Positions 1 to 64,000 of a stretch of 64,000 nucleotides of DNA are shown here, piece after piece. The position numbers were made by a program, and so were the translations under genes. The notes below the pieces were generated by a model. The model was not told the origin of the DNA. It was given only the letters and a program-made list of their open reading frames with translations, and ran no database searches. Source of the DNA: an uncultured Bacteroidales bacterium. Lineage in GTDB: Bacteria > Bacteroidota > Bacteroidia > Bacteroidales > Paludibacteraceae. How positions within the stretch are numbered: position 1 is the stretch's first letter; every line of letters starts with the position of its first letter. Where the stretch lies: contig CAIWCC010000222.1 of NCBI GenBank assembly GCA_903911085.1, forward strand, positions 1-64,000. The letters run 5' to 3'.

Positions 1-81
1 ATGCTTGGATGGACAGTTTCAGATCGCTACTTAATAGATTTGATTACACAGTTTCAAGCTGGAAAAGCTTCAATTACATAG
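1..81 (+). CDS. C-terminal end of an unidentified protein (truncated by window edge)
   Basis: An open frame runs from the first base and ends at TAG (79-81), giving 26 codons that finish QFQAGKASIT. It opens with ATG at base 1, but the gene may well begin outside the window. A rho-independent-type hairpin lies 40 bases downstream, which supports a real gene end on the plus strand. The fragment is too short to assign a family. It is the only plus-strand gene end to the left of the large minus-strand cluster, so it probably marks the edge of that cluster. Confidence 0.4.
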   Translation: MLGWTVSDRYLIDLITQFQAGKASIT

Positions 82-120
82 CTTTTATGATTATATTATT
101 CAAGAAAATTAAAACTAACA

Positions 121-151
121 AAAAGTCAAGATGACTTCATTGTTTTTTTTT
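121..151 (+). terminator. Rho-independent-type terminator after the left-edge gene
   Basis: A 6-bp stem (AAGTCA at 123-128, TGACTT at 132-137) with a 3-base loop is preceded by an A run and followed within 5 bases by eight T residues (143-150). The stem is short and AT-rich but correctly placed for the plus-strand gene ending at 81. It might also work from the other side for the minus-strand gene ending at 368, because A residues precede it. The rest of 82-367 is AT-rich with no gene that I can support. Confidence 0.45.
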
Positions 152-367
152 ATGCTCGTTTCAAATATAAAAGTAAATTTATTTATTTGAAAAATATTAT
201 CGTTTATTTTTGCGGAGAAGAATATTTATAGGATATATAAGTAATGAATAATTAATATTGAACAATTAATAATTAGTAAGATGAAGTAAATGAGTGTCTT
301 ATGAAATAGCAAATATATCAGTAAATAATTCCAACTACTTAGCATTAATAATTTGTCTGCAGCTAAT

Positions 368-1576
368 TCATTTCAGTGCATGGTCGGCGGGTATATTTAC
401 GCCTTTCCATACTTTCACACTGGTCCAGTCTTCCGCAGGCGAGATCCAGAATGGGTCGGTTGCCGGAAGACCTAATGCAACAAGTCCGGTGGTACATAAA
501 TATAAACTTCCGGTGGTGATATAACTTTCCGCCAAATCGGGCTGCGAGCCATAAAAGCCAATACGAAGCCAACCATTTTTGTCGAATAATGTAGGAGCAA
601 CCATTAACCGGTGTATAACCTCCGACAGGGCTGACCTTACCTGAGCAGGTGAAACATTTTTTGGTAATTGTTTATAGAGTGCCACTTGCGACAGAAGCTG
701 AAATACTCCAAAACGATACACAATTGACCGTCCAACTGGAGGAAAACTACCTTCCGGAGATATCATTCGTTCCTGAATGGCTGCATATCGTTGAGCCCTT
801 TCCATTACTTTTTCGTATTTCAAGATAGTATCCTGAGCATTTTCTTTTAATACTTTCGAAATATTAAGCATCATGGGTTGAATAACAAAACTGTTATAAT
901 AATCCGAATGATACTCTGGTCCATCGCCATAATTCCCATCTCCTTTGTACCATTCAGCATGTTTTTTAAATGCATAGTTTATTGTTGCTACATTGTAATC
1001 TGCACCTGCTTTCAATAAAAATGTTTCAATGATTGCACTGAAAAGCAACCAGTTGTTTTCATAAGGTTTAAAAACTCGTGTCGATTTCAATGCGTTTATC
1101 ACATTTTCTTTGGTGGTGGCATCGAGCGGTAGCCACAATTGATTGTAGCCATACAGCAGACCGCTTGCAAAAAAAGCAGCATCTACAAGTGGCTGTGGGC
1201 TTTTTTTATTGAAATTCAGAGAATCGGGAGAAGCTGGATTTACTGCATTGGCAATGGCTTTACGAGTTAGAACAATGTATTTTTCACGCAATTTACCCTC
1301 AACTGTAGCATCGGCACCCAATTCGAGCCAAGGCGCAATACCTGCCAGAGTTCGACCAAACGCTTCGAGATGTGCCACTTCCTTGCGCTTAGGATCTTTG
1401 CATTCTATGGGCATATTTAACCTAAGCTTTCTTTGAGCAAGATTCGTGATAACAGGGTCTGATATCTTAGTCAGCACCGATACCCAATAAGCGCGGTTGT
1501 CATATTTTTTTTGTCCATTAATTGATAATGATACAATTAAAAATAAAATAGTAAATTGAACAATTCGTTTTTGCAT
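368..1576 (-). CDS. Secreted DUF2264 protein (GH154-like, putative exo-acting glycosidase)
   Basis: This 402-residue protein has an N-terminal signal peptide (about residues 1-21, ending SINGQ). It carries the hallmarks of the DUF2264 family: LEAFGRTLAGIAPWL at 70-84, ENNWLLFSA at 173-181 and a Gly/Asp/Tyr-rich block at 212-230 (GDGNYGDGPEYHSDYYNSF). The fold is expected to be an (alpha/alpha) barrel. From memory, CAZy places DUF2264 relatives in GH154, with beta-glucuronidase activity reported for some members; that activity is inference here. It is the last gene of the long minus-strand run, 48 bases after the GH97 gene. A uronidase would fit the presence of uxuA in the same run. Confidence 0.8.
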   Translation of the reverse strand: MQKRIVQFTILFLIVSLSINGQKKYDNRAYWVSVLTKISDPVITNLAQRKLRLNMPIECKDPKRKEVAHLEAFGRTLAGIAPWLELGADATVEGKLREKYIVLTRKAIANAVNPASPDSLNFNKKSPQPLVDAAFFASGLLYGYNQLWLPLDATTKENVINALKSTRVFKPYENNWLLFSAIIETFLLKAGADYNVATINYAFKKHAEWYKGDGNYGDGPEYHSDYYNSFVIQPMMLNISKVLKENAQDTILKYEKVMERAQRYAAIQERMISPEGSFPPVGRSIVYRFGVFQLLSQVALYKQLPKNVSPAQVRSALSEVIHRLMVAPTLFDKNGWLRIGFYGSQPDLAESYITTGSLYLCTTGLVALGLPATDPFWISPAEDWTSVKVWKGVNIPADHALK

Positions 1577-1624
1577 GTGTAGTAATTTTGAGTAATCGCT
1601 AATCTAGTTAGTTAACTGAAAATC

Positions 1625-3538
1625 TTATTGCTTGGCAACAATGTGAATCGCTTGTCCGCCAGAGGCTTTCAAATCAACATCAAGTATAGTTTTACTATTT
1701 ACAGTCATGCGCTTAATGCCAACTTTGGTGGGTGTTTTTATGGTCTCATCATCACTATAAATGCTGGCTTCAAACTTTTTGCCGGCAGGTAGAAAATCAA
1801 GAGAAAGTTTCAACGTGCGGGCATCGGTATTGGTAACCGAACCAACAAACCACTCCTTACCGCTTCGCCGGGCAACAGAAATGTATTCACCTATTTTGCC
1901 AACAAGCACTTTGGTATCGTCCCACACTACTGGAACCTGGTCGAAAAACTCCAATTCTGGTTCATCCTGGACATCCGAGGGCTTGTCGTACCAATAAAGA
2001 AACTGTAGCGGACTATAGAAAACGACAGCCAAACCAAGCTGATGACCCGAAGTAGTATTGATGTATCTGGTATCAGGAATATTTTGCCCCGGTTTGAGTC
2101 CTCGTTGATGATAATAGCATATCGTGTGATCGGCCGGTCCTGCAAGAAAACGCGTAAAAGGCTGCACTGTACTGTTTGTTGCCGGTGGCATTTCTTCGTT
2201 TCCACGTATTCCTTCCTGAGTGAGCAGATTCGGATACGTGCGGCTAAATCCGGTTGGTCGGTATTCATCGTGAATGTCGACCATCAGGTTATATTTTGCA
2301 CATTTCTTTACAGCTTCGTGCAGCCAGGTTGTCCAACGGTGCGAACCAACTTCTACAAAACCAAATTTGATACCCGCAACTCCCCATTTTTGATACAAGG
2401 GTAAAATATCGTCCAATTGATTGGCCAATGCGCGCTGATTTACATACAGAAATACACCGATGCCTTTTTCTTTGGCATATCTAATCACTACCTGAAGATT
2501 GAGGTCGCTGTTGCGATTGCGTCGTGGGTCAACCGAAACTTTTGTAGCATCCGACCCAACCACATATTCATAGCCATACCATCCTGCATCAAAATGAATG
2601 TATTTTATGTGGTGTTTTACTGCAAAATCAATCAATTCTTTCGACCCTTTTGCCGAGAGTGTGGTTTCGCGCATAATTTTCCCTGGTTTAATCCAATCTG
2701 TATTTGTAATTTTGCAAGGTGGGTTGAGATTCAAAAGGATAAAATTATTCTCAACCAACTGTCCCGGTTTTTCGGCAACCATTATTACGCGCCAAGGCGT
2801 GGCAAAAGGTGTGAAAAGATCAACGCCTTCATACATAGCACATTTAACTGTATTTGTTTTATTGGCATCCAAACTGAATTTTGTGCGCGAGTAATCAACC
2901 ATTTCAGCCTCGGCAAGAGATGCATATAGTCCATTTTCGAGTTCAAGCGTGAGTGGTCGTTCACATTCTGTTGGCCATTCTTTGAGCGGCTTCAAGCTAT
3001 AAGCTCCCTGGGCAGAACCTGTGACCCATGCTTTTGTGCCTTCAGAAAAAGTGAAACCTGTAGATTCGTTCGTTATCCTCAAATAAGTTCCACCCGTTGG
3101 CTTTTCAGGAAAGAAATATCTGAAGGCAATACCTTCATTGTAAGCGCGCACTACAAATTCCAGCACTCCTACTTTTCCAGATTGATTTAGAACAATTACC
3201 GATTCGTTGTAACGGTTGGTGTAACTATTTCGCTCACCATATATCGGGTGCCAAATACTATCTTTTGAACTTGTTCGTACCTCTTTAATGCTGAAATTTT
3301 CAGTACATTTTAAAGTGCCTGTCAATCCTAATTCTGATTCTAAAACAACAGGTTTACCTTTATAATCAACCGAATAGACGAGCATGTCTTTCTTCTCAGC
3401 CACGTCTTTCAACCGAACGGAAATAATCAGATTTTTATCAGGCGAAATTGTTGATATTTCATTTTGCTGAGCAGATACTCGGATGCAAAACATGGAAATT
3501 AAGAGTGTGGTAAGCTCTAGGAATTTGAGTTTGTTCAT
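1625..3538 (-). CDS. GH97 glycosidase, inverting (SusB-like) active-site signature
   Basis: This 637-residue exported protein (signal peptide about 1-23) has the GH97 N-terminal beta-sandwich (ISTISPDKNLIISVRL near 28-44), the barrel start FDAGWYG near 316-322 and the conserved block from HDEYRPTG to EGIRGNE (423-448). In retaining GH97 enzymes the nucleophile Asp sits in a KxDF motif. Here that position is Gly393 (KFGF), while Glu425 occupies the HDE position that is Ala in retaining members. Glu442 matches the general acid, 49 residues after the nucleophile site as in the other GH97 of this window. This pattern is that of inverting, calcium-dependent alpha-glucosidases of the SusB group. 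Substrate specificity is not proven. Confidence 0.9.
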   Translation of the reverse strand: MNKLKFLELTTLLISMFCIRVSAQQNEISTISPDKNLIISVRLKDVAEKKDMLVYSVDYKGKPVVLESELGLTGTLKCTENFSIKEVRTSSKDSIWHPIYGERNSYTNRYNESVIVLNQSGKVGVLEFVVRAYNEGIAFRYFFPEKPTGGTYLRITNESTGFTFSEGTKAWVTGSAQGAYSLKPLKEWPTECERPLTLELENGLYASLAEAEMVDYSRTKFSLDANKTNTVKCAMYEGVDLFTPFATPWRVIMVAEKPGQLVENNFILLNLNPPCKITNTDWIKPGKIMRETTLSAKGSKELIDFAVKHHIKYIHFDAGWYGYEYVVGSDATKVSVDPRRNRNSDLNLQVVIRYAKEKGIGVFLYVNQRALANQLDDILPLYQKWGVAGIKFGFVEVGSHRWTTWLHEAVKKCAKYNLMVDIHDEYRPTGFSRTYPNLLTQEGIRGNEEMPPATNSTVQPFTRFLAGPADHTICYYHQRGLKPGQNIPDTRYINTTSGHQLGLAVVFYSPLQFLYWYDKPSDVQDEPELEFFDQVPVVWDDTKVLVGKIGEYISVARRSGKEWFVGSVTNTDARTLKLSLDFLPAGKKFEASIYSDDETIKTPTKVGIKRMTVNSKTILDVDLKASGGQAIHIVAKQ

Positions 3539-3576
3539 GTATATTAAATTAAATGTGAAATTTTAAATCGCTTTTA

Positions 3577-3699
3577 TCAAAAATAGATAGCTATGCATTC
3601 CGCCATCCGTTTGTATCCATCCTGATTGGGATGTACCTGCGTACAATCATAGGCTGGTTCACCGTAAAATTCCTTCGCATTAAAGTCGGTAATACCACA
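3577..3699 (-). pseudogene. Remnant of an SGNH/GDSL hydrolase C-terminus
   Basis: Between two stop codons (TGA at 3577-3579 and TAA at 3700-3702) the minus strand encodes about 40 residues including VHPNQDGYKRMAE. This closely resembles block V of SGNH/GDSL esterases (catalytic His followed by Pro-Asn and Gly-Tyr). There is no start codon and the preceding stretch has no matching upstream domain, so only the tail survives. The Asp that normally sits three residues before the His is Thr here. Such esterases often deacetylate plant glycans in clusters of this type. The remnant fills most of the gap between the GH97 gene and the gene at 3785. Confidence 0.5.
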
Positions 3700-3784
3700 T
3701 TATTTGCATTCCGATATTAATTATCTTAAATACATTGCAAATGCTGCTAACTAGAAAAGTGAAACAAACAAAATTCTGAATAAT

Positions 3785-5584
3785 TTAATCAGCAATTACA
3801 GGTAATTGTCTCAATGTATCCACCAATTCACCAATGCTTCCTTTGCGCTCATCCAAAAATTGGGTATCTTTATAAAGCGTTGCACACCAAGGCGATTTTG
3901 CCAGATTTCTCCATTCTGCCCAAAGCTCATCATATCTTATAATTGCCTTTTGAATCCCAATCTGATTATATGTTTTGGATTGTAGCCTCAATGCGTTTTG
4001 AATCATCAAATACCACATTTGCTCGGTTAGTTGGTATTTGATGCGTCCATAACTACATGAAACCTGCAAGGCTTCTTCCAGATTTTTATCATCCAACTGC
4101 AACTGTTTTGATAAAGATTCAATCTGTAACCACATTGCTACCGATTCGGCTTTTTCACTCAATACATTTTCGCTCAAATTATTTTTTATAATTTCATTAA
4201 CAGCTTCTTTGTTATACTCAACCGAGAAAAAATTATCACGCGCCCACCAGAGGTTATTCCGTGTGTAATCACTGCATTGCCCTTTACGAACTGCCTCCAC
4301 GCTAAGCAGGGCAATTTTGCGGAAAATATCTGCATTGAATCCTTCGATCCCTATCGTTTTGGCATATTCATAACACAGTTCCTCCTCGGTTTTGCTCGTA
4401 TTTTGTCCCCAATGGGAGATAACATACGAGTTCAAATCTTTCCAAACAGTGCTTTTGAGGTACGGTCCTTGCCATCCTCCCCCACTCGACCATGTCCAAA
4501 TTCCTTTAAGCAAACCGGTTGGGAGCAAATCTTTTACTCCGCGGTATGAACCGGCAGGAAGTAGATTATCCGTTCTTTTTGCTGCCCAGAAGTCAATTTT
4601 ATAACGTGCTTCAGGGAAACCATTTATCACACAACCCGCCGTGTAATAAGGGTGCGAGCCTTTGCCGTAAGCCTCCATGGCCGATTGTGCTTCTACAATT
4701 TGTTGATGCTTACCTTTACCTAATGAAGGATTAAAATTGCTCATCCGCAAGAAGTCGTTTTGAGTGTATTTTATCGAAAAAATGAGGTTGGGATGCGGTT
4801 CGATAGCGTTGGTTACTTTGAGGTAAAACTCGCCATTATTATGAAAATTATTTCCAAAATCCCAAGTCCGGTAAAAGAGTTTCTTGTTGCGTTTTACGCA
4901 AATTTCTTCACGCAAAATGTTGATAAAAACTATATGATCCTGAATGGTTCGCACCGGACTAGAACCACTGTGGAAAGGGGTATCGTGCAAATAAGTTTCG
5001 CCAAAACGAAGCATGATGCCGTCTAATTGAGGAAAGCGGTCGAAAATGCCTGCAATTTGCGCGCGCAGAATTTTCTGAGTCAGCGGTCGGTTTATATCGG
5101 GGGTGATTTTTGATTCACCCCCTCTTACTTCTTCATTCTTCTCAATTTTAGTATTTAACCGAAGCGAATCACCATATTTTTCCCAAATTACTTTAGGCAA
5201 CACCAGAAAATCGGTAAACGGAAATACATCGATACCTGCTCTCTCGCATGCATCGAGCTTTTTATCTATTTCGGCAGCATGAGCTTCAATCCATTTGCGG
5301 GCGTCACTCCCTTTGGGCACAATGTTTTTTTTCAGATTGTCATACGTTATCAGACAGTTGATATGCCACGGTGGCGTAGTGGAAGTATATCCTTCCGATT
5401 TCAGAAAAACGGGGTCGTTGTACTTCACATCGAATGGCTTTTCACCTGGGTTGTTGTACACCATATCCATCACGTATTGCAATGACTGCGCTTTTGCAAT
5501 TACAGGCATATTTGCAAAAACAAAAGACAATAAAATTACTGAAGTGATTCTAATTCGGTTATTCATAAATAATAAGTGTTTCAT
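3785..5584 (-). CDS. Secreted protein of unknown function, possible TIM-barrel glycosidase
   Basis: This 599-residue protein has a clear signal peptide (about 1-33; an alternative Met at residue 7, MNNRIRI, is equally plausible). I do not recognise a family. Visible features include ERAGIDVFPFTDF near 114-126, DGIMLRFGETYLHD near 185-198 with a Glu after a beta-strand-like segment, TWDFGNNFHNN near 243-253, and WTWSSGGGWQGPY near 352-364. Alternating hydrophobic strands and acid residues in the first 370 residues suggest a (beta/alpha)8 barrel similar to alpha-glucuronidase or hexosaminidase clans; the rest is helical. It sits 35 bases from the GH127 gene in the operon, so a role on the same glycan is likely. 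Function is inference only. Confidence 0.75.
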   Translation of the reverse strand: MKHLLFMNNRIRITSVILLSFVFANMPVIAKAQSLQYVMDMVYNNPGEKPFDVKYNDPVFLKSEGYTSTTPPWHINCLITYDNLKKNIVPKGSDARKWIEAHAAEIDKKLDACERAGIDVFPFTDFLVLPKVIWEKYGDSLRLNTKIEKNEEVRGGESKITPDINRPLTQKILRAQIAGIFDRFPQLDGIMLRFGETYLHDTPFHSGSSPVRTIQDHIVFINILREEICVKRNKKLFYRTWDFGNNFHNNGEFYLKVTNAIEPHPNLIFSIKYTQNDFLRMSNFNPSLGKGKHQQIVEAQSAMEAYGKGSHPYYTAGCVINGFPEARYKIDFWAAKRTDNLLPAGSYRGVKDLLPTGLLKGIWTWSSGGGWQGPYLKSTVWKDLNSYVISHWGQNTSKTEEELCYEYAKTIGIEGFNADIFRKIALLSVEAVRKGQCSDYTRNNLWWARDNFFSVEYNKEAVNEIIKNNLSENVLSEKAESVAMWLQIESLSKQLQLDDKNLEEALQVSCSYGRIKYQLTEQMWYLMIQNALRLQSKTYNQIGIQKAIIRYDELWAEWRNLAKSPWCATLYKDTQFLDERKGSIGELVDTLRQLPVIAD

Positions 5585-5619
5585 ATCAGATTAAATGACA
5601 TTTAGATACATAATTTCTT

Positions 5620-7983
5620 TTATTTTCGGACTAGAGCTATATAAAATAAGCCGCCTGCCGAATTGCCGCTTTCGGGCTCAAACCGAACGGTCACTTGCAT
5701 TTTGTCTGCAACCAGCGCATCCGTCAATAGGTATTCCACGTCTACAAATGATTGTTTATTCCATTTACCCACAATATTTTCGGTGCTAATAAGCATATCG
5801 TCTATGTAAATTTTGAAGTTGCGTTTGCCCCATTCGTTGCCCCAATAGCGTACCAGCAGTTTGAGATTTTTCTCCTTTTTGGGGAAAAGCTGATAAGTGA
5901 GATAGCCACCGTTTTGCACTTCGCGGAAATAAGCATCTTTGAAAATAGCAGAATTTGTTTTGTCCATTTTTACCTTGTGGTCGGCCTCGGGCTGTTGCTC
6001 GCCAGGTACAATGGCATCCACTGTTCGGGCATCAAGTGCCAGTTTTGTTTTTTCGATAATGGCAAGCGAATCGGCCGTGCGTTTGTACTCATTTTCGGAT
6101 AAAGAAAGCCAGTACATCATGTAGCGGGCATCGTGAATAGTAAAAAACGGTTGCAATTCTAAACTACTGAATTCCTTACTATTGAATAGATTTTTAGTTT
6201 TGAAATGGAACGGCTTGCCTTTTACTGGAATAAGTTTTGAAGCAATTTGAGAACGTTCGCCCACAATAACCGGCGCTTTAGAAACTGGCAGCAATTTGCC
6301 ATTTGCAATGTGTCCCCAGCGGTTATCGTCGGCAACGAGTCCGTCGAGATTTTCAGTTCCTGTTTTGGCTCCCAACACAATGGGACCGTGCATAATCGCT
6401 ATGTATTGCGGCACGTTGGGCAGTTGCTCGGTGCGGGTCTTCATGGGTAACGACACCTCTACTTTATCGCCGTTCTTCCACACCCGGCTGATGGCCAGAT
6501 AAGACGAAGATGGCGAAACGATATTGATTTTCCTGCCATTGCATTTCACTACAAAATCTTTGGCAGTAACCCAAAAAGGATGACGAACCATCAGCGTAAA
6601 TTGGGTGGGTTTTGTTGTTTTTATTTTTAACGAAGTTCCTTCCTGAAAGGGGAATTGAGTTTCCTGACGAACTACAACGCCTTTGCTGCTCCAATTGAGC
6701 TCCGACGCCACAAAAAGATTGACGAAAAGCGAGTCGGACTGATGCGTATAGATAAATTCACCGTATTTGGTGTGATTTTCCATGCCGCTACCCACGCAGC
6801 ACCACATGGCCTGATTGGCAGCAGAATATACCCGATAATGACGTGGACGAGCGGGCGTAAAATACACATATCCACCATGTTCCGGATGTTGAGTGGACAA
6901 GATATGGTTGAACAAAGCCCGTTCGTAGAAATCGGAATAAGCAGCTAAGGGTTGAGTCCGGAAAAGCCCTTCGGTGAGTTTGAGCATGTTGTAGGTGTTG
7001 CACGACTCGGGACCTTCGCGCTCATCCACATATTTTCCGCAAGATGATGCCGTGGGAAAAAACTCACGAATGCTGTTTCCACCAATGGCAATACTGCGTT
7101 TAAGTGCCACAGTTTCCCAGAAGAAACGAGCAGCATGACGGTAAGATGTGTCGTTTGCTGTTTCGGCAATGCGTTCAAAACCAATTATTTTTGGTATTTG
7201 GGTGTTGGCGTGTTTGTTATCCAAATTATCAACGTTTTTGGCCATCGAGTTTAAAATTTCCTTGTGCGAAAATCGTTTGGCAATTTCCAAATAATGCACT
7301 TTTCCGGTCATGCTAAACGCATCGGCATACATTTCGTTCATGCCGCCATGTTCGGTTTGCAGCATTTTTTCCATCTGCTCGTCGGTGAGGTTTTTGGTAA
7401 TTTCTATCCCCCAATCGCAAAAGTCAAGAAAAAGAGTGCGAGCCATTTCGTTGCCAGTATATAGCCACGCATCCCGCAGTCCAGCGTAAGTTTTATGCAA
7501 ATTGTACCACGGCACCCACGATTTTCTGAACTCGGTGAAATCACCACTTTGCAATGCCGGCCAGATTTTAGCACTATTTGGCACTCCACCTACATACCCA
7601 TTTTTATTGGCAATCTGACAGAGTTTGAGTTCCGAAATCATATAATCCAGTCGCTTTTTGCATTCTGTATTACCTGTAGCAGCATAGTTCATCGAAAGAG
7701 CCGATAGATAATGCCCACCCACATGACCATCCAACCCAATCCAATTTGGGTAACTTTCGGCTTTGGCAGGTAGCCCGGCTTCTTTGCGGTAAGGTGCAAG
7801 CAATCTATCCATATCGTATTTTAGTAGGTTTTTGGTGTTCAAATCCTGCGCATGTTTCAGTACACCATCGAGCAACCGCACATCGCTGAGGTTGAAAGTG
7901 TTGGTATAGAGTTTTTCCTGCGCAAAAGTATTACTGGCAAAAAGGAATATTACTCCAAGTATTAGATTTCTTTTTAAATTCAT
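5620..7983 (-). CDS. GH127/GH146 beta-L-arabinofuranosidase (DUF1680 family)
   Basis: This 787-residue secreted enzyme (signal peptide 1-22) starts with the family hallmark NLSDVRLLDG and has the WIGLDGHVGGHYLSA block near 81-95. The zinc-cysteine active site of the GH127 prototype HypBA1 is recognisable: Glu326 and Cys328 in PESCNTYNML, and the Cys pair at 395-396 in AMWCCVGSGMENH, the first of which corresponds to the nucleophile. The C-terminal roughly 250 residues form extra beta domains of the DUF4986/DUF6805 kind. It would release beta-linked L-arabinofuranose from arabinans or glycoproteins. GH127 and GH146 cannot be separated reliably by eye. It lies 27 bases downstream of uxuA. Confidence 0.9.
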   Translation of the reverse strand: MNLKRNLILGVIFLFASNTFAQEKLYTNTFNLSDVRLLDGVLKHAQDLNTKNLLKYDMDRLLAPYRKEAGLPAKAESYPNWIGLDGHVGGHYLSALSMNYAATGNTECKKRLDYMISELKLCQIANKNGYVGGVPNSAKIWPALQSGDFTEFRKSWVPWYNLHKTYAGLRDAWLYTGNEMARTLFLDFCDWGIEITKNLTDEQMEKMLQTEHGGMNEMYADAFSMTGKVHYLEIAKRFSHKEILNSMAKNVDNLDNKHANTQIPKIIGFERIAETANDTSYRHAARFFWETVALKRSIAIGGNSIREFFPTASSCGKYVDEREGPESCNTYNMLKLTEGLFRTQPLAAYSDFYERALFNHILSTQHPEHGGYVYFTPARPRHYRVYSAANQAMWCCVGSGMENHTKYGEFIYTHQSDSLFVNLFVASELNWSSKGVVVRQETQFPFQEGTSLKIKTTKPTQFTLMVRHPFWVTAKDFVVKCNGRKINIVSPSSSYLAISRVWKNGDKVEVSLPMKTRTEQLPNVPQYIAIMHGPIVLGAKTGTENLDGLVADDNRWGHIANGKLLPVSKAPVIVGERSQIASKLIPVKGKPFHFKTKNLFNSKEFSSLELQPFFTIHDARYMMYWLSLSENEYKRTADSLAIIEKTKLALDARTVDAIVPGEQQPEADHKVKMDKTNSAIFKDAYFREVQNGGYLTYQLFPKKEKNLKLLVRYWGNEWGKRNFKIYIDDMLISTENIVGKWNKQSFVDVEYLLTDALVADKMQVTVRFEPESGNSAGGLFYIALVRK

Positions 7984-8010
7984 ATTTTAAAACATATAGA
8001 ACTTATGTGC

Positions 8011-9228
8011 CTATGTGGTTTTTAAATTCATTTCATATTCAATTCCCGCTTCAATTCCCGAAATTTCTGCCAATCCGCGCATACGTCCAATCAATGGGTA
8101 GCCGGGGTTAGCATTTCGGGTAAAATCGTCGAGCATTTTTATGCCATGGTCGGGACGAAACGGAATGCGCGTGTCTGTACGACCTTCAGCTTTTCGGCGG
8201 TATTGTTCTTCGAGTAAGGCTTTAACGATAGGCGCCATTTGAATAGTTCCGTTGATATGTCCCGACTCATAGAAGCAACCATCTTGTGTAAACAAATTGT
8301 TGCGCAAATGCGTAAAGTGTATGCGGTGACCGAGTTTTTTCACAATATCCACGAGGTCATTCTCACGACGAACAGATAGTGAGCCGGTGCAAAAAGTAAT
8401 GCCATTAGCAGGCGAATCCACGGCATTGCAAATCCATTCCAAATCTTCGAGCGAGCTCACAATGCGTGGCATGCCCAACACCGGAAACGGAGGATCGTCG
8501 GGGTGAATGCACAAACGCACGCCAGCCTCTTCGGCCACAGGAACCACATCGCGCAAGAAATCGGCCAAGTTATTGCGCAATACATCGCGGTCAATATCCT
8601 TATAGGTAGCAATATAATCGAGGAAAACTTTTTTGTAATCGGGCGTTGAACCATCCACAGTACCGTTGATAAAACCCTGCGTTACCACTATAATGTTGTA
8701 AGCGAGCAGTTCGGCTTCTTCGGCAGTCATTTCGTTGAAAATGGCTTCCGCTTTTGCCACAATATCAGCAGGATACTCGTTCACCGCATTGGGTCGTTTG
8801 AGAATAAAAGCATCAAAAGCCACAAATTTTGGAAAATCGAAATACATCACCTCGCCACCCGACGGCAGCATGTAGTGCAGGTCGGTTCGTGCCCAATCGA
8901 GCACTGGCATAAAGTTGTAGCACACCGTATCGATACCACAAGCACCAAGGTTGCGCAACGATTGGCGGTAGTTTTCTATCAGTCGTGGGCGATCGGCAGT
9001 TTTGGTTTTGATGCCTTCGGTAACAGGCAAACTTTCTACCACGCTCCAGCGCAAACCGTGTTTCTCAATTTCGGTTTTCACCTTCATTATTTCGTCCACC
9101 GGCCACACATCGCCATTTTTGATGTGGTGCAAAGCCGTTACCACGCCTTCCACGCCCATTTGTGTGAGGTCGGTGAGTTTCACCGTATCGTTAGCGCCAA
9201 ACCAGCGCCATGTTTTTTCTAATGCCAT
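8011..9228 (-). CDS. uxuA: Mannonate dehydratase UxuA
   Basis: This 405-residue protein has no signal peptide, so it is cytoplasmic, unlike its neighbours. It matches UxuA along its length: MALEKTWRWFGANDTVKL at the start, IKNGDVWPVDEI, HPDDPPFPVLGMPRIV, FCTGSLSVR and RIHFTHLRN. It dehydrates D-mannonate to 2-keto-3-deoxygluconate in the glucuronate branch of hexuronate catabolism. The length is close to the family norm (about 395). Its substrate would be supplied by a fructuronate reductase, and the two nearly identical SDR genes in this window (32606 and 61603) are candidates. Its place inside an operon of secreted hydrolases suggests the target glycan carries glucuronic acid. Confidence 0.95.
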   Translation of the reverse strand: MALEKTWRWFGANDTVKLTDLTQMGVEGVVTALHHIKNGDVWPVDEIMKVKTEIEKHGLRWSVVESLPVTEGIKTKTADRPRLIENYRQSLRNLGACGIDTVCYNFMPVLDWARTDLHYMLPSGGEVMYFDFPKFVAFDAFILKRPNAVNEYPADIVAKAEAIFNEMTAEEAELLAYNIIVVTQGFINGTVDGSTPDYKKVFLDYIATYKDIDRDVLRNNLADFLRDVVPVAEEAGVRLCIHPDDPPFPVLGMPRIVSSLEDLEWICNAVDSPANGITFCTGSLSVRRENDLVDIVKKLGHRIHFTHLRNNLFTQDGCFYESGHINGTIQMAPIVKALLEEQYRRKAEGRTDTRIPFRPDHGIKMLDDFTRNANPGYPLIGRMRGLAEISGIEAGIEYEMNLKTT

Positions 9229-9276
9229 AAAACAATTGATATCTTTTTTATATTCTTATTCAAAAAAATCTTTCGA

Positions 9277-12200
9277 TTAATTGACAATTACTTTGGCCAC
9301 ACGGTTTTCAATCCGCACAATATAGCAACCTTGTTTTAGTCTTATCATCTCATTATCAGAGGATAATAAAGTTGATTTAATTAATCTGCCATCAATGCTA
9401 AAAATATGAATGGCTTTTCCTGCATATCCACGAATAATAATTGAAGAATTGAATATTGCCACCTGAAGTTGGTCTTCTTTTAAGTCTACAATTGCAGCTT
9501 TTGGGTCATAAATATAGGCAAAAGCACCCATATCGCAAGGTGTTAGTCCTGAGCGAATTGAGCCAAAATGATCATCGGTGGCAGTATAGCTTGCATTTCC
9601 TTTGGCATCTACAATTGTAGCATTTTGCTTAATCGACAAATTGGGAGTAGTAACATTTGTAGCATCAGCAAAAACCGGGTCAGCAGAAATACTGTTTGCA
9701 TCATATTTTGTAGTAGTTTTCCATGTCGCAAAGTCGTAATCGGTAGTGGCTGCAAGTCCAAAAACATTATTTGTTCCATTGCCTTTATCGTAACAGTTAT
9801 AATTGCATGTTATAGGATAACTCAATGAATAATCGGATGCCAATTTGGTAGAAAGCACATAATGTTTGCCACCTGAACCGCCACTACGTTTGTTTACGAA
9901 GATATTATTGCTCACTACATTACCTGTAACAATATTATCAGTAGCCACATCACGCATGAATGCATAAGTATTTTGTGTAGTGCTAGTTACTGTACCACCA
10001 ATATATACCGAATTGTGAATAATTACATCTGCACCAGTTGTGTTTTTATAAATACCTGTTATTGATGCACCTGAACTCATATTATTTCCCAAGCAAATCA
10101 TATTATTTTTCAGCGTCAGCGTATTAGTTCCGGCACCGGCAGCGATGCCATAAACAGCACTCACACCACTCGAAATAGCATTCAGATTATAAACAGAATT
10201 GCGTTCCACCGTATTTTTTTGATTACTTCCGGTATAATGCGAAATTCCAATTATCTGATGAGCTGCCGAACTTGTTTCGTTACCACAACTTAAATCGTGT
10301 ACTTCCACCGCTGTGCAACTTCCACCATACGACCCGTTTGACGAAAGACCAATTACTTTTCCAGCAATCGAATTGGCATTAGCACCTGTAGGAATTGCAT
10401 TAAGGTTATTGACTTTTAAATATCCGGGTATTGAAGACCCACCGCCAAAGTTATATGACAATCCGCAAAGTCCGTTGGAAGCCGATATAGAAACTCCGTA
10501 GCGCAATGTTAGTTGTGATATTTCGTTCGGATTGGTAGCAACAGCAGCACTTAAATTTCCACCTTTCACCACTATTCCTCCCAGCACGCCATCGGTTCCA
10601 TTTCCGGGAGAATAGGAAGTTAAATCAATTCCCGAAATTTTGTTCCCACTCATGGTTATCGTTGTGCCGCCTTTCAATGCATTGATATAAATACCTGTAA
10701 ATCGGGCTGTTCCGGAACTTTGAATGGTAGTAACACCTGTTCCCAACTCATTATTTCCACCAATAATATTATTTGTGATAGAAGAAATTGCACCTGCCGA
10801 GTTAATGTAAACGGGATAAATAAGTCCGCCACCCGACGTTACACGCGTTTCGGATTGATAAAAACTATTTCCACTTATTTGTGTGGTATGGCTATCCAAA
10901 TCGTTAAATACACCACAGCTTTTCACATCAGTTGCATCAGTAAAAAAGTTTGAAATGCTGTTGTTCGAAATCATCGTGCCCTCATTGTTGTAAGTGGGCG
11001 TTCCTTTCAGGTAAATGGCGTTATAAGGTAAACCCGCGGAGGCATTGGCTATTTTGCAATGATCAATGGTATTGTACAAATTGCCCGAACCTGTAAAGCT
11101 TCCCGCACTACCACCGCGAGCCGTAGTTCCTGTAGTTGTACCAATAACAATGGTGCCTGAAGTACTCAATTTGCCAGAACCCATCACAGTGCAATAGCGC
11201 ACCGTGTTATATCGCGAGTCGTTTATAAACTCAATGGTTTTTGCACCCGAAGCAGTGCTCGTATTTGAAAGTGTCAATCCTGAAGTGCTTCCAATTCCAT
11301 TAGCTCGTCCATCAATTTTCACATAACAAGCACCATTAAAACTCATAATGGCTTTTGATGTTGAAAGTTCTTTCTGAACATCGGCAGCGGGACGAATCAA
11401 GATATAGTTTTGTTCTGATGCATTGGCTTTTTTGGCAAAAACAATCGGATATATTTCTGATTCTGGTGCATAGTCAGCTTGTATTTCTATTAATGTAGAT
11501 GCGCTAATATTATCAGGAATGCTATTGTAAGCTGCCTGAATAGTGGTGTAAGTTTGCGCTGCACCCACTTTAATGGTTGTAGCAGGTGTTTCAATGTCAC
11601 CATTAATTATTTCACCATTCACATCGCAATAAATCACCCCTAAACCTCCACCGGTAGTCATATAAACTCTGCCATAAATATTAGGATCGCCAATTAATTG
11701 ACCTATTCCTCCAAAAAGGTGCTCATTATCATTTACCTGAATCCATGTTGCGCCCAAATCATCCGATCGAAAAATTCCGTTAAATGAGGAAGTTTTCACT
11801 GTTCCAGATATAAAAATGGAGGCAGCCTGTCCACTGCCTGGTTTTGGAGCACCAAAACCAACAGATTTGCAGCTAATTACATTCGGTATTTTTGTGAACT
11901 GTGGTACTGCATTGCTAAATTTTGCGCAATAAAGACCACGTTCGTATAATGGCAGCCACACTTCACCTTCATGAGTTGGAAATGTTCGTATATTTCCATA
12001 ACTTCCTGCTCCTGAAGGAATTCCATAATTTGCAAGTGCAAAACTCTTAAAAGTCAGTCCTCCATCTTCACAGTAATATAAACTGGTGCCGTTGGTGGCA
12101 TAAAATTTCCCGTCGAATACTTTATCAGATACCGGTTTGAGATTATTGGGAATACCCTGACACAAGTACCATGTTGCTCTATCGCTAACATCGCAAACTC

Positions 12201-13797
12201 TCGTGGTCTTATTTAAAGGTGCCCAAACGATAGTACTTCCGGCAGCAGACACCGCAATTTTTCCAGCATATACAGAATCAGCTACGACATAATTACCCAT
12301 TTTTGTCCAAGTTACAGCATTATCGGCCGAATACATTGCTCCATTTGCCGGATTTGACGTTGCTCTTACTACAATGTTTGGATTAAGCTCTGCAGCATCA
12401 AGACAGGGATTATTAGCACCACCGGCCGGAGTGAAACGAGTACCAGGCAAATCCACATTAACATGTCTAAAACCTGAATAATCACCAATTGAATGAATTA
12501 ATTGGGCACCTGATTTTGGCGCAATAACATCGAAAACCACAGATTCATTGAGATTTTTCGACGAGAATTTAAACGTAATTGCTTTACCCAAATCGTAATC
12601 ACCCAAATTATCGCAACGATATACCCCATAGCCCGTATTGAAGAAAAAACGATTTGAATTAAAAGGATCAAGTCCGATATTTGATACCCAGTGTGGATTA
12701 ACGCCTGCTGCATAGCTGTAGCCCTGATAATCCAATATAACCAGTGAGCTTGATGCCAAATCTGCCCATGTAGTTCCACCGTCTTTTGTGCGCCAAATAC
12801 GCTCACCGTAACTACCGGTTGCAGCCCATTTTACTCCGCTTGTATTTGTGATTAATATATGGTTCGGATTGCTCTGATCAATGGCAATGCCACAATATCC
12901 ACTGTTGTGGATTGCCTGCGGAGTAATATCAGCAGCAGTTTTAGTTGCAAGATTAATTTTGTAAAAGCCGCCTAATGTACCGTAGCCTGCTGGAGATTCG
13001 AGATTGCTGAATGTTGAATACAAAAAACCGTTAGGAGATAATTCTCCGCGCTGAGGCGCACTGGTAGTTGGTAAACCTGTAATTGGCTGCCATGTAGCAC
13101 CAGCATCGTTGGAAATATACATATTGTTATTTCCTGTTCTGGTAAGTCCGGCAATAAGTCGCGGGCTTGTGCTTCCATTGGTTCCGGTAGAAGGATCTAC
13201 CACTACAAAGGAAACACGCAGCACTTCGCCGGTTGTTACGGTTACGGCTGTTCTGAATGCGGTTATTTCTGTCCATGTTTCACCGTTATCCGCACTTTTC
13301 CACAAGCCGTTTTTGTAAGTGCCACAATACAACACAGCCGTATTATTCGGGTCAATACAAAGTCGCTCACCACTCGGACTTGCCACTCCACTAATCTGAA
13401 ATGGAGTTACAAAGCGTTTAAATGTTTTTCCATAATCATCCGAACGCATAATACACGAAGGCGGATTGATATACAAACCAGCCATCATATATATCCGTCC
13501 CGGTTTTTTCGGGTCGGTACACATGGCCTGTATGCCTTGCAACGTCCACTCGGTTTCAGTCATCCAGTCGCTGATACGTGTCCAGCTTTTAGTGGCTTCT
13601 TCCCAACGATAAGCTCCACCCACATCGGTGCGGGCATACAGCACATCTTTTTCGGTTTTGGAATAGCAAAAACCAGGAACAAATCCTGTTCCTCCGGTAT
13701 CCACCGATTTCCAACTGTGTTTTTGAACAAATTGAGCGAAACTAAATACACTTAATATAAGTGCAAAAGATAGAGAAAGAACTTTTTTCGTGTACAT
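9277..13797 (-). CDS. GH74 xyloglucanase-like protein fused to a beta-helix domain, T9SS tail
   Basis: I start this gene at Met 13797 (MYTKKVLSLSF, a normal signal peptide) rather than at the ATG at 13908, whose 37 extra residues would overlap the next gene and precede the leader. The 1506-residue product has a GH74 tandem propeller (about 25-735) with BNR-type repeats. The catalytic aspartates are conserved in ARTDVGGAYRW (Asp58) and IGDYSGFRH (Asp439). From about 742 to 1430 it changes to repeats typical of a right-handed parallel beta-helix (TTIQAAYNSIPD, then many N-x-I and G-x-T turns). The last roughly 70 residues (VAIFNSSIIIRGY to VAKVIVN) are a T9SS sorting domain. GH74 enzymes cut xyloglucan backbones. 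Confidence 0.88.
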   Translation of the reverse strand: MYTKKVLSLSFALILSVFSFAQFVQKHSWKSVDTGGTGFVPGFCYSKTEKDVLYARTDVGGAYRWEEATKSWTRISDWMTETEWTLQGIQAMCTDPKKPGRIYMMAGLYINPPSCIMRSDDYGKTFKRFVTPFQISGVASPSGERLCIDPNNTAVLYCGTYKNGLWKSADNGETWTEITAFRTAVTVTTGEVLRVSFVVVDPSTGTNGSTSPRLIAGLTRTGNNNMYISNDAGATWQPITGLPTTSAPQRGELSPNGFLYSTFSNLESPAGYGTLGGFYKINLATKTAADITPQAIHNSGYCGIAIDQSNPNHILITNTSGVKWAATGSYGERIWRTKDGGTTWADLASSSLVILDYQGYSYAAGVNPHWVSNIGLDPFNSNRFFFNTGYGVYRCDNLGDYDLGKAITFKFSSKNLNESVVFDVIAPKSGAQLIHSIGDYSGFRHVNVDLPGTRFTPAGGANNPCLDAAELNPNIVVRATSNPANGAMYSADNAVTWTKMGNYVVADSVYAGKIAVSAAGSTIVWAPLNKTTRVCDVSDRATWYLCQGIPNNLKPVSDKVFDGKFYATNGTSLYYCEDGGLTFKSFALANYGIPSGAGSYGNIRTFPTHEGEVWLPLYERGLYCAKFSNAVPQFTKIPNVISCKSVGFGAPKPGSGQAASIFISGTVKTSSFNGIFRSDDLGATWIQVNDNEHLFGGIGQLIGDPNIYGRVYMTTGGGLGVIYCDVNGEIINGDIETPATTIKVGAAQTYTTIQAAYNSIPDNISASTLIEIQADYAPESEIYPIVFAKKANASEQNYILIRPAADVQKELSTSKAIMSFNGACYVKIDGRANGIGSTSGLTLSNTSTASGAKTIEFINDSRYNTVRYCTVMGSGKLSTSGTIVIGTTTGTTARGGSAGSFTGSGNLYNTIDHCKIANASAGLPYNAIYLKGTPTYNNEGTMISNNSISNFFTDATDVKSCGVFNDLDSHTTQISGNSFYQSETRVTSGGGLIYPVYINSAGAISSITNNIIGGNNELGTGVTTIQSSGTARFTGIYINALKGGTTITMSGNKISGIDLTSYSPGNGTDGVLGGIVVKGGNLSAAVATNPNEISQLTLRYGVSISASNGLCGLSYNFGGGSSIPGYLKVNNLNAIPTGANANSIAGKVIGLSSNGSYGGSCTAVEVHDLSCGNETSSAAHQIIGISHYTGSNQKNTVERNSVYNLNAISSGVSAVYGIAAGAGTNTLTLKNNMICLGNNMSSGASITGIYKNTTGADVIIHNSVYIGGTVTSTTQNTYAFMRDVATDNIVTGNVVSNNIFVNKRSGGSGGKHYVLSTKLASDYSLSYPITCNYNCYDKGNGTNNVFGLAATTDYDFATWKTTTKYDANSISADPVFADATNVTTPNLSIKQNATIVDAKGNASYTATDDHFGSIRSGLTPCDMGAFAYIYDPKAAIVDLKEDQLQVAIFNSSIIIRGYAGKAIHIFSIDGRLIKSTLLSSDNEMIRLKQGCYIVRIENRVAKVIVN

Positions 13798-13888
13798 TGT
13801 TAAGTGATTTTTTAAATTGAGAAAATTGAAAATAAGAAAATAAATAAAAGACTTTTGATTAATTTCATAATTAACACAATATTTTAAA

Positions 13889-15892
13889 CTAATAAAACAA
13901 TATATCATTACTTACAGTTGAACGCACACCCCCAAGAGGTTTCCACTCTAAACGCAGGCCATCGCCACCACCATTTTGAAAATAATTAATTCGCAATTTA
14001 TGATAACCTTTACCTAAAGCTAAGTCCATAAATTTCTCATCCATGCCGTGTGCACCATCGTTATTTAACCTTCTATCAGCAATTGATAAATCGCTTCCAT
14101 CATCCGAGCTAAGATAAATACGATACACATTGGTTTCGGGAACAAAAACATATCCTTCGAAAACAAAACCATAATACAATGGTTGCGTTTTGGGGCTTAG
14201 TTCTATATTACTTAGCACCCCCTGACTTTCGGGTGTAAGAGTATCAAAATCGGGAAGTTTTGTCCATGTGCCACGAAAATACTTATAGCTTATCCCTTTT
14301 TTGACATTTCCTACAGGAATAGCGGGAATTGGTTTCTCCACTTTGTAATTGCATGATGTAACCGCCGAAACAGCTTTGTTGCCTATATATGATTGTGCCT
14401 TAACCGTTATTTCATTTGTTGTTTCAATGCTAACATTATTAGTTGCTATTGGCGAATTAAGAGTTGGATTGTCACCATTTGTAGTGTATCGAACCACTGT
14501 ATTTGGCATATAAGATGAAGCATTAAATACAACTTTATTTGTAAAAACACTTGACTCCGAATGAATAACTGGTGCATTATAAACTAATGGCTTATCCTTT
14601 ACTTCCAACACAATAACTGTTACATAGTTATCCTTTTTTACATTTGTCAGAGATATATTTATATAGGGCTGATTCGGGTCAACAAGCAACAACTTATTTG
14701 GCTGAGAAAGCGGATATGCTTTTAATATTTTATTTTGCAAACCCGCGAGCATTAATTTTCCGTTTGCAGGCCAATCAAAAACATGCAGGTAAATGTACGT
14801 CTTGCTTTCAGTTGTCCTTACAGTTGCTTTGCCCCACTTCAAATTCAAGAACGGACTTGCCGTTGTGCAGTAAATTGCTGCGCTATTATTTTTCATCCAA
14901 TTACCAGCATCTCGAAGATTATTGGCAGCAGTAGCCGGTACAATTCCTTCGGGTGTAGGACCTACATTCAATAAATAGTTGCCCCCTTTTGACGTTATAT
15001 CGCATAGACTTTGTATAATCATCAGAGGCGATTTATACACAGTATCATACTTGCTGTAACACCAGTTGCTTGTAGTTGTCATGCATGATTCCCAGTTTTT
15101 ACCTGCAATTCCATTATCTGGTATGAAACATTCAGGCGTTTCAAAATCGCCTTCAAGGCCATCGCACAAGCGATTATTCATAATTAGATTGGGATAATTT
15201 TTTGTTACTGCAAGAAATTTGGACGCTATTTCTTTCGTTATTTCTGCAGGTGTGTCCCACCATATAATATCGGGAGAAAAGTTTGTAAGCAATTCCTTTA
15301 CTTGTGGCAAAGCTACTTTATCAACATATTGATTCATTGTCTGTTCAGCTTGAATAGAATCCCAATGTGGGCCATATATGCCACCTCCGGCATGACTCCA
15401 ATCTTGACCCTGTGAGTAGTAAACTCCAAATTTCAAACCTTTTTTGCGACATGCCTGAGCTAATTCAGCCACAATATCTCTTTTAAATGGTGTTGCATCA
15501 ACCACATTAAATGGGTCGGATGATTTGAACAACGCAAACCCTTCATGATGTTTCGAAGTAATAACCACATATTTCATACCTGCATCCTTGGCTATTTGAG
15601 CAATACTATCGGCATTATAGCGTATCGGATTAAACTTATTTGCCATTGATTTGTAGTCAGTTACAGGGATTTTCAGAAAATTTTCTATCCATTCAGGACA
15701 AAATGTAATTCGTTTTTCTTCCCATTCTCCATTTAACATGGTGTACAAACCCCAATGGATAAACATACCATAACGAGCTTCAGTCCACCATTGCATCTTG
15801 GTGCTTTCAACAGTTTTCTTCTGTTGGCTACTCAAATTTACTGAAATTATCAATAAAAACAGTATTACTTTATTTATTTTATTACTTCTCAT
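13889..15892 (-). CDS. GH29 alpha-L-fucosidase with PA14-like C-terminal module
   Basis: This 667-residue protein has a signal peptide (about 1-23). The GH29 barrel spans about 33-360: ARYGMFIHWGLY, SKHHEGFALF near 113-122 and DIIWWDTPAE, in which Asp213 is the likely nucleophile. A hexosaminidase-C-like domain (RYTTNGDNPTLNSP) follows near 440-530. A PA14-like module near 540-665 contains YRIYLSSDDGSDL and GYHKLRINYFQNGGGDGLRLEW, a carbohydrate-binding-type fold. The architecture is the same as the gene at 30574, so the two are paralogues. It would remove alpha-L-fucose from side chains. It is 21 bases downstream of the next GH29 gene. Confidence 0.92.
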   Translation of the reverse strand: MRSNKINKVILFLLIISVNLSSQQKKTVESTKMQWWTEARYGMFIHWGLYTMLNGEWEEKRITFCPEWIENFLKIPVTDYKSMANKFNPIRYNADSIAQIAKDAGMKYVVITSKHHEGFALFKSSDPFNVVDATPFKRDIVAELAQACRKKGLKFGVYYSQGQDWSHAGGGIYGPHWDSIQAEQTMNQYVDKVALPQVKELLTNFSPDIIWWDTPAEITKEIASKFLAVTKNYPNLIMNNRLCDGLEGDFETPECFIPDNGIAGKNWESCMTTTSNWCYSKYDTVYKSPLMIIQSLCDITSKGGNYLLNVGPTPEGIVPATAANNLRDAGNWMKNNSAAIYCTTASPFLNLKWGKATVRTTESKTYIYLHVFDWPANGKLMLAGLQNKILKAYPLSQPNKLLLVDPNQPYINISLTNVKKDNYVTVIVLEVKDKPLVYNAPVIHSESSVFTNKVVFNASSYMPNTVVRYTTNGDNPTLNSPIATNNVSIETTNEITVKAQSYIGNKAVSAVTSCNYKVEKPIPAIPVGNVKKGISYKYFRGTWTKLPDFDTLTPESQGVLSNIELSPKTQPLYYGFVFEGYVFVPETNVYRIYLSSDDGSDLSIADRRLNNDGAHGMDEKFMDLALGKGYHKLRINYFQNGGGDGLRLEWKPLGGVRSTVSNDILFY

Positions 15893-15913
15893 GTTGTAAT
15901 TACTTAATTGAGT

Positions 15914-17503
15914 TTATTTACAAATATTTGTTCCACTAATTTTCAGTGCAAACACATAATCGCAGGGTTTATTAGCAGGGAAAGTAACTTCCAAACCGTT
16001 TTCTGTCTGTTCCCATTTTAAGGCTGATTTATTGCCCAAAAGAGAAACATTTTTTACTGTTCCGGTAGGAGTAGAAAGCGATTTTATCAGCACTTTCCCA
16101 TTATCTGGCCAATTCATTACCATTGCGTACAATATTTTACCATCTTTCGACTGTGTAAATCGTATATCTTCAGAACTGTATTTCAGCACATTATCCGAAT
16201 TGCTACCTTTAAAGTCTTTCAGTACGGTAGTAACTGCTTTGGTATTCTTGTCTTCTCCATAATTTTTCCATGGACGAGTAGCATAAATTGCTTGTCCGTT
16301 TATTTTCATCCATTTGCCTATGTCTTTCAACAAAACAATGGCGGTACTATCCAGCGAGCCATCTGGCAGTTGAGTTACATTCAGCAACATAGTTCCGTTT
16401 TTACTCACTACATCCACCAATTCAGAAATAATTTTTGAAGCGGAATAATACATAGTGCCATTTTCGCTATTTCGAAATCCTACATCATAAAACCAGGGTC
16501 CGGTAGAGTTGTCCTGAATCCATGGTTGTTTGTGAATCTGATTCATGTTGGTTCGTTCCAAATCAAGTGTAGCAATGCCATCCCAGAAAAAACCATGCGC
16601 CCACACATCTTTGTTGCACATCACCGCCTCGTTGCGTCCACCATGCAAATTTTTACTGCTATTGTACAAATGCGAAACCATATCGAGCCCTGTCTGTCCT
16701 TTGTCATCGCCCGAAAAAGGAATTCCGCCGTCAACGTACATCAAATCGGGATGAAACTGGTCGATAAGATCTTTGGTTCTTGCCAGCCAGTTTTGTCTCC
16801 ATTCAACAGTAGCATTTTTGGGATGCATTAAATTATCATCTCCATTGGGGTCTTTTTTTAGGTATAAATCCTGATACGCCGTATCATTCCCATCGTAAGG
16901 CACTCCGGCATAAGGACCTGTTTTGTCAGCACCTTTGTTGGTCTGAAACCAACTCCAACACCTTTCCAAATGCTGTGTAACCCCGAAACGCAAGCCATTT
17001 TTAAGGGCTGCTTGTTGCCAAAGTTTCACGATGTCTTTTTTCGGGCCCATATTTACACTGTTCCAGCGGGGTTGGTATTTCGAATTCCATAAGTCGAAAT
17101 TGTCGTGATGATTTGCCAATGCCACAAAGTATTTTGCTCCCGCATCTTTGTAGAGTGTCATAAGGAATTCAGGATCAAATTTCTCGGCTTTCCATAGCTG
17201 AATAATATCTTTGTATCCAAACTTTGATGGATGACCATAATGAGCCAGATGGTATTTATAGGCATCGTAGCCTTCCATATACATTTCGCGTGCGTACCAA
17301 CCGTTGGCGCGCATCGGAACAGTTTGTGGCCCCCAGTGCGACCAGATTCCAAACTTCGCATCCCGAAACCATTCAGGACATTCATAACCCAAAAGTGACT
17401 CAACTGTTGGTTGAAATTTGGCAGCTCTTGGTTTTTCAGCTTTTATTTCTATACAATTAGCTAGAAATAAGATTGATAAAGGGATTAAAAATTGTTTTTT
17501 CAT
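15914..17503 (-). CDS. GH29 alpha-L-fucosidase
   Basis: This 529-residue protein has a signal peptide (about 1-22). The GH29 signature is complete: WFRDAKFGIWSHWGPQ at 45-60, LANHHDNFDLWNS near 129-141, and HPDLMYVDGG, in which Asp258 is the likely nucleophile. The region after residue 420 is a small beta-sandwich. No extra binding module is present, unlike the PA14-bearing paralogues in this window. The barrel opening with SHWGPQTVPMRANGWYAREMY belongs to a different GH29 subgroup from those paralogues, so the substrate linkage may differ. It is 26 bases downstream of the GH43 gene in the same operon. Confidence 0.9.
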   Translation of the reverse strand: MKKQFLIPLSILFLANCIEIKAEKPRAAKFQPTVESLLGYECPEWFRDAKFGIWSHWGPQTVPMRANGWYAREMYMEGYDAYKYHLAHYGHPSKFGYKDIIQLWKAEKFDPEFLMTLYKDAGAKYFVALANHHDNFDLWNSKYQPRWNSVNMGPKKDIVKLWQQAALKNGLRFGVTQHLERCWSWFQTNKGADKTGPYAGVPYDGNDTAYQDLYLKKDPNGDDNLMHPKNATVEWRQNWLARTKDLIDQFHPDLMYVDGGIPFSGDDKGQTGLDMVSHLYNSSKNLHGGRNEAVMCNKDVWAHGFFWDGIATLDLERTNMNQIHKQPWIQDNSTGPWFYDVGFRNSENGTMYYSASKIISELVDVVSKNGTMLLNVTQLPDGSLDSTAIVLLKDIGKWMKINGQAIYATRPWKNYGEDKNTKAVTTVLKDFKGSNSDNVLKYSSEDIRFTQSKDGKILYAMVMNWPDNGKVLIKSLSTPTGTVKNVSLLGNKSALKWEQTENGLEVTFPANKPCDYVFALKISGTNICK

Positions 17504-17529
17504 GTATTTATTGTTGATTTAATGTTGAT

Positions 17530-18624
17530 TTATTGAATTACTTCGTCAACCACGATATTTATCGGACGTAAACTTACGGTTTTAGCAGAATTAAATACGT
17601 CGGCAACTGTTGTGTAATGGGCTTTCAGTCGATTGGATTCTTCAGCAGTAATGGGTAACACGGTTCCATGCCGAGGGTGAAAATCCATGGTTACTTCCTT
17701 GTCAATAACTTTGAAGTTTTCCAAATCGGAGCTTCGAGTGAACTGATAACGACCGCTGGTGTACATGTCATACATCAAAATCCAGTCCGACGAGTTGTTC
17801 AGTTTGAAAACGCCCGCACCTTCTACCGGACTGGTGGTTTGTTGAAGGTATTTGTCAACCAATGTCCATTCTCCTATTAGTTTATCGGCAGTAGCTTTTT
17901 TGATACCGTTTCCATGACCCTCGGTTTTGAAAAATAAGTGGTATTTTCCATTACTAAATATAATGTCGCCATCGATACAGGCTTTTTGGTCGGGACTGAA
18001 GAAAAGTTGCTTTGGAACTGTTTCCAACGCCGTAAATTCTTTATTCACATAACTGTAATAAATTTTGTCGTAATCGCCAGGATTGCTTTTGAGCATCGAG
18101 AAATAAACCATATATTTCCTGGCTGCCGGGTCATAAATGGTTTGTGGTGCCCATACACGAAGCACATCGCCAAATTCGTTTAGGAATTCTGCCGGAATAT
18201 TGATGGCTTTTGAAGTCCAGTGAATGAGGTCAGTAGATTTTAGTAGAACCATGCCCCGATTGGAGTTCCAGCCAAGTGCCGAAACCATATCAGTTGCGAC
18301 CATAAAAAAGGTTTTACCATCCTGGCAGCGAAGAATATGTGGGTCACGCACACCGCCCGAAAGACTTATGTCTGCAGAGTTTACCACTGGTTTGTCGTGG
18401 TTCAATGCGTTGAAATTATAGCAGTTATCGCTCAGCGCAAAGCGAATTTGTTCATCGTCTTTGCAGTTTCCTGTGAAATAAACAAAGAGGTAAGCATTGG
18501 TTTTGACTTTCTTCTGATTAGCAGCTTGGTTGTCATTATTTCTACCTGCTTTATTTTGTGCAATTGTCATGCAAAAACAAGTTGCCAGCAGCATTAAGCC
18601 CAATAATTTCTTTATAAATGACAT
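17530..18624 (-). CDS. GH43-family five-bladed propeller glycosidase
   Basis: This 364-residue secreted protein has a signal peptide (about 1-22). It shows GH43 features: GGVRDPHILRCQDGKTFFMVATD (Asp94 as candidate base), VWAPQTIYDPAARKYMVYFS in the middle, and TSPVEGAGVFKLN with Glu as candidate acid. Family members act on arabinose or xylose side chains, or galactan. I cannot fix the subfamily. It is 12 bases from the alpha-xylosidase stop codon, so the two are surely cotranscribed. Confidence 0.88.
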   Translation of the reverse strand: MSFIKKLLGLMLLATCFCMTIAQNKAGRNNDNQAANQKKVKTNAYLFVYFTGNCKDDEQIRFALSDNCYNFNALNHDKPVVNSADISLSGGVRDPHILRCQDGKTFFMVATDMVSALGWNSNRGMVLLKSTDLIHWTSKAINIPAEFLNEFGDVLRVWAPQTIYDPAARKYMVYFSMLKSNPGDYDKIYYSYVNKEFTALETVPKQLFFSPDQKACIDGDIIFSNGKYHLFFKTEGHGNGIKKATADKLIGEWTLVDKYLQQTTSPVEGAGVFKLNNSSDWILMYDMYTSGRYQFTRSSDLENFKVIDKEVTMDFHPRHGTVLPITAEESNRLKAHYTTVADVFNSAKTVSLRPINIVVDEVIQ

Positions 18625-18636
18625 TTCAGTTTGGTT

Positions 18637-21009
18637 TTAAAATTTTACTGTTTTTGATTTGCCGTTGTAACTAATTGTTTTAGCGAATGAAGTACTTGCT
18701 TTCACACCTACTCCGTTTTTTACATCGACTAGTACAATGTTGAATGTTCTGTTTTTCAACATACCGGGAAATTTACCCTTTCTTTCACCTATTGTCATTG
18801 TTCTATTGGTGTTATTCCACGTAAAATTGATGGTAGAATACGCTCCATTTTCGTAGTTATAATTGTTATTGTCATCTTCGTAAAGCATAAATTCTCCATC
18901 GACTCCTGGATAAACCCTCAGTGTGAGTTGATTCCATTTTTTCTCCTCGGCATATTGCACATCTGGTCCAAACGGCACTATGGAGCCCGCTTTCACGTAC
19001 AATGGGAGCACATCCACCGAAGTAGCTTTATCAATTGTTTGTCCGCCTTCTATTTTTTCATTGGTCCAGAAATCGTACCAAGTGACTCCTTTCGGAAGAT
19101 AAACCTGTGTCGTTTTCACCTTCGAAAAATCGGTACTCGTTTCCTTATCTTGCTTCACCGTGTATTGCTTATCGGTGACTGGAACCACTAATATCGACTT
19201 GCCAAACATATATTCAGTGGCGATATTCAACACCTTCTCGTCCGACGAAAAGTCCATAAATAGCGGTCGCAAAATTGACTCCGACCTACTTGTCACTCCC
19301 CAAGCAGTGGAATAAATGTATGGTAAAAGACTATAGCGCAACTTAATATATTTTTCAATAGCATCATAAGCCCATTCCCCTTTTTTGCCAAATTGATATA
19401 TTTCGCGAGGTGCATCAGTTCCGTGAGAGCGCATCATGGGTGTAAATGCGCCAAACTGTAACCAACGGACATACAGTTCATGGAACTCTATATTTTTTAA
19501 CGCATTACGACCATTAAATGCTTTGAGAAAAAAACCACCAATATCGGCATTCCAATACGGGATTCCTGTGCACGAAAGGCTTAAACCCGCTGGAATCTGC
19601 TTTTTGAATGTTTTCCAACTTGCCACTATATCGCCCGACCAAGTATTGGCACCAAATCGTTGTTGACCAGCAAATGCAGAGCGAGTTAGGATGCACACTC
19701 GCTTATCGGAAGTGGTGGCACGCTGATGTTCGTAAACTCCTTTAACGTGCATCAGCGGGTAAGCATTCACCACCGAACGATATGAACCAAGATAAGTGGG
19801 TTGATCGAAATCCTGTTCTTTGATATTGATGTGGTCGGGTTCGGAAGAGTCCAACCACCACGCATCAGTATTGAAGGAGAAAACGCCTTTGTTGAGGTAG
19901 TTCCAATAAATATCGCGTGCAGCAGGATTGAAAGGGTCATAAGGTTTTGTGCCCGATTTTGGTGGCCAGGTTTCAAAATCAATCATCATTTTTTTGCTCA
20001 TCAACTCCTTGTATTGAGCTGTAAGTGGTCCAAATCCAGGCCATGCCACTATCATTAAGTGTGCATTTAGTTGATGAATTCTATCGACCATTTTTTGTGG
20101 TTCAGCAAAAGTTTTTGGATCAAAACTCATGGCATTCCACACACTATCTGCTCCCCAATACTGCCAATCCTGAACAATACCGTCGAGTGGAACACCTAAA
20201 CTTCGATATTTTTCAACAACTTCTACTATTTCAGCCTGATTCTTATAGCGTTCGCGCGATTGCCAATAACCATAAGTCCAGAGTGGTAACATGGGTGCTT
20301 GTCCCGTTAGATCACGCATTTGTGCCACCACACCATCACCATTTCCACCAAAAAGAAAATAATAGTCAATGCCATCGCCAAGCGATTCGAGTGATAATTC
20401 TTGCGGATTGTCGTTAAAAACTGTGGAAGAATAATTATCCCAAAAAATCCCATATCCTTTGTTGGATTGAAAAAATGGGATGCTCACCTTCATATTGTCG
20501 TTCTTAAGTTGAAACTTCTGCCCGCGTTGATTGAGTTGTCCATTTTGCTGTTGTCCCAATCCATAAATAGCCTCAGCATTATCCAACATAAATGCCTGAC
20601 GAACAATATAAGTAGCTTTATCCACATCGGTTGTGTTGGTGAATTGTGCGCCAAAATCTTTTTCTGTAAATAGCTTAATGCCATTCACATCCAAAAATAA
20701 AACCCGTCCTGTTTCAAGGTTCAAGTCAATTTTTAATTTTTTATTGACTAACGAAATAATTTGACCATTCTGCGAATAAGTTAGCTGCACAGATGCAGGA
20801 GTTTTAATTACAGAAAGGCTGGTTTTCTGAAAAACTGTTCCTTCCAGCTTTTTGCTAACTCTCACTATTTCATCCGAATAACATTTTACCTCAATATTCA
20901 TCTTCTGCACGGTTACCACAATGCCACCATCAATTTTTTGATAGTTTTGGGCACTCAAACTAAAAAGTGAGAGTGAGAATGATAATATCAAGAAAAGTAT
21001 GTTTTTCAT
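18637..21009 (-). CDS. GH31 alpha-xylosidase-like glycosidase
   Basis: I start at Met 21009 (MKNILFLILSFSLS, a signal peptide) and not at the upstream ATG at 21123: a promoter-like TATATTTG lies at 21046-21053, inside that longer frame. The 790-residue product has the GH31 barrel, with nucleophile Asp387 in DAWWLDSSEPDH and acid/base Asp460 in ANTWSGDI. The repeat-like GVPLDGIVQDWQYWG block is near 272-286. The SEPD form of the nucleophile motif and the surrounding GH74, GH2 and fucosidase genes favour alpha-xylosidase acting on xyloglucan oligosaccharides; alpha-glucosidase cannot be excluded. It is the first gene of the 368-21009 run. Confidence 0.9.
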   Translation of the reverse strand: MKNILFLILSFSLSLFSLSAQNYQKIDGGIVVTVQKMNIEVKCYSDEIVRVSKKLEGTVFQKTSLSVIKTPASVQLTYSQNGQIISLVNKKLKIDLNLETGRVLFLDVNGIKLFTEKDFGAQFTNTTDVDKATYIVRQAFMLDNAEAIYGLGQQQNGQLNQRGQKFQLKNDNMKVSIPFFQSNKGYGIFWDNYSSTVFNDNPQELSLESLGDGIDYYFLFGGNGDGVVAQMRDLTGQAPMLPLWTYGYWQSRERYKNQAEIVEVVEKYRSLGVPLDGIVQDWQYWGADSVWNAMSFDPKTFAEPQKMVDRIHQLNAHLMIVAWPGFGPLTAQYKELMSKKMMIDFETWPPKSGTKPYDPFNPAARDIYWNYLNKGVFSFNTDAWWLDSSEPDHINIKEQDFDQPTYLGSYRSVVNAYPLMHVKGVYEHQRATTSDKRVCILTRSAFAGQQRFGANTWSGDIVASWKTFKKQIPAGLSLSCTGIPYWNADIGGFFLKAFNGRNALKNIEFHELYVRWLQFGAFTPMMRSHGTDAPREIYQFGKKGEWAYDAIEKYIKLRYSLLPYIYSTAWGVTSRSESILRPLFMDFSSDEKVLNIATEYMFGKSILVVPVTDKQYTVKQDKETSTDFSKVKTTQVYLPKGVTWYDFWTNEKIEGGQTIDKATSVDVLPLYVKAGSIVPFGPDVQYAEEKKWNQLTLRVYPGVDGEFMLYEDDNNNYNYENGAYSTINFTWNNTNRTMTIGERKGKFPGMLKNRTFNIVLVDVKNGVGVKASTSFAKTISYNGKSKTVKF

Positions 21010-21045
21010 AAATTGTATTTCAATTTTATTCCAAGGTTTGTATTG

Positions 21046-21053
21046 CAAATATA
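21046..21053 (-). promoter_or_regulatory. Candidate -7 element for the GH31-led operon
   Basis: On the minus strand the sequence reads TATATTTG, a match to the Bacteroidota -7 consensus TAnnTTTG. It lies 37 bases upstream of the chosen GH31 start. No clear TTTG is present at the expected -33 spacing. The surrounding 282-bp gap is the only large one before ten closely spaced genes, so a promoter is expected here. An imperfect inverted repeat (ACAATAAGCACAATAG near 21132, CTATTGTGACTATTGT near 21220) lies further upstream and could be a terminator or operator. Confidence 0.45.
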
Positions 21054-21291
21054 CAAAACAAATCGCTTGAAATGCATTTGAAGTCCATAGTTCTACGTTT
21101 GCTAAAATAAAACTTGATAACATTTATAGGCACAATAAGCACAATAGATAAATACCTATCGACATTTTAAGACATAAAATGGTCTTTAATTGAAGAAAAG
21201 AATAATCAAATTGTGGACCTATTGTGACTATTGTGGTTCTCTCTTTAAAATGCTAAAGTCGAATTAGAGTATTCTAAACTCATTAAAATCT

Positions 21292-22458
21292 TTATTCTGT
21301 AATTTTCAGCACCACGATTCCATGCGCCGGAACTTGAATATGTCTGCTATCGCCCATTTTGCCAAGGTCAGCATGCAGCCATAAATCTCTCAATTGGGCA
21401 TTCGTTGAAACTTGTAAACTACTGCTGCTCAGCAAATAATCAACAACAACGGCACCACGATTAAAAACCGCAACGGCTTTTGCTTTTCCTTTTTTGGAAT
21501 ATAAAGTCTTCACCCAAAGTTCCACCTGATTGGTAGTACTGATTCTTTCGGCCTGTACACAAGCTTTGTCCTGATTGATAGCAATTAGCTCTTTATTTGT
21601 CAGAATTTCAATGGTTTGAGCAGACATTTTTCGCAAATCGTTTCCTGCCAACAAAGGCGATGCCATCATGCACCACATCGAGAAATGACTTTTGTCCTCG
21701 TCGTAAGTCATTCCACGCCCCACCTGAAGCATATCCATATCATTGAAATGACCCAGCGAAGCATATTTTGCCAAACCTGCATTCAAATCTATAATATTGC
21801 AAATTGATTTGAAACTAGCTTCAATATCCCCCGAAATCCGCCACGAGTCTGCCTCTTTTATAGCCCAAATACCGGGAAACTTCCAGCAACAAATATTAAA
21901 AACAATATTCTTCTTTGTATCTCTTACAGTCTTAATTATGGGTAAATAAGTCTGTTGCAAGTCTAATTTTTGAGCCTGACCACCACACCAATCCACTTTC
22001 AGGAAATCGAAACCCCAATCGTTGAAAAACAAATTACAATCCTCCTTTACATGCCCATTAAGCCCTACTCCTTTTCCATTTTTATCTTTATCCCAAATAG
22101 ACCCACATGTATTTTGTCCTGCATCAGAATAAATGCCGGCTTTCAGTCCTTTTTTATGAATGTAAGCGGCCAGCGACTTCATCCCCGAAGGAAATTTAAC
22201 CGAATCGCACAGCAATTTACCTACCGCATTGCGACCACCAAAATAGCCATCGTCAATATTTACAAATCGATAACCAGCATCGTACATGCCCGAACTAATC
22301 ATGGCATCGGCTTGCTCCCGAATCATCTTCTCATCAATATTCACCCTGAAATGATTCCAACTACTCCATCCCATAATGGGAGTCTTACGATTGCTTCCAA
22401 AAAGTGATAACGAAATGCTAAGACACAACAGCAATATTCTAAACAAATTATTTCTCAT
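21292..22458 (-). CDS. GH27 alpha-galactosidase
   Basis: This 388-residue secreted enzyme has a signal peptide (about 1-22). It starts with the GH27 hallmark TPIMGWSSWNHF and has YRFVNIDDGYF, then DFLKVDWCGG (nucleophile Asp156) and SWRISGDIEASF (acid/base Asp211). It ends in the usual small beta-sandwich (HGIVVLKITE). The length is typical for compact GH27 enzymes. It would release terminal alpha-galactose. It begins 9 bases after the stop of the GH74 gene at 22468, so the two are cotranscribed. Confidence 0.95.
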   Translation of the reverse strand: MRNNLFRILLLCLSISLSLFGSNRKTPIMGWSSWNHFRVNIDEKMIREQADAMISSGMYDAGYRFVNIDDGYFGGRNAVGKLLCDSVKFPSGMKSLAAYIHKKGLKAGIYSDAGQNTCGSIWDKDKNGKGVGLNGHVKEDCNLFFNDWGFDFLKVDWCGGQAQKLDLQQTYLPIIKTVRDTKKNIVFNICCWKFPGIWAIKEADSWRISGDIEASFKSICNIIDLNAGLAKYASLGHFNDMDMLQVGRGMTYDEDKSHFSMWCMMASPLLAGNDLRKMSAQTIEILTNKELIAINQDKACVQAERISTTNQVELWVKTLYSKKGKAKAVAVFNRGAVVVDYLLSSSSLQVSTNAQLRDLWLHADLGKMGDSRHIQVPAHGIVVLKITE

Positions 22459-22467
22459 GCTTTCAAA

Positions 22468-24990
22468 TTAGAATTTTATCAATTTAGTAATTTGAGTTTC
22501 GTGCGAAATTTTATCTTTGAGTTCCAAGATGTAAGTTCCTGAGTTTAACTTATCGCCTAAGCTTGCCGAACCAAAAATTACTCCGCTGGCAACCGTAACA
22601 CCAGAAATATTTATGATTCTATATGACAAAGTTTTTTCTGTTAGAATATTGAAAGTGACATGAAATTGACTATTACCAATAGTTGCCAGATTTGTTTCGG
22701 ATACAGAAATTTTTTCCACACCACTTGATGTGTCAATATCACCATAAATCAATCCTATTCCAGAATTTCCAAAATAGAATCTTCCATACACATTCATGTC
22801 GCCAACCATTACGCCACGACTTATTACACCACCAAATTGAGATTTTTCGTTGGTTGCTCTCACCCAAGTTGATCCATAATTGTCGGACCGGTAAGTTTGA
22901 TTCAAAGCCGTTTCGCCCACAGCTTTGCCATACGCAAATATTGTGGGATTGGTTTTCCCTGGTGCAGGTTTTCCCCAACCGGCTCCACCACAGGTTGGAA
23001 TTTGAGTAAGTTTGGTGTAACTTGCACCATAATTGGTAAACAAATACAAACCATTGGTACTTGCCCATCCCAAAAATTCACCTTGTACCAAAGGATTTAC
23101 CCGTATTCTGGTATTTATTGTAATAGGTGTATTATTTGTTTTAAAATCATACGATTTTCCATTCCATGTATAAACATAAATGGCTGTTCCTGTACAGAAA
23201 TAAAACGTGTTTGGTGCATTCTTATCAGCTACAATTGCTGTATTTATATTGTCGGAATAGGTAAAAACCTTCCAAGTTACCCCTTTATCCATTGTATAAA
23301 AATTACCATAATAAACCACGCCACCTACTTTCCAACTAGTTGACCAAGCTATAGTAGTTCCATCGGCACTAATAGCAGCACAACCATACACAGGTGGTTG
23401 ATCTTTTGAACCTAAAGTAGCAGGCATTGCAGGAGAAAGAGGTAATTTATCTTGTGGAACGCCAGTCCAAACCGCCCCATTCTGATCGGAATACATCACA
23501 GAACCTGCCACTCCACTCGCCACTCGGTTACTACCAGCTCGAATTAACATCTTGGTTGTGGGCGAATAGTCGACCGATGAGGTAATTGCCTGAGATGGAT
23601 TATAACGGATACAAGGCTGTGAAAAATCGGAATAAACACCGCCAGAAATATCACCCAAGGCCAACATAAATTTCCCTCCGGGTACCGATGTAACATCCAT
23701 TGTAATAGTCTCTTCCAAATTTTTCACATTAGCATACCAAGTAGAAACAATTGCATTAAAATTGTCGGTTGTGTATACCCCATTTCCAGAATTTACAAAA
23801 ACTCTATTTTTATTAAACGGATCAATTTCAATATCCCACGACCAGTGCATATTTCCATTTTGAATAGCTGCATTTGTATCATATCTTACCAACGAGTTGG
23901 CCAACAGACGTTTACCCCAAGTAATTTTTCCAGGAGCATCAATAGTGCCCTTTATTACATCATCACCCCAAGATGTTGTTCCCGATATCCAGGTTTGCGC
24001 TGTAGAGAAAATTTCATTGGTGGTCAGGGCTATAATTGTGGGAGTAGTCTTATTATCAACCGTAATACCTGACATCGGAACATTTTCGGTAGGTGATATA
24101 TCCTCCCATGTTTCAGAGATTACATCGTAACGCCAGACACAAGCCTTAGGAGATGTGCCGTATGTAACATAGATTTTACCACCAGCATACACACTATGCT
24201 GAGGAATATAATTTGCTGGTGGAGTCACACTTCCTGCTCCTTTTTGAGCCGATATGGGATTCCAAGTATTACCATAATCTGCTGATAAATACATGTTAGC
24301 AGAATCAATTGGAGCAACTTTATCAGCTCGCGAAATACCAGCATAAAGTGCCATAGTTGCTTCACCTTTTGGGGAAAATTCAGGTAAAAAGTCAACAAAA
24401 AGAATTCCGTTTCCTGAAGTATTGGAAATCAAAGGAAATGTAGTGACTTTGTTCCAAGTGCTACCGTAATCAGAACTCTTCCAAAGTCCAGTAGCTCTTG
24501 AACCGAAAAACAGGATATTTCCTTTATTGGGGTCAACAATCAATCGTTCGCCGCTCCCTTTTTGGGGCCCAGAATTACCCAATGCTTTAAATTTCGAAGT
24601 CACATCAATTACTTCCCAAGTATCGCCATAGTCGGTTGAGCGCATTAATCCAGTAAAACCACTTTCAAAATATCCTTCACCAGCAACACAATACACACGG
24701 TTGGGCGATGAAGGGTCAATAGCCAAACTCTCAACCGATAATAATCCAGGACGTGAAATGGCAAAAGAAAGACTTTTCCAACCTTTTTCAGCTTCCACCC
24801 AACGAAATGCACCTCCGACATCTGTGCGCGCAAATATTAAATCTTTTTGGGTAGGACAAGTGATTATGCCTGACAGACAACCACCCCCACCAAAAGGTAC
24901 AGTTTTAAATACATGTGGCTGATACATTTGGGCCGAAATACCAAGTGAACAAATCCAACAAAAAAGTGATATTATTAAGCGTGTTTTCAT
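22468..24990 (-). CDS. GH74 xyloglucanase-like protein with T9SS tail
   Basis: This 840-residue protein has a signal peptide (1-20). It is a tandem seven-bladed propeller of GH74 type with BNR motifs such as STDYGDTW and SSDYGSTW. The catalytic pair is conserved as Asp57 in ARTDVGGAFRW and Asp447 in LALGDISGG. The final roughly 70 residues (FNILTEKTLSYRIINISG to HETQITKLIKF) are a T9SS sorting domain, which implies export and surface attachment or release. It is shorter than its 1506-residue relative at 9277, lacking the beta-helix block. Together the two suggest a beta-1,4-glucan backbone substituted with xylose. Confidence 0.9.
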   Translation of the reverse strand: MKTRLIISLFCWICSLGISAQMYQPHVFKTVPFGGGGCLSGIITCPTQKDLIFARTDVGGAFRWVEAEKGWKSLSFAISRPGLLSVESLAIDPSSPNRVYCVAGEGYFESGFTGLMRSTDYGDTWEVIDVTSKFKALGNSGPQKGSGERLIVDPNKGNILFFGSRATGLWKSSDYGSTWNKVTTFPLISNTSGNGILFVDFLPEFSPKGEATMALYAGISRADKVAPIDSANMYLSADYGNTWNPISAQKGAGSVTPPANYIPQHSVYAGGKIYVTYGTSPKACVWRYDVISETWEDISPTENVPMSGITVDNKTTPTIIALTTNEIFSTAQTWISGTTSWGDDVIKGTIDAPGKITWGKRLLANSLVRYDTNAAIQNGNMHWSWDIEIDPFNKNRVFVNSGNGVYTTDNFNAIVSTWYANVKNLEETITMDVTSVPGGKFMLALGDISGGVYSDFSQPCIRYNPSQAITSSVDYSPTTKMLIRAGSNRVASGVAGSVMYSDQNGAVWTGVPQDKLPLSPAMPATLGSKDQPPVYGCAAISADGTTIAWSTSWKVGGVVYYGNFYTMDKGVTWKVFTYSDNINTAIVADKNAPNTFYFCTGTAIYVYTWNGKSYDFKTNNTPITINTRIRVNPLVQGEFLGWASTNGLYLFTNYGASYTKLTQIPTCGGAGWGKPAPGKTNPTIFAYGKAVGETALNQTYRSDNYGSTWVRATNEKSQFGGVISRGVMVGDMNVYGRFYFGNSGIGLIYGDIDTSSGVEKISVSETNLATIGNSQFHVTFNILTEKTLSYRIINISGVTVASGVIFGSASLGDKLNSGTYILELKDKISHETQITKLIKF

Positions 24991-25333
24991 AAGTATTATT
25001 TTGTTTACAAAAATAGTTTTTATAAACGGGTATTATAAGACTAAAATCATACTTTAAAGTACATAAAAAGATAACACCAGAAGCATTTAAGTTAATGGAA
25101 ATCACCGACAACGTCGTTTATAAATTAGTATCAACTTAAATTCGTAAATTCATGCTAATCTGCGTTTTCTCCAAGCGAATAGAAAGCCAATTCTTGCATT
25201 TCTGGTAATAACTGAATTATTATGCAATACATTTAGGTCAATATCCTCATATATTGCAATGCAATAATTGAACACTTATTGAATACTATTTTGTAATATG
25301 AAAGTTAAAAAAATCCACTAACTTATATAATGG
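24991..25333. other. Intergenic region with candidate -7 box and a palindrome
   Basis: This 343-base gap holds no gene that I can support. On the minus strand TATTTTTG at 25007-25014 fits TAnnTTTG but is only 17 bases from the GH74 start, so it is a weak promoter call. A perfect 15-base palindrome, TATTGCAATGCAATA, lies at 25252-25266, with a related TATGCAATA at about 25221-25229. The pair could be an operator but no regulator is linked to it. The rest is AT-rich. Confidence 0.35.
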
Positions 25334-26815
25334 CTATTTTAAATCATGTGTTTGAACATTTCCTTTTTCGATATTTTCAAATGAAGTTTTTATCGTTTTT
25401 AAATTGGCAAGCGACTTATCAAATTCTAAAACAATAACGGCATCCAGTGCATCGGGCAAAGTTTTTGGCAAGGAAATTTCATAATTGCTACCAACGATTT
25501 TCACCTCCACTTTTTGATTATTTGCCAAAAAATACGCTTTCTTGATTTTTCGGTCGTTTATTGACTGAAGATTCAGCGTATTTCCCTTTATGTCAAGCAA
25601 ATGAAGGTAAAGTTTATTCGCATTAAATGTTGATGTAAATTTTTGGTTTGGATAATACACTCCGCCACGTGTGCCGTAAATGCTCTGTCCGTTCACTTTG
25701 AGCCATGCGCCAATTTCCTGAAAAACTTTTGCTTCGGTTGGTTCAATTGTTCCATCTGATTTTGGACCCACATTCAGCAACAAGTTGCCATCGCCACCTG
25801 CAGTGCTTGCTAAAATGTTGATACATTGTTTAGCCGATTTGGGTTTCAGGTTCGATTTCCAAGACCACGAATCGGTAATGGTCATGCAGGTTTCCCATGG
25901 GCGGGAATTCTGAAAATCGCCTACGTGTTGTTCGGGAGTATCATAATCACCTGGAATAGACGAGCGATTATTGATAAGAATGCCTGGCTGAAGTTTACGT
26001 GCCTGTTGGTAAAGGCGTTCCGAATCCCACATTTCTTCGGTAAACATTCCGCCCCACCAAGCAGCATCAAACCATAGCATATCCACCCTTCCGTAGTTGA
26101 TAAGTAGCTCATTTATTTGATTGTACATGTATTCCTGATACCGTTTTTGTTTATCAGACACATGCACTTTATAACCAATTGGGATACTTTTCGTTCCTAT
26201 TTTAGCCAGTTCTTTTATCGTTACACTGTCCAACGGCTCATAATCGGGGTGATACCAGTCGCGTTGCGAGTAGTAAAAACCCAGTTTCAAACCTGCTTCG
26301 TGCACTGCATCCGAAAATTCCTTCAGATAGTCTTTGCCGTAAGGCGTTTTCATGATGTTATAATCGGAATACTTCGTGTTCCACATGTGGAAGCCGTCGT
26401 GGTGCTTGGTAATGATAACAATGTATTTTGCCCCTGCCTCTTTCGCCATTTTTACAAATTCACGCGGTTTGAAGTTTTCGAGTGCAAAGTCCTTATATTG
26501 TAAGTCGTAAATAGAATCGGCCAACGGACCCTTTATATCTGTGTCTGGTGTTTTGCGGGTTTCTTTGCCCCAGCCCAACTGAACACCTTTGACGCTGGAA
26601 ACACCCAAATGTACAAACATTCCGAAACGGGCGTTTGTAAACCATTTCAAATCAGACTGTTTAGCAAGTGAAGTTTCAGTCCATTTTTGGTCGGTAAAAC
26701 GCTGGAATTTATGTTTTCCAGTGCGTAATGAATCATTCCAATGAACGGAAGATTGTGCCATCGAGCTGATTGAAAAAATGGAAATAATGGCAATTGTAAA
26801 TAATTTAGCTTTCAT
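25334..26815 (-). CDS. GH29 alpha-L-fucosidase
   Basis: This 493-residue exported protein has a signal peptide (1-20). The family pattern is complete: WFTNARFGMFVHLGVSS at 58-74, ITKHHDGFHMWNTKYSDYNI near 135-154 and RVDMLWFDAAWWGG, in which Asp250 is the likely nucleophile. SRPWETCMTITDSW and GGDGNLLLNVGP near the end of the barrel are also typical. It is a single-domain GH29 with a short C-terminal sandwich. It lies 32 bases downstream of the GH29-like T9SS gene and is the last gene of its run. Confidence 0.93.
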   Translation of the reverse strand: MKAKLFTIAIISIFSISSMAQSSVHWNDSLRTGKHKFQRFTDQKWTETSLAKQSDLKWFTNARFGMFVHLGVSSVKGVQLGWGKETRKTPDTDIKGPLADSIYDLQYKDFALENFKPREFVKMAKEAGAKYIVIITKHHDGFHMWNTKYSDYNIMKTPYGKDYLKEFSDAVHEAGLKLGFYYSQRDWYHPDYEPLDSVTIKELAKIGTKSIPIGYKVHVSDKQKRYQEYMYNQINELLINYGRVDMLWFDAAWWGGMFTEEMWDSERLYQQARKLQPGILINNRSSIPGDYDTPEQHVGDFQNSRPWETCMTITDSWSWKSNLKPKSAKQCINILASTAGGDGNLLLNVGPKSDGTIEPTEAKVFQEIGAWLKVNGQSIYGTRGGVYYPNQKFTSTFNANKLYLHLLDIKGNTLNLQSINDRKIKKAYFLANNQKVEVKIVGSNYEISLPKTLPDALDAVIVLEFDKSLANLKTIKTSFENIEKGNVQTHDLK

Positions 26816-26847
26816 GTATTTTTATTTAAAGTAATGTTTATTAGTCT

Positions 26848-28788
26848 CTAATATTTTAGAAACATTCTGCTGGCAATAGACTGATCTTTAAAACGAAATT
26901 TCAAAATATATGTTCCTTTAACCAAATCGTTTACTGATATTTTATTTACCAGATTGGCAAATGTTTTAATATGCTTTCCATCAACGCTAAACAAGCTAAA
27001 CTCATGAATATCAAACTTACTTTGACATGCAATGTTTATTTCTTTATTTGCCAATGTAGGATATATTCTCAGATTTGCCTGATTTGCAAATATTGACGAA
27101 ACCGCCTGAATACTATTCTGATAGACCTTAATAGCATCAACCTGCACAAAAGTTGAACCTGTCTTTACTCCTTTAATTGTATGTTGACCATAAGTCAACG
27201 CCTTATTTGAGTATATAACCTGCTGTGGTAAATAGGAAGTGGCATATTGCGAATAGATGCCTTTACTTACTCCATCCAAAAAAATTTCCACCTGTCCGTA
27301 ACTTGTTCCTTTGGGGGCAATAAAGTCAATACCATCGCCAATAAATGTAAACTGAAAGTAATCACCATTAAGAGTGGTGGCTGCCACATCATCCTTATAA
27401 TCGCCAACTGATCTAGTGAAAGAAGATGTCCATTTTGTCCCAGCGTATTTTATTGTTGAATCGGTATTGTTTACGATATAATAATTGGCATTGCGTCCAG
27501 GGTAATCTATTACTTGCAATCTGATGACACTGTTGACAGAATCAAATTTTTCGGTAGGCAGTAATGTAAGTACCACATTCGAAGCAGTTTGAGAAATTGT
27601 AACCGGGCTGGTGCCATTATTCATATAGATTGCCTCACCAAATTTTTTGTAATCAGCCGGAGCCGGTAAAGTTAATGTGTTTCCTGCAGGAGGATAGACC
27701 ACATGGATATATTCGTACTTGTCATCGGGCGACTTAGTAGCCACAATACCATTATTGATGGTTGCCAACGTTTTACCAACTGCTGTGATATACGATGTAC
27801 TTGGAACTGTACCTTTAATAGCTGTTTCAACCTGTTTGATATAATTCCCGCAGCCGGTAAACATATTCTTCACACCATCTTCCCATCCACCACCAATATA
27901 AACACCAACAGCCCAGGCCGTTCCACCATCATTTGTCACCGCCGATTGCAAAACGGTGAAACGATACATTTGCTGTGGGGTCAACCGAGCTGCCTTTTGC
28001 CCTTGCGCAATAGCAGCCCACCAACTACCTCCCGCCAAAGTGGCTATTTGATAACCAAAAGTCCGCCAGGTAGTCATTGGCCCCGAAGGGTAATATTCTT
28101 TCGAGCTGTAATCCATTCCATCCACCATAGTCGAACCATTGCCAACCAAAATACGATTAGGATCTCCGGTCAGCATCGAGGCTCTTAATCTGGGCTTGTC
28201 AATCATATTTTTATATTGACTGGACATACACATATCCTGCCACATTCCATCGATATCTGTACCATAGCGAGCACCGATTTCAGTCATTAGTTCGTTTACG
28301 TAATTGTTCCAAATAGGATAATGGTGAATAGAATCAACATTATACCCAGTTGCAAGCTGGTCGGCAGCCGTAAAATCGTACCCATCAGTAGTATGAACAT
28401 ACAACATTAGCCTAATTCCTTTAGGTTTGAGTTCGTTAATCAAGTCGCGAATACAATCGCGCGAAGAAGAATTACCCGGGCGCCACTTTTCAGTTACTGC
28501 ACTTGGATAAAGAGGTCGCATTCTGAGGTGCATCACTGTAAAAACCACATACTCAACGCCAAAAGTCTGTGCGTCAGCCGCTAACTGTTTTGCATCAAAA
28601 CTATTGGCAACAGTATTAATATCCGAAGTTGTACCGCCCTTAGGATAAACGGATAATCCGGGCACGTAATGAACAAAGAGTCCATAACGACTTTTTTCGT
28701 ACCAATTATTTTTGGAACCTGCTGTAATATACTCAGATATTAATAAAATACTTATAATGAGAATTGTACCAATTTTATATGTCTTCAT
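26848..28788 (-). CDS. Divergent GH29-like secreted protein with T9SS tail
   Basis: This 646-residue protein has a signal peptide (about 1-23). The first 330 residues resemble a GH29 barrel: KSRYGLFVHYVPG at 32-44, GVEYVVFTVMHLR near 77-89, and DIDGMWQDM with Asp185 where the nucleophile is expected. The His-His-Asp-Gly-Phe motif of normal GH29 enzymes is missing (MHLRMRPL instead), so activity may be altered or lost. Residues about 430-560 form a beta-sandwich ending QVDAIKVYQ, probably a binding module. The tail (LRIYPTLANKEINI to SRMFLKY) is a T9SS sorting domain. A diverged copy of that tail lies at 28866-29063. Confidence 0.75.
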   Translation of the reverse strand: MKTYKIGTILIISILLISEYITAGSKNNWYEKSRYGLFVHYVPGLSVYPKGGTTSDINTVANSFDAKQLAADAQTFGVEYVVFTVMHLRMRPLYPSAVTEKWRPGNSSSRDCIRDLINELKPKGIRLMLYVHTTDGYDFTAADQLATGYNVDSIHHYPIWNNYVNELMTEIGARYGTDIDGMWQDMCMSSQYKNMIDKPRLRASMLTGDPNRILVGNGSTMVDGMDYSSKEYYPSGPMTTWRTFGYQIATLAGGSWWAAIAQGQKAARLTPQQMYRFTVLQSAVTNDGGTAWAVGVYIGGGWEDGVKNMFTGCGNYIKQVETAIKGTVPSTSYITAVGKTLATINNGIVATKSPDDKYEYIHVVYPPAGNTLTLPAPADYKKFGEAIYMNNGTSPVTISQTASNVVLTLLPTEKFDSVNSVIRLQVIDYPGRNANYYIVNNTDSTIKYAGTKWTSSFTRSVGDYKDDVAATTLNGDYFQFTFIGDGIDFIAPKGTSYGQVEIFLDGVSKGIYSQYATSYLPQQVIYSNKALTYGQHTIKGVKTGSTFVQVDAIKVYQNSIQAVSSIFANQANLRIYPTLANKEINIACQSKFDIHEFSLFSVDGKHIKTFANLVNKISVNDLVKGTYILKFRFKDQSIASRMFLKY

Positions 28789-28865
28789 AAATATTTTTTT
28801 TATGATTTATAATTCGCTGATAAACTGTTTAATAATTCGATAAATAATCCCTAAATAATTAGTCT

Positions 28866-29063
28866 CTAATATTTTAGAAACATTCTGTTGGCAACAGACC
28901 AATCTTTAAATCTAAAATTCAAAATATATGTCCCTTTTGGCAAATCGTTTACTGATATTTTATTTGTCAGATTGGCAAATGACTTAATCTGCTTTCCATC
29001 AATACTAAATAAGCTAAAATCTTGAATATCAAACTTACTTTGACATGCTATTGTGAGTCCGCT
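28866..29063 (-). pseudogene. Orphan T9SS C-terminal domain fragment
   Basis: Read on the minus strand, this stretch encodes IACQSKFDIQDFSLFSIDG through to NRMFLKY and a stop. It is a diverged copy of the last roughly 63 residues of the neighbouring gene at 26848, and the DNA similarity continues a few bases past the stop (AGTCTCTAATATTTTAG in both). There is no start codon. Its frame is the same as that of the GH27 gene ending at 29085, separated by that gene's TAA, seven codons and a second TAA (29064-29066). It is either a decayed sorting tail of the GH27 protein or a leftover of a tandem duplication. Confidence 0.7.
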
Positions 29064-29084
29064 TTAGTCTTTACCTCGTTCTTT

Positions 29085-30497
29085 TTACATAACACCCTGT
29101 TTTGTCGGATTGGATTGTTCTACTTTATATAATCCAGCGCCATGGTGATTAATTTCTGGCGCAAATTCGTCGGTAAAAGTGCCTACAGTTTCATTCGTCC
29201 ATAAATTTTTAATCATACACGATTTATCAAATCCAATCTCCTTAAGATTAATTTTCATTACAGCTGAAGAAGGCGGTAAAGTGCCTGCAGGATAGTCGGC
29301 AATATTAAATACGGCTACATATTTCGCTCCCGATTTAGGCTCATCAGCAACCCAGATGGCCTTTTCCTTATCTCTGAATAATTGTCTATTGTTAGTGCTT
29401 TCATTCAGCACTTTCATTACATTTTTATTTGTCAATAATGAGAGTGTGAATGAATCATTATCGGGTAAATTTCCACCAAACATGAGAGGCGATTTGAAGA
29501 TTGCCCAAAGTGTCATTAGTGTATATTGCTCATCTTTTGTAAAGTTGGTCATACGAGGATTACCATACTCCGCCCTGATTCCAATTCGCCCCATCGGAAG
29601 CATATCCCCATCAGGATAGGCTCCATAAGCACGCCATTTATTCCAACGTTCAAATACCTCAAAATGATGTTTAAGGTCGGGCCATCTGTCCCAAAAATCA
29701 CCTACAATACGCCACATATTTGCATTCGACTGAACGTGCGTAGCGTGTGCAATAGGTGTTTCGCCCGGCGAGACGCTAAGCACAATTTTTCGTCCGGTTC
29801 TGTTTATTGCTTTCCGAATCATATCAATTTCTCCTTCAAAATAATTTGGAGCGGACAGGTCATCAACCTTTACAAAGTCGATACCCCATGAAGCATAAAG
29901 ATCGAAAAGTGAGTTATAATACTCCTGAGCACCTTCTTTTCCGGGTACTATTGTGTACATATCGTTTAACCAATAACAAAGGTGCTTGTCACTTGAAATA
30001 GCATCGACAGTTAGATTTGTTCCTTTTATAGGTAGTTTCTGCTTAACGGCTTCAACCGGCACACCCCGCATAATATGAATACCAAATTTCAATCCTTTAT
30101 TGTGAATGTAATCGGCCAGCGGTTTAAAACCTTTACCATTAGCAGCAGAAGGAAACCTATTTATAGCCGGCTGAAACCGACCAAATTTATCGAGTACATA
30201 ATCCGGATTTGTTTGATTGTAGCCATGCGCCTTATCATTACCTACGTACCAGCGAATGTCACAAATTATATATTCCCACCCGTACGACTTCAGATTTTTT
30301 GCCATATAATCAGCATTAGCCTTTATCTCTTCTTCTGTAACGGTAGGACCAAAACAATCCCAACTGTTCCATCCCATGGGAGGTGTGGATGCCCATGAAT
30401 GGAAATCATTTTTATTTTGTGAATGAATGGTTTTTCCAAAAAAGCCACAAATCAAAATTATCAGGAAAAGTTTTTTTGCGTTCATTTTTAAAGACAT
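29085..30497 (-). CDS. GH27 alpha-galactosidase-like enzyme
   Basis: This 470-residue secreted enzyme could start at 30497 or at the Met four codons later (30485, MNAKKLFLIIL); both keep the signal peptide. GH27 motifs are TPPMGWNSWDCFG at 38-50, DFVKVDDLS with nucleophile Asp212, and MWRIVGDFWDRW with acid/base Asp267. The Trp-Cys that follows the nucleophile in classical members is Asp-Leu here, so it belongs to a different subgroup from the GH27 at 21292 and could act on alpha-galactose or beta-L-arabinopyranose. The beta-sandwich ends at GAGLYKVEQS. Remains of a T9SS tail lie in frame after its stop codon. Confidence 0.9.
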   Translation of the reverse strand: MSLKMNAKKLFLIILICGFFGKTIHSQNKNDFHSWASTPPMGWNSWDCFGPTVTEEEIKANADYMAKNLKSYGWEYIICDIRWYVGNDKAHGYNQTNPDYVLDKFGRFQPAINRFPSAANGKGFKPLADYIHNKGLKFGIHIMRGVPVEAVKQKLPIKGTNLTVDAISSDKHLCYWLNDMYTIVPGKEGAQEYYNSLFDLYASWGIDFVKVDDLSAPNYFEGEIDMIRKAINRTGRKIVLSVSPGETPIAHATHVQSNANMWRIVGDFWDRWPDLKHHFEVFERWNKWRAYGAYPDGDMLPMGRIGIRAEYGNPRMTNFTKDEQYTLMTLWAIFKSPLMFGGNLPDNDSFTLSLLTNKNVMKVLNESTNNRQLFRDKEKAIWVADEPKSGAKYVAVFNIADYPAGTLPPSSAVMKINLKEIGFDKSCMIKNLWTNETVGTFTDEFAPEINHHGAGLYKVEQSNPTKQGVM

Positions 30498-30573
30498 TAA
30501 AGATCAAAAATATTTTCTATTGATTACAACTTGGAAATAAAGTTCTGTTATTCAAATTATTAATTAGTTATTT

Positions 30574-32577
30574 TTAATGCAATAATAAAGTTTTATCAAT
30601 CTCCGAACGTGGTTTTCCCTGTGGTTGCCATTCGAGCTTAAGGCCCTGACCTATTTCCTGCTGAAAATATTGCAACGAAATTTTGTGCCAACCAGCTGCA
30701 AGAGGCAACTCAACGCTCTTTTCCTCAGCACCATGCACGCCATCGTAATCTATTACGGTTTGCGAATCAATTATAAGTCGGCTTCCATCATCCGAAGCAA
30801 GATAAAAAGTATACACATTGGTTTCGGGGACATTGATCCATCCATCAAATAGTAAACCATAATTGTGATCACGTTGGCGAATTTCCAGATTTATACGGTC
30901 TACTGTCCCCGTTTTTATAGGAATAAGTTTCGAGAAATCAGGCAGATTATTCCAAACGCCTTCGTAATATTTATAGCTAAAGCCCTTTTTGCCGGTGTTC
31001 AGTGCAGGCATAGGTGATGATTTCACAAAACGTCTTTCGGCAACTGCACTCACTGCTTTATTGTTGACAAATATACGTGCTTTTACCACAAAATCAGTTT
31101 GTTCCACACAAATCTCACCAGTTGCTATGGCTGAAAGAGCTGTTGGTTCGGTATTATCAATTGTATATCGCAACACGGAATTTGGTGTAGGTGAGGTTAT
31201 TACAAAACGTGCTTTGTCAATAAAAATGGATGCGTCGGATTTAATCTCGGGCTTGTTCACCACTCGGGTTTCTCCAACAATTTCGAGCACCACAACCGTT
31301 GAGAATTTACTTTTCGATAGGCCATTAACCGAAACCGTAAGTTGAGTAGTATTCTGTACTGTATTTATATTTTTTGCCGGATTGGCCAATGCGTAAGCTT
31401 TCTTTACTTTGTTTTGCAAGCCGTAAAGTGCAATTTTTCCATCGGTTGGCCAGTCGAAAATGTGCAAAAAGAGCTTGGTGTTTTTGCCATTTTGTTTTTG
31501 TGTAACCCGACCCCACATGGTTTCACTAAAAGGATTTGCTTGCGTGCCATAAATGGCTTCTCCGTTCACTTTCATCCATTTACCCACTTCTTTCAGCCTT
31601 TCAACTGACGGTTGTGGAATGAGTCCGGTAGCATCAGGGCCTACATTGAGCAGGTAATTTCCTCCTTTGGAAGCAATATCAATGAGATTGCGCACTAACG
31701 TTTCGGTACTTTTCCAGTCGTGGTCGTCAACATTGTAGCCCCAAGTTCCATTCATGGTCATGCACGATTCCCAGTTTTTGCCTGGAATGCCAGTTGCCGG
31801 AATATACTGTTCGGGCGTTGTGAGGTCGCCTTCCACATTTCCACCAAGGCGGTCGTTGACAATAATATCGGGATGTTGTACCAAAAAATCGGTGAATCGT
31901 TTGGCCAATTCCGGTGTCATTTCGGCAGGCGTATCAAACCAGATAATGCGAGGCTGATAATTAGTAACCAACTCTTTAACCTGTGGCAACGACACTTTTT
32001 CAATATAATCGCTGAAACGGCCTTCTTGCGCTTTGTCCCATTTTTTGTCGTACGAACCGCCACCAGCATGATACCAATCCAAGGCTTGCGCATAATATAC
32101 GCCAAAAGGCATATCGTACTTTTTGCAAGATTCGGCCAACGCTTTTACAATATCTTTTTTATAAGGCGATGCGTCCATGATATTAAATGGGTCGGCAGCC
32201 GTTTGGAACATGGCAAAACCTTCGCAATGCTTAGCGGTAAAAACCATGTATTTCATACCGGCCTCTTTGGCAAGCAAAACAAAATTATCTGCATTGAAAT
32301 TTGTCGGATTAAACTGTGGAGCAAGTTTTGTATAATCAGCAATCGGAATTTTCAACACATTGAGAATCCACTCACTACCAATAACGCGCTTCATTTTTTG
32401 GTCGCCCCACGTGCCAGCAGGAATGCTGTACAAACCCCAGTGGATAAACATACCGAATTTGGCTTCTTTCCACCAATCCATTTTGGGATCATCGACTTTG
32501 TGTGATTGAGCGAATAAACCTAAAGAAGAGATTATCAATAAAACAGCAAGTATAGTAGATTTTAATTTGAGATTCAT
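30574..32577 (-). CDS. GH29 alpha-L-fucosidase with PA14-like module
   Basis: This 667-residue protein has a signal peptide (1-23, LKLKSTILAVLL). The GH29 barrel contains EAKFGMFIHWGLYS, TAKHCEGFAMF and RIIWFDTPAE (likely nucleophile Asp215), then a hexosaminidase-C-like domain (LRYTIDNTEPTALS) and a PA14-like module with YTFYLASDDGSRL. The second His of the usual KHHxGF motif is Cys here. Its first 30 codons are almost identical to those of the GH29 gene at 60604, while the rest is not, so the two share a duplicated 5' end. The full-length paralogue is at 13889. It follows the SDR gene by 28 bases. Confidence 0.93.
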   Translation of the reverse strand: MNLKLKSTILAVLLIISSLGLFAQSHKVDDPKMDWWKEAKFGMFIHWGLYSIPAGTWGDQKMKRVIGSEWILNVLKIPIADYTKLAPQFNPTNFNADNFVLLAKEAGMKYMVFTAKHCEGFAMFQTAADPFNIMDASPYKKDIVKALAESCKKYDMPFGVYYAQALDWYHAGGGSYDKKWDKAQEGRFSDYIEKVSLPQVKELVTNYQPRIIWFDTPAEMTPELAKRFTDFLVQHPDIIVNDRLGGNVEGDLTTPEQYIPATGIPGKNWESCMTMNGTWGYNVDDHDWKSTETLVRNLIDIASKGGNYLLNVGPDATGLIPQPSVERLKEVGKWMKVNGEAIYGTQANPFSETMWGRVTQKQNGKNTKLFLHIFDWPTDGKIALYGLQNKVKKAYALANPAKNINTVQNTTQLTVSVNGLSKSKFSTVVVLEIVGETRVVNKPEIKSDASIFIDKARFVITSPTPNSVLRYTIDNTEPTALSAIATGEICVEQTDFVVKARIFVNNKAVSAVAERRFVKSSPMPALNTGKKGFSYKYYEGVWNNLPDFSKLIPIKTGTVDRINLEIRQRDHNYGLLFDGWINVPETNVYTFYLASDDGSRLIIDSQTVIDYDGVHGAEEKSVELPLAAGWHKISLQYFQQEIGQGLKLEWQPQGKPRSEIDKTLLLH

Positions 32578-32605
32578 GGATTTTTAGATATAAGGTTTTT
32601 CAATT

Positions 32606-33409
32606 TTACACGCCACTAGATGCACTGAACCCGCCATCTACCGGAATTATTGCACCTGTAATGAAGCTGGCAGCATCCGAGCAAAGGAACTGAACAATAC
32701 CATTCAACTCATCAATATTTCCAAAGCGTTTCATCGGTGTTTTGGCAATTACTTTTTTGCTTCGTTCGGTCAGCGAGCCATCGGGGTTAATCAATACAGC
32801 ACGGTTTTGGTCGCCAATAAAAAAGCCTGGAGCAATAGCATTTACGCGGATTTTATCGCCAAATTTCATCGCCATTTCCATGGCCAGCCATTGGGTAAAA
32901 ATATTGATGCCGGTTTTGGCTACAGAATAACCAGGAACACGGGTAATGGCGCTGTAAGTAGCCATCGACGACACATTAATAATGCTTCCTGAACCTTTAC
33001 GCGCCATACTTTCGCCAAAAATAAGGCAAGGATAAACCGTTCCATTTGAATTCAGATTTACTACTTTGTTGTAATCTTCCAATTTCATGTCGAAAACCGT
33101 TTGTTCTTCGGTCAATGTTCCGCCAGGCATATTTCCACCGGCAGCATTTACCAGAATATCAATACCGCCAAACTTGTCTTCTATTTCCTGACGAACACTC
33201 TTCAGGCTTTCTTCGGATAATACATTGCAAACCAATCCTGAAACATCTCCATATTGCTTTAAATCAGCAATTTTTTGTTCCAATACTTCCTCACGAATAT
33301 CGAGGATAATTACTTTGGCGCCTGCCTGCAAGAGGCCTTTAGAAATATTGCTGCCCAAAACGCCACCACCACCGGTTACTACGGCTACTTTATTTTTTAC
33401 TTCAAACAT
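32606..33409 (-). CDS. SDR-family oxidoreductase, probable fructuronate (mannonate) reductase, copy 1
   Basis: This 267-residue cytoplasmic short-chain dehydrogenase has the nucleotide-binding TGGGGVLGSN (Thr12 to Gly19), VNAAGG, INVSSMA with catalytic Ser147/148, and YSVAK (Tyr161, Lys165). SDRs of this form accompany uxuA in many Bacteroidota and are annotated as D-mannonate oxidoreductases, so reduction of fructuronate to mannonate is the likely role, feeding UxuA at 8011. By eye it differs from the copy at 61603 at four residues (positions near 26, 57, 79 and 265). It starts a run with the GH29 gene 28 bases downstream. Confidence 0.85.
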   Translation of the reverse strand: MFEVKNKVAVVTGGGGVLGSNISKGLLQAGAKVIILDIREEVLEQKIADLKQYGDVSGLVCNVLSEESLKSVRQEIEDKFGGIDILVNAAGGNMPGGTLTEEQTVFDMKLEDYNKVVNLNSNGTVYPCLIFGESMARKGSGSIINVSSMATYSAITRVPGYSVAKTGINIFTQWLAMEMAMKFGDKIRVNAIAPGFFIGDQNRAVLINPDGSLTERSKKVIAKTPMKRFGNIDELNGIVQFLCSDAASFITGAIIPVDGGFSASSGV

Positions 33410-33453
33410 TTTTTTATCTTAAGATAATTATACAAAGCTTTAAATATCAATTA

Positions 33454-33461
33454 CAAAGATA
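33454..33461 (-). promoter_or_regulatory. -7 element for SDR copy 1
   Basis: On the minus strand TATCTTTG fits TAnnTTTG and lies 44 bases upstream of the SDR start. At the spacing where copy 2 has a TTTG -33 element, this copy reads TTCA (33482-33485), so the promoter seems weakened. On the plus strand TATATTTG at 33510-33517 is the counterpart of the candidate -7 box of the AraC gene in copy 2, but no gene follows it here. Confidence 0.5.
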
Positions 33462-33552
33462 CAGCTATAAAAAATCTATTGTGAATGATATTTTTGCAGA
33501 TAATAATGCTATATTTGCAAATAAGTTACAACTACCCACTCTCAAAAATAAA

Positions 33553-33623
33553 TTATACCAAATACATATCTAAAATAGTCCTATTAGTTTAATTGGATTA
33601 TTTTAGATATGTATTCGGTATAA
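33553..33623. repeat. Long inverted repeat (hairpin), possible terminator or small element
   Basis: Arms at 33553-33577 and 33599-33623 are 25 bases long with one mismatch (shared core AATACATATCTAAAATA). The pairing extends three or four further bases inward, leaving a short loop. The hairpin lies 146 bases beyond the stop of the GH95 gene at 33769, where a terminator is expected, and exactly where the similarity to the AraC side of copy 2 ends. There is no clear T tract, so an inserted palindromic element is an alternative. The rest of the 33410-33768 gap is the promoter region of the SDR gene plus AT-rich sequence. Confidence 0.6.
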
Positions 33624-33768
33624 ATAGATACGTAAAAAACAAAGCTCTCAATTTCAATACATTAAAAACCTTGTTCTTCATGTACTGTATTTTTGCTAAT
33701 TGCACATTTTGGTTTTGCCGGTTATTAAATATTTTTTAAAACCACATAATGTGCTTGATTCATAAAAC

Positions 33769-36700
33769 TTAAATTTTAATGAATTTACAAGCCTTTGTTT
33801 TGTTGAGGAGAAATGTGTAAAAACCAGGTGTGAGTGTAGAAATATCAATTGAATTGGAAGTGATTTTTTGCTTAACATGTCGTCCTATTGAATCAAATAT
33901 ATCTGCTGATATTATGGATTCGCAGTTTTCAATATATATAATATTTTTTGCTGGATTTGGAAAAATTGTAATATTATTATTTAATGATAATTGTTGAAGT
34001 GCATTTGGAATATAGGCTTTACCAAACAATTCCAGTTCATATAATCTTACTATACCGCCAGTAGCTGCTGTTACGTAAAGTCGTACTTCACTTACTGTGT
34101 CGTTGGCAATGCACTTGGAATATAATGCTTCTGTATTTCCGGTCACAGAAAACATGTCTTTCCATACTCCACCACTCATTTTTTGCAATTTAAAATCAGT
34201 TAATTCCGAATTATAACCCTGATATCCTGTGTATAACTTCAGTTTGTTTACAATGTATTGACCACCCAGATTCACCGAAATCCATTGTGGATTGGCAGAT
34301 GTAAAAGCTGCAGATACCCATCGATTGGCATCGGTTGCTGCCGAAAGGCCATCCACCGCCAATGCTCCCGAATAGGATGCACTATTGATAGAACTAGTGG
34401 TGGTAGGTTTTTTCAATAACACACTTACGGATGGCTTAGAAGCAGCTACAGTTGCTAATGTCGAGTAATATGTTGTGTCTTTGGCTGCATTATAATAAGT
34501 TACACGATAAGTATATTTCTCATCTGCAGCTGTTGTATTATCATTGTAAACCGTATTAGTTAAATTATTTATTTCTGCAAGTTGCGTGAAGTTACTACAA
34601 TCATCTTTTCGTTCAATTTTATACCCACCAGTTGCTAATATGCTTTTGCTCCAAGTTAGTTGCACGCCATTTGTAGTATTTATAGAGGTCAAATTTTTGC
34701 GAAATTTACTTTTGAAAGTATAGTTTGAACTTGTCATTTTTTGTTGGTCAAGTCCATATCTGATATAAGCCAAATTGCCACTTGTAGAACGAACATTTGC
34801 CGAATCCAATTCACCATTGGTCCAATACACATCAACTTCAAATCCGCCACGTGCTTTCAATCCTTTTGTTGAGCCAGTTGACCATGCTGAGGGCAAAGCA
34901 GGCAATAATAAAATTAATGAGTTGCTGATTGTATCTGGATTATCGGTGATTTTCCCAGTTTTATCGGTATACAAATGCGATTGCATCAGCATTTCAGTTA
35001 CACCAGCCGTATAGCCAAAATTTCCGTCCATCTGAAAAGGAGGATAGGTGTCGAAAAGATTAGAAAGAATATTTTTGTTTAATTGCTGATTTACAAAAAA
35101 GTACGATCGTTCAGGTTGCAGCAGTCGGGCATAGATATTAATTTTCCAAGCACTACTCCAACCACCACCTACATCACCGCGAGAATTGATGGAAACCAAT
35201 GCGGCTTTGGCAAATTCGGGCGTTGACAAGGGGCTGATTTGTCGTCCTGGATGCACTGCAAACAAATGCGAGTTGTGTCTGTGTTTATCATCTTGTCGGT
35301 CTACATCCTCCATCCATTCTTGCAATTGTCCCCATTTTCCAATTTGTGGTCCAAGCATTTTGTTGCGCATGTCCCTGATTTTATTGGCGTAAATTGAGTC
35401 AACTTTCAACTCACGTGCTGCAGCTACATAATTTGAAAACAAGTCATACACAATTTGTTGGTCATAAGAAACACCCGGATAAGGCGTTCTGTCACCTTCT
35501 AGAAGGTTCGGACCATGCTCCGGCGACCATCCATCAGGGGTAATCAGTTTTCCATCGGCACGGGCTACCAAGTGATTCTCCCAATACGAAACTACATCTT
35601 TCATCATTGGATAAGCGCGGTTTTTCAAAAAATCCTTATCTCTGTTGAATGCATAATAATCCCAAAAATTTTGGCTCAACCACGCACTTCCAGGGCGGTG
35701 AATGCCCCATGCAGAGTTACCTCCAAAGATATTATTTGTACTATAAGCTATCCAACCATAAGGAGTTATCAGTTTTGGGTCGGTTGACACTTTTTGAACT
35801 TTGGCCAAATTTTCTACCCAATCGAAATAGGGTTGTTGGCATTCCGCCAAACCGGTTTGATCTGCTGGCCAGTAATTCATTTCCAAATTGATATTGGTGG
35901 TGTATTGCGAGTACCAAGCGGGCGCTTTGCTATCGTTCCAAAGTCCTTGCAAATTGGCTGGTAAGCCACCTTTGCGCGAAGAGCTGATAAGTAAATATCG
36001 TCCGTATTTGAAGAGAAGTGCTTCTAAAATTGGGTCGCCAACTGTGTTCCCTTTAGTTTTGTAAGCTGTAAGGCGTTGGTTAGTGGGCATATCAATATTA
36101 TCGCCTTTAATGTCCATTTTCACACGTGTGTAAAGAGGCTGATAATCATTTAAGTGGTTGCTGAGTAATTGATTGTAAGTTTTTGCCGCAGCGTTATCAA
36201 TAATTAGAGTAAGTCTATCGTGCGGATGTGTGTTTATAAATTGTTTGCTAAAATCGAGAATATACGATGTTCCAGCGGTGAGCAATACAGTAACTGAATT
36301 GGCACCAGTAACCTGAATACCAGAGGTGTCGGCAACAAGTGTACCGCCATCGTTTATCACCAAAATTTGCGATTCATAATCCATTCCGTTTTCGGTGAGT
36401 TTGCCAGTGGCAGTAAGTCGGTTGGTGCCAGTTACAGTTTTCAGTGCACCGTGCGTATCGGTGAGTTTTACTTTTCCGGTAATTTGACCGGTTTTGTCGG
36501 CAGTTAAACGCATAACTATCACTTTGTCGGGATAGCTGGCAAAATAATTGCGCTCATAATGCACTCCACTAGCATCAAAACGAGTTGTATGCACGGCATC
36601 GTTGAGGCGAAGTTCACGCTGATAACCAGTAGCAGTAAGAGCCGGCGTAGTAAAATAAACTTCGCCAAAAGATTGGTAATTACCCATTTTGACCTGGTCG

Positions 36701-36912
36701 CCCGTTTCGAGCGATTGCTCGTTGAATTGCAAACGTTCGTTGCTAACATTACCGTAAATCATAGCTCCGATAGAACCATTGCCAATGGGCAGGCACTCTA
36801 GCCATGTTGTAGCTGGACTTTGATACCAAAGCCGATCGTTGGTTTGGGCATTCGAATTTAAAACTGCGATTGTTTGAAAAAAAATTAGTAAATTTAGAAT
36901 TCGTGATTTCAT
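33769..36912 (-). CDS. GH95 alpha-L-fucosidase/galactosidase with FN3, F5/8C and T9SS domains
   Basis: I start at Met 36912 ([14 protein letters not shown], a signal peptide) rather than 36969, which adds a charged stretch. The 1047-residue product has the GH95 N-terminal sandwich ([18 protein letters not shown]), the barrel motif [13 protein letters not shown] with the two Asn of the AfcA-type active site, [12 protein letters not shown], and [12 protein letters not shown] with the catalytic Asp. After about 740 there follow an FN3-like domain (GYKIERKDD to YRVTYYN), an F5/8 type C-like binding domain ([21 protein letters not shown]) and a T9SS tail ([16 protein letters not shown] to ACKFIKI). 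It would cleave alpha-1,2-L-fucose or L-galactose. Confidence 0.93.
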
Positions 36913-36945
36913 ATTATTTATTTTTATGGATTTTCTTTTAATTGG

Positions 36946-36953
36946 CAAATATA
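36946..36953 (-). promoter_or_regulatory. Candidate -7 element for the GH95 gene
   Basis: On the minus strand TATATTTG fits TAnnTTTG, 34 bases upstream of the chosen start and inside the longer frame, which argues for the shorter start. It is the same octamer, at a similar distance, as the one upstream of the GH31 gene. No -33 TTTG is obvious. Confidence 0.4.
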
Positions 36954-37125
36954 CTGTAACTTTATCCATTAAGCCTACCTTAAAAAATACATGATTGTAT
37001 ATGTAAATGAATTAATTGCATTAGAATTAGCTGAGGCTAAAGTCTATTTCCATTTACTTAGTATAATTCTTTGGTTTTTTAGTAAATTAAACAGTGGAAA
37101 AACAATTTGTAATAACAGTAAGTAT

Positions 37126-40100
37126 TTAAAAAACATCAAACTGTTTTATTTCTTTGGATTCAATCAACAACCGAACGGCTGTAGCTTCTACTTTTTCAAT
37201 CTCTTTTCCGCAAATAGTGCCAAAGACTTTTCCCTGATAAATGGTTTTCCAACTGCCATCAACCAGCTGCACCTGTAAGTCAAATGGAAGTCCTTTTCCC
37301 CGCAAATATCCGGGATTATCAATCGTAAACTCAAAACGATTGATTTGTTTTGGTGAGTCAAATTTCACTTCCACATTGGTTTTTCCCTGCGAATCTGCAA
37401 ATGTGTTTTTAACTTGTCCCAATGTAAATGAACCTTTAGATGGTAAGGCCATAGCAATTTCCTCAACTGAACGGTCGAATTCCAGTTTTACAATGGTATT
37501 CAGCGTGTCGGGTGTTCCGGTGAGCAACCAACCATCTGCGGCTTTTGTTACTTTGATATTTCCGGTAACAGATTTAGATCTTACTAATTCACGTGGAATA
37601 GCAGAAAGTTTCACACCTTCGCGCGGCCATTCGAGCGTATGTACATACACGGTGTTCCCTTTAAAGACTGTGTTTTTCCACGGTCCGGCTTTGCAACCAT
37701 CGAGTGTGTAGCCATATTTATTTATCCATGTACCGGTAGTTTTTCCAGCTAAGGGTTGAGCATCGAGCATGGGCGGTAAGTTGAAAAGGTAATTGTAATC
37801 CGTCAACGCCACTTCCACCAAGGTGCGTATGCGCTGTTTTTCGGTCGACATATTCACAATGTCCGCGCGGCGCAATTCGGGCGTAACTTTTAGCGACTGC
37901 ACTTTACCATCTCGATATTCGCATTCGATGGTGGTATTATTGGCAGCACAAAGCTTGAAATTTACGTCCCAGTTTTCGGGCCAGGCAGGCAACAGAAAAA
38001 TCTTTTTTCCATCGCTTTGCAAAAGCATACTTTGCAAGGTATTAACCGAATTTGCACCATGGTCGTTATCGGGTGTGCCGTCCATTTTACATTCCCAAAA
38101 AGCAGGGAAACGGGCGCGTGGACGGTTTGGATAAGGTGTTCCGATGGGGATATTATCATTCCATTGGATAAATTGATCATTGAAATTAACACTTGCCAAT
38201 CGGGCTGCTTCTCTTGTTAAACCCAGGTAAGCTGCTTGTACGGGTGCCGATTGCCAACCACCGGTTTCGGTTCCCTGGCCGTCATCTGTTCCATCGATAC
38301 TGATAGTTCGCAAATGAATAGACTGGCGGGCATTAGCCAATAGCTTTGGTTCGCCTAACCAAACCTGACGGAAAGGATAAATGCTGTACAATTCAGGACT
38401 TTCGCAATTAACGCGCCCCGGATTGTATTTTTCGCCCACAGCCAGCAAATCCAACCCACGAATGGTCCTTGTTGGAACTTCGGGCATTGCTTTTAATAAT
38501 TTATCCCAATGATTCCGACGTTGATTGTCGATATTGAACGATAGTAATTTTGTGAGCACATATTTCAGGCAACCCATTTCGGTGGCCGGATTAGTTACGC
38601 CCTGATAGGTTTCGGCACAACCAACACCTTCCATTTGCATAATGCCTTGTGCATTGCGTTTGGGATAATGAAGTTCATAAAATTTCAGAAATTCATCGGC
38701 ACAGGGTATTAATGTTTCGTTCAGAAATTTAGTGTCTTGCGTGTGTTCGTAATATTCGCACATAATAGCCGCAGTTTCCACCGTTGCCAATAAATGATAT
38801 TTCAAATGGGCTGGTACATCTTTCCAATCCCACACACCCACATTGTGCCACCAACTGGCTTCCATAATAAATGCTCCATCGTGTCCGAAGGTTTTTTGGC
38901 AGCGGTCTTTGCAAATATCCAAGCCATTGCGTACAAACTCCATATTTGGTTTAATGGCATCATAATCGCCACGAGCAGCCATCGACCACAGTGGATGACG
39001 GGTGTTTTGCCACATAAACGATAATTGTGCCCAATCTCGTCCATCGGGCGAAACTGGTTTTGTTTTTGTCCTGTTAAATCCTAAAACCCCAGCAGGCATG
39101 TCCATTGTAAAAATGGAACCGTTGTAAGGAGCAGGCACTTCGCCACGGTTTGCAGCCACTTCGAGGAAACGCTCCAATGCATATTTCTGATTTATTTGAT
39201 TGATGTTTTGTTGTGCATTAATGGTTTTATGACCTTCGTAAGCCAACGAACCTTGCGGGAATTGGGTGTAACGGCATTGGTTGAGGTTAAACGTACCAGT
39301 TTCGGTATTTGTAATACTTATATAGCTTCTGTTCCAAAACGAAGCCCAGTAAGTGCAATGTGCTTTCCAATCGGGTTTTCCCGACTTTGAAATCTCTGCC
39401 AACCAGGCCTGCGGGCTTTCGGGCTGTGATGAAAGCACGGATATTTTACAATTAAATGCTGTTGATTTAGACTTCGAAATCAATGATTTGTCGTTTAGTC
39501 TAACAAAACCTTTGCCTTCCACCATACAGCCCGAAGTACGAAAAAGAATCGGATCTTTGATTTTCGCAATCATTTCAGGTGAATTTTGTTTTTTCAGATT
39601 ATCGCCCCAATTAGAAGTTAAATTGCGGTAGCACCATGCTAAGCTGTTTGATTTATTATTGAACAGAATACCTACAGTACCCTTTTTGGATAAGGAATCT
39701 GTAAAATTGGACACTGGTCGCAAAGTCTCAAGAGTAATGGTTGCAGTGCGGGCAGTTTTACTTTTTCCTTCCATGCAAATAATAGGTTTATTGGCATCCA
39801 CCCACACTTTTAGCTGCACATCGCCCGCCTGAATTTGTATCGAGGCATCCTTCAGACTCAGTGTTTGTTTAAAATCAGCTACCGAAAGCGCAGGTTGCAT
39901 TTTTACACGTACGCGCCCTAGTTTAGGCAATAAATGTGCTGCATCAAAAGCATTTACCTTGCTGATGTAGAATACTAAATCGCCGTTTTTTTCTACCCAC
40001 ACATTGAGTCCCACATCGCCATTACCCAGTGGCATGGAACCAAAAGAATCGTCGCTAGGGGAATTCCAAACTACATTAAATTCAGATATATTGTTTTTAG

Positions 40101-40176
40101 TAAATGCTTGCAAATTAAAAAACAATAGAGAAAATGCAATGATTAAAAAAAATAATTTTGAGTACTTGTGTAACAT
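37126..40176 (-). CDS. Secreted DUF5703-type protein, putative (alpha/alpha)6-barrel glycosidase
   Basis: This 1016-residue protein has a signal peptide (about 1-25). The N-terminus (FNVVWNSPSDDSFGSMPLGNGDVGLNVWVE) is typical of DUF5703, which has the same sandwich-plus-barrel plan as GH95 (PLGNGDVG compares with PIGNGSIG). The barrel region has MEASWWHNVGVWDWKD, EMGCLKYVL and DDGQGTETGGWQSAPVQAAYLG, and a C-terminal sandwich ends the protein. No activity is established for this family as far as I know. It stands between two GH95 genes, so a distant fucosidase- or galactosidase-like role is a reasonable guess. Confidence 0.8.
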   Translation of the reverse strand: MLHKYSKLFFLIIAFSLLFFNLQAFTKNNISEFNVVWNSPSDDSFGSMPLGNGDVGLNVWVEKNGDLVFYISKVNAFDAAHLLPKLGRVRVKMQPALSVADFKQTLSLKDASIQIQAGDVQLKVWVDANKPIICMEGKSKTARTATITLETLRPVSNFTDSLSKKGTVGILFNNKSNSLAWCYRNLTSNWGDNLKKQNSPEMIAKIKDPILFRTSGCMVEGKGFVRLNDKSLISKSKSTAFNCKISVLSSQPESPQAWLAEISKSGKPDWKAHCTYWASFWNRSYISITNTETGTFNLNQCRYTQFPQGSLAYEGHKTINAQQNINQINQKYALERFLEVAANRGEVPAPYNGSIFTMDMPAGVLGFNRTKTKPVSPDGRDWAQLSFMWQNTRHPLWSMAARGDYDAIKPNMEFVRNGLDICKDRCQKTFGHDGAFIMEASWWHNVGVWDWKDVPAHLKYHLLATVETAAIMCEYYEHTQDTKFLNETLIPCADEFLKFYELHYPKRNAQGIMQMEGVGCAETYQGVTNPATEMGCLKYVLTKLLSFNIDNQRRNHWDKLLKAMPEVPTRTIRGLDLLAVGEKYNPGRVNCESPELYSIYPFRQVWLGEPKLLANARQSIHLRTISIDGTDDGQGTETGGWQSAPVQAAYLGLTREAARLASVNFNDQFIQWNDNIPIGTPYPNRPRARFPAFWECKMDGTPDNDHGANSVNTLQSMLLQSDGKKIFLLPAWPENWDVNFKLCAANNTTIECEYRDGKVQSLKVTPELRRADIVNMSTEKQRIRTLVEVALTDYNYLFNLPPMLDAQPLAGKTTGTWINKYGYTLDGCKAGPWKNTVFKGNTVYVHTLEWPREGVKLSAIPRELVRSKSVTGNIKVTKAADGWLLTGTPDTLNTIVKLEFDRSVEEIAMALPSKGSFTLGQVKNTFADSQGKTNVEVKFDSPKQINRFEFTIDNPGYLRGKGLPFDLQVQLVDGSWKTIYQGKVFGTICGKEIEKVEATAVRLLIESKEIKQFDVF

Positions 40177-40303
40177 ATTTTTATAATATTAGTTTATTTA
40201 ATTTATGTTAATTTTAAAATGATACGAAAGTTTCTATGCATTTGTAAAGCTTTAGGCACTAACGGTTAACGATATTAATTTACTATAAAAAAGAATATAA
40301 TTA

Positions 40304-40311
40304 CAAAGATA
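40304..40311 (-). promoter_or_regulatory. Candidate -7 element upstream of the DUF5703 gene
   Basis: On the minus strand TATCTTTG, the same octamer as in the SDR promoters, lies 127 bases before the ATG at 40176. This would give a long leader, so the call is weak. No matching -33 element is seen at 19-21 bases. Confidence 0.3.
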
Positions 40312-40364
40312 CAAGATCTTTGCTAATTCTTATTTTTTTAACAAAACAATTTGATAAACATTTT

Positions 40365-42776
40365 TTATTCTGCCAATAATTTATATTCTGCTCCTTTTTT
40401 GCTGATAAATGTCAATGTGTACGAATCGCCATCTTTCTGCGAAACTGATTTTTCTCCATTTATTCTCAATGGAATAGCTGAGCGAACAATGCACTTGCCA
40501 CCCATTTTAGAGCTAATAAGCACCTTTGTCGGTTGGCTGTTTTTCCAGTCGATATTTACCTCAAAACCACCACGGGCGCAAAGTCCATGTACCGAACCGT
40601 AGGGATAAGCGGGTGATAATGCAGGTAGTATTTCAATTTCGCCCAAATGGCTCTGCATCAGCATTTCTGTAATGGCAGCGGTCATACCCAAGTTGCCATC
40701 TATCTGAAAAGCTTTGAAAAACAGACAAGTAAAGTTCGGGCTCACTGCATTTTTAAAGTGTGTATTGATAACCTCTTGTACCATAGTGCCTTTGTGAAGT
40801 CGTGCCCACCAGTTGGCTGAGAAAGAACCAATCCACGACCCTGCGCCGTACCTTGTCCAGGGCTTTTGGTATTCGAGGGATTTTTGAAACGCTTGGGCTA
40901 GTTCGGGTGTTTTGCGTGGCGAAATCTGGTTGCCAGGAGCTAATGCCCAACCGTGTGCCATTTGTGGTTCGTGGTTTTCGTAAGCTTCCCTTGGCTCGAG
41001 CCACTCTTGTAGTCTTTCTGTTTTGGGGTTTATCTGATTGGGTGCCAATTTACTACGGGCAATACTTAGGCTGTCGCAAAATGTTTTGTCGCGGTTCAGT
41101 ATTTTGGCGGCATCGAGACAATTCGTAAACAAGTCGCGAATGATTTGCATGTCTTGCGTAGCTCCTTTGCAAGCCCAACCTTTCGTTCCGTCGGGCAATT
41201 TGTAATAATTTTCAAAAGATACCGATGGATTGTTGACCAACCAGCCTGTTTTGGCATCCAGTTGAAGTATATCAAGAAAATAAAGTGCCGCATCGTGCAT
41301 CACAGGATAGACTACAGCCAAATACTTCTTGTCGAGTGTAAAAAGGTAATGATCCCAAAGATGATGACTCAACCAACCGTTGCTCACCTGATATAACGAC
41401 CATCGACCGGTAACTGCCACAGGTTGTGTGGTTCGCCATACATCTGCGTTGTGATGTGAAACCCAACCGCGTGCACCATAAAGATCGCGAGCTGTTTTGG
41501 CTCCGTCAATGCTCAGTTCGCGGGTCATTTTTATCAATGGTAAATGGCATTCCGAAAGGTTGGTGATTTCGGCTGGCCAATAGTTGATTTCTGCATTACA
41601 GTTGAGCGTCCAGTTTGAGCTCCATGCTGGGAACACGTCTTTGTTCCAAATGCCTTGAAGATTAGACGGATGCGGAGAATCACCGCGCGAAGCTGAGATT
41701 AGCAGATAGCGACCAAACTGAAAATAAAGTGCCGTCAGCGCTGGGTCTTTGCCCGGAACAAACTTCTTAATCCGTTGATCTATGGGTTGATTTTCAGCAC
41801 CATCTCGTCCTAAATCGATACTCGCACGGTTGAAGAGTGATGAGAAATCAGTGGTGTGCGCTTTCAGTAATTTGTTGTAATTATTTTTCGCAGCTTTTTC
41901 TATGTCGTTCGCACACAAGCCAGAGTAGTCTTTTCCTTCGGTATAAGGGTCTTTGTCAAAACCATTGTAGCTGGTTTGGGCAGCCAAAATCAGCGTCACC
42001 TCGCTGGCGTTTTTTACCCGAATAGAGTCGCTGCCGGTTATTACCTCGCCACCTTTGTTCAGCACCCTTACGGTAGATTGGAAAAGCATTCCCTTACCGT
42101 CGATGTATCCATCGGTTTTGCCAAACATGGTAAGATGAACCATTGTTTTTCCTTTCAAAATCAGCTCGTTGCCTTTGGCTTCGGTTTTCGATTGCAACTG
42201 ACTGGTTAGTTTTATGCTGAAATTGAGTTCCGGCTTGCTGGCTTTGAGGTGCACCACCATTACTTGGTTGGGATGCGACACAAACACCTCGCGCTCGTAG
42301 GTGGTTTTACCAATGGAATAGGATGTGAGCGTAACTCCTTTTTCAAAATCGAGGCTGCGTTTGTAATTGGCAACAGTCCCTTTGTTATTGTATCGGAGCG
42401 TAAGGTCGCCCAAAGGTTGGTAACTTTCCATCCAGGGACCGAGCATGGTGGAGTCAATCATTTTTTCTGCTTCCCTAGTTTTGTCCTCATTGATGAGTTC
42501 GCGGATTTTTCCTAAATATTTGCCCCCTTTTTTGTTGTCGTACACTTCAGAGCGCACCGTCCAAAGGTTCGACTCGTTAAGGTTGATTGTTTCTTTGTCA
42601 GTGCCACCCCATACCATTCCGCCAATTCGGCCATTGCCTATTGGATAGGCTTCGAACCAGGTTGTTGCGGGCTGTAGTGAGTAGTAACCGGTGGTTTGTT
42701 TTTCTCTTTTTTGTCCAACAATAAAAATACAAGAAAAGAGACTTATTGATAATAGATAGATTTTGATTAATTTCAT
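40365..42776 (-). CDS. GH95 alpha-L-fucosidase/galactosidase
   Basis: This 803-residue protein has a signal peptide (about 1-21). It is a clean single-enzyme GH95: ATTWFEAYPIGNGRIGGMVWGG at the start, NCNAEINYWPAEITNLSECH with the active-site Asn residues, and [21 protein letters not shown] with the catalytic Asp. The HRHxSHL stretch of many relatives is replaced by ENHEPQMAHGWALAPG, so it belongs to another subgroup than the GH95 at 33769. It has no sorting tail or binding modules, and probably stays in the periplasm. It lies 9 bases after the GH97 stop, so the two are cotranscribed. Confidence 0.93.
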   Translation of the reverse strand: MKLIKIYLLSISLFSCIFIVGQKREKQTTGYYSLQPATTWFEAYPIGNGRIGGMVWGGTDKETINLNESNLWTVRSEVYDNKKGGKYLGKIRELINEDKTREAEKMIDSTMLGPWMESYQPLGDLTLRYNNKGTVANYKRSLDFEKGVTLTSYSIGKTTYEREVFVSHPNQVMVVHLKASKPELNFSIKLTSQLQSKTEAKGNELILKGKTMVHLTMFGKTDGYIDGKGMLFQSTVRVLNKGGEVITGSDSIRVKNASEVTLILAAQTSYNGFDKDPYTEGKDYSGLCANDIEKAAKNNYNKLLKAHTTDFSSLFNRASIDLGRDGAENQPIDQRIKKFVPGKDPALTALYFQFGRYLLISASRGDSPHPSNLQGIWNKDVFPAWSSNWTLNCNAEINYWPAEITNLSECHLPLIKMTRELSIDGAKTARDLYGARGWVSHHNADVWRTTQPVAVTGRWSLYQVSNGWLSHHLWDHYLFTLDKKYLAVVYPVMHDAALYFLDILQLDAKTGWLVNNPSVSFENYYKLPDGTKGWACKGATQDMQIIRDLFTNCLDAAKILNRDKTFCDSLSIARSKLAPNQINPKTERLQEWLEPREAYENHEPQMAHGWALAPGNQISPRKTPELAQAFQKSLEYQKPWTRYGAGSWIGSFSANWWARLHKGTMVQEVINTHFKNAVSPNFTCLFFKAFQIDGNLGMTAAITEMLMQSHLGEIEILPALSPAYPYGSVHGLCARGGFEVNIDWKNSQPTKVLISSKMGGKCIVRSAIPLRINGEKSVSQKDGDSYTLTFISKKGAEYKLLAE

Positions 42777-42785
42777 TTTGTTTAT

Positions 42786-44747
42786 TTACAGAGGTTTAGA
42801 AATGCGAACAACAAATCCACCTCCTTTTACCATTGGGATAGTTAGTTTCGATTTTTGGTTCACGGTAGTCGATTCCATTAAAAAATCGGTTCCCACACGG
42901 TCGGCGTTGGGGCCGTCTTTCACAATTTGAGCCGTATAATTACCATTGCCCAAAAACGAGAAGTCAAGGGTTATATTTTGTGCTTTGTCACCAGTCATTC
43001 CAGCTAAAAACCATTCGTTGTTACTTTGTCGAGCTTCCACCAGAAATTCACCGAACACACCTTCCAGCACCTTGGTTTCGTCCCACACAGTAGGGATTTT
43101 CGATATAAAACGGGTAATCTCCGGCTCGCGGTCGTACACCGAAGGGGCATCGCAAAGCATTTTTAGCGGTTCGTTGTACAATACAAACAAAGCCACTTCG
43201 TTGCCTCGCGTTCCGTGTACCGATGGAAGCGTAAAGTGTAAGCTATGACCTGATTGAAGGTTGCGCATGCCACCGGGCGTAAAGTCCATCGGGCCCTGCA
43301 AACCACGAGTAAAGGGCAGCATCATTTTATGAGCCGAAGTTACTTTATCTTCGAAAAGCTTGTTCCATTCGTTGCCGGCCACCGCCTCGTAGTTGATAAT
43401 GTTGGGGTAGGTGCGTTGCAATCCCGTGGGTTTTGCCGCGCCATGAAAATCGACCAGCATTTTACGTTGCGCGGCAGCTTTGGCAATGTCTTCGTACATA
43501 CGGATGCCGGTTTGGTCTTCGCGCCCAAAGAAATCGCATTTTATACCGGCTATGCCCAACGATGCAAACAGGTCAAGTGCCTTGTTGAGCTGGCGGTGAA
43601 TGGTATGACTTGGACACCAGACAATTACTTTTACATTTTTGGCATTGGCATACTCCACAATTTTACGAATATCAACATCGGGATTAAAGGCTGTAAGGTC
43701 ATGCTTGTCGGTCCATAACCAGTCGATAAGCAGGTATTCCAATCCGTATTTGGCGGCAAAGTCGATGTGGTAGAGGTAGGTTTGTGTGTTTACGCCACCC
43801 TTAAAGTTCTGACCTTCTATTACATAATCGTGCCACCATTCCCAAGCCACTTTGCCGGGTTTGATCCATGCGGTTTCTTTTAGTTCGCATGGTTTGGATA
43901 GCTGATACACCAAATCGCAATCGGCAAAGGTGCGGTCGTCGTCGCTGATAACCATCAAACGCCACGGAAACTCTCGTGCGCCGGAAGTTACAGCCAGATA
44001 ATCGGCTTCTTTTGTGGGCACTTCCGAATAATTGCTAAAGCCACCAATTTTTGTGTCAAGCGCATATTTTTCGAATGTTCCGGTCAGGAAATTCTCGTAA
44101 TCGTTGCCACGGTCGAGGAACAAACTCGGGTAATCGTACAGTCCGGCTTCGGTAATTGCCACTTTTACCTTGGGCGTTGACTGAACAAATACGGGCAGGT
44201 AAATTTTCTTTTTCTCCGATTTTATGTTGTCGAGCGGCGACTGCTTGTAGCAGGTCTCGTAGCTGCGTGAGTCAAGCATCCAAGCCGAAACCCCGAAGTT
44301 GAAACGATACGAAACTTCTTCGGATTTTACGGTTATTTGTTTGTCGCTCAGTGCGGTAACAAATCGGTAGGCTGTTCCGTTGTTGTAGGCTCGAAATTGC
44401 ACCGCAAAACCGCCTTCGAAGTTAAGCGTTACCTGATTATAGTTGTCGCGTATCTCTTTTCGGCTACCATAAACGGTTTTTATTTTTTGATCTTCCGATG
44501 TTATTTCCGACTTGATAAGCTTTGGCATTGCACCCAAAACTGCATTATTTACCGTAAGTGAAAGGGGCGAAAGATCCATTACACGTTCGCCCTTGAAAAT
44601 AACAGTGTAATATATTTTTTCGCGAAGCACAACTTCGATAACGATGTTCTTATCGGGCGAAACTACCGAAATATTTTTCTGTGCATAAGCTGGGCAGAAA
44701 ACTGCAATAAGTAGCAGTACCAGATACAATTTGTTTGCTTTACTCAT
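42786..44747 (-). CDS. GH97 glycosidase, retaining (alpha-galactosidase-type) signature
   Basis: This 653-residue secreted protein has a signal peptide (1-22). GH97 landmarks are VVSPDKNIVIEVVL, WIKPGKVAWEWWHDY, LLIDWLWTD and GIKCDFFGREDQ. Asp405 in KCDF is the nucleophile position of retaining members. Glu454 in NYEAVAGNEW, 49 residues later, is the acid/base. The base position of inverting enzymes is Ala437 (HGAAKPTG). Retaining GH97 enzymes characterised so far are alpha-galactosidases, and relatives include beta-L-arabinopyranosidases, so alpha-galactose release is likely. It forms a pair with the GH95 at 40365. Confidence 0.93.
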   Translation of the reverse strand: MSKANKLYLVLLLIAVFCPAYAQKNISVVSPDKNIVIEVVLREKIYYTVIFKGERVMDLSPLSLTVNNAVLGAMPKLIKSEITSEDQKIKTVYGSRKEIRDNYNQVTLNFEGGFAVQFRAYNNGTAYRFVTALSDKQITVKSEEVSYRFNFGVSAWMLDSRSYETCYKQSPLDNIKSEKKKIYLPVFVQSTPKVKVAITEAGLYDYPSLFLDRGNDYENFLTGTFEKYALDTKIGGFSNYSEVPTKEADYLAVTSGAREFPWRLMVISDDDRTFADCDLVYQLSKPCELKETAWIKPGKVAWEWWHDYVIEGQNFKGGVNTQTYLYHIDFAAKYGLEYLLIDWLWTDKHDLTAFNPDVDIRKIVEYANAKNVKVIVWCPSHTIHRQLNKALDLFASLGIAGIKCDFFGREDQTGIRMYEDIAKAAAQRKMLVDFHGAAKPTGLQRTYPNIINYEAVAGNEWNKLFEDKVTSAHKMMLPFTRGLQGPMDFTPGGMRNLQSGHSLHFTLPSVHGTRGNEVALFVLYNEPLKMLCDAPSVYDREPEITRFISKIPTVWDETKVLEGVFGEFLVEARQSNNEWFLAGMTGDKAQNITLDFSFLGNGNYTAQIVKDGPNADRVGTDFLMESTTVNQKSKLTIPMVKGGGFVVRISKPL

Positions 44748-44853
44748 ATTAAGTAGTTGGAATTATTTATTGATATATTTGTTATTTTATAAGAATTTCA
44801 TTTACTACGTCTTATTAATTATTAATTGTTCATTATTAATTACTTATGTGTGT

Positions 44854-45045
44854 TTATTTTTTTGTTGTAACAACCAATCTGGCCGTACGCGGAGCCTGAT
44901 TTTTTACGGTGTTTGTATCTTCAAATTCTCCTGTACTTTCATCTGTCCAAAAGTCGTTTATCTGCATTTTACTTATCGTTTTTACAATTGAATCGTTGGT
45001 GTCGGTTTCGCTACAGTTGAAGAAAAAATGGTTTTGTGTTTTTGC
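44854..45045 (-). pseudogene. Possible C-terminal remnant of a lost gene
   Basis: In the 321-base gap between GH97 and the propeller gene, the minus strand has an open frame of about 63 codons from after a TAG (45046-45048) to TAA (44854-44856). It contains MQINDFWTDESTGEFED and ends RTARLVVTTKK. The ending looks like the last strands of a secreted enzyme's beta-sandwich, but I cannot name the family. There is no leader or upstream domain. It could be debris like the tails at 3577 and 28866, or chance. The rest of the gap is AT-rich. Confidence 0.3.
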
Positions 45046-45068
45046 CTAATGCTGTAGAATATTTTCTG

Positions 45069-45956
45069 TTATAATTTTTTATTGAAAACATAAATGGTAG
45101 ATACTTTTTTGGCCACATAGCAATTCTTAATACCCCAAACGATTTTATTGTTTTTGTCAATTTCAAACATCTTGTATTGTGCGGTGTCCTTGGTATGCCC
45201 TTCCCAGTTGGCAATCAGCAAATTGCCATTTTTAAGTTGACAAACTTCGGCTACAAAAAGCATTTTGGCATCGGTTAATGAACTGTTATCTGTAGTTTTA
45301 ATGATTTTTCCCTGTTTTGGGTCAACCTCTACGAATTTGCTGGCATCGCCACAGGCCACTAGCCAGTTACCGTTTTTTAAAATTTTCACTGCAAATGGAT
45401 TTCCACCTACTTTAATGGTTTTAAGCAAATCTCCTTTTTTGGAAATTTCCACCACTTCGCCTTTGTCCATATAGGCAATTAGGTAAGTACTTCTATCAGT
45501 TGGTGTTATTTGTCTGAACTGACCATGCACACTGTTGATGCCAGTATTTAATCGTAGCACATTGATGGAATCGCCTTGTGGATTTAGTTCAATTATTCGA
45601 GAAGGTCTGCCACACATGGCAACAAGGTAATTGCCATTTTTTAGTTCGGTGGCCGTAAAAACCTCTTCGCCCGGCAAAGCTTTAAAATCCCATATAACAG
45701 TCTGGTTTTTAAATGATATCAATCGAGCACCTTTTTTGTAGGCATAAAGCACATTGCCTTTTTTTGTGATTTCGGCATCATTGCTTTCTTCTCCTTTACC
45801 TAGCAGGTGTTTCCATACTATTTGCTGCGTTTTTTTTTCGATAATACGCAGGTCGTTATTGCCACATCCGCTTATTAATAATTTTTCCTGTGCAAAAGTG
45901 CTGCTTACATTCAACAAAAGTAAAGCAGCAAAAATGAGTTTTATATGTAAATTCAT
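45069..45956 (-). CDS. Secreted small beta-propeller protein (PQQ/WD40-like repeats)
   Basis: This 295-residue protein has a signal peptide (1-22, ending STFAQ). It consists of about six repeats with the pattern LKNGNYLVA / LKNGNWLVACGD / LKNGNLLIANWEGH, each followed by a short strand and a turn with V-E-I/E-L. This is a small propeller similar to PQQ-repeat or arylsulfotransferase-like sensors. No catalytic residues or CXXCH motif are visible. It lies 60 bases downstream of the large cytochrome/SUMF1 gene and is probably the last gene of that operon, so it may be a binding partner of those redox proteins. Function is unknown. Confidence 0.75.
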   Translation of the reverse strand: MNLHIKLIFAALLLLNVSSTFAQEKLLISGCGNNDLRIIEKKTQQIVWKHLLGKGEESNDAEITKKGNVLYAYKKGARLISFKNQTVIWDFKALPGEEVFTATELKNGNYLVAMCGRPSRIIELNPQGDSINVLRLNTGINSVHGQFRQITPTDRSTYLIAYMDKGEVVEISKKGDLLKTIKVGGNPFAVKILKNGNWLVACGDASKFVEVDPKQGKIIKTTDNSSLTDAKMLFVAEVCQLKNGNLLIANWEGHTKDTAQYKMFEIDKNNKIVWGIKNCYVAKKVSTIYVFNKKL

Positions 45957-46016
45957 TGATTTATAGGTGATTTATAATGCCTTGATTTTACAATCAACAT
46001 TATTAATTTTTAATTA

Positions 46017-49000
46017 TTAATTGTCTTCTTCGTCTTCAATAATAATTCTAAATCCAACGTTAAATACTTTTTGATATTCGCGGTATGGTGTGCGGAACGA
46101 AGCGGTAGAGCGGAATGGCCGATCGTACCATGAACCCCCGCGGGCAACGCGTTTGCTGTTGTTCGGTTCTATAGCATTGCGACCATCTTCGTCATTATAA
46201 GGGTACGATTTGTACGACGAAAGTGTCCATTCCCACACGTTGCCGTGCATATCGTATAAATCCCAAACATTGGGAACGAAACGTCCGCCTTTTTCAGATA
46301 AAAAGCTACCGTCATTAATAACCGTATCTCGGGGCACCCAGTCGTCGTATTTGTTCGGATTCTTAATCAAGCGTACCATTTCATAGTTTTTCTCGGCGGT
46401 ATTAATTGCAAAATCGCGAAGGCGGACATCCCCCAAATTTGCAGAACGAGAGAAATCGCTACTCAGGTCGCCAAACCAAAATGGTTTATTGCTACCCGCA
46501 CGACAGGCCCATTCCCATTGCGCTTCGGTAGGCAGGCTACATTTTAGTCCGGTTTGCTTCGAGAGCCATTTACAATAATCCATTGCTTGTTGCCACGATA
46601 CACGTACAGCTGGTAATTCGGGAGCATTTACAGAGTAACATTTTTGTCCGAATTGGTAGCCGTGCATATCTTCTGAACGGGAGTCGTGTGAAGGGTCAAA
46701 CAGCCTGAACTGCTCATTTGTGATTTCGAGCTGACCAATCCAGAAACTTTTCTTGATTATGGTATTGGTCATTGGCATTTCGTCGGGTTGCAAAATGCTG
46801 CCCATGATAAATGAACCTGCCGGAATGTGTATGAAGTTCAATACCACGTTATCTGATAAACGGATGCTCTTTTTTATTTGTCCCAATGCTAATTGCATGT
46901 CGTCAGCTTGTTTTCTTTCAAACGGCCAATTGGTAGCAACTGAATCTCCTTTTTGTACTTTTGAAGGCGTTGGAATAATCGGATTTGTAGTTATTTCCGG
47001 TTCGGGCAGACTTTCTTGTTCTTCGATAGAAAGTCCAAACAAGCCACAAGTTTTATTTCTCAAATCGATGGCATATTGTGAACGTTCATAACCTGGAATA
47101 CTTTTTCGTGTGCCATGAAACGGTGCGTTAAAGTCAATCCAACATGCCAGTTTTTCAATGTCGGCTGGAGTGAGTTTAACACCATAATGTCCTTTGTTGA
47201 GCATTTGCATCAACTCTGTTTGGTCCGCATGAAATTCCATTGGAGTAAGCATGTGTAAATCGCTTTCGATACCCGGGCGACGAACATAGCGATGCAGGTT
47301 GGCGTACGAAACGGTAAATTGACCACCAACACCCTGACTTGCCGAACCACTAATTTTCGACGACCAGTCTTTGATTTTTTTATCGCCTTTTAGATATGGA
47401 ATTTTCGGATTTGATTCGTTGTGACATCTTGCACAATTAACATCAAGTACCGGTTGTACCTCGTGACGGTAACTAAATCCTCGCGCTTTGCCATACCACT
47501 CTTTTATTTCCTGTGGTTTTTTTCTGGCTGCCATACTTGGTTTTGGCATTGGAATGGTGTTTCTCGATTCGTGACAGCCGATACACGAAACCGCTTCGCC
47601 GGGCATTCCGGTAAACCAACTGCGCATTAGTTGCAACGCTTTGCCATCCTCGTCCAATGGTTGTATAAATATCGGTTTATTAGCAGGAATAGTGAACATA
47701 GCAGATCCATCGGCCTCTACATCCACTGTGCCAAGGATGCGTTTTATATCCCATGGCCCATCCATTCCAATTGAACCAACTAATCCACCCTGAGCAAGTG
47801 TCCCAAAACTATAAGACCCAATACGAAGTTTTTTTACAGCACCTTTTGGAATGCCTTTTAATCCATCTCCGGTATAAATATCTTGTATGAAAACAGTTGC
47901 GGTTTTCGAATCAGGTTTTATACGATCGGGTATAGTTAATGGTGTTTTGCGTTTTTCCATAAGAGCAGGTTCGAGGTATGCAACCCCTTCTTCTTCTTTG
48001 ATAAGAGTCATATTTCCATTTGTATCAACAAGATAAAGCCCCCAAAGAGAATTTACCGAAGGTTTTACGGCCACCACCACGTATTTGTCACTTAGCGGAT
48101 AAGGTTGCATAAACATTGGGTAAATACCATCCGGGAAACGGTCGCGAACCAATGGTTCTACCTTGCGGCCGGGATAAGGAATTTCGCAAACCACACCATC
48201 TGCTTCCTGACGGCCTTTCATTGGGTCGATAATCATTAATCGTCCGCAACGGGCTACACTGTGATGCCCTGAAGCTACTGCCACAAAAGCCGTAGGATGA
48301 TTGGGTATTGGGCGCGAGCCAAAAAGCGAAGTGGGGAAATACGAATTACTGCCATAATAGGCTAGCTGACTGGTTCCATCGGGGTTCATCGTGAACATGA
48401 TGCGCGAATTGGAGTGGGCCAAATCGGCGTATTCCCAACGTTGATAAAGTATTTGTCCATTGTTCAACACTACCGGTCCCCAGTTACTGTCCTGGTCGAA
48501 AGTTAATTGGCGACTAGTTTTTGTTTGTGGATTGTATTGAAAAAGTCCAGACATTTTATGTCCTCCGTAAGTACAAGGCAACCCAAGGAATGTGGCTGTG
48601 GAACAGAAAATGATGCGATTGTCCGGAGTATAACATCCATCAAAGCTGTCGAAATCCGTGTATGTGTCTGGCGTAACCTGAGTTAACGTGTTAGTTACTG
48701 TATTTAACTCAAAAATTTGCCAATGGTTATTGGTGCCAATGGATGAAAACAGCAATCGCTCACCGTCAAAATGTGGTTCTGGGTCGGCAATAATGCGACC
48801 TGAAAGAGGTTTGAACAATGTTTTTTCTTCGAGTTTTCCATTTTTCCCACTAATAATTACAAATTCATTTGTCCAACCATTCACCGGATTGGGAATTTCG
48901 GAGTTGTTCTGAAAGTTGGACGGACCAACACCCAAATCACCATTCATTGCCCAGCGCGCTTTGTCGCCAAGTTGACGGCGTACAGCAACTATTTTTTTAG

Positions 49001-49331
49001 TATCAATAAGCGGGTTTTTTAGTAATAGCTCATCAATTTTCTTTACCAAAAGTTCTGCTTCAGCAATGGCTTTCGAATCGCCCGACTTGATGTTTTTGAT
49101 TAAATTGGTTTTACGTAAGTCGTAATCGGCAACTATTTTATCTACTTCTTGAGTTCTGAATTTGTCAGGAGCCGTTTTTTGTAAATCGGTTATTGCAGCA
49201 TTCAACGATTTAGATGAATACCAATTCAGACGATTTATCAAGTCTTGTGGTTTGGCAGTGGCAAAGCATTCAGCACCAATAATCAGCAGGTACAACAATG
49301 CAACTATACCTTTCATGTTTCTTTGTTTCAT
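46017..49331 (-). CDS. HZS-alpha-like/cytochrome/SUMF1 fusion protein
   Basis: This 1104-residue exported protein has a signal peptide about 1-24, and an alternative Met at residue 6. Residues about 150-480 are a TolB/PD40-type propeller (DPEPHFDGERLLFSS, WQIFELN) like the middle domain of hydrazine synthase alpha. Two CXXCH haem-binding motifs follow, CIGCH at 583-587 and CARCH at 633-637, in a cytochrome-like segment to about 740. Residues about 832-1100 are a formylglycine-generating-enzyme/SUMF1-type domain (FIHIPAGSFIMGS, WIGQLEITNEQF, LPTEAQWEWACRAG, HGNVWEWTLSS, ARGGSWYDRP). Such proteins occur in Planctomycetes and Bacteroidota with no known role. It is 25 bases from the RidA-like gene. 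Confidence 0.85.
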   Translation of the reverse strand: MKQRNMKGIVALLYLLIIGAECFATAKPQDLINRLNWYSSKSLNAAITDLQKTAPDKFRTQEVDKIVADYDLRKTNLIKNIKSGDSKAIAEAELLVKKIDELLLKNPLIDTKKIVAVRRQLGDKARWAMNGDLGVGPSNFQNNSEIPNPVNGWTNEFVIISGKNGKLEEKTLFKPLSGRIIADPEPHFDGERLLFSSIGTNNHWQIFELNTVTNTLTQVTPDTYTDFDSFDGCYTPDNRIIFCSTATFLGLPCTYGGHKMSGLFQYNPQTKTSRQLTFDQDSNWGPVVLNNGQILYQRWEYADLAHSNSRIMFTMNPDGTSQLAYYGSNSYFPTSLFGSRPIPNHPTAFVAVASGHHSVARCGRLMIIDPMKGRQEADGVVCEIPYPGRKVEPLVRDRFPDGIYPMFMQPYPLSDKYVVVAVKPSVNSLWGLYLVDTNGNMTLIKEEEGVAYLEPALMEKRKTPLTIPDRIKPDSKTATVFIQDIYTGDGLKGIPKGAVKKLRIGSYSFGTLAQGGLVGSIGMDGPWDIKRILGTVDVEADGSAMFTIPANKPIFIQPLDEDGKALQLMRSWFTGMPGEAVSCIGCHESRNTIPMPKPSMAARKKPQEIKEWYGKARGFSYRHEVQPVLDVNCARCHNESNPKIPYLKGDKKIKDWSSKISGSASQGVGGQFTVSYANLHRYVRRPGIESDLHMLTPMEFHADQTELMQMLNKGHYGVKLTPADIEKLACWIDFNAPFHGTRKSIPGYERSQYAIDLRNKTCGLFGLSIEEQESLPEPEITTNPIIPTPSKVQKGDSVATNWPFERKQADDMQLALGQIKKSIRLSDNVVLNFIHIPAGSFIMGSILQPDEMPMTNTIIKKSFWIGQLEITNEQFRLFDPSHDSRSEDMHGYQFGQKCYSVNAPELPAVRVSWQQAMDYCKWLSKQTGLKCSLPTEAQWEWACRAGSNKPFWFGDLSSDFSRSANLGDVRLRDFAINTAEKNYEMVRLIKNPNKYDDWVPRDTVINDGSFLSEKGGRFVPNVWDLYDMHGNVWEWTLSSYKSYPYNDEDGRNAIEPNNSKRVARGGSWYDRPFRSTASFRTPYREYQKVFNVGFRIIIEDEEDN

Positions 49332-49356
49332 TTTTTATCTTGTATAAGGATGATTT

Positions 49357-50514
49357 TTATTCCATTATGGTAACAACTCCCTCAATTTCAACCAGTAAGT
49401 TTTCACGACAAATATCACCGAGCAGGTAAACAGATGGTATATTGGGATATTTTTCTGTAACAATTTCTTTAGCCTTTTCATAATAACCTGCTTCTTTTAA
49501 GTAAACCCGAAGTGATTTCCACTCCATTTTTTTAATGTAATCGGCATTTGTTGAAAGCAAATTATTATTTAAAATTAAGAATTCAATATTCTCCAAGGTG
49601 TTTGTTGTTTGTTTTGATATACCTATATTTTCCAAACTCTCCTCTCCACGAATAGCGGCTGTTCCCGAAATATAAACTAGCGTTTCGGGAATTCCACTTA
49701 TAATTTTAGCTCGTTCAAATTTTGGTGTAGTTGGCGCACTATTTTGTTTTATATTATTGTAAAACAGCACATCTGCCGAATAGTTATGCGCTGCGGTTTG
49801 CAATTTATTGTCAAGCGAGTGTATTTCTACTGATTCATTTTTAGGCTTTACGGCAAATAAGTCTATCACCACACGGTTGGTGTAAGTTCCAATTCCGGTG
49901 GCCGACGGATAACCATTAGTCCACTTAGCGAGCCCATAAAAATGCGATCGTGCATCGTTAAACTCCTGATAATGTTGCGTGCCGTCGGTTATTTTCGTTA
50001 TGTAAGGAATGTAATTCCATTGGCGTACAATTGAGTCTATTGGCATATTTTCGTGTTCAAATATTGAAGCTATCTTTTCAAAAATATGTTTCGACTGTTC
50101 ACCTATCGACTGTTGACTATCGTCGGACATCAGACCGCCTATCGACAATTTTTTTACATTATCATTTTCTAGTACAATGTAATTTATATCGTTAAATGAC
50201 TTGTATAATATTTTTATGTCCGACAAATTGGAGCAACTATGCACCTCCAATACCAAGGCACTGTTGCAAAGTGGTTTCTGACAAACATAGCTAATTACAG
50301 GAGTCTGTTCACCAAATCTCTGCGTTACTTTATGTTTTATAATGTTGAGTTCCTCAATATAACTTTGGGCATTTTCTGATAAACCGAAAAAAACAAAACG
50401 TAATGGTAGCTTATCATCCAAACTAAGCTGGTTGATAATGGATTGCACAGAGTTTTCGAAACAGTTTTCTGTTTCGGCTGTGTAATAAGTAATGTTTAAA
50501 TCAAATTTACCCAT
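49357..50514 (-). CDS. Cytoplasmic chorismatase-like/RidA-like protein
   Basis: This 385-residue protein has no signal peptide. The N-terminal two thirds resemble the FkbO/Hyg5 chorismatase group (WNYIPYITKITDGTQHYQEFNDAR near 166-189, then GYPSATGIGT near 199-208). The last roughly 130 residues have the layout of the linked YjgF/RidA fold (PETLVYISGTAAIRGEESLENIGISKQT, VYLKEAGYYEKAKEI, VYLLGDICRENLLVEIEGVV). Known chorismatases hydrolyse chorismate; in this context the substrate is unknown. It lies between two exported cytochrome genes with gaps of 6 and 25 bases, so it is clearly in the same operon although it stays in the cytoplasm. Confidence 0.75.
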   Translation of the reverse strand: MGKFDLNITYYTAETENCFENSVQSIINQLSLDDKLPLRFVFFGLSENAQSYIEELNIIKHKVTQRFGEQTPVISYVCQKPLCNSALVLEVHSCSNLSDIKILYKSFNDINYIVLENDNVKKLSIGGLMSDDSQQSIGEQSKHIFEKIASIFEHENMPIDSIVRQWNYIPYITKITDGTQHYQEFNDARSHFYGLAKWTNGYPSATGIGTYTNRVVIDLFAVKPKNESVEIHSLDNKLQTAAHNYSADVLFYNNIKQNSAPTTPKFERAKIISGIPETLVYISGTAAIRGEESLENIGISKQTTNTLENIEFLILNNNLLSTNADYIKKMEWKSLRVYLKEAGYYEKAKEIVTEKYPNIPSVYLLGDICRENLLVEIEGVVTIME

Positions 50515-50520
50515 TTTTTC

Positions 50521-52323
50521 TTACAGCGAATTTACATATTCGACAAGTTCTTCAATTTCTGTATTTTTTAATGATATTGAGTCACGTATACCGTGTTTGT
50601 ATTTTGTAAATACCTCATTTAAAGTAGCAGCACTTCCGTTAAAAAGATAGGGTGCAGTACGCCAAACTTCTGATAGAGTGGGAGTATCCCAGCCTTTTTC
50701 AAATTCAATATCTTTGCCTATTCGGTACATTTGTAAATCGGTATGATATTCGCCAGAATGACAATAATTGCATCCAATACGGTTGTAAACTGCTTTGCCC
50801 GCAATTACTTTTGTCGATAATTTGCCATTTACCAAGTACGGACTTGGAACGGGTTTAAGGCTTCTCAGGTAGTTGTCAACACACTGCGCTTTTTCCTCCG
50901 GAATGTCATAAAACTGAATAAGTTTATATCCTTTTCGAACCGCAAGTTCTGCATTGGCACGAATGCCAGAAATCATACTGGGAGGTGTTACGTGTGAAAG
51001 CAGTAAACTTTTGCAATTTTTCGGATTCCCCATTCCATCGTTCATTAAATCCCAGTTCATGCCGTCGGTACGTGCCTCACCAGGGTGACAACCGCTACAC
51101 GATTGCCAGTTTTGAAAACAAAAAGATGCATCGTTGAAGAATCTTTCGCCTTTTTGTTCGCTGGTTTCAATCCTGTTTTTCAGTAACCCTATTGCTTGTA
51201 TCGTTTTATTTTCTAAGTCCAGAATATTAATTGTGTCCGAAAAATAAGTTGGAATAATGGCTTTATTTCCATAAACGATAAAATTTCGTGGTCCATTGCC
51301 AGTAAGTGTTATTCGTTCTCTAATTTCATATAAAAAATTGAGGTCGTATGATAATGAACTTTTGTCGGGATAATTTTTGAATTTTTCGATAAATTTTTCC
51401 AAGTCTATCACGCTTATTTGGTGCGTGCCATATTGTGTCACCAGAATTTCCTTAAGTGTACAAGCCACTCCCCACAAACCTCCGGCTCCCATTTCGGGTT
51501 CGTCGAGCAGCACGGCTCCCTCAAAAGCTTGATTGGCAATGTTTACCACGCTCATGGCACTGGTGTTCATCCAGCCTTGCTGAATCTGACTGGTTGGTAC
51601 CTGAAACCGTCCCAGGTTATGTACAACCAGAAGATATTCGCCGTTGGCAGTCAAACACAATGATTGTACAGCGTTGCTTCCGTTGGCAAGTTGAATATCT
51701 TTTGTTTTAGCGAATTTTTTGATGTCAATTACTGATACACACGAAGCCACGGTATCCACATTGGCCTGCTGGGCAGGAAGATAGTTAGCCACAAACAGAA
51801 ATTTTCCGTCTTTACTAATTGCCAATGAACGGGGTTCGCGTAGCACTTTTACTGTACGCGTAACTTTATTTGTTTTACAATCTACTTCCGAAACGGTATT
51901 GCTGAACTGGTTACAAACATATATTTTGCTAAAATCGCTGTTTGGAGTTGGTGCAGTTGCCCCCGAGCCCATTGGTATTGAACCAACTTTTTTATTTGTT
52001 TTTAAATTGAAAACATGCAGCATCCCACGTTGTTCAAATGTGGTTACATACAGCATATTGTTGCTCACAGCTATACCCGTTGGAATTTCGTCAAACTGCC
52101 AGCTGCGGAGTTGCTTGCTGAAATCTGGTTTGTATAAAACAACAGATTTTGTACCTTTTTGCGAAAGAAAAATCCCATAATTGTTCGAGGCTTTTATATC
52201 GGTTATAAACAATGGAGTACCTGAGTAAGTGTCTAAATTATCCTTTGTAAGGTTAAATGACACCAATGTTACTGATAGTAATATTACCAGCAATCCCCAG
52301 ATATGACTCTTATTTTCAATCAT
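50521..52323 (-). CDS. YncE-like propeller fused to a di-haem cytochrome c peroxidase-type domain
   Basis: This 600-residue protein has an N-terminal membrane anchor or signal peptide (about 8-26). Residues about 50-380 are a YncE-like surface propeller (KIYVCNQFSNTVSEVDC, SLAISKDGKFLFVANY, SVIDIKKF, GPRNFIVYGNKAIIPTYFSDTINI). Residues about 385-600 are of MauG/cytochrome c peroxidase type, with two CXXCH motifs (CSGCH 409-413 and CNYCH 518-522) and a GWDTPTLSEVWRTAPYLFNGSA block that is typical of that family. It would act in the periplasm or at the outer membrane face as an electron-transfer or peroxidase-like enzyme. It is the first gene of its operon and stops 6 bases before the next start. 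Confidence 0.88.
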   Translation of the reverse strand: MIENKSHIWGLLVILLSVTLVSFNLTKDNLDTYSGTPLFITDIKASNNYGIFLSQKGTKSVVLYKPDFSKQLRSWQFDEIPTGIAVSNNMLYVTTFEQRGMLHVFNLKTNKKVGSIPMGSGATAPTPNSDFSKIYVCNQFSNTVSEVDCKTNKVTRTVKVLREPRSLAISKDGKFLFVANYLPAQQANVDTVASCVSVIDIKKFAKTKDIQLANGSNAVQSLCLTANGEYLLVVHNLGRFQVPTSQIQQGWMNTSAMSVVNIANQAFEGAVLLDEPEMGAGGLWGVACTLKEILVTQYGTHQISVIDLEKFIEKFKNYPDKSSLSYDLNFLYEIRERITLTGNGPRNFIVYGNKAIIPTYFSDTINILDLENKTIQAIGLLKNRIETSEQKGERFFNDASFCFQNWQSCSGCHPGEARTDGMNWDLMNDGMGNPKNCKSLLLSHVTPPSMISGIRANAELAVRKGYKLIQFYDIPEEKAQCVDNYLRSLKPVPSPYLVNGKLSTKVIAGKAVYNRIGCNYCHSGEYHTDLQMYRIGKDIEFEKGWDTPTLSEVWRTAPYLFNGSAATLNEVFTKYKHGIRDSISLKNTEIEELVEYVNSL

Positions 52324-52352
52324 TTTACGAAAAAGTATGATTTTATTGATAG

Positions 52353-52381
52353 ACTCTATTCAAAATAATGTTTGATAGAGT
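52353..52381. promoter_or_regulatory. Near-palindrome upstream of the cytochrome operon
   Basis: ACTCTATTCAAA (52353-52364) and TTTGATAGAGT (52371-52381) form an almost perfect inverted repeat 30-58 bases before the start at 52323, and TATAGAGTG follows again at about 52390. This is the place for an operator or a 5' leader hairpin of the operon. No consensus TAnnTTTG is seen next to it. Confidence 0.3.
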
Positions 52382-52420
52382 ATTTGTTTATAGAGTGATT
52401 TTATTGTTAATAATACGATA

Positions 52421-52603
52421 AGAATAGAACGCGGATTTTCGCTGGTTTAGCGGATAAAAAACGGATAAGAAAAAATGCAAGCATTTTTGATTTATTTCTA
52501 ATGTCAATCCCGATTTATTGGGATTGATAATCCGTTTTGAAATCCGTAAATGATATAAAATCCGTAAAATCCGCTTCATCTGTGTAAATCCGCGTTCTAT
52601 TCT
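52421..52603. repeat. MITE-like element with perfect 18-bp terminal inverted repeats
   Basis: AGAATAGAACGCGGATTT at 52421-52438 and its exact reverse complement at 52586-52603 bound a 183-base AT-rich stretch with no gene. Inside are two perfect hairpins: AAAAATGC/GCATTTTT at 52471-52488 and CAATCCC/GGGATTG at 52505-52526. The AAATCCGCGTTCTATTCT end resembles interspersed intergenic sequence that I have seen in Bacteroidota genomes. No clear target-site duplication is visible. It separates the GH39 gene end from the cytochrome operon promoter and may also act as a terminator. Nothing else is seen in the 52324-52635 gap. Confidence 0.6.
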
Positions 52604-52635
52604 CTTTCTCTTTTTATACTTTAAATACTCTTAGC

Positions 52636-54201
52636 TTACTTTCTGATTATATCCAACAAGAAAACATCATTCTCACGAATGTCCAATTCTTTTGTAAGCT
52701 TGCCATCTGCTTTTACTTGCACTATTATAGTTGATATTGGCGCACCGCTGTTGTCATTTTTAATTTTTGCTACTTGTTCGCGGTTCAAATTCAATGGCTT
52801 TTTCATGTCCAAAAAGCTGGTATATGCATCGTTTGAACGGTATCCTACGCGGTAAATTTTCATATTGTAAGTGCCCTTTGGCATTCCCGACATCGCCACT
52901 TTTATTTTGCCTTTTGCTTTAGCAGGCAGGTCTTGGATATAATATTTTTGGTTGTGTACCGAATCGCCAGGGTGGGTGTTGGTAAAATCCCACAACAGTA
53001 ATTGCACCCCTTTATCGTTTTTGCAAGCCCACGAAGCCGAATCGGCATTCACAAGTTCTGTTTTCCCCAATTTGTTCAGAAACTGATAGGTGTAAAAAGC
53101 TGGTTTGTTAATACCCTGAATTGTCAACAAACCAAATCCTCCATGAAAAGCACCAAAACGCACGCCAGCTTCTTCGAAAATGTCGGTAAATACCCAGTAT
53201 GACATTGAGTTGGCAGTATTGCCCACTTCTTTTAATTTTTGTAGAATGTATGCTGCCTGATGGTAGCTGTCGTGAACAGGGTCGGCAGGCGTGTAGGACG
53301 AACTCCACTCTGTATAATGCAATTCGAGATTGGGTTTAAACGAACTTTCAATTTGCTTGCGCGAATTGATGACATCGATGCTCACCACGTTTTTGTCTTT
53401 GCAAAGTACCGTGCCACCTTTGCCAAATTCGTCCAGAAATCCTTGTTTTACACCATAGGTATGAGTGCTAATAAAGTCGATAGGTACGTTGTTTTGTTTG
53501 CAATATTCAATCATTTCGGGCACCCATGCAGCGCCGGCAGTGGCAGGACCACCTACGCGATAGGCGGGATTTACGCTTTTAACGGCTTTGGCCGAATGGT
53601 TGTACAATTTGAAGTATTCGGCCTGTGTACCGTGCCAGAATCCGTCGAGGTTAGGTTCGTTCCACACTTCAAAATACCAAGTTTTTACTTCTTTTTCGCC
53701 GTAACGTTCGGTAAAGTGCTGAGTAAGTGCACGAATCATGTCTTCCCATTTCTGATAATCGCGTGGTGGTGTTCCGTTGCCTCTCCACCAAAAAACGGTA
53801 GTGTTGCCGCTTGATAAACCCCAGGGCATGAAGCCAAGTTCCACAAACGGCTTGATGCCAATACTTTGCAGTGCATCAAAAAGTGCATCCACATACTGGA
53901 AGTTATATTCGGGTTTTCCGTTTTCTTCGCGATAAACGCCCATATCATCGCACAAAAGACCGTGCATACGGATGTATTTGAAACCACACTCTTTGGTTAC
54001 ATAGCGAAGTTGGGCCTGCCAGTCGGCACGTAAACCTTCGTTGGCACGCCCTGCACCCACACATTCGTTGAAAAAAGAATTCAATTTGCCTTTTTCGTTG
54101 TTATAATTTACGTTTATGCTACGGTTGTTTTCAGAAAATAGCTGCGATGTGGCTATTAAACAAGCTGATATTAATGTAAAACACTGTTTTATATTTAACA
54201 T
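52636..54201 (-). CDS. GH39 family glycosidase (beta-xylosidase-like)
   Basis: This 521-residue secreted protein has a signal peptide (about 1-22). It has the clan GH-A pattern of GH39: YIRMHGLLCDDMGVY at 76-90, YFEVWNEPNLDGFW with acid/base Glu182, and LELHYTEWSSSY with nucleophile Glu298. The last roughly 110 residues form the usual C-terminal beta-sandwich. Known GH39 activities include beta-xylosidase, alpha-iduronidase and alpha-L-arabinopyranose-releasing types; xylose or arabinose release fits the neighbours best. It is 159 bases downstream of the GH43/117-like gene and could have its own promoter, though no clear box is seen. Confidence 0.93.
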   Translation of the reverse strand: MLNIKQCFTLISACLIATSQLFSENNRSINVNYNNEKGKLNSFFNECVGAGRANEGLRADWQAQLRYVTKECGFKYIRMHGLLCDDMGVYREENGKPEYNFQYVDALFDALQSIGIKPFVELGFMPWGLSSGNTTVFWWRGNGTPPRDYQKWEDMIRALTQHFTERYGEKEVKTWYFEVWNEPNLDGFWHGTQAEYFKLYNHSAKAVKSVNPAYRVGGPATAGAAWVPEMIEYCKQNNVPIDFISTHTYGVKQGFLDEFGKGGTVLCKDKNVVSIDVINSRKQIESSFKPNLELHYTEWSSSYTPADPVHDSYHQAAYILQKLKEVGNTANSMSYWVFTDIFEEAGVRFGAFHGGFGLLTIQGINKPAFYTYQFLNKLGKTELVNADSASWACKNDKGVQLLLWDFTNTHPGDSVHNQKYYIQDLPAKAKGKIKVAMSGMPKGTYNMKIYRVGYRSNDAYTSFLDMKKPLNLNREQVAKIKNDNSGAPISTIIVQVKADGKLTKELDIRENDVFLLDIIRK

Positions 54202-54360
54202 ATAAAAATTGATTTTTATTGTGTTCTTATTCTAAAAGGACAGTTTTGTTTCTTGTATATAGCTATTTTTTACTGTATTCCAATTAGTATTTGATAGTTT
54301 TCATACAGCTAATTTTAATATTTATATTTATCGTGTAGTAATCTATCTGCAATATAAAGT

Positions 54361-55428
54361 CTAATTACATTTCAGCGGAATAGCCACATTGTAATTATCT
54401 TCGCCATCATACACAGCACAAAACAACACTTTCGGAATTCCGTTGTCCATCCATAGCTGTGGGCGTTCAAGTTTCGTTACTCTTTTAGTTCCAGTTATCC
54501 AAGGTATTTGAGTGGTAGTAATTAATACATTTTTGGCTGGTTTCCAGTCCATTCCGTCTGCCGATTCAAACAAAGCCAGACTTGTACCAGCATTGGTAAA
54601 AGCACCGCTCATGTCTTTCACAATTGCCCAGTACTTTCCGTTTTGACACCAAATATACGGATCTTCGGCGGCAAACTGTTCACCAACCTTCACAAATACA
54701 CGATTTGGTAGTTTTACAAATGGTCCTTCGGGTTTGTCGGCAAGGGCTGCACCGTGCATTACTTTTCCACCAAATGGCATTTTTCCATTGCTTACTCCTT
54801 TGTATATCAACAGTATTTTTCCATCGGGGCGGCGGGTTACAGCCGGATTGTTGGTCAACATATGATCGAAACTGTTGTTGGTGGTGTCAATGAGTGGCTT
54901 TTCTGACCTTTTCCACGGACCAAGTGGCGACGATGCTACCGCAACACCAATCCGCTGATTGTTACGATATTCCCACCAGCCCGGTGTGCTCATCGTTACG
55001 GGTGTTTTAAAGGTTTCAGTTCCTTTTGTTCCCATGTAGTAGAGGTAGTATTTTTTGCCGAATTTATAAATGGTGGGATTATGCGTCACATCTGCATCCC
55101 AGAATCTTTTATCGCGTTTGGGCAATACTACTTTTACGTGTTTGTATGGTCCGGTGGGGTTATCCGACACAGCCACAGCTACTTCGCTCTCGGTTACCCA
55201 GGCATAATGTCCGCTGGTGCGTGGCCAGCGACTGTAGAAAAGATAGTATTTGTTGTCATCGCCTTTCACCATGCTGCCGCACCAAACCATATAATCGGGC
55301 AAGCCGAATTTGGCACTTTCGGGTACAGGTTGTATCCATTTAGAAACATCCAAATCTTGTGCTGAAATAGTTGTTGTGAAAGAAAAAAGCAATAGTGCTA
55401 ATTTTAAAATTTTGATTTTGTGTGACAT
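54361..55428 (-). CDS. Five-bladed propeller glycosidase (GH43/GH117-like)
   Basis: This 355-residue exported protein has a signal peptide (1-23). Repeats such as YMVWCGSMVKGDDNKYYLFYSRWP, THNPTIYKFGKKYYLYYMG, NPAVTRRPDGKILLIYKG and AEDPYIWCQNGKYWAIVKD mark five blades with conserved Asp/Asn-Pro turns. This is the layout of clan GH-F and GH117-type enzymes, often annotated as sucrase or GH43-like. The exact family is unclear, and the substrate may be an arabinoside, xyloside or anhydro-sugar. It is 17 bases from the GH2 gene and cotranscribed with it. Confidence 0.8.
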   Translation of the reverse strand: MSHKIKILKLALLLFSFTTTISAQDLDVSKWIQPVPESAKFGLPDYMVWCGSMVKGDDNKYYLFYSRWPRTSGHYAWVTESEVAVAVSDNPTGPYKHVKVVLPKRDKRFWDADVTHNPTIYKFGKKYYLYYMGTKGTETFKTPVTMSTPGWWEYRNNQRIGVAVASSPLGPWKRSEKPLIDTTNNSFDHMLTNNPAVTRRPDGKILLIYKGVSNGKMPFGGKVMHGAALADKPEGPFVKLPNRVFVKVGEQFAAEDPYIWCQNGKYWAIVKDMSGAFTNAGTSLALFESADGMDWKPAKNVLITTTQIPWITGTKRVTKLERPQLWMDNGIPKVLFCAVYDGEDNYNVAIPLKCN

Positions 55429-55445
55429 AGTATATTTGCAATTAA

Positions 55446-57899
55446 TTATTTTATGATTATTTGTTCTGTTGCATTCTTTAATCCGTCGGATGTTACGGTT
55501 ATGTTAACTGGTTTTCCAGTACCATCGCCTTTTACAATAACCTGAGCCAAACCTCCAAAAGCGTTTCGGTAAACCGCTTCGCCGGCAGCAAAATTATCGG
55601 GTTCGTGGCTCGATGGATGACCATTGCCAACACCTAAAATTGTGCCATTTTCGATAGCAAAATTTAATTTATTGGATGCTGTGGGTACAAGTCGACCCTT
55701 TTTGTCCAAAACTTTAATGGTTAGTATAGAAATATCCTGACCATCGTTTTTGATTTGCGTTCCGGTTTCGGGAATAATTTGAAGCTCCGAAGGCACATCG
55801 GTTGTTTCAACTAAAGTGCTGTATTTTACATTATTTTTATTTCCTTTTGCCAATAATTTTCCAGCAGCATACCGCACACGAAATGCAGGCACGTCGAATT
55901 TCCCAACAGTTTTTTTACCTAAACTTTTGCCATTCAAAAACAATTCAACTTCGTCCATATTGGTGTAAAGATGAACGTCAACAGAATCGCTTTTGGGCAA
56001 TCCTTCTTTGTTCCAATGCGGAAGAATGTGCAAAACAGGCTCGTTCGTCCACTGAGCTTTATAGTACCAATAGGCATCTTTCGGGAATCCGCAGTAATCC
56101 ATTATCCCAAAATGCGACACCACGCCCGGCCAATAATGCTGCACCGATTCGCCACCATAATCGAAACCAGTCCAGATAAATGCGCCGGCAATAAATTTTC
56201 GTTGGTCTACATAGCGCATCCACTTTTGTGCGGTTGCACCCCAGCCCGGCACATCGCGGTCGTAAGCCTGATGAAATCCTTTGGCGGCATTTGTTTCGTA
56301 AATTCCACGAGTAGTTACGGTACTGCCTTCTTCCGACAATAAAATGGGTAAGTTGGGCAAATCTTTGTGTACCCTATCAATATTCCCGATTTTGAAATAA
56401 TTTGAACCCTGAACATCCACAGCCAGCGAAAATCCCTTTCCCCAGGCGCCATTCATAGCCACTGTTACGGGGCGCGTATCGTCAATTTTGCGCAACACAT
56501 TGCGCATCCGCTCTGCCACCAAGCGCCCTTTTTCAGAGCCTTGAATTGCATTTTCTTCGTTACCCATACTCCAAATAATAATTGACGGGTGGTTGCGGTC
56601 ACGTCTTATAACGGTTTCAAGTTGCGATAAGCCAACAGTGCTACTGTTCATTAGCCTAATTTCGTCCATTACCAACATGCCCAAGCTATCGCAAGCTTCG
56701 AGCACCGAGGTGGTTGGTGGGTTGTGAGATGCCCTATAGGCATTTACGCCAAATTCTTTCAGTTTGGCAATGCGCCAATAATTCAACCGTTCGGGAACAG
56801 CAGTGCCCACACAAGCATGATCCTGATGCATGCAAGCACCTTGAATTTGAACCCGTTTTCCGTTCAAAAAGAAACCTTCATTGGCATCAAAGCGGATGGT
56901 GCGTATGCCAAATCGGGTGCTGACGGCATCAATTACTTTTCCAGCTACTTCTATTTCGGTGAATAAACGATAGCGCACAGGCGACTCCAGCGACCACATT
57001 TTTGCGTTTTTAACCGTCATGCTTGTCGCAATTTTGCTTGTTTCTATTTGCGTTACATTCAGTTTTTCGCTTGCAGAGGCCACAAGTGTACCCAGGTTAT
57101 CGTAAATTTTTTGATGAACGGTTACCGCAACATTTTTGTCGGTTTGGTTCGAAACTTCCACCTGGGCTGAAACTACTGCGTCGCCTCCCTGCTCGGCAAT
57201 TTTGCAGGTTACGTACGTTCCGTATTGTGGTATAAAAACGGACGATGTGCGTGTGAGCCATACATTGCGATATATTCCGGCACCTTCGTACGACCAAAGT
57301 TCCGATTGTGTGGCATCGGCACGAACTGTAATTACGTTTTCGACCGCGTCGCCATAGTTCAGTACTTCGGTTACATCAAACGAAAACGGAACATACCCAC
57401 TTTCGTTAGAACCTAAGTAAACGCCATTTATCCATATTTGAGCATCACGAAATACGCCTTCAAATTCCAAAAAATAGCGACTGCCTTTTACGGTTTTCAA
57501 TTTGAATGTTTTGCGGTACCAACCAACACTATTCTCGGGTGAGCGACCTGATATTGTTCTGTATCCCTTTACTTTAAGCTGTTCTTTGCCGTACCCAAGG
57601 CGCATTGCCCAATCATGCGGCAAAACTATCTTTTCCCATTTGCTGTCATCGTATTGTTGGGTGTGTGGTGTGTACAATTTCGATTCTTGTCCGGCATCCA
57701 GCAGGGTAGCTTCTTGTAGAAACGCCGTTTTGGTGAACGAGAGCGACAATCCGAAATTAAAATCTTTTGCCGGATTGGCAGCGTGTCCTTTGGCAAACCG
57801 CCAATCGCTATTTAGCAATATACGCTCCCGCTGATTTTGAGCATTTACGCTTGCAAAAAATGCCAGAAAAAGAAGCAAAAATAACCTTAGCTGTTTCAT
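55446..57899 (-). CDS. GH2 beta-galactosidase-like enzyme
   Basis: This 817-residue protein has a signal peptide (1-20). Domains in order are a sugar-binding sandwich (LPHDWAMRLG, SVGWYRKTF, GSNESGYVPFSFDVT), an immunoglobulin-like domain, the barrel (FFLNGKRVQIQGACMHQDH, FGVNAYRASHNPP, IIWSMGNEEN with acid/base Glu448, ILLSEEGS with nucleophile at Glu523/524) and a C-terminal DUF4982-like plus Ig-like domain (GTILGVGNGHPSSHEP). This is the form of Bacteroidota GH2 beta-galactosidases that act on xyloglucan or arabinogalactan side chains. It is the first gene of a pair with the GH43/117-like enzyme. Confidence 0.93.
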   Translation of the reverse strand: MKQLRLFLLLFLAFFASVNAQNQRERILLNSDWRFAKGHAANPAKDFNFGLSLSFTKTAFLQEATLLDAGQESKLYTPHTQQYDDSKWEKIVLPHDWAMRLGYGKEQLKVKGYRTISGRSPENSVGWYRKTFKLKTVKGSRYFLEFEGVFRDAQIWINGVYLGSNESGYVPFSFDVTEVLNYGDAVENVITVRADATQSELWSYEGAGIYRNVWLTRTSSVFIPQYGTYVTCKIAEQGGDAVVSAQVEVSNQTDKNVAVTVHQKIYDNLGTLVASASEKLNVTQIETSKIATSMTVKNAKMWSLESPVRYRLFTEIEVAGKVIDAVSTRFGIRTIRFDANEGFFLNGKRVQIQGACMHQDHACVGTAVPERLNYWRIAKLKEFGVNAYRASHNPPTTSVLEACDSLGMLVMDEIRLMNSSTVGLSQLETVIRRDRNHPSIIIWSMGNEENAIQGSEKGRLVAERMRNVLRKIDDTRPVTVAMNGAWGKGFSLAVDVQGSNYFKIGNIDRVHKDLPNLPILLSEEGSTVTTRGIYETNAAKGFHQAYDRDVPGWGATAQKWMRYVDQRKFIAGAFIWTGFDYGGESVQHYWPGVVSHFGIMDYCGFPKDAYWYYKAQWTNEPVLHILPHWNKEGLPKSDSVDVHLYTNMDEVELFLNGKSLGKKTVGKFDVPAFRVRYAAGKLLAKGNKNNVKYSTLVETTDVPSELQIIPETGTQIKNDGQDISILTIKVLDKKGRLVPTASNKLNFAIENGTILGVGNGHPSSHEPDNFAAGEAVYRNAFGGLAQVIVKGDGTGKPVNITVTSDGLKNATEQIIIK

Positions 57900-58095
57900 T
57901 ATCTAAATTAGTTTTATAAAAATACTGTTTTGTTGTTTAAGTCTATTTTCTTTATTTGGTTATTTATAAACCACAGGCAATATCACCGAAAAATTGAGTG
58001 ATTCATTGTTTTGTGCTTACATTATAGAGCTCAATGGCAGCATGATTATTGTTAGACAACCTATTTTTTAAAGTTCACACTTATTGTTTTATGTA

Positions 58096-60561
58096 TTAAT
58101 TAAGTACAATTTCCAACTTTACCTCCTTGTTTTTAGGCAAATCGATGATCAATTCACCCGAAATTTTCTTTCCGTTTACTGTTGAAATATTGGAAGGTGT
58201 GGTTATCTTAATCGTCTTATTTTTAGACGAATAGAAAACAACAGAAATCCGTTTTTTATTCCACGAAAGTTTTTTCATGGTTATTTGGTCTCGTAGACTT
58301 ATACCTTCAATTTTACCTTCAGGCATTTTTTCAGTCCAGGCAGGCAATAAATCAATCTGACCTTCACGCGAATCTACCAACATCCGAATCAGCAACTCAG
58401 GAAGTCCTCCGCTCAGGTCGGTATTGAAGACATTCCCCGGATTGTGCATTGACATAAAATTGGTTCCCCAGTACTTGTTTGCTAACCAGTCCACCAGTTC
58501 CGCACAATCGTTACCTTTGTGCAAACTGGCTGCTATAAATCCCTGAAGTACAATACCAAAAGCCATTTCCCCCGGTGGTCGTCCGTTTACACTTTCACCA
58601 TTAAATTCACGGCGACGTAGGTTTAATTTTACTTGCAATGCTTTGTCAAATGCTGTTAAAAGTGCAGTGTCATTTGCCATTTCATCCGGAATGCCATAAT
58701 ATAGGGCGTATAAATGGGAACAATGGCGATGTGTTTCGTTATCGGCCAACAATGGCGTAGCCCACTCTTTTATTGCTCCATTTTCATTCAACTGATAATT
58801 GGGTAAATCGGCTAATATTTGCTTCCATAATCGAACTTTGTCTGTGTCAGTTTTCAACGTTTTAGCTGCCGCAATGCAGTTATTCAACAGTTCGCGAGTT
58901 ACTCCAATGTCCATCGACGCATTTATGCATGCTTGCGCTTTACTGTTTGAAGGCGTATTTTCAGGTGAGTAGCTGGGCGAAAAAATGAGTTTTCCATCGT
59001 TTCCTTTTGTCAGATAATCTTCGAAAAACAAGGCACCCTCTTTCATAAAAGGATAGGCTCGTTTCCGTAGAAATTCACGGTCGCCAGTGTAGAGCCAATA
59101 ATCGTAAAAGAAATGCGAAGCCCAACCGGCACCAGCAGTCCAGAATGTCATACACCAGTTATTATCAAAATGATTGTTGAGCAAGTGATTGCTGGCCACC
59201 GACGGGAAACAAATACCCCGACAGCCATACAACATTTTGGCATTCAATCGCAAGTCGTCCATGTGCGCCTCTATAAAGTTGAAATACGGCAACAGACATT
59301 CTGCCATATTCGACGAAAGATTGGCTGCCATTGCTATCTGAATATTTCCGTTGAGGGTGTAGCTCCCCGACCACCATGGACCGTAGGTGCCAGTCCATAC
59401 ACCTTGAAGCAGAGGAGCCTTTTCGCCGCTCGACGACAGGATATTGTATCGTCCGGCATCAAATATCTTTTCGAGAAGCGCCGGATTTAGCTTGCCAAAA
59501 GTTGATTTTCGTATTAATTCCTCGGAAGAAAGGTTGCGGTCAGAACCACCACCCAAATCCAGCCGAACACGATTATACATTGCCCCGTGAATTTTCACGT
59601 GGCGTTGCAGCAATTGTTCAAAATCGGGTTTTATTGCCGAAAGTTCCTTTTTTTGTTGATCCGTTTGATTTTTTTCGAAGTTGAAAGAGTTCTTTAGTCG
59701 GGTCAAAACCAATACGGCATCTGCATTTTTGATGATTACCTGCCCATCTTGCGAATAGCTTTTTCCTCCGGTTACAACGATGCGCGAAACACCCTCGTAG
59801 CCTTGCAAACTTCCTTCCCAACTGCGGCTGAAACTACTCCGGTAAGTTAACCAATTGCCTTCGGCAGTGGCTGAAACAGTTTTAATTCCATCTTTGCACA
59901 TTCCTTCGGGATTCCAGCCGTTTGCTTTTACCGGCGATTGTTGCATTAGTTTTAGTGCACAGTTTATTTTGCCCTTGTTGCTGCTTTTGATGGAAAGTAC
60001 AATCATATCGTCGGCGCGCGAAACAAATAATTTCCGCTCGTAAGAACTGCTGTTGTCGCTCCAGTTGACTGCTGCTACGCCAGTTGTAAAGTCCACCGAC
60101 CGCTGATAGTTTTTGATTTCACCATTCGGTTCCATTACTACTTTAATATTGAAAGCGGGAATCGGAGGATCTGTCCACCGCTTACCACCATAGCCCTCCT
60201 TGTACGAAAGATTAACAACCAAGTCTGCTGCTTTTTGGTATTCACCATTGCCCAGTAAATCCCGCATTTCGGACAAATATGGGGCAGTGTTTACTGGATT
60301 AAGCGGCTTGTTCAGCGGCATTAATAAATCAGAACTGCTAACAACAATCGTTTCGTCCTGCGGCTGCCCGAAGACCAATGCACCACATCTTCCGTTTCCG
60401 CTGGCTAATCCGTTTTCCCAGCTTGTGGCAGGCTTAGTGCTGATAAATCCACGTTCAGGTTTCGGCAGCGATAGTTGATATTGTGTTTCTGCGAACGAGT
60501 TTGAATGTAAAAGAACAAGAATGATGAGTGTAACTTGAAAATATAATTTAGATTTGTTCAT
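58096..60561 (-). CDS. Divergent GH95-family protein
   Basis: This 821-residue secreted protein has a signal peptide (about 1-24). The GH95 N-terminal domain is clear (PATSWENGLASGNGRCGALVFGQPQDE). The barrel keeps ETHRHCSHLYALYYG, but the active-site stretch NxNxxMNYWP is replaced by LNGNIQIAMAANLSSNMAECLLP. The usual DGN block near the end reads NVFNTDLSGGLPELLIRML, so the catalytic Asp is in a changed context. It may have another specificity from the two other GH95 genes, or weak activity. A TAnnTTTG-like TACTTTTG lies on the minus strand at 60595-60602, 34 bases upstream. It follows the GH29 gene by 42 bases. Confidence 0.82.
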   Translation of the reverse strand: MNKSKLYFQVTLIILVLLHSNSFAETQYQLSLPKPERGFISTKPATSWENGLASGNGRCGALVFGQPQDETIVVSSSDLLMPLNKPLNPVNTAPYLSEMRDLLGNGEYQKAADLVVNLSYKEGYGGKRWTDPPIPAFNIKVVMEPNGEIKNYQRSVDFTTGVAAVNWSDNSSSYERKLFVSRADDMIVLSIKSSNKGKINCALKLMQQSPVKANGWNPEGMCKDGIKTVSATAEGNWLTYRSSFSRSWEGSLQGYEGVSRIVVTGGKSYSQDGQVIIKNADAVLVLTRLKNSFNFEKNQTDQQKKELSAIKPDFEQLLQRHVKIHGAMYNRVRLDLGGGSDRNLSSEELIRKSTFGKLNPALLEKIFDAGRYNILSSSGEKAPLLQGVWTGTYGPWWSGSYTLNGNIQIAMAANLSSNMAECLLPYFNFIEAHMDDLRLNAKMLYGCRGICFPSVASNHLLNNHFDNNWCMTFWTAGAGWASHFFYDYWLYTGDREFLRKRAYPFMKEGALFFEDYLTKGNDGKLIFSPSYSPENTPSNSKAQACINASMDIGVTRELLNNCIAAAKTLKTDTDKVRLWKQILADLPNYQLNENGAIKEWATPLLADNETHRHCSHLYALYYGIPDEMANDTALLTAFDKALQVKLNLRRREFNGESVNGRPPGEMAFGIVLQGFIAASLHKGNDCAELVDWLANKYWGTNFMSMHNPGNVFNTDLSGGLPELLIRMLVDSREGQIDLLPAWTEKMPEGKIEGISLRDQITMKKLSWNKKRISVVFYSSKNKTIKITTPSNISTVNGKKISGELIIDLPKNKEVKLEIVLN

Positions 60562-60603
60562 TTGTTAGATTTTTCGGTATTTTCGATTGGATAACAAAAG
60601 TAC

Positions 60604-61572
60604 TTATTTTTTATTTGCTTTTCCAACTTCTACCAGCCGCTTTACCACATTTTCGTCCATTAATCCGTCGCGGTTAGGTGCACAGTTGAGCAAAAGATTG
60701 CAATTGCGTTTGTCCAGCACTTTTAGATGTTTATTCACGATATTATCTACTGACATCGGCTCTTCCGTAGGGAATTTCAACTTCCAAAACCAAGCACTTT
60801 GAATGGTAGGACCTTGTTGTGCAGCATATTTATTTCCTTCGGGTGCCCATTCGTTGCACGGTTCTTCGAAATGGAAGAAATCAACATTTTTGTAAACTTC
60901 ATCCAACGGTAATTTGCGCCGCAATTGATAATGGTCGGTAATAAGTATTTGAGGTTGAATGGATTTAATAAAACGGTACAGCGTATCATGGTCAGCTTGC
61001 GTCCATTTGGTTCCACAATTGCCCCACCCGTCGAAGGTAAGTGAATGAATTTCTCCGTAGTTGGTAAGCAATTCTTTCAATTGTGCTTTAATAAGAGCAA
61101 TTCCTTTTGGGGTAATAACTCCTTCAATTCCCATTTGCCTGTCCCAAATTGAAAAATAGAAATCGGGCTCAATGCCTTGTTTTCGGAATGCATCACAAAA
61201 TTCGCGCACAATATCACGGCCTTTCAGCGGACTTGAAGCTACATCGTAGGTGGTGGTTTTGCTGTCCCACAGGCAGAAACCATCGTGGTGTTTGGTGGTA
61301 AGTACGGCATATTTCATGCCTGCACTTTTGGCGGCTTTTGCCCACTGATTGCAATCCAATTTCGTTGGATTAAATGTCATTGGGTCTTGCCCCGGTTCTA
61401 CCCATTCTTTTTCGTGGAATGTGCCCATATTGAAATGGATAAACATACCGAATTTTAACTTCTGCCATCTATCCATTTTGAAATCGTCGACTTTGTGTGA
61501 TTGAGCGAATAAACCTAAAGAAGAGATTATCAATAAAACAGCAAGTATAATAGATTTTAATTTGAGATTCAT
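60604..61572 (-). CDS. Short GH29 alpha-L-fucosidase with a duplicated leader
   Basis: This 322-residue protein is only the GH29 barrel: LKFGMFIHFNMGTFHEKEW, LTTKHHDGFCLWDSKTT and EIHSLTFDGWGN with likely nucleophile Asp181, ending NCAPNRDGLMDENVVKRLVEVG. It has no sandwich or PA14 domain, so it is short for the family but complete at both ends. Its signal peptide and first 30 residues equal those of the much longer GH29 at 30574 except for one residue (Thr8 is Ile), while the rest belongs to another subgroup. This suggests recombination within the leader region. It follows SDR copy 2 by 30 bases. Confidence 0.92.
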   Translation of the reverse strand: MNLKLKSIILAVLLIISSLGLFAQSHKVDDFKMDRWQKLKFGMFIHFNMGTFHEKEWVEPGQDPMTFNPTKLDCNQWAKAAKSAGMKYAVLTTKHHDGFCLWDSKTTTYDVASSPLKGRDIVREFCDAFRKQGIEPDFYFSIWDRQMGIEGVITPKGIALIKAQLKELLTNYGEIHSLTFDGWGNCGTKWTQADHDTLYRFIKSIQPQILITDHYQLRRKLPLDEVYKNVDFFHFEEPCNEWAPEGNKYAAQQGPTIQSAWFWKLKFPTEEPMSVDNIVNKHLKVLDKRNCNLLLNCAPNRDGLMDENVVKRLVEVGKANKK

Positions 61573-61602
61573 GGATTTTTAAATATAAGGTTTTTCAATT
61601 TT

Positions 61603-62406
61603 TTACACGCCACTAAATGCACTAAAACCGCCATCTACAGGAATTATTGCACCTGTAATAAAGCTTGCCGCATCCGAGCAAAGGAACTGAACAATACCAT
61701 TCAACTCATCAATGTTCCCAAAGCGTTTCATTGGCGTTTTGGCAATTACTTTTTTGCTGCGTTCGGTCAGCGAGCCATCGGGGTTAATCAATACAGCGCG
61801 GTTTTGGTCGCCAATAAAAAAGCCTGGAGCAATGGCATTTACGCGGATTTTATCGCCAAATTTCATGGCCATTTCCATTGCCAACCATTGTGTAAAAATA
61901 TTAATACCTGTTTTGGCTACTGAATAACCCGGTACACGTGTAATGGCGCTGTAAGTAGCCATCGACGACACATTGATTATGCTGCCTGAGCCTTTACGCG
62001 CCATGCTTTCGCCAAAAATCAGACATGGGTAAACCGTTCCATTTGAATTCAGATTCACCACTTTGTTGTAATCTTCCAATTTCATGTCGAAAACTGTTTG
62101 TTCCTCGGTCAATGTTCCGCCCGGCATATTACCACCGGCAGCATTTACCAAAATATCAATACCGCCAAAATTGTCTTCTATTTCCTGACGAACACTCTTT
62201 AGGCTTTCTTCGGATAATACATTGCAAACCAATCCGGTAACATCTCCATATTGCTTTAAATCTGCAATTTTTTGTTCCAATACTTCCTCACGAATATCGA
62301 GGATAATTACTTTGGCACCTGCCAGTAAGAGGCCTTTCGAGATATTGCTGCCCAAAACGCCACCACCACCGGTTACTACAGCTACTTTATTTTTAACTTC
62401 AAACAT
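61603..62406 (-). CDS. SDR-family oxidoreductase, probable fructuronate (mannonate) reductase, copy 2
   Basis: I start at Met 62406 (MFEVKNK), not at the ATG at 62448: the promoter -7 box at 62452-62459 puts the transcript start inside that longer frame. The 267-residue product has the same Rossmann TGGGGVLGSN and YSVAK active site as copy 1 at 32606 and differs by four residues on my reading. It is cytoplasmic and predicted to reduce fructuronate to mannonate with NAD(P)H for UxuA. It is divergent from the AraC regulator and leads a run with GH29 and GH95. Confidence 0.85.
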   Translation of the reverse strand: MFEVKNKVAVVTGGGGVLGSNISKGLLLAGAKVIILDIREEVLEQKIADLKQYGDVTGLVCNVLSEESLKSVRQEIEDNFGGIDILVNAAGGNMPGGTLTEEQTVFDMKLEDYNKVVNLNSNGTVYPCLIFGESMARKGSGSIINVSSMATYSAITRVPGYSVAKTGINIFTQWLAMEMAMKFGDKIRVNAIAPGFFIGDQNRAVLINPDGSLTERSKKVIAKTPMKRFGNIDELNGIVQFLCSDAASFITGAIIPVDGGFSAFSGV

Positions 62407-62451
62407 TTTTTTAATCTTATGATAATTATACAAAGCTTTAAATATCAATCA

Positions 62452-62483
62452 CAAAGATACAGCTATAAAAAAATTATCACAAA
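62452..62483 (-). promoter_or_regulatory. Bacteroidota-type promoter of SDR copy 2
   Basis: On the minus strand TTTG (62480-62483), a 20-base spacer and TATCTTTG (62452-62459) match the full consensus TTTG-N19-21-TAnnTTTG. The predicted transcript start is about 40 bases before the ATG at 62406. The region also lies in the divergent space before the AraC gene, so that regulator may bind here. On the plus strand TAAATTTG at 62508-62515 is a -7 candidate for the AraC gene, without a matching -33. Confidence 0.65.
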
Positions 62484-62556
62484 TGCTATTTTTGCAGATA
62501 ATAATACTAAATTTGCAAATAATTTCCAAATTGCCATTCTCAAAAAAAAATATTTG

Positions 62557-63429
62557 ATGTATATGAAATTAATGCACGAACAACTGAATATTATTGGAAA
62601 CAATACTATCAAAGTAAAATGGGACGATTTTCCACATTTTACTTTTCCATGGCATTATCACAATCAGTACGAAATAGTTTATGTATTAAAGAGTTATGGT
62701 AGAAGATATGTTGGTGATAATATCGAAAATTTTGCTGAAGGCGATTTGGTATTATTAGGGAGCAATTTGCCGCATTATTGGAAAAATGCGCCAGAATTTT
62801 ACGAGAATAACCCTAAATTGAAGGTGAATGCAGTGGTAGTGCAGTTTTCTCCCGAATTATTTGGGGGAAACATGCTCCAATTACCTGAATTTACTGCAAT
62901 GAAAACACTATTGAATAATGCCGAACGTGGGATAAAATTCAGTGGACTGCAAAACAAAACGATATGTAAAAAGCTGCTAAAAATTCTTCAACTCACAGGT
63001 TTCGAAAGATATATCGAATTGCTAAATATATTAAATGAAATGTCGAAACACACTCAGCACGAAGTACTGGCAAGTACTCATTTCGAAAAAAACACAACTA
63101 ATTATAGCGACAACCGCTTAAACAAGATTTTCACTTATATCAATTATAATTATACCGCCAAAATTGATATTCCTAGTTTAGCAAATCTTTCGGGAATGAA
63201 TGTAACTGCACTTTGTAGGTTTTTTAAAAGCAAAACAGGCAAAACTATTATGCAACACATCAACGAATTACGTGTTGGCTATGCTTGCAAACTAATGACT
63301 GAAAAGCAATTGCAAATTGCTCAAATTGCAACAGAATGTGGCTTTAACAACCTGTCGAATTTCAATAAAACTTTTAAACAATACACTTCGAAAACACCAA
63401 CCACTTACTACGAACTTACAAAAGAATAA
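62557..63429 (+). CDS. AraC-family transcriptional regulator
   Basis: I start at Met 62557 (MYMKLMHEQ); the earlier ATG at 62419 would add 46 residues that cross the divergent promoter. The 290-residue protein has an N-terminal cupin-type sensing domain (PHFTFPWHYHNQYEIVYVL, EGDLVLLGSNLPHYWKN). The C-terminal double helix-turn-helix of AraC proteins is SLANLSGMNVTALCRFFKSKTGKT and AQIATECGFNNLSNFNKTFKQ. Such cupin-AraC proteins usually sense a small sugar. Divergent to the SDR-GH29-GH95 run and the only regulator in the window, it probably controls that run, and perhaps copy 1 as well. Confidence 0.92.
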   Translation: MYMKLMHEQLNIIGNNTIKVKWDDFPHFTFPWHYHNQYEIVYVLKSYGRRYVGDNIENFAEGDLVLLGSNLPHYWKNAPEFYENNPKLKVNAVVVQFSPELFGGNMLQLPEFTAMKTLLNNAERGIKFSGLQNKTICKKLLKILQLTGFERYIELLNILNEMSKHTQHEVLASTHFEKNTTNYSDNRLNKIFTYINYNYTAKIDIPSLANLSGMNVTALCRFFKSKTGKTIMQHINELRVGYACKLMTEKQLQIAQIATECGFNNLSNFNKTFKQYTSKTPTTYYELTKE

Positions 63430-63479
63430 GTATTTTCATGGTTCATTATTGCACTATATAACGATAATTCAACCGTTTA

Positions 63480-64000
63480 TCAAAACGAATAACCCAATTT
63501 TAAATCCAAAACATGAAGCTGATCTTTGTAGTCCTTCAGATTTTCGTAATTTATTTTTGCAACTAGCGCATGTTTGTTTTTTAGCAAATAATTGCAACCA
63601 AGCGCAAAGCGGTAACCTCCAATAAAATTTTCTGGTAACAAATAATCCGATTTGACTTCATGATTAAAATAACGATCATAAATATCTAATTTACTGGATT
63701 TAAACGCAAACAATGAATTTGCTAATGAAGCTTCAATAAATGGTCGAAAATTGGTTTTCAAATATGTATATTTCAAACCCAAACCAGATGCAACCTTCAG
63801 CGCATCGAATTTATAGGTATAATAAATACTATATTTACCTTCGTAATCGCAAGCACCTGTAAATTTGGACAATGAAAGATCTAAAATTAATGCTAAAGAC
63901 TTGATAAAACGTGGGCAAGTGAGTGTTAATTGTCCAGAAACTACTGGCATCAAAGACTTAGATTCGATGCTGTAATTCTGCAACAAATATGCAGGTACCG
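63480..64000 (-). CDS. Predicted outer-membrane beta-barrel protein (N-terminus outside window)
   Basis: The frame is open from the stop at 63480 to the right edge, so the start lies beyond the window. About 173 residues are visible. They alternate short amphipathic strands and turns (IYYTYKFDALKVASGLGLKYTYLKTNFRPFIEASL, GYRFALGCNYLLKNKHALVAKINYENL) and end LDLKLGYSF, with the terminal Phe typical of outer-membrane barrels. I do not recognise the family. It converges on the AraC gene with 50 bases between. It may be unrelated to the hydrolase locus. Confidence 0.6.
   Translation of the reverse strand, partial: VPAYLLQNYSIESKSLMPVVSGQLTLTCPRFIKSLALILDLSLSKFTGACDYEGKYSIYYTYKFDALKVASGLGLKYTYLKTNFRPFIEASLANSLFAFKSSKLDIYDRYFNHEVKSDYLLPENFIGGYRFALGCNYLLKNKHALVAKINYENLKDYKDQLHVLDLKLGYSF

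What the first reader, a model, noticed from the sequence alone, without database searches (positions are those of the whole stretch)
45069..52323. Cytochrome/SUMF1/RidA-like operon inside a glycoside hydrolase cluster
Four genes with gaps of 6, 25 and 60 bases encode a YncE propeller with a di-haem peroxidase-type domain, a cytoplasmic chorismatase/RidA-like protein, an HZS-alpha-like propeller with two CXXCH motifs and a SUMF1-type domain, and a small secreted propeller. None is a known glycan enzyme, but they sit between GH97/GH95 and GH39/GH2 genes in the same orientation. The sequence shows the domains and the operon; a joint role, for example redox modification of a sugar or aromatic substituent released from plant glycans, or an extracellular electron-transfer device, is inference. 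This is the best candidate for an undescribed system here.
Basis: partly seen in the sequence, partly recalled or inferred. Interest (0 to 1): 0.72.

Follow-up and report, generated by a model that had tools for sequence, protein, structure and literature searches.

The report
Glycan-linked hydrazine-synthase-like haem gene cluster
Four neighbouring genes inside a sugar-digesting gene run of a Bacteroidota bacterium encode a relative of the haem complex that anammox bacteria use to make hydrazine, together with an enzyme that probably makes a small aromatic acid; similar sets recur in gut Bacteroidales, their function is unknown, and they most likely oxidise plant sugars.

Summary
The 600-aa protein is a fused hydrazine-synthase (HZS) beta-gamma relative and the 1104-aa protein an HZS-alpha relative with a SUMF1-type tail; both match HZS by profile and sequence, and HZS is the best PDB fold match of both. 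The 385-aa protein has the residues of 3-hydroxybenzoate-forming (Hyg5) chorismatases. Of 80 chorismatase loci in other genomes, 66 have the beta-gamma gene directly upstream and 53 have an alpha gene in the locus, often with CcsBA, a D-lyxose-isomerase-like protein, DhaK, DhaL and LsrF. In 118 genomes of one family, 48 of 55 with a strong alpha carry the single core beta-gamma, while alpha has up to 8 copies; three alpha copies examined lie beside SusC/SusD genes. Key HZS residues are missing, so it is not a hydrazine synthase. Best reading: a secreted haem complex that oxidises sugars from glycans; the reaction and the role of the chorismatase are inference. I found no description of the cluster in the papers searched.

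The parts
50521..52323 (-). P600: probably exported HZS beta-gamma-like fusion (seven-bladed-type propeller + di-haem domain)
   Evidence: NCBIfam hydrazine_BC 1.5e-25, far below that model's cut-off; PDB 5c2v_B 9.6e-17 and 5c2v_C 7.3e-14; model pLDDT 79.8, best PDB fold match 5c2v_B, E 1.3e-22, TM 0.84 by target
51085..51099 (-). haem gamma-I-like CXXCH (residues 409-413) of P600
50758..50772 (-). haem gamma-II-like CXXCH (residues 518-522) of P600
51550..51609 (-). conserved insert loop of the P600 propeller (residues 239-258, PTSQxQQGWMNTSAxS type); may correspond to the HZS-beta tunnel loop, numbering not matched
   Evidence: alignment to 5c2v_B, conservation in 66 sequences, low-confidence loop between strands in the model; the HZS loop is described in PMC12607021
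49357..50514 (-). P385: chorismatase with the Hyg5 (3-hydroxybenzoate) residue set; no signal-like N-terminus by eye
   Evidence: TIGR04444 6.5e-30, below its cut-off; 5ag3 1.9e-17; G207, G284, C369, E376 align with Hyg5 G173, G240, C327, E334 and are at least 95% conserved in 76 sequences
46017..49331 (-). P1104: probably exported HZS alpha-like propeller with two c-haem motifs and a SUMF1-type C-terminal domain
   Evidence: fold match 5c2v_A, E 1.3e-20, TM 0.57 by target, on a model of pLDDT 63.1
47568..47843 (-). PF18582 HZS_alpha middle domain of P1104
47571..47585 (-). haem alpha-I-like CXXCH (residues 583-587) of P1104
47421..47435 (-). haem alpha-II-like CXXCH (residues 633-637) of P1104
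46041..46835 (-). SUMF1/FGE-type domain of P1104, without the catalytic cysteines of formylglycine-generating enzymes
45069..45956 (-). P295: probably exported small propeller (Mala_s_1-like), next to window-type alpha genes in 2 of 4 other places seen
   Evidence: L138, L149 yes; L137, L139 no

Best explanation
The operon is a short, glycan-locus edition of a conserved Bacteroidota system built round a secreted, hydrazine-synthase-like c-type haem complex. P600 (beta-gamma) and P1104 (alpha, SUMF1 tail) form the complex and P295 is an accessory propeller. It oxidises a sugar set free by the neighbouring glycosidases (here a fucosidase-rich set) to a keto-sugar, with electrons leaving through the haems. 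Alpha with its SUMF1 tail is the exchangeable, substrate-choosing part and beta-gamma the shared redox core. In fuller clusters the keto-sugar is then converted by a D-lyxose-isomerase-like protein to a 2,4-diulose, phosphorylated by DhaK/DhaL and split by LsrF to dihydroxyacetone phosphate and an acyl-CoA. The chorismatase makes 3-hydroxybenzoate, or a close product, as a small partner of the redox step. Shown: homology, residue sets, gene order, co-occurrence, copy numbers. Inferred: complex formation, export, substrate, reaction, pathway order, role of the aromatic product.
For: HZS likeness of P600 and P1104 by profile, sequence and fold. Chorismatase residues. Synteny: of 80 loci, 67 with P600 (66 of them directly upstream of the chorismatase), 53 with the alpha region, 49 with alpha and SUMF1. 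Family counts in 81 loci: IclR 44, CcsBA 42, DhaK 42, DhaL 26, LsrF 22. LsrF passes its NCBIfam cut-off, 458 against 297 bits, in the one copy scanned. The isomerase profile matches D-lyxose/D-mannose isomerases at 1.4e-19, with H122, H124, K132, E134, H189 the same in 12 of 12 rows. Of 118 genomes, 48 of 55 with a strong alpha have core P600 and 1 of the other 63 does. Alpha has up to 8 copies, core P600 never more than 1. Alpha copies beside SusC/SusD in L141, L145, L147, GH88 in L141 and GH92 in L147, GH106 and GH95 in L138. NPCBM domain in a long alpha.
Against: No reaction is shown; a haem-only sugar dehydrogenase is not a class known to me (recalled). The window's own genome gave no match to LsrF, DhaK or the isomerase, so the downstream route as drawn cannot run there. 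No SusC/SusD among the 32 window proteins scanned. Some alpha copies have no recognised glycan gene beside them (L142, L144), and a second, more distant beta-gamma type exists in some genomes. Chorismatase with CcsBA persists where no alpha is found, and in six operons a related chorismatase goes with proteins that have no CXXCH, so the chorismatase is not tied to this complex alone. In the window's own genus most chorismatase relatives are of that other kind. The P1104 model is weak around the haems. No electron acceptor was identified, nor searched for systematically.
Confidence: 0.45

Rival explanations
1. A protective haem enzyme: the complex reduces peroxide, NO or hydroxylamine in the envelope, and its place among glycan genes only reflects co-regulation.
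For: Weak di-haem CCP/MauG match of P600; HZS gamma is proposed to reduce NO in anammox (PMC12607021, passages).
Against: The residue at the place of HZS His144, which is Trp in CCP and MauG by PMC12758564, is Ile in 65 of 66 sequences. IclR, DhaK, DhaL, LsrF and an isomerase look like catabolic partners. Up to 8 alpha copies, some beside glycan genes, fit many substrates better than one toxin.
Confidence: 0.15
2. A respiratory or extracellular electron-transfer device in which the chorismatase product serves as a soluble electron shuttle and the haem proteins hand electrons out of the cell.
For: In 10 of 80 loci the chorismatase is directly followed by the cytochrome-c assembly gene CcsBA with none of the other partners queried; the other three window proteins have a signal-like N-terminus by eye.
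Against: No multihaem conduit was recognised in the clusters listed, by eye and not by a systematic search; 3-hydroxybenzoate is not itself a good redox shuttle (recalled); the catabolic genes stay unexplained.
Confidence: 0.15
3. Nitrogen chemistry as in anammox: the complex makes or uses hydroxylamine or an N-N bond, perhaps on an aromatic acid from the chorismatase.
For: All three HZS subunits have a counterpart here, with beta-gamma before alpha as PMC12758564 gives for anammox bacteria.
Against: The place of the alpha-I tyrosine ligand, by spacing, is Asn, Lys or Ser in 52 of 52 sequences and gamma His144 is Ile in 65 of 66.
Confidence: 0.05
4. The chorismatase belongs to a small natural-product or quinone-like cofactor pathway and the haem proteins build or attach that product, with glycan genes as bystanders.
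For: 3-hydroxybenzoate is a precursor of several natural products (PMC7170507, passages); related chorismatases also head other operons.
Against: No acyl-activating, polyketide or peptide-synthetase gene was recognised in the clusters listed, without a systematic search.
Confidence: 0.2

Closest known systems
Hydrazine synthase (HZS alpha-beta-gamma, PDB 5c2v), anammox bacteria
   Same: Domain plan of the subunits, two c-haem motifs in alpha and two in gamma, beta-gamma before alpha, best PDB fold match of both proteins
   Different: No tyrosine at the alpha-I place, Ile for gamma His144, nothing aligned to gamma Cys165/Asp168; SUMF1 tail; chorismatase and sugar genes as partners
HZS-like gene pairs of other bacteria (PMC12758564, PMC10732223)
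   Same: Co-located alpha and fused beta-gamma homologues; PMC12758564 finds key HZS residues missing in them, PMC10732223 suggests a wider family with other substrates
   Different: PMC12758564 places co-located pairs mainly in Planctomycetota with a few others, in clades I-III with alpha upstream of beta-gamma and CRTAC1-type neighbours, and mentions only beta-gamma relatives for Bacteroidota; chorismat, SUMF1 and Parabacteroides do not occur in its main text
Hyg5-type (CH-II) chorismatases
   Same: Catalytic Glu and the Gly, Gly, Cys residue set
   Different: Score below the NCBIfam cut-off (104.5 against 325 bits); in a haem/sugar cluster rather than a natural-product cluster
Lsr pathway of autoinducer-2 breakdown (LsrK, LsrG, LsrF; LsrK and LsrG recalled)
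   Same: LsrF above the NCBIfam equivalog cut-off in a fuller cluster
   Different: DhaK/DhaL and an isomerase-like protein as partners; no LsrF match in the window's genome

Membership tests
Hydrazine synthase | Alpha, beta and gamma domain plan | tested here: met
   none of the NCBIfam HZS models reaches its cut-off
Hydrazine synthase | Two c-haem motifs in alpha and two in gamma | tested here: met
   window proteins; 66 of 68 P600 and 52 of 56 alpha family members have two
Hydrazine synthase | Tyr591 as ligand of haem alpha-I | tested here: not met
   Asn 48, Lys 3, Ser 1 of 52, by spacing from CXXCH; role of Tyr591
Hydrazine synthase | Gamma His144 near haem gamma-I | tested here: not met
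   Ile 65, Val 1 of 66
Hydrazine synthase | Hydrazine formation | not testable with these tools
   needs purified protein
Di-haem cytochrome c peroxidase / MauG | Two CXXCH in the domain | tested here: met
   the Pfam match itself is under its cut-off
Di-haem cytochrome c peroxidase / MauG | Trp at the place of HZS His144 | tested here: not met
   Ile451 65 of 66, neighbour Met450 66 of 66
Hyg5-type chorismatase (CH-II) | Catalytic Glu (Hyg5 E334) | tested here: met
   E376
Hyg5-type chorismatase (CH-II) | Gly, Gly, Cys subfamily residues | tested here: met
   G207, G284, C369; residue set from PMC7170507, carried to Hyg5 numbers by a constant offset of 9; the first Gly is also in FkbO
Hyg5-type chorismatase (CH-II) | Score above NCBIfam TIGR04444 cut-off | tested here: not met
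   104.5 against 325 bits
Hyg5-type chorismatase (CH-II) | Chorismate to 3-hydroxybenzoate | not testable with these tools
   needs an assay
Formylglycine-generating enzyme | Catalytic cysteine pair (recalled) | tested here: not met
   GGSWYDRPFRS where FGE has its Cys-bearing stretch
Polysaccharide utilisation locus with SusC/SusD | SusC/SusD pair in the window | tested here: not met
   no such hit in Pfam scans of the 31 minus-strand ORFs of 200 aa or more and the plus-strand regulator
Polysaccharide utilisation locus with SusC/SusD | SusC/SusD beside alpha paralogues elsewhere | tested here: met
   confirmed by Pfam in L141, L145, L147, of 15 regions fetched
Lsr (autoinducer-2) pathway | LsrF in the window's genome | tested here: not met
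   0 matches in G000, 97.9% complete

The most novel reading that the evidence does not exclude
A new kind of glycan-degrading machine in gut Bacteroidales: one shared haem redox core (beta-gamma) is served by many interchangeable, glycan-locus-specific alpha-SUMF1 subunits, uses a dedicated chorismate-derived aromatic acid as its redox partner, and feeds keto-sugars into a lyxose-isomerase, DhaKL, LsrF thiolysis route not known to me for sugars. Hydrazine synthase would then be an offshoot of a sugar-oxidising family.
Probability: 0.2. Interest if true: 0.92.

Novelty: new variant of a known kind. Interest (0 to 1): 0.76.

Why it matters
Hydrazine synthase looked like a unique invention of anammox bacteria; recent papers found weak homologues elsewhere without a known function. 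Here an HZS-like set sits in a conserved, partly glycan-linked cluster in cultured gut species such as Bacteroides cellulosilyticus and Parabacteroides goldsteinii, so the chemistry of the wider family becomes testable by gene deletion. If right, it would add haem redox chemistry, and possibly a chorismate-derived helper molecule, to what is known of glycan breakdown in the gut.

Tried and rejected
Tried and dropped: hydrazine synthesis (ligand residues missing); formylglycine formation by the SUMF1 domain (no cysteine pair); plain cytochrome c peroxidase (no Trp); the idea that the chorismatase always goes with haem proteins (partners DUF1549/1553, DUF1501 and PPC have no CXXCH in the six operons); a one-off insertion. 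The 105-aa protein of the fuller clusters gave no Pfam or NCBIfam family and only a weak PDB hit, E 0.48, so likening it to LsrG or VOC proteins is a guess by eye. A first PDB search with the isomerase profile held a probable true lyxose isomerase row and was repeated without it. Consensus scans gave 18 promoter-like sites against 24.3 expected and 9 terminator-like against 7.8, and a Bacteroides-type promoter pattern (recalled) was not found upstream of P600. Paper searches; apart from the four papers opened (PMC12758564: outline, sections 7 and 8, passages; PMC10732223, PMC12607021, PMC7170507: passages) I saw only listings. None listed is about this cluster. Only open-licence papers are held.

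Limits of counts: the 80 loci are the best of 434 by likeness to the chorismatase alignment, so searches are biased towards this context. The class sample is not chosen by likeness; the family was chosen because G182 carries the system, its genomes were not. In one search I kept 103 alpha rows of at least 100 bits and left out 16 weaker ones, kept the 49 beta-gamma rows of 960 bits or more and left out partial and second-type ones, and kept 61 chorismatase rows above about 220 bits; rows were copied by hand. The alpha rows include forms without SUMF1. Of the 7 alpha genomes without core P600, G383, G466, G436, G480 and G481 hold a broken, partial or second-type copy, G381 and G477 only weak matches. 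The tree used 73 of the 80 loci. Only ORFs of 200 aa or more were scanned in the window.
Full report
What is there. Among ORFs of 200 aa or more the window carries 31 minus-strand genes in one long run, rich in plant-type glycan enzymes: six GH29-type fucosidases, three GH95, two GH97, two GH27-type, GH127, GH31, two GH43-type, GH39, GH2, a mannonate dehydratase and two SDR dehydrogenases, with a divergent AraC-type regulator at 62419-63429. Within it lie the four genes of the finding, at the stated coordinates and gaps. Stretches of 312 and 321 bases flank them.

The two large proteins together match hydrazine synthase (HZS). P600 matches the NCBIfam model of the fused beta-gamma subunit at 1.5e-25, below its cut-off, and in the PDB HZS beta at 9.6e-17 and HZS gamma at 7.3e-14, each over its own half; only an archaeal propeller scores better, over the propeller alone. 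Its predicted structure (pLDDT 79.8) has HZS beta as best PDB match, E 1.3e-22, TM 0.84 by target. P1104 has the HZS_alpha domain at 3.3e-33; residues 180-760, without the SUMF1 domain, find HZS alpha alone in the PDB, at 3.2e-10. Its model, weaker at pLDDT 63.1 and poor around the haem motifs, has two HZS alpha chains as best matches, E 1.3e-20 and 5.6e-20, TM 0.57 and 0.53 by target. Both proteins carry two CXXCH motifs.

It is not a hydrazine synthase. In HZS, haem alpha-I is held by Tyr591, four residues after the CXXCH histidine (PMC12607021, passages; PMC12758564, section 8). Here that place, by spacing, is Asn in 48, Lys in 3 and Ser in 1 of 52 sequences. The place of gamma His144, Trp in CCP and MauG by PMC12758564, is Ile in 65 of 66, and the stretch with gamma Cys165 and Asp168 is not aligned to any residue of P600. 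Conserved instead are an insert loop PTSQxQQGWMNTSAxS in the propeller, which may be the counterpart of the HZS-beta tunnel loop (numbering not matched), the motif TPPxMIxGIR, and a histidine at 715 of alpha in 52 of 52, a candidate second ligand for haem alpha-II. So the family keeps a set of invariant residues of its own and probably acts on another substrate.

The 385-aa protein is a chorismatase of the Hyg5 kind by residues. It matches TIGR04444 at 6.5e-30, below the curated cut-off, and Hyg5 (5ag3) at 1.9e-17. The catalytic Glu and the Gly, Gly and Cys that PMC7170507 (passages) gives for the 3-hydroxybenzoate-forming subfamily all align, and each is at least 95% conserved in 76 sequences; FkbO has Ala at the Cys and second Gly places. 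Activity is not shown.

Neighbourhood elsewhere. A scan of one genome per species found 434 relatives of the chorismatase; the best 80 were kept. Of these 80, 67 have P600 in the locus, 66 of them directly upstream; 53 have the alpha region, 49 alpha and SUMF1, 63 a 192-250-aa protein, 43 the IclR regulator and 16 P295. Thirteen have none of the partners queried; in 10 of the 13 the next gene is CcsBA, the system-II cytochrome-c assembly protein. The usual order is IclR, P600, chorismatase, the 192-250-aa protein, then alpha, CcsBA, a 105-aa protein, DhaK, DhaL, LsrF, or the same with the last four before P295 and alpha. LsrF passes the NCBIfam equivalog cut-off for 3-hydroxy-5-phosphonooxypentane-2,4-dione thiolase, 458 against 297 bits, in the one copy scanned. 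The 192-250-aa protein, lipoprotein-like by eye in most copies shown, is a D-lyxose/D-mannose-isomerase-type cupin: 1.4e-19 to 7nzo with a profile free of known isomerases, with H122, H124, K132, E134 and H189 the same in 12 of 12. A long alpha carries an NPCBM domain.

Other samples. In 295 genomes of the class, PF18582 passes its cut-off in 3, one of them weak (41 bits); the two strong ones, the window's genome and G182, both have a chorismatase within 4 kb. In 118 genomes of the family of G182, which holds Parabacteroides goldsteinii (same coordinates), 49 carry one core P600 and none two; 44 of the 49 have the chorismatase within 500 bases and 42 an alpha within 8 kb. Of 55 genomes with a strong alpha, 48 have the core P600; of the 63 others, 1 does. 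Strong alpha matches number 103, up to 8 in one genome (rows left out are told in Tried and rejected). The 8 of P. goldsteinii are 6 with and 2 without SUMF1, and that genome also has a second, distant beta-gamma beside one of the latter. Genomes are related, so I give no weight to the Fisher value.

Alpha copies outside the core cluster are often beside glycan genes: of the 15 regions, SusC and SusD are confirmed in L141, L145 and L147, with GH88 in L141 and GH92 in L147; L142 and L144 show no recognised glycan gene. Alphas closest to the window's, 59-62% identical, are in L137, L138, L139 and L149; P295 follows in L138 and L149 only, with GH106, GH95 and a fucosidase-type protein next in L138 and a GH2-type gene near in L149. 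One redox core with many alpha parts is the pattern expected if alpha chooses the substrate.

The window's edition is reduced. Its genome, 97.9% complete, gave no LsrF, DhaK or isomerase match, while the same-genus G008 has all three, split over two contigs. So the oxidative module and chorismatase can occur without that route, with the products handled by other genes, if the reading is right. In the window's genus the HZS_alpha domain was found in 1 of 35 other genomes.

How it may work (inference). The LsrF substrate is formally a 2,4-diulose 1-phosphate. A sugar oxidised at C4 outside the cytoplasm, isomerised from aldose to ketose by the lyxose-isomerase-like protein and phosphorylated next to the ketone by DhaK/DhaL, as dihydroxyacetone is, would give just such a compound, and LsrF would split it to dihydroxyacetone phosphate and an acyl-CoA. 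This gives most conserved genes a step, but no step is tested. The chorismatase is the least explained part. It is kept with CcsBA in genomes with no PF18582 match (4 of 4 such pairs tested: G066, G068, G069, G072), and a tree of 84 rows forces at least 6 changes of that label on well-supported branches. Six related chorismatases, five of them in one nested clade and the sixth, the second copy in the window's own genome, on a long branch apart, head operons with DUF1549/1553 and DUF1501 proteins, and a PPC protein in the four that are not cut; none of these partners has a CXXCH. A product useful to several envelope systems would fit; so would an unrelated use.

Known or new. Co-located HZS-like alpha and beta-gamma genes are described in other phyla, with beta-gamma relatives noted in Bacteroidota (PMC12758564), and a wider family with other substrates was proposed (PMC10732223, passages). 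I found no paper on this cluster, on a chorismatase in Bacteroidales, or on the alpha-SUMF1 form, in the searches, mostly judged from listings. I file it as a new variant of a known kind, because the core belongs to the HZS-like group, while for the system around it I found no described counterpart.

Noticed in passing
L025 2007-3164 (G000:C113) and L015-L019: Related chorismatases head a different conserved operon with DUF1549/DUF1553 and DUF1501 proteins and, where not cut, a roughly 705-aa PPC protein; a second copy lies in the window's genome.
   Followed up: partly
L076, L078, L080, L081, L083, L099, L104, L109, L112, L113: Chorismatase directly followed by the cytochrome-c assembly gene CcsBA without P600 or alpha in the locus; the four such genomes tested have no PF18582 match.
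   Followed up: partly
G065/G428, L143-L150: Parabacteroides goldsteinii carries eight HZS-alpha-type genes, six with SUMF1; at least L145, L147 and L149 lie in glycan loci, and one without SUMF1 (L148) sits by a second-type P600, a FGGY kinase, DeoC and ADH.
   Followed up: partly
L126 12539-16597 (G058): The alpha region lies in two adjacent ORFs of 708 and 638 aa, with no chorismatase in the cluster; the chorismatase of that genome is on another contig.
   Followed up: no
window 52324-52635: Upstream of P600 there are several ACGGATT-type direct repeats (by eye) and a 12-pair inverted repeat at 52502-52529.
   Followed up: no
window 44748-45068: The gap below P295 holds a short open stretch that reads, by eye, like the C-terminal remnant of a lost gene.
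   Followed up: no
L014 8573-9786: Two tandem copies of the lyxose-isomerase-like protein, without a signal peptide in the called ORFs, in G008.
   Followed up: no
window 9277-13908 and 22468-24990: Large Sortilin/BNR-type repeat proteins inside the glycosidase run, one ending in DUF6383.
   Followed up: no
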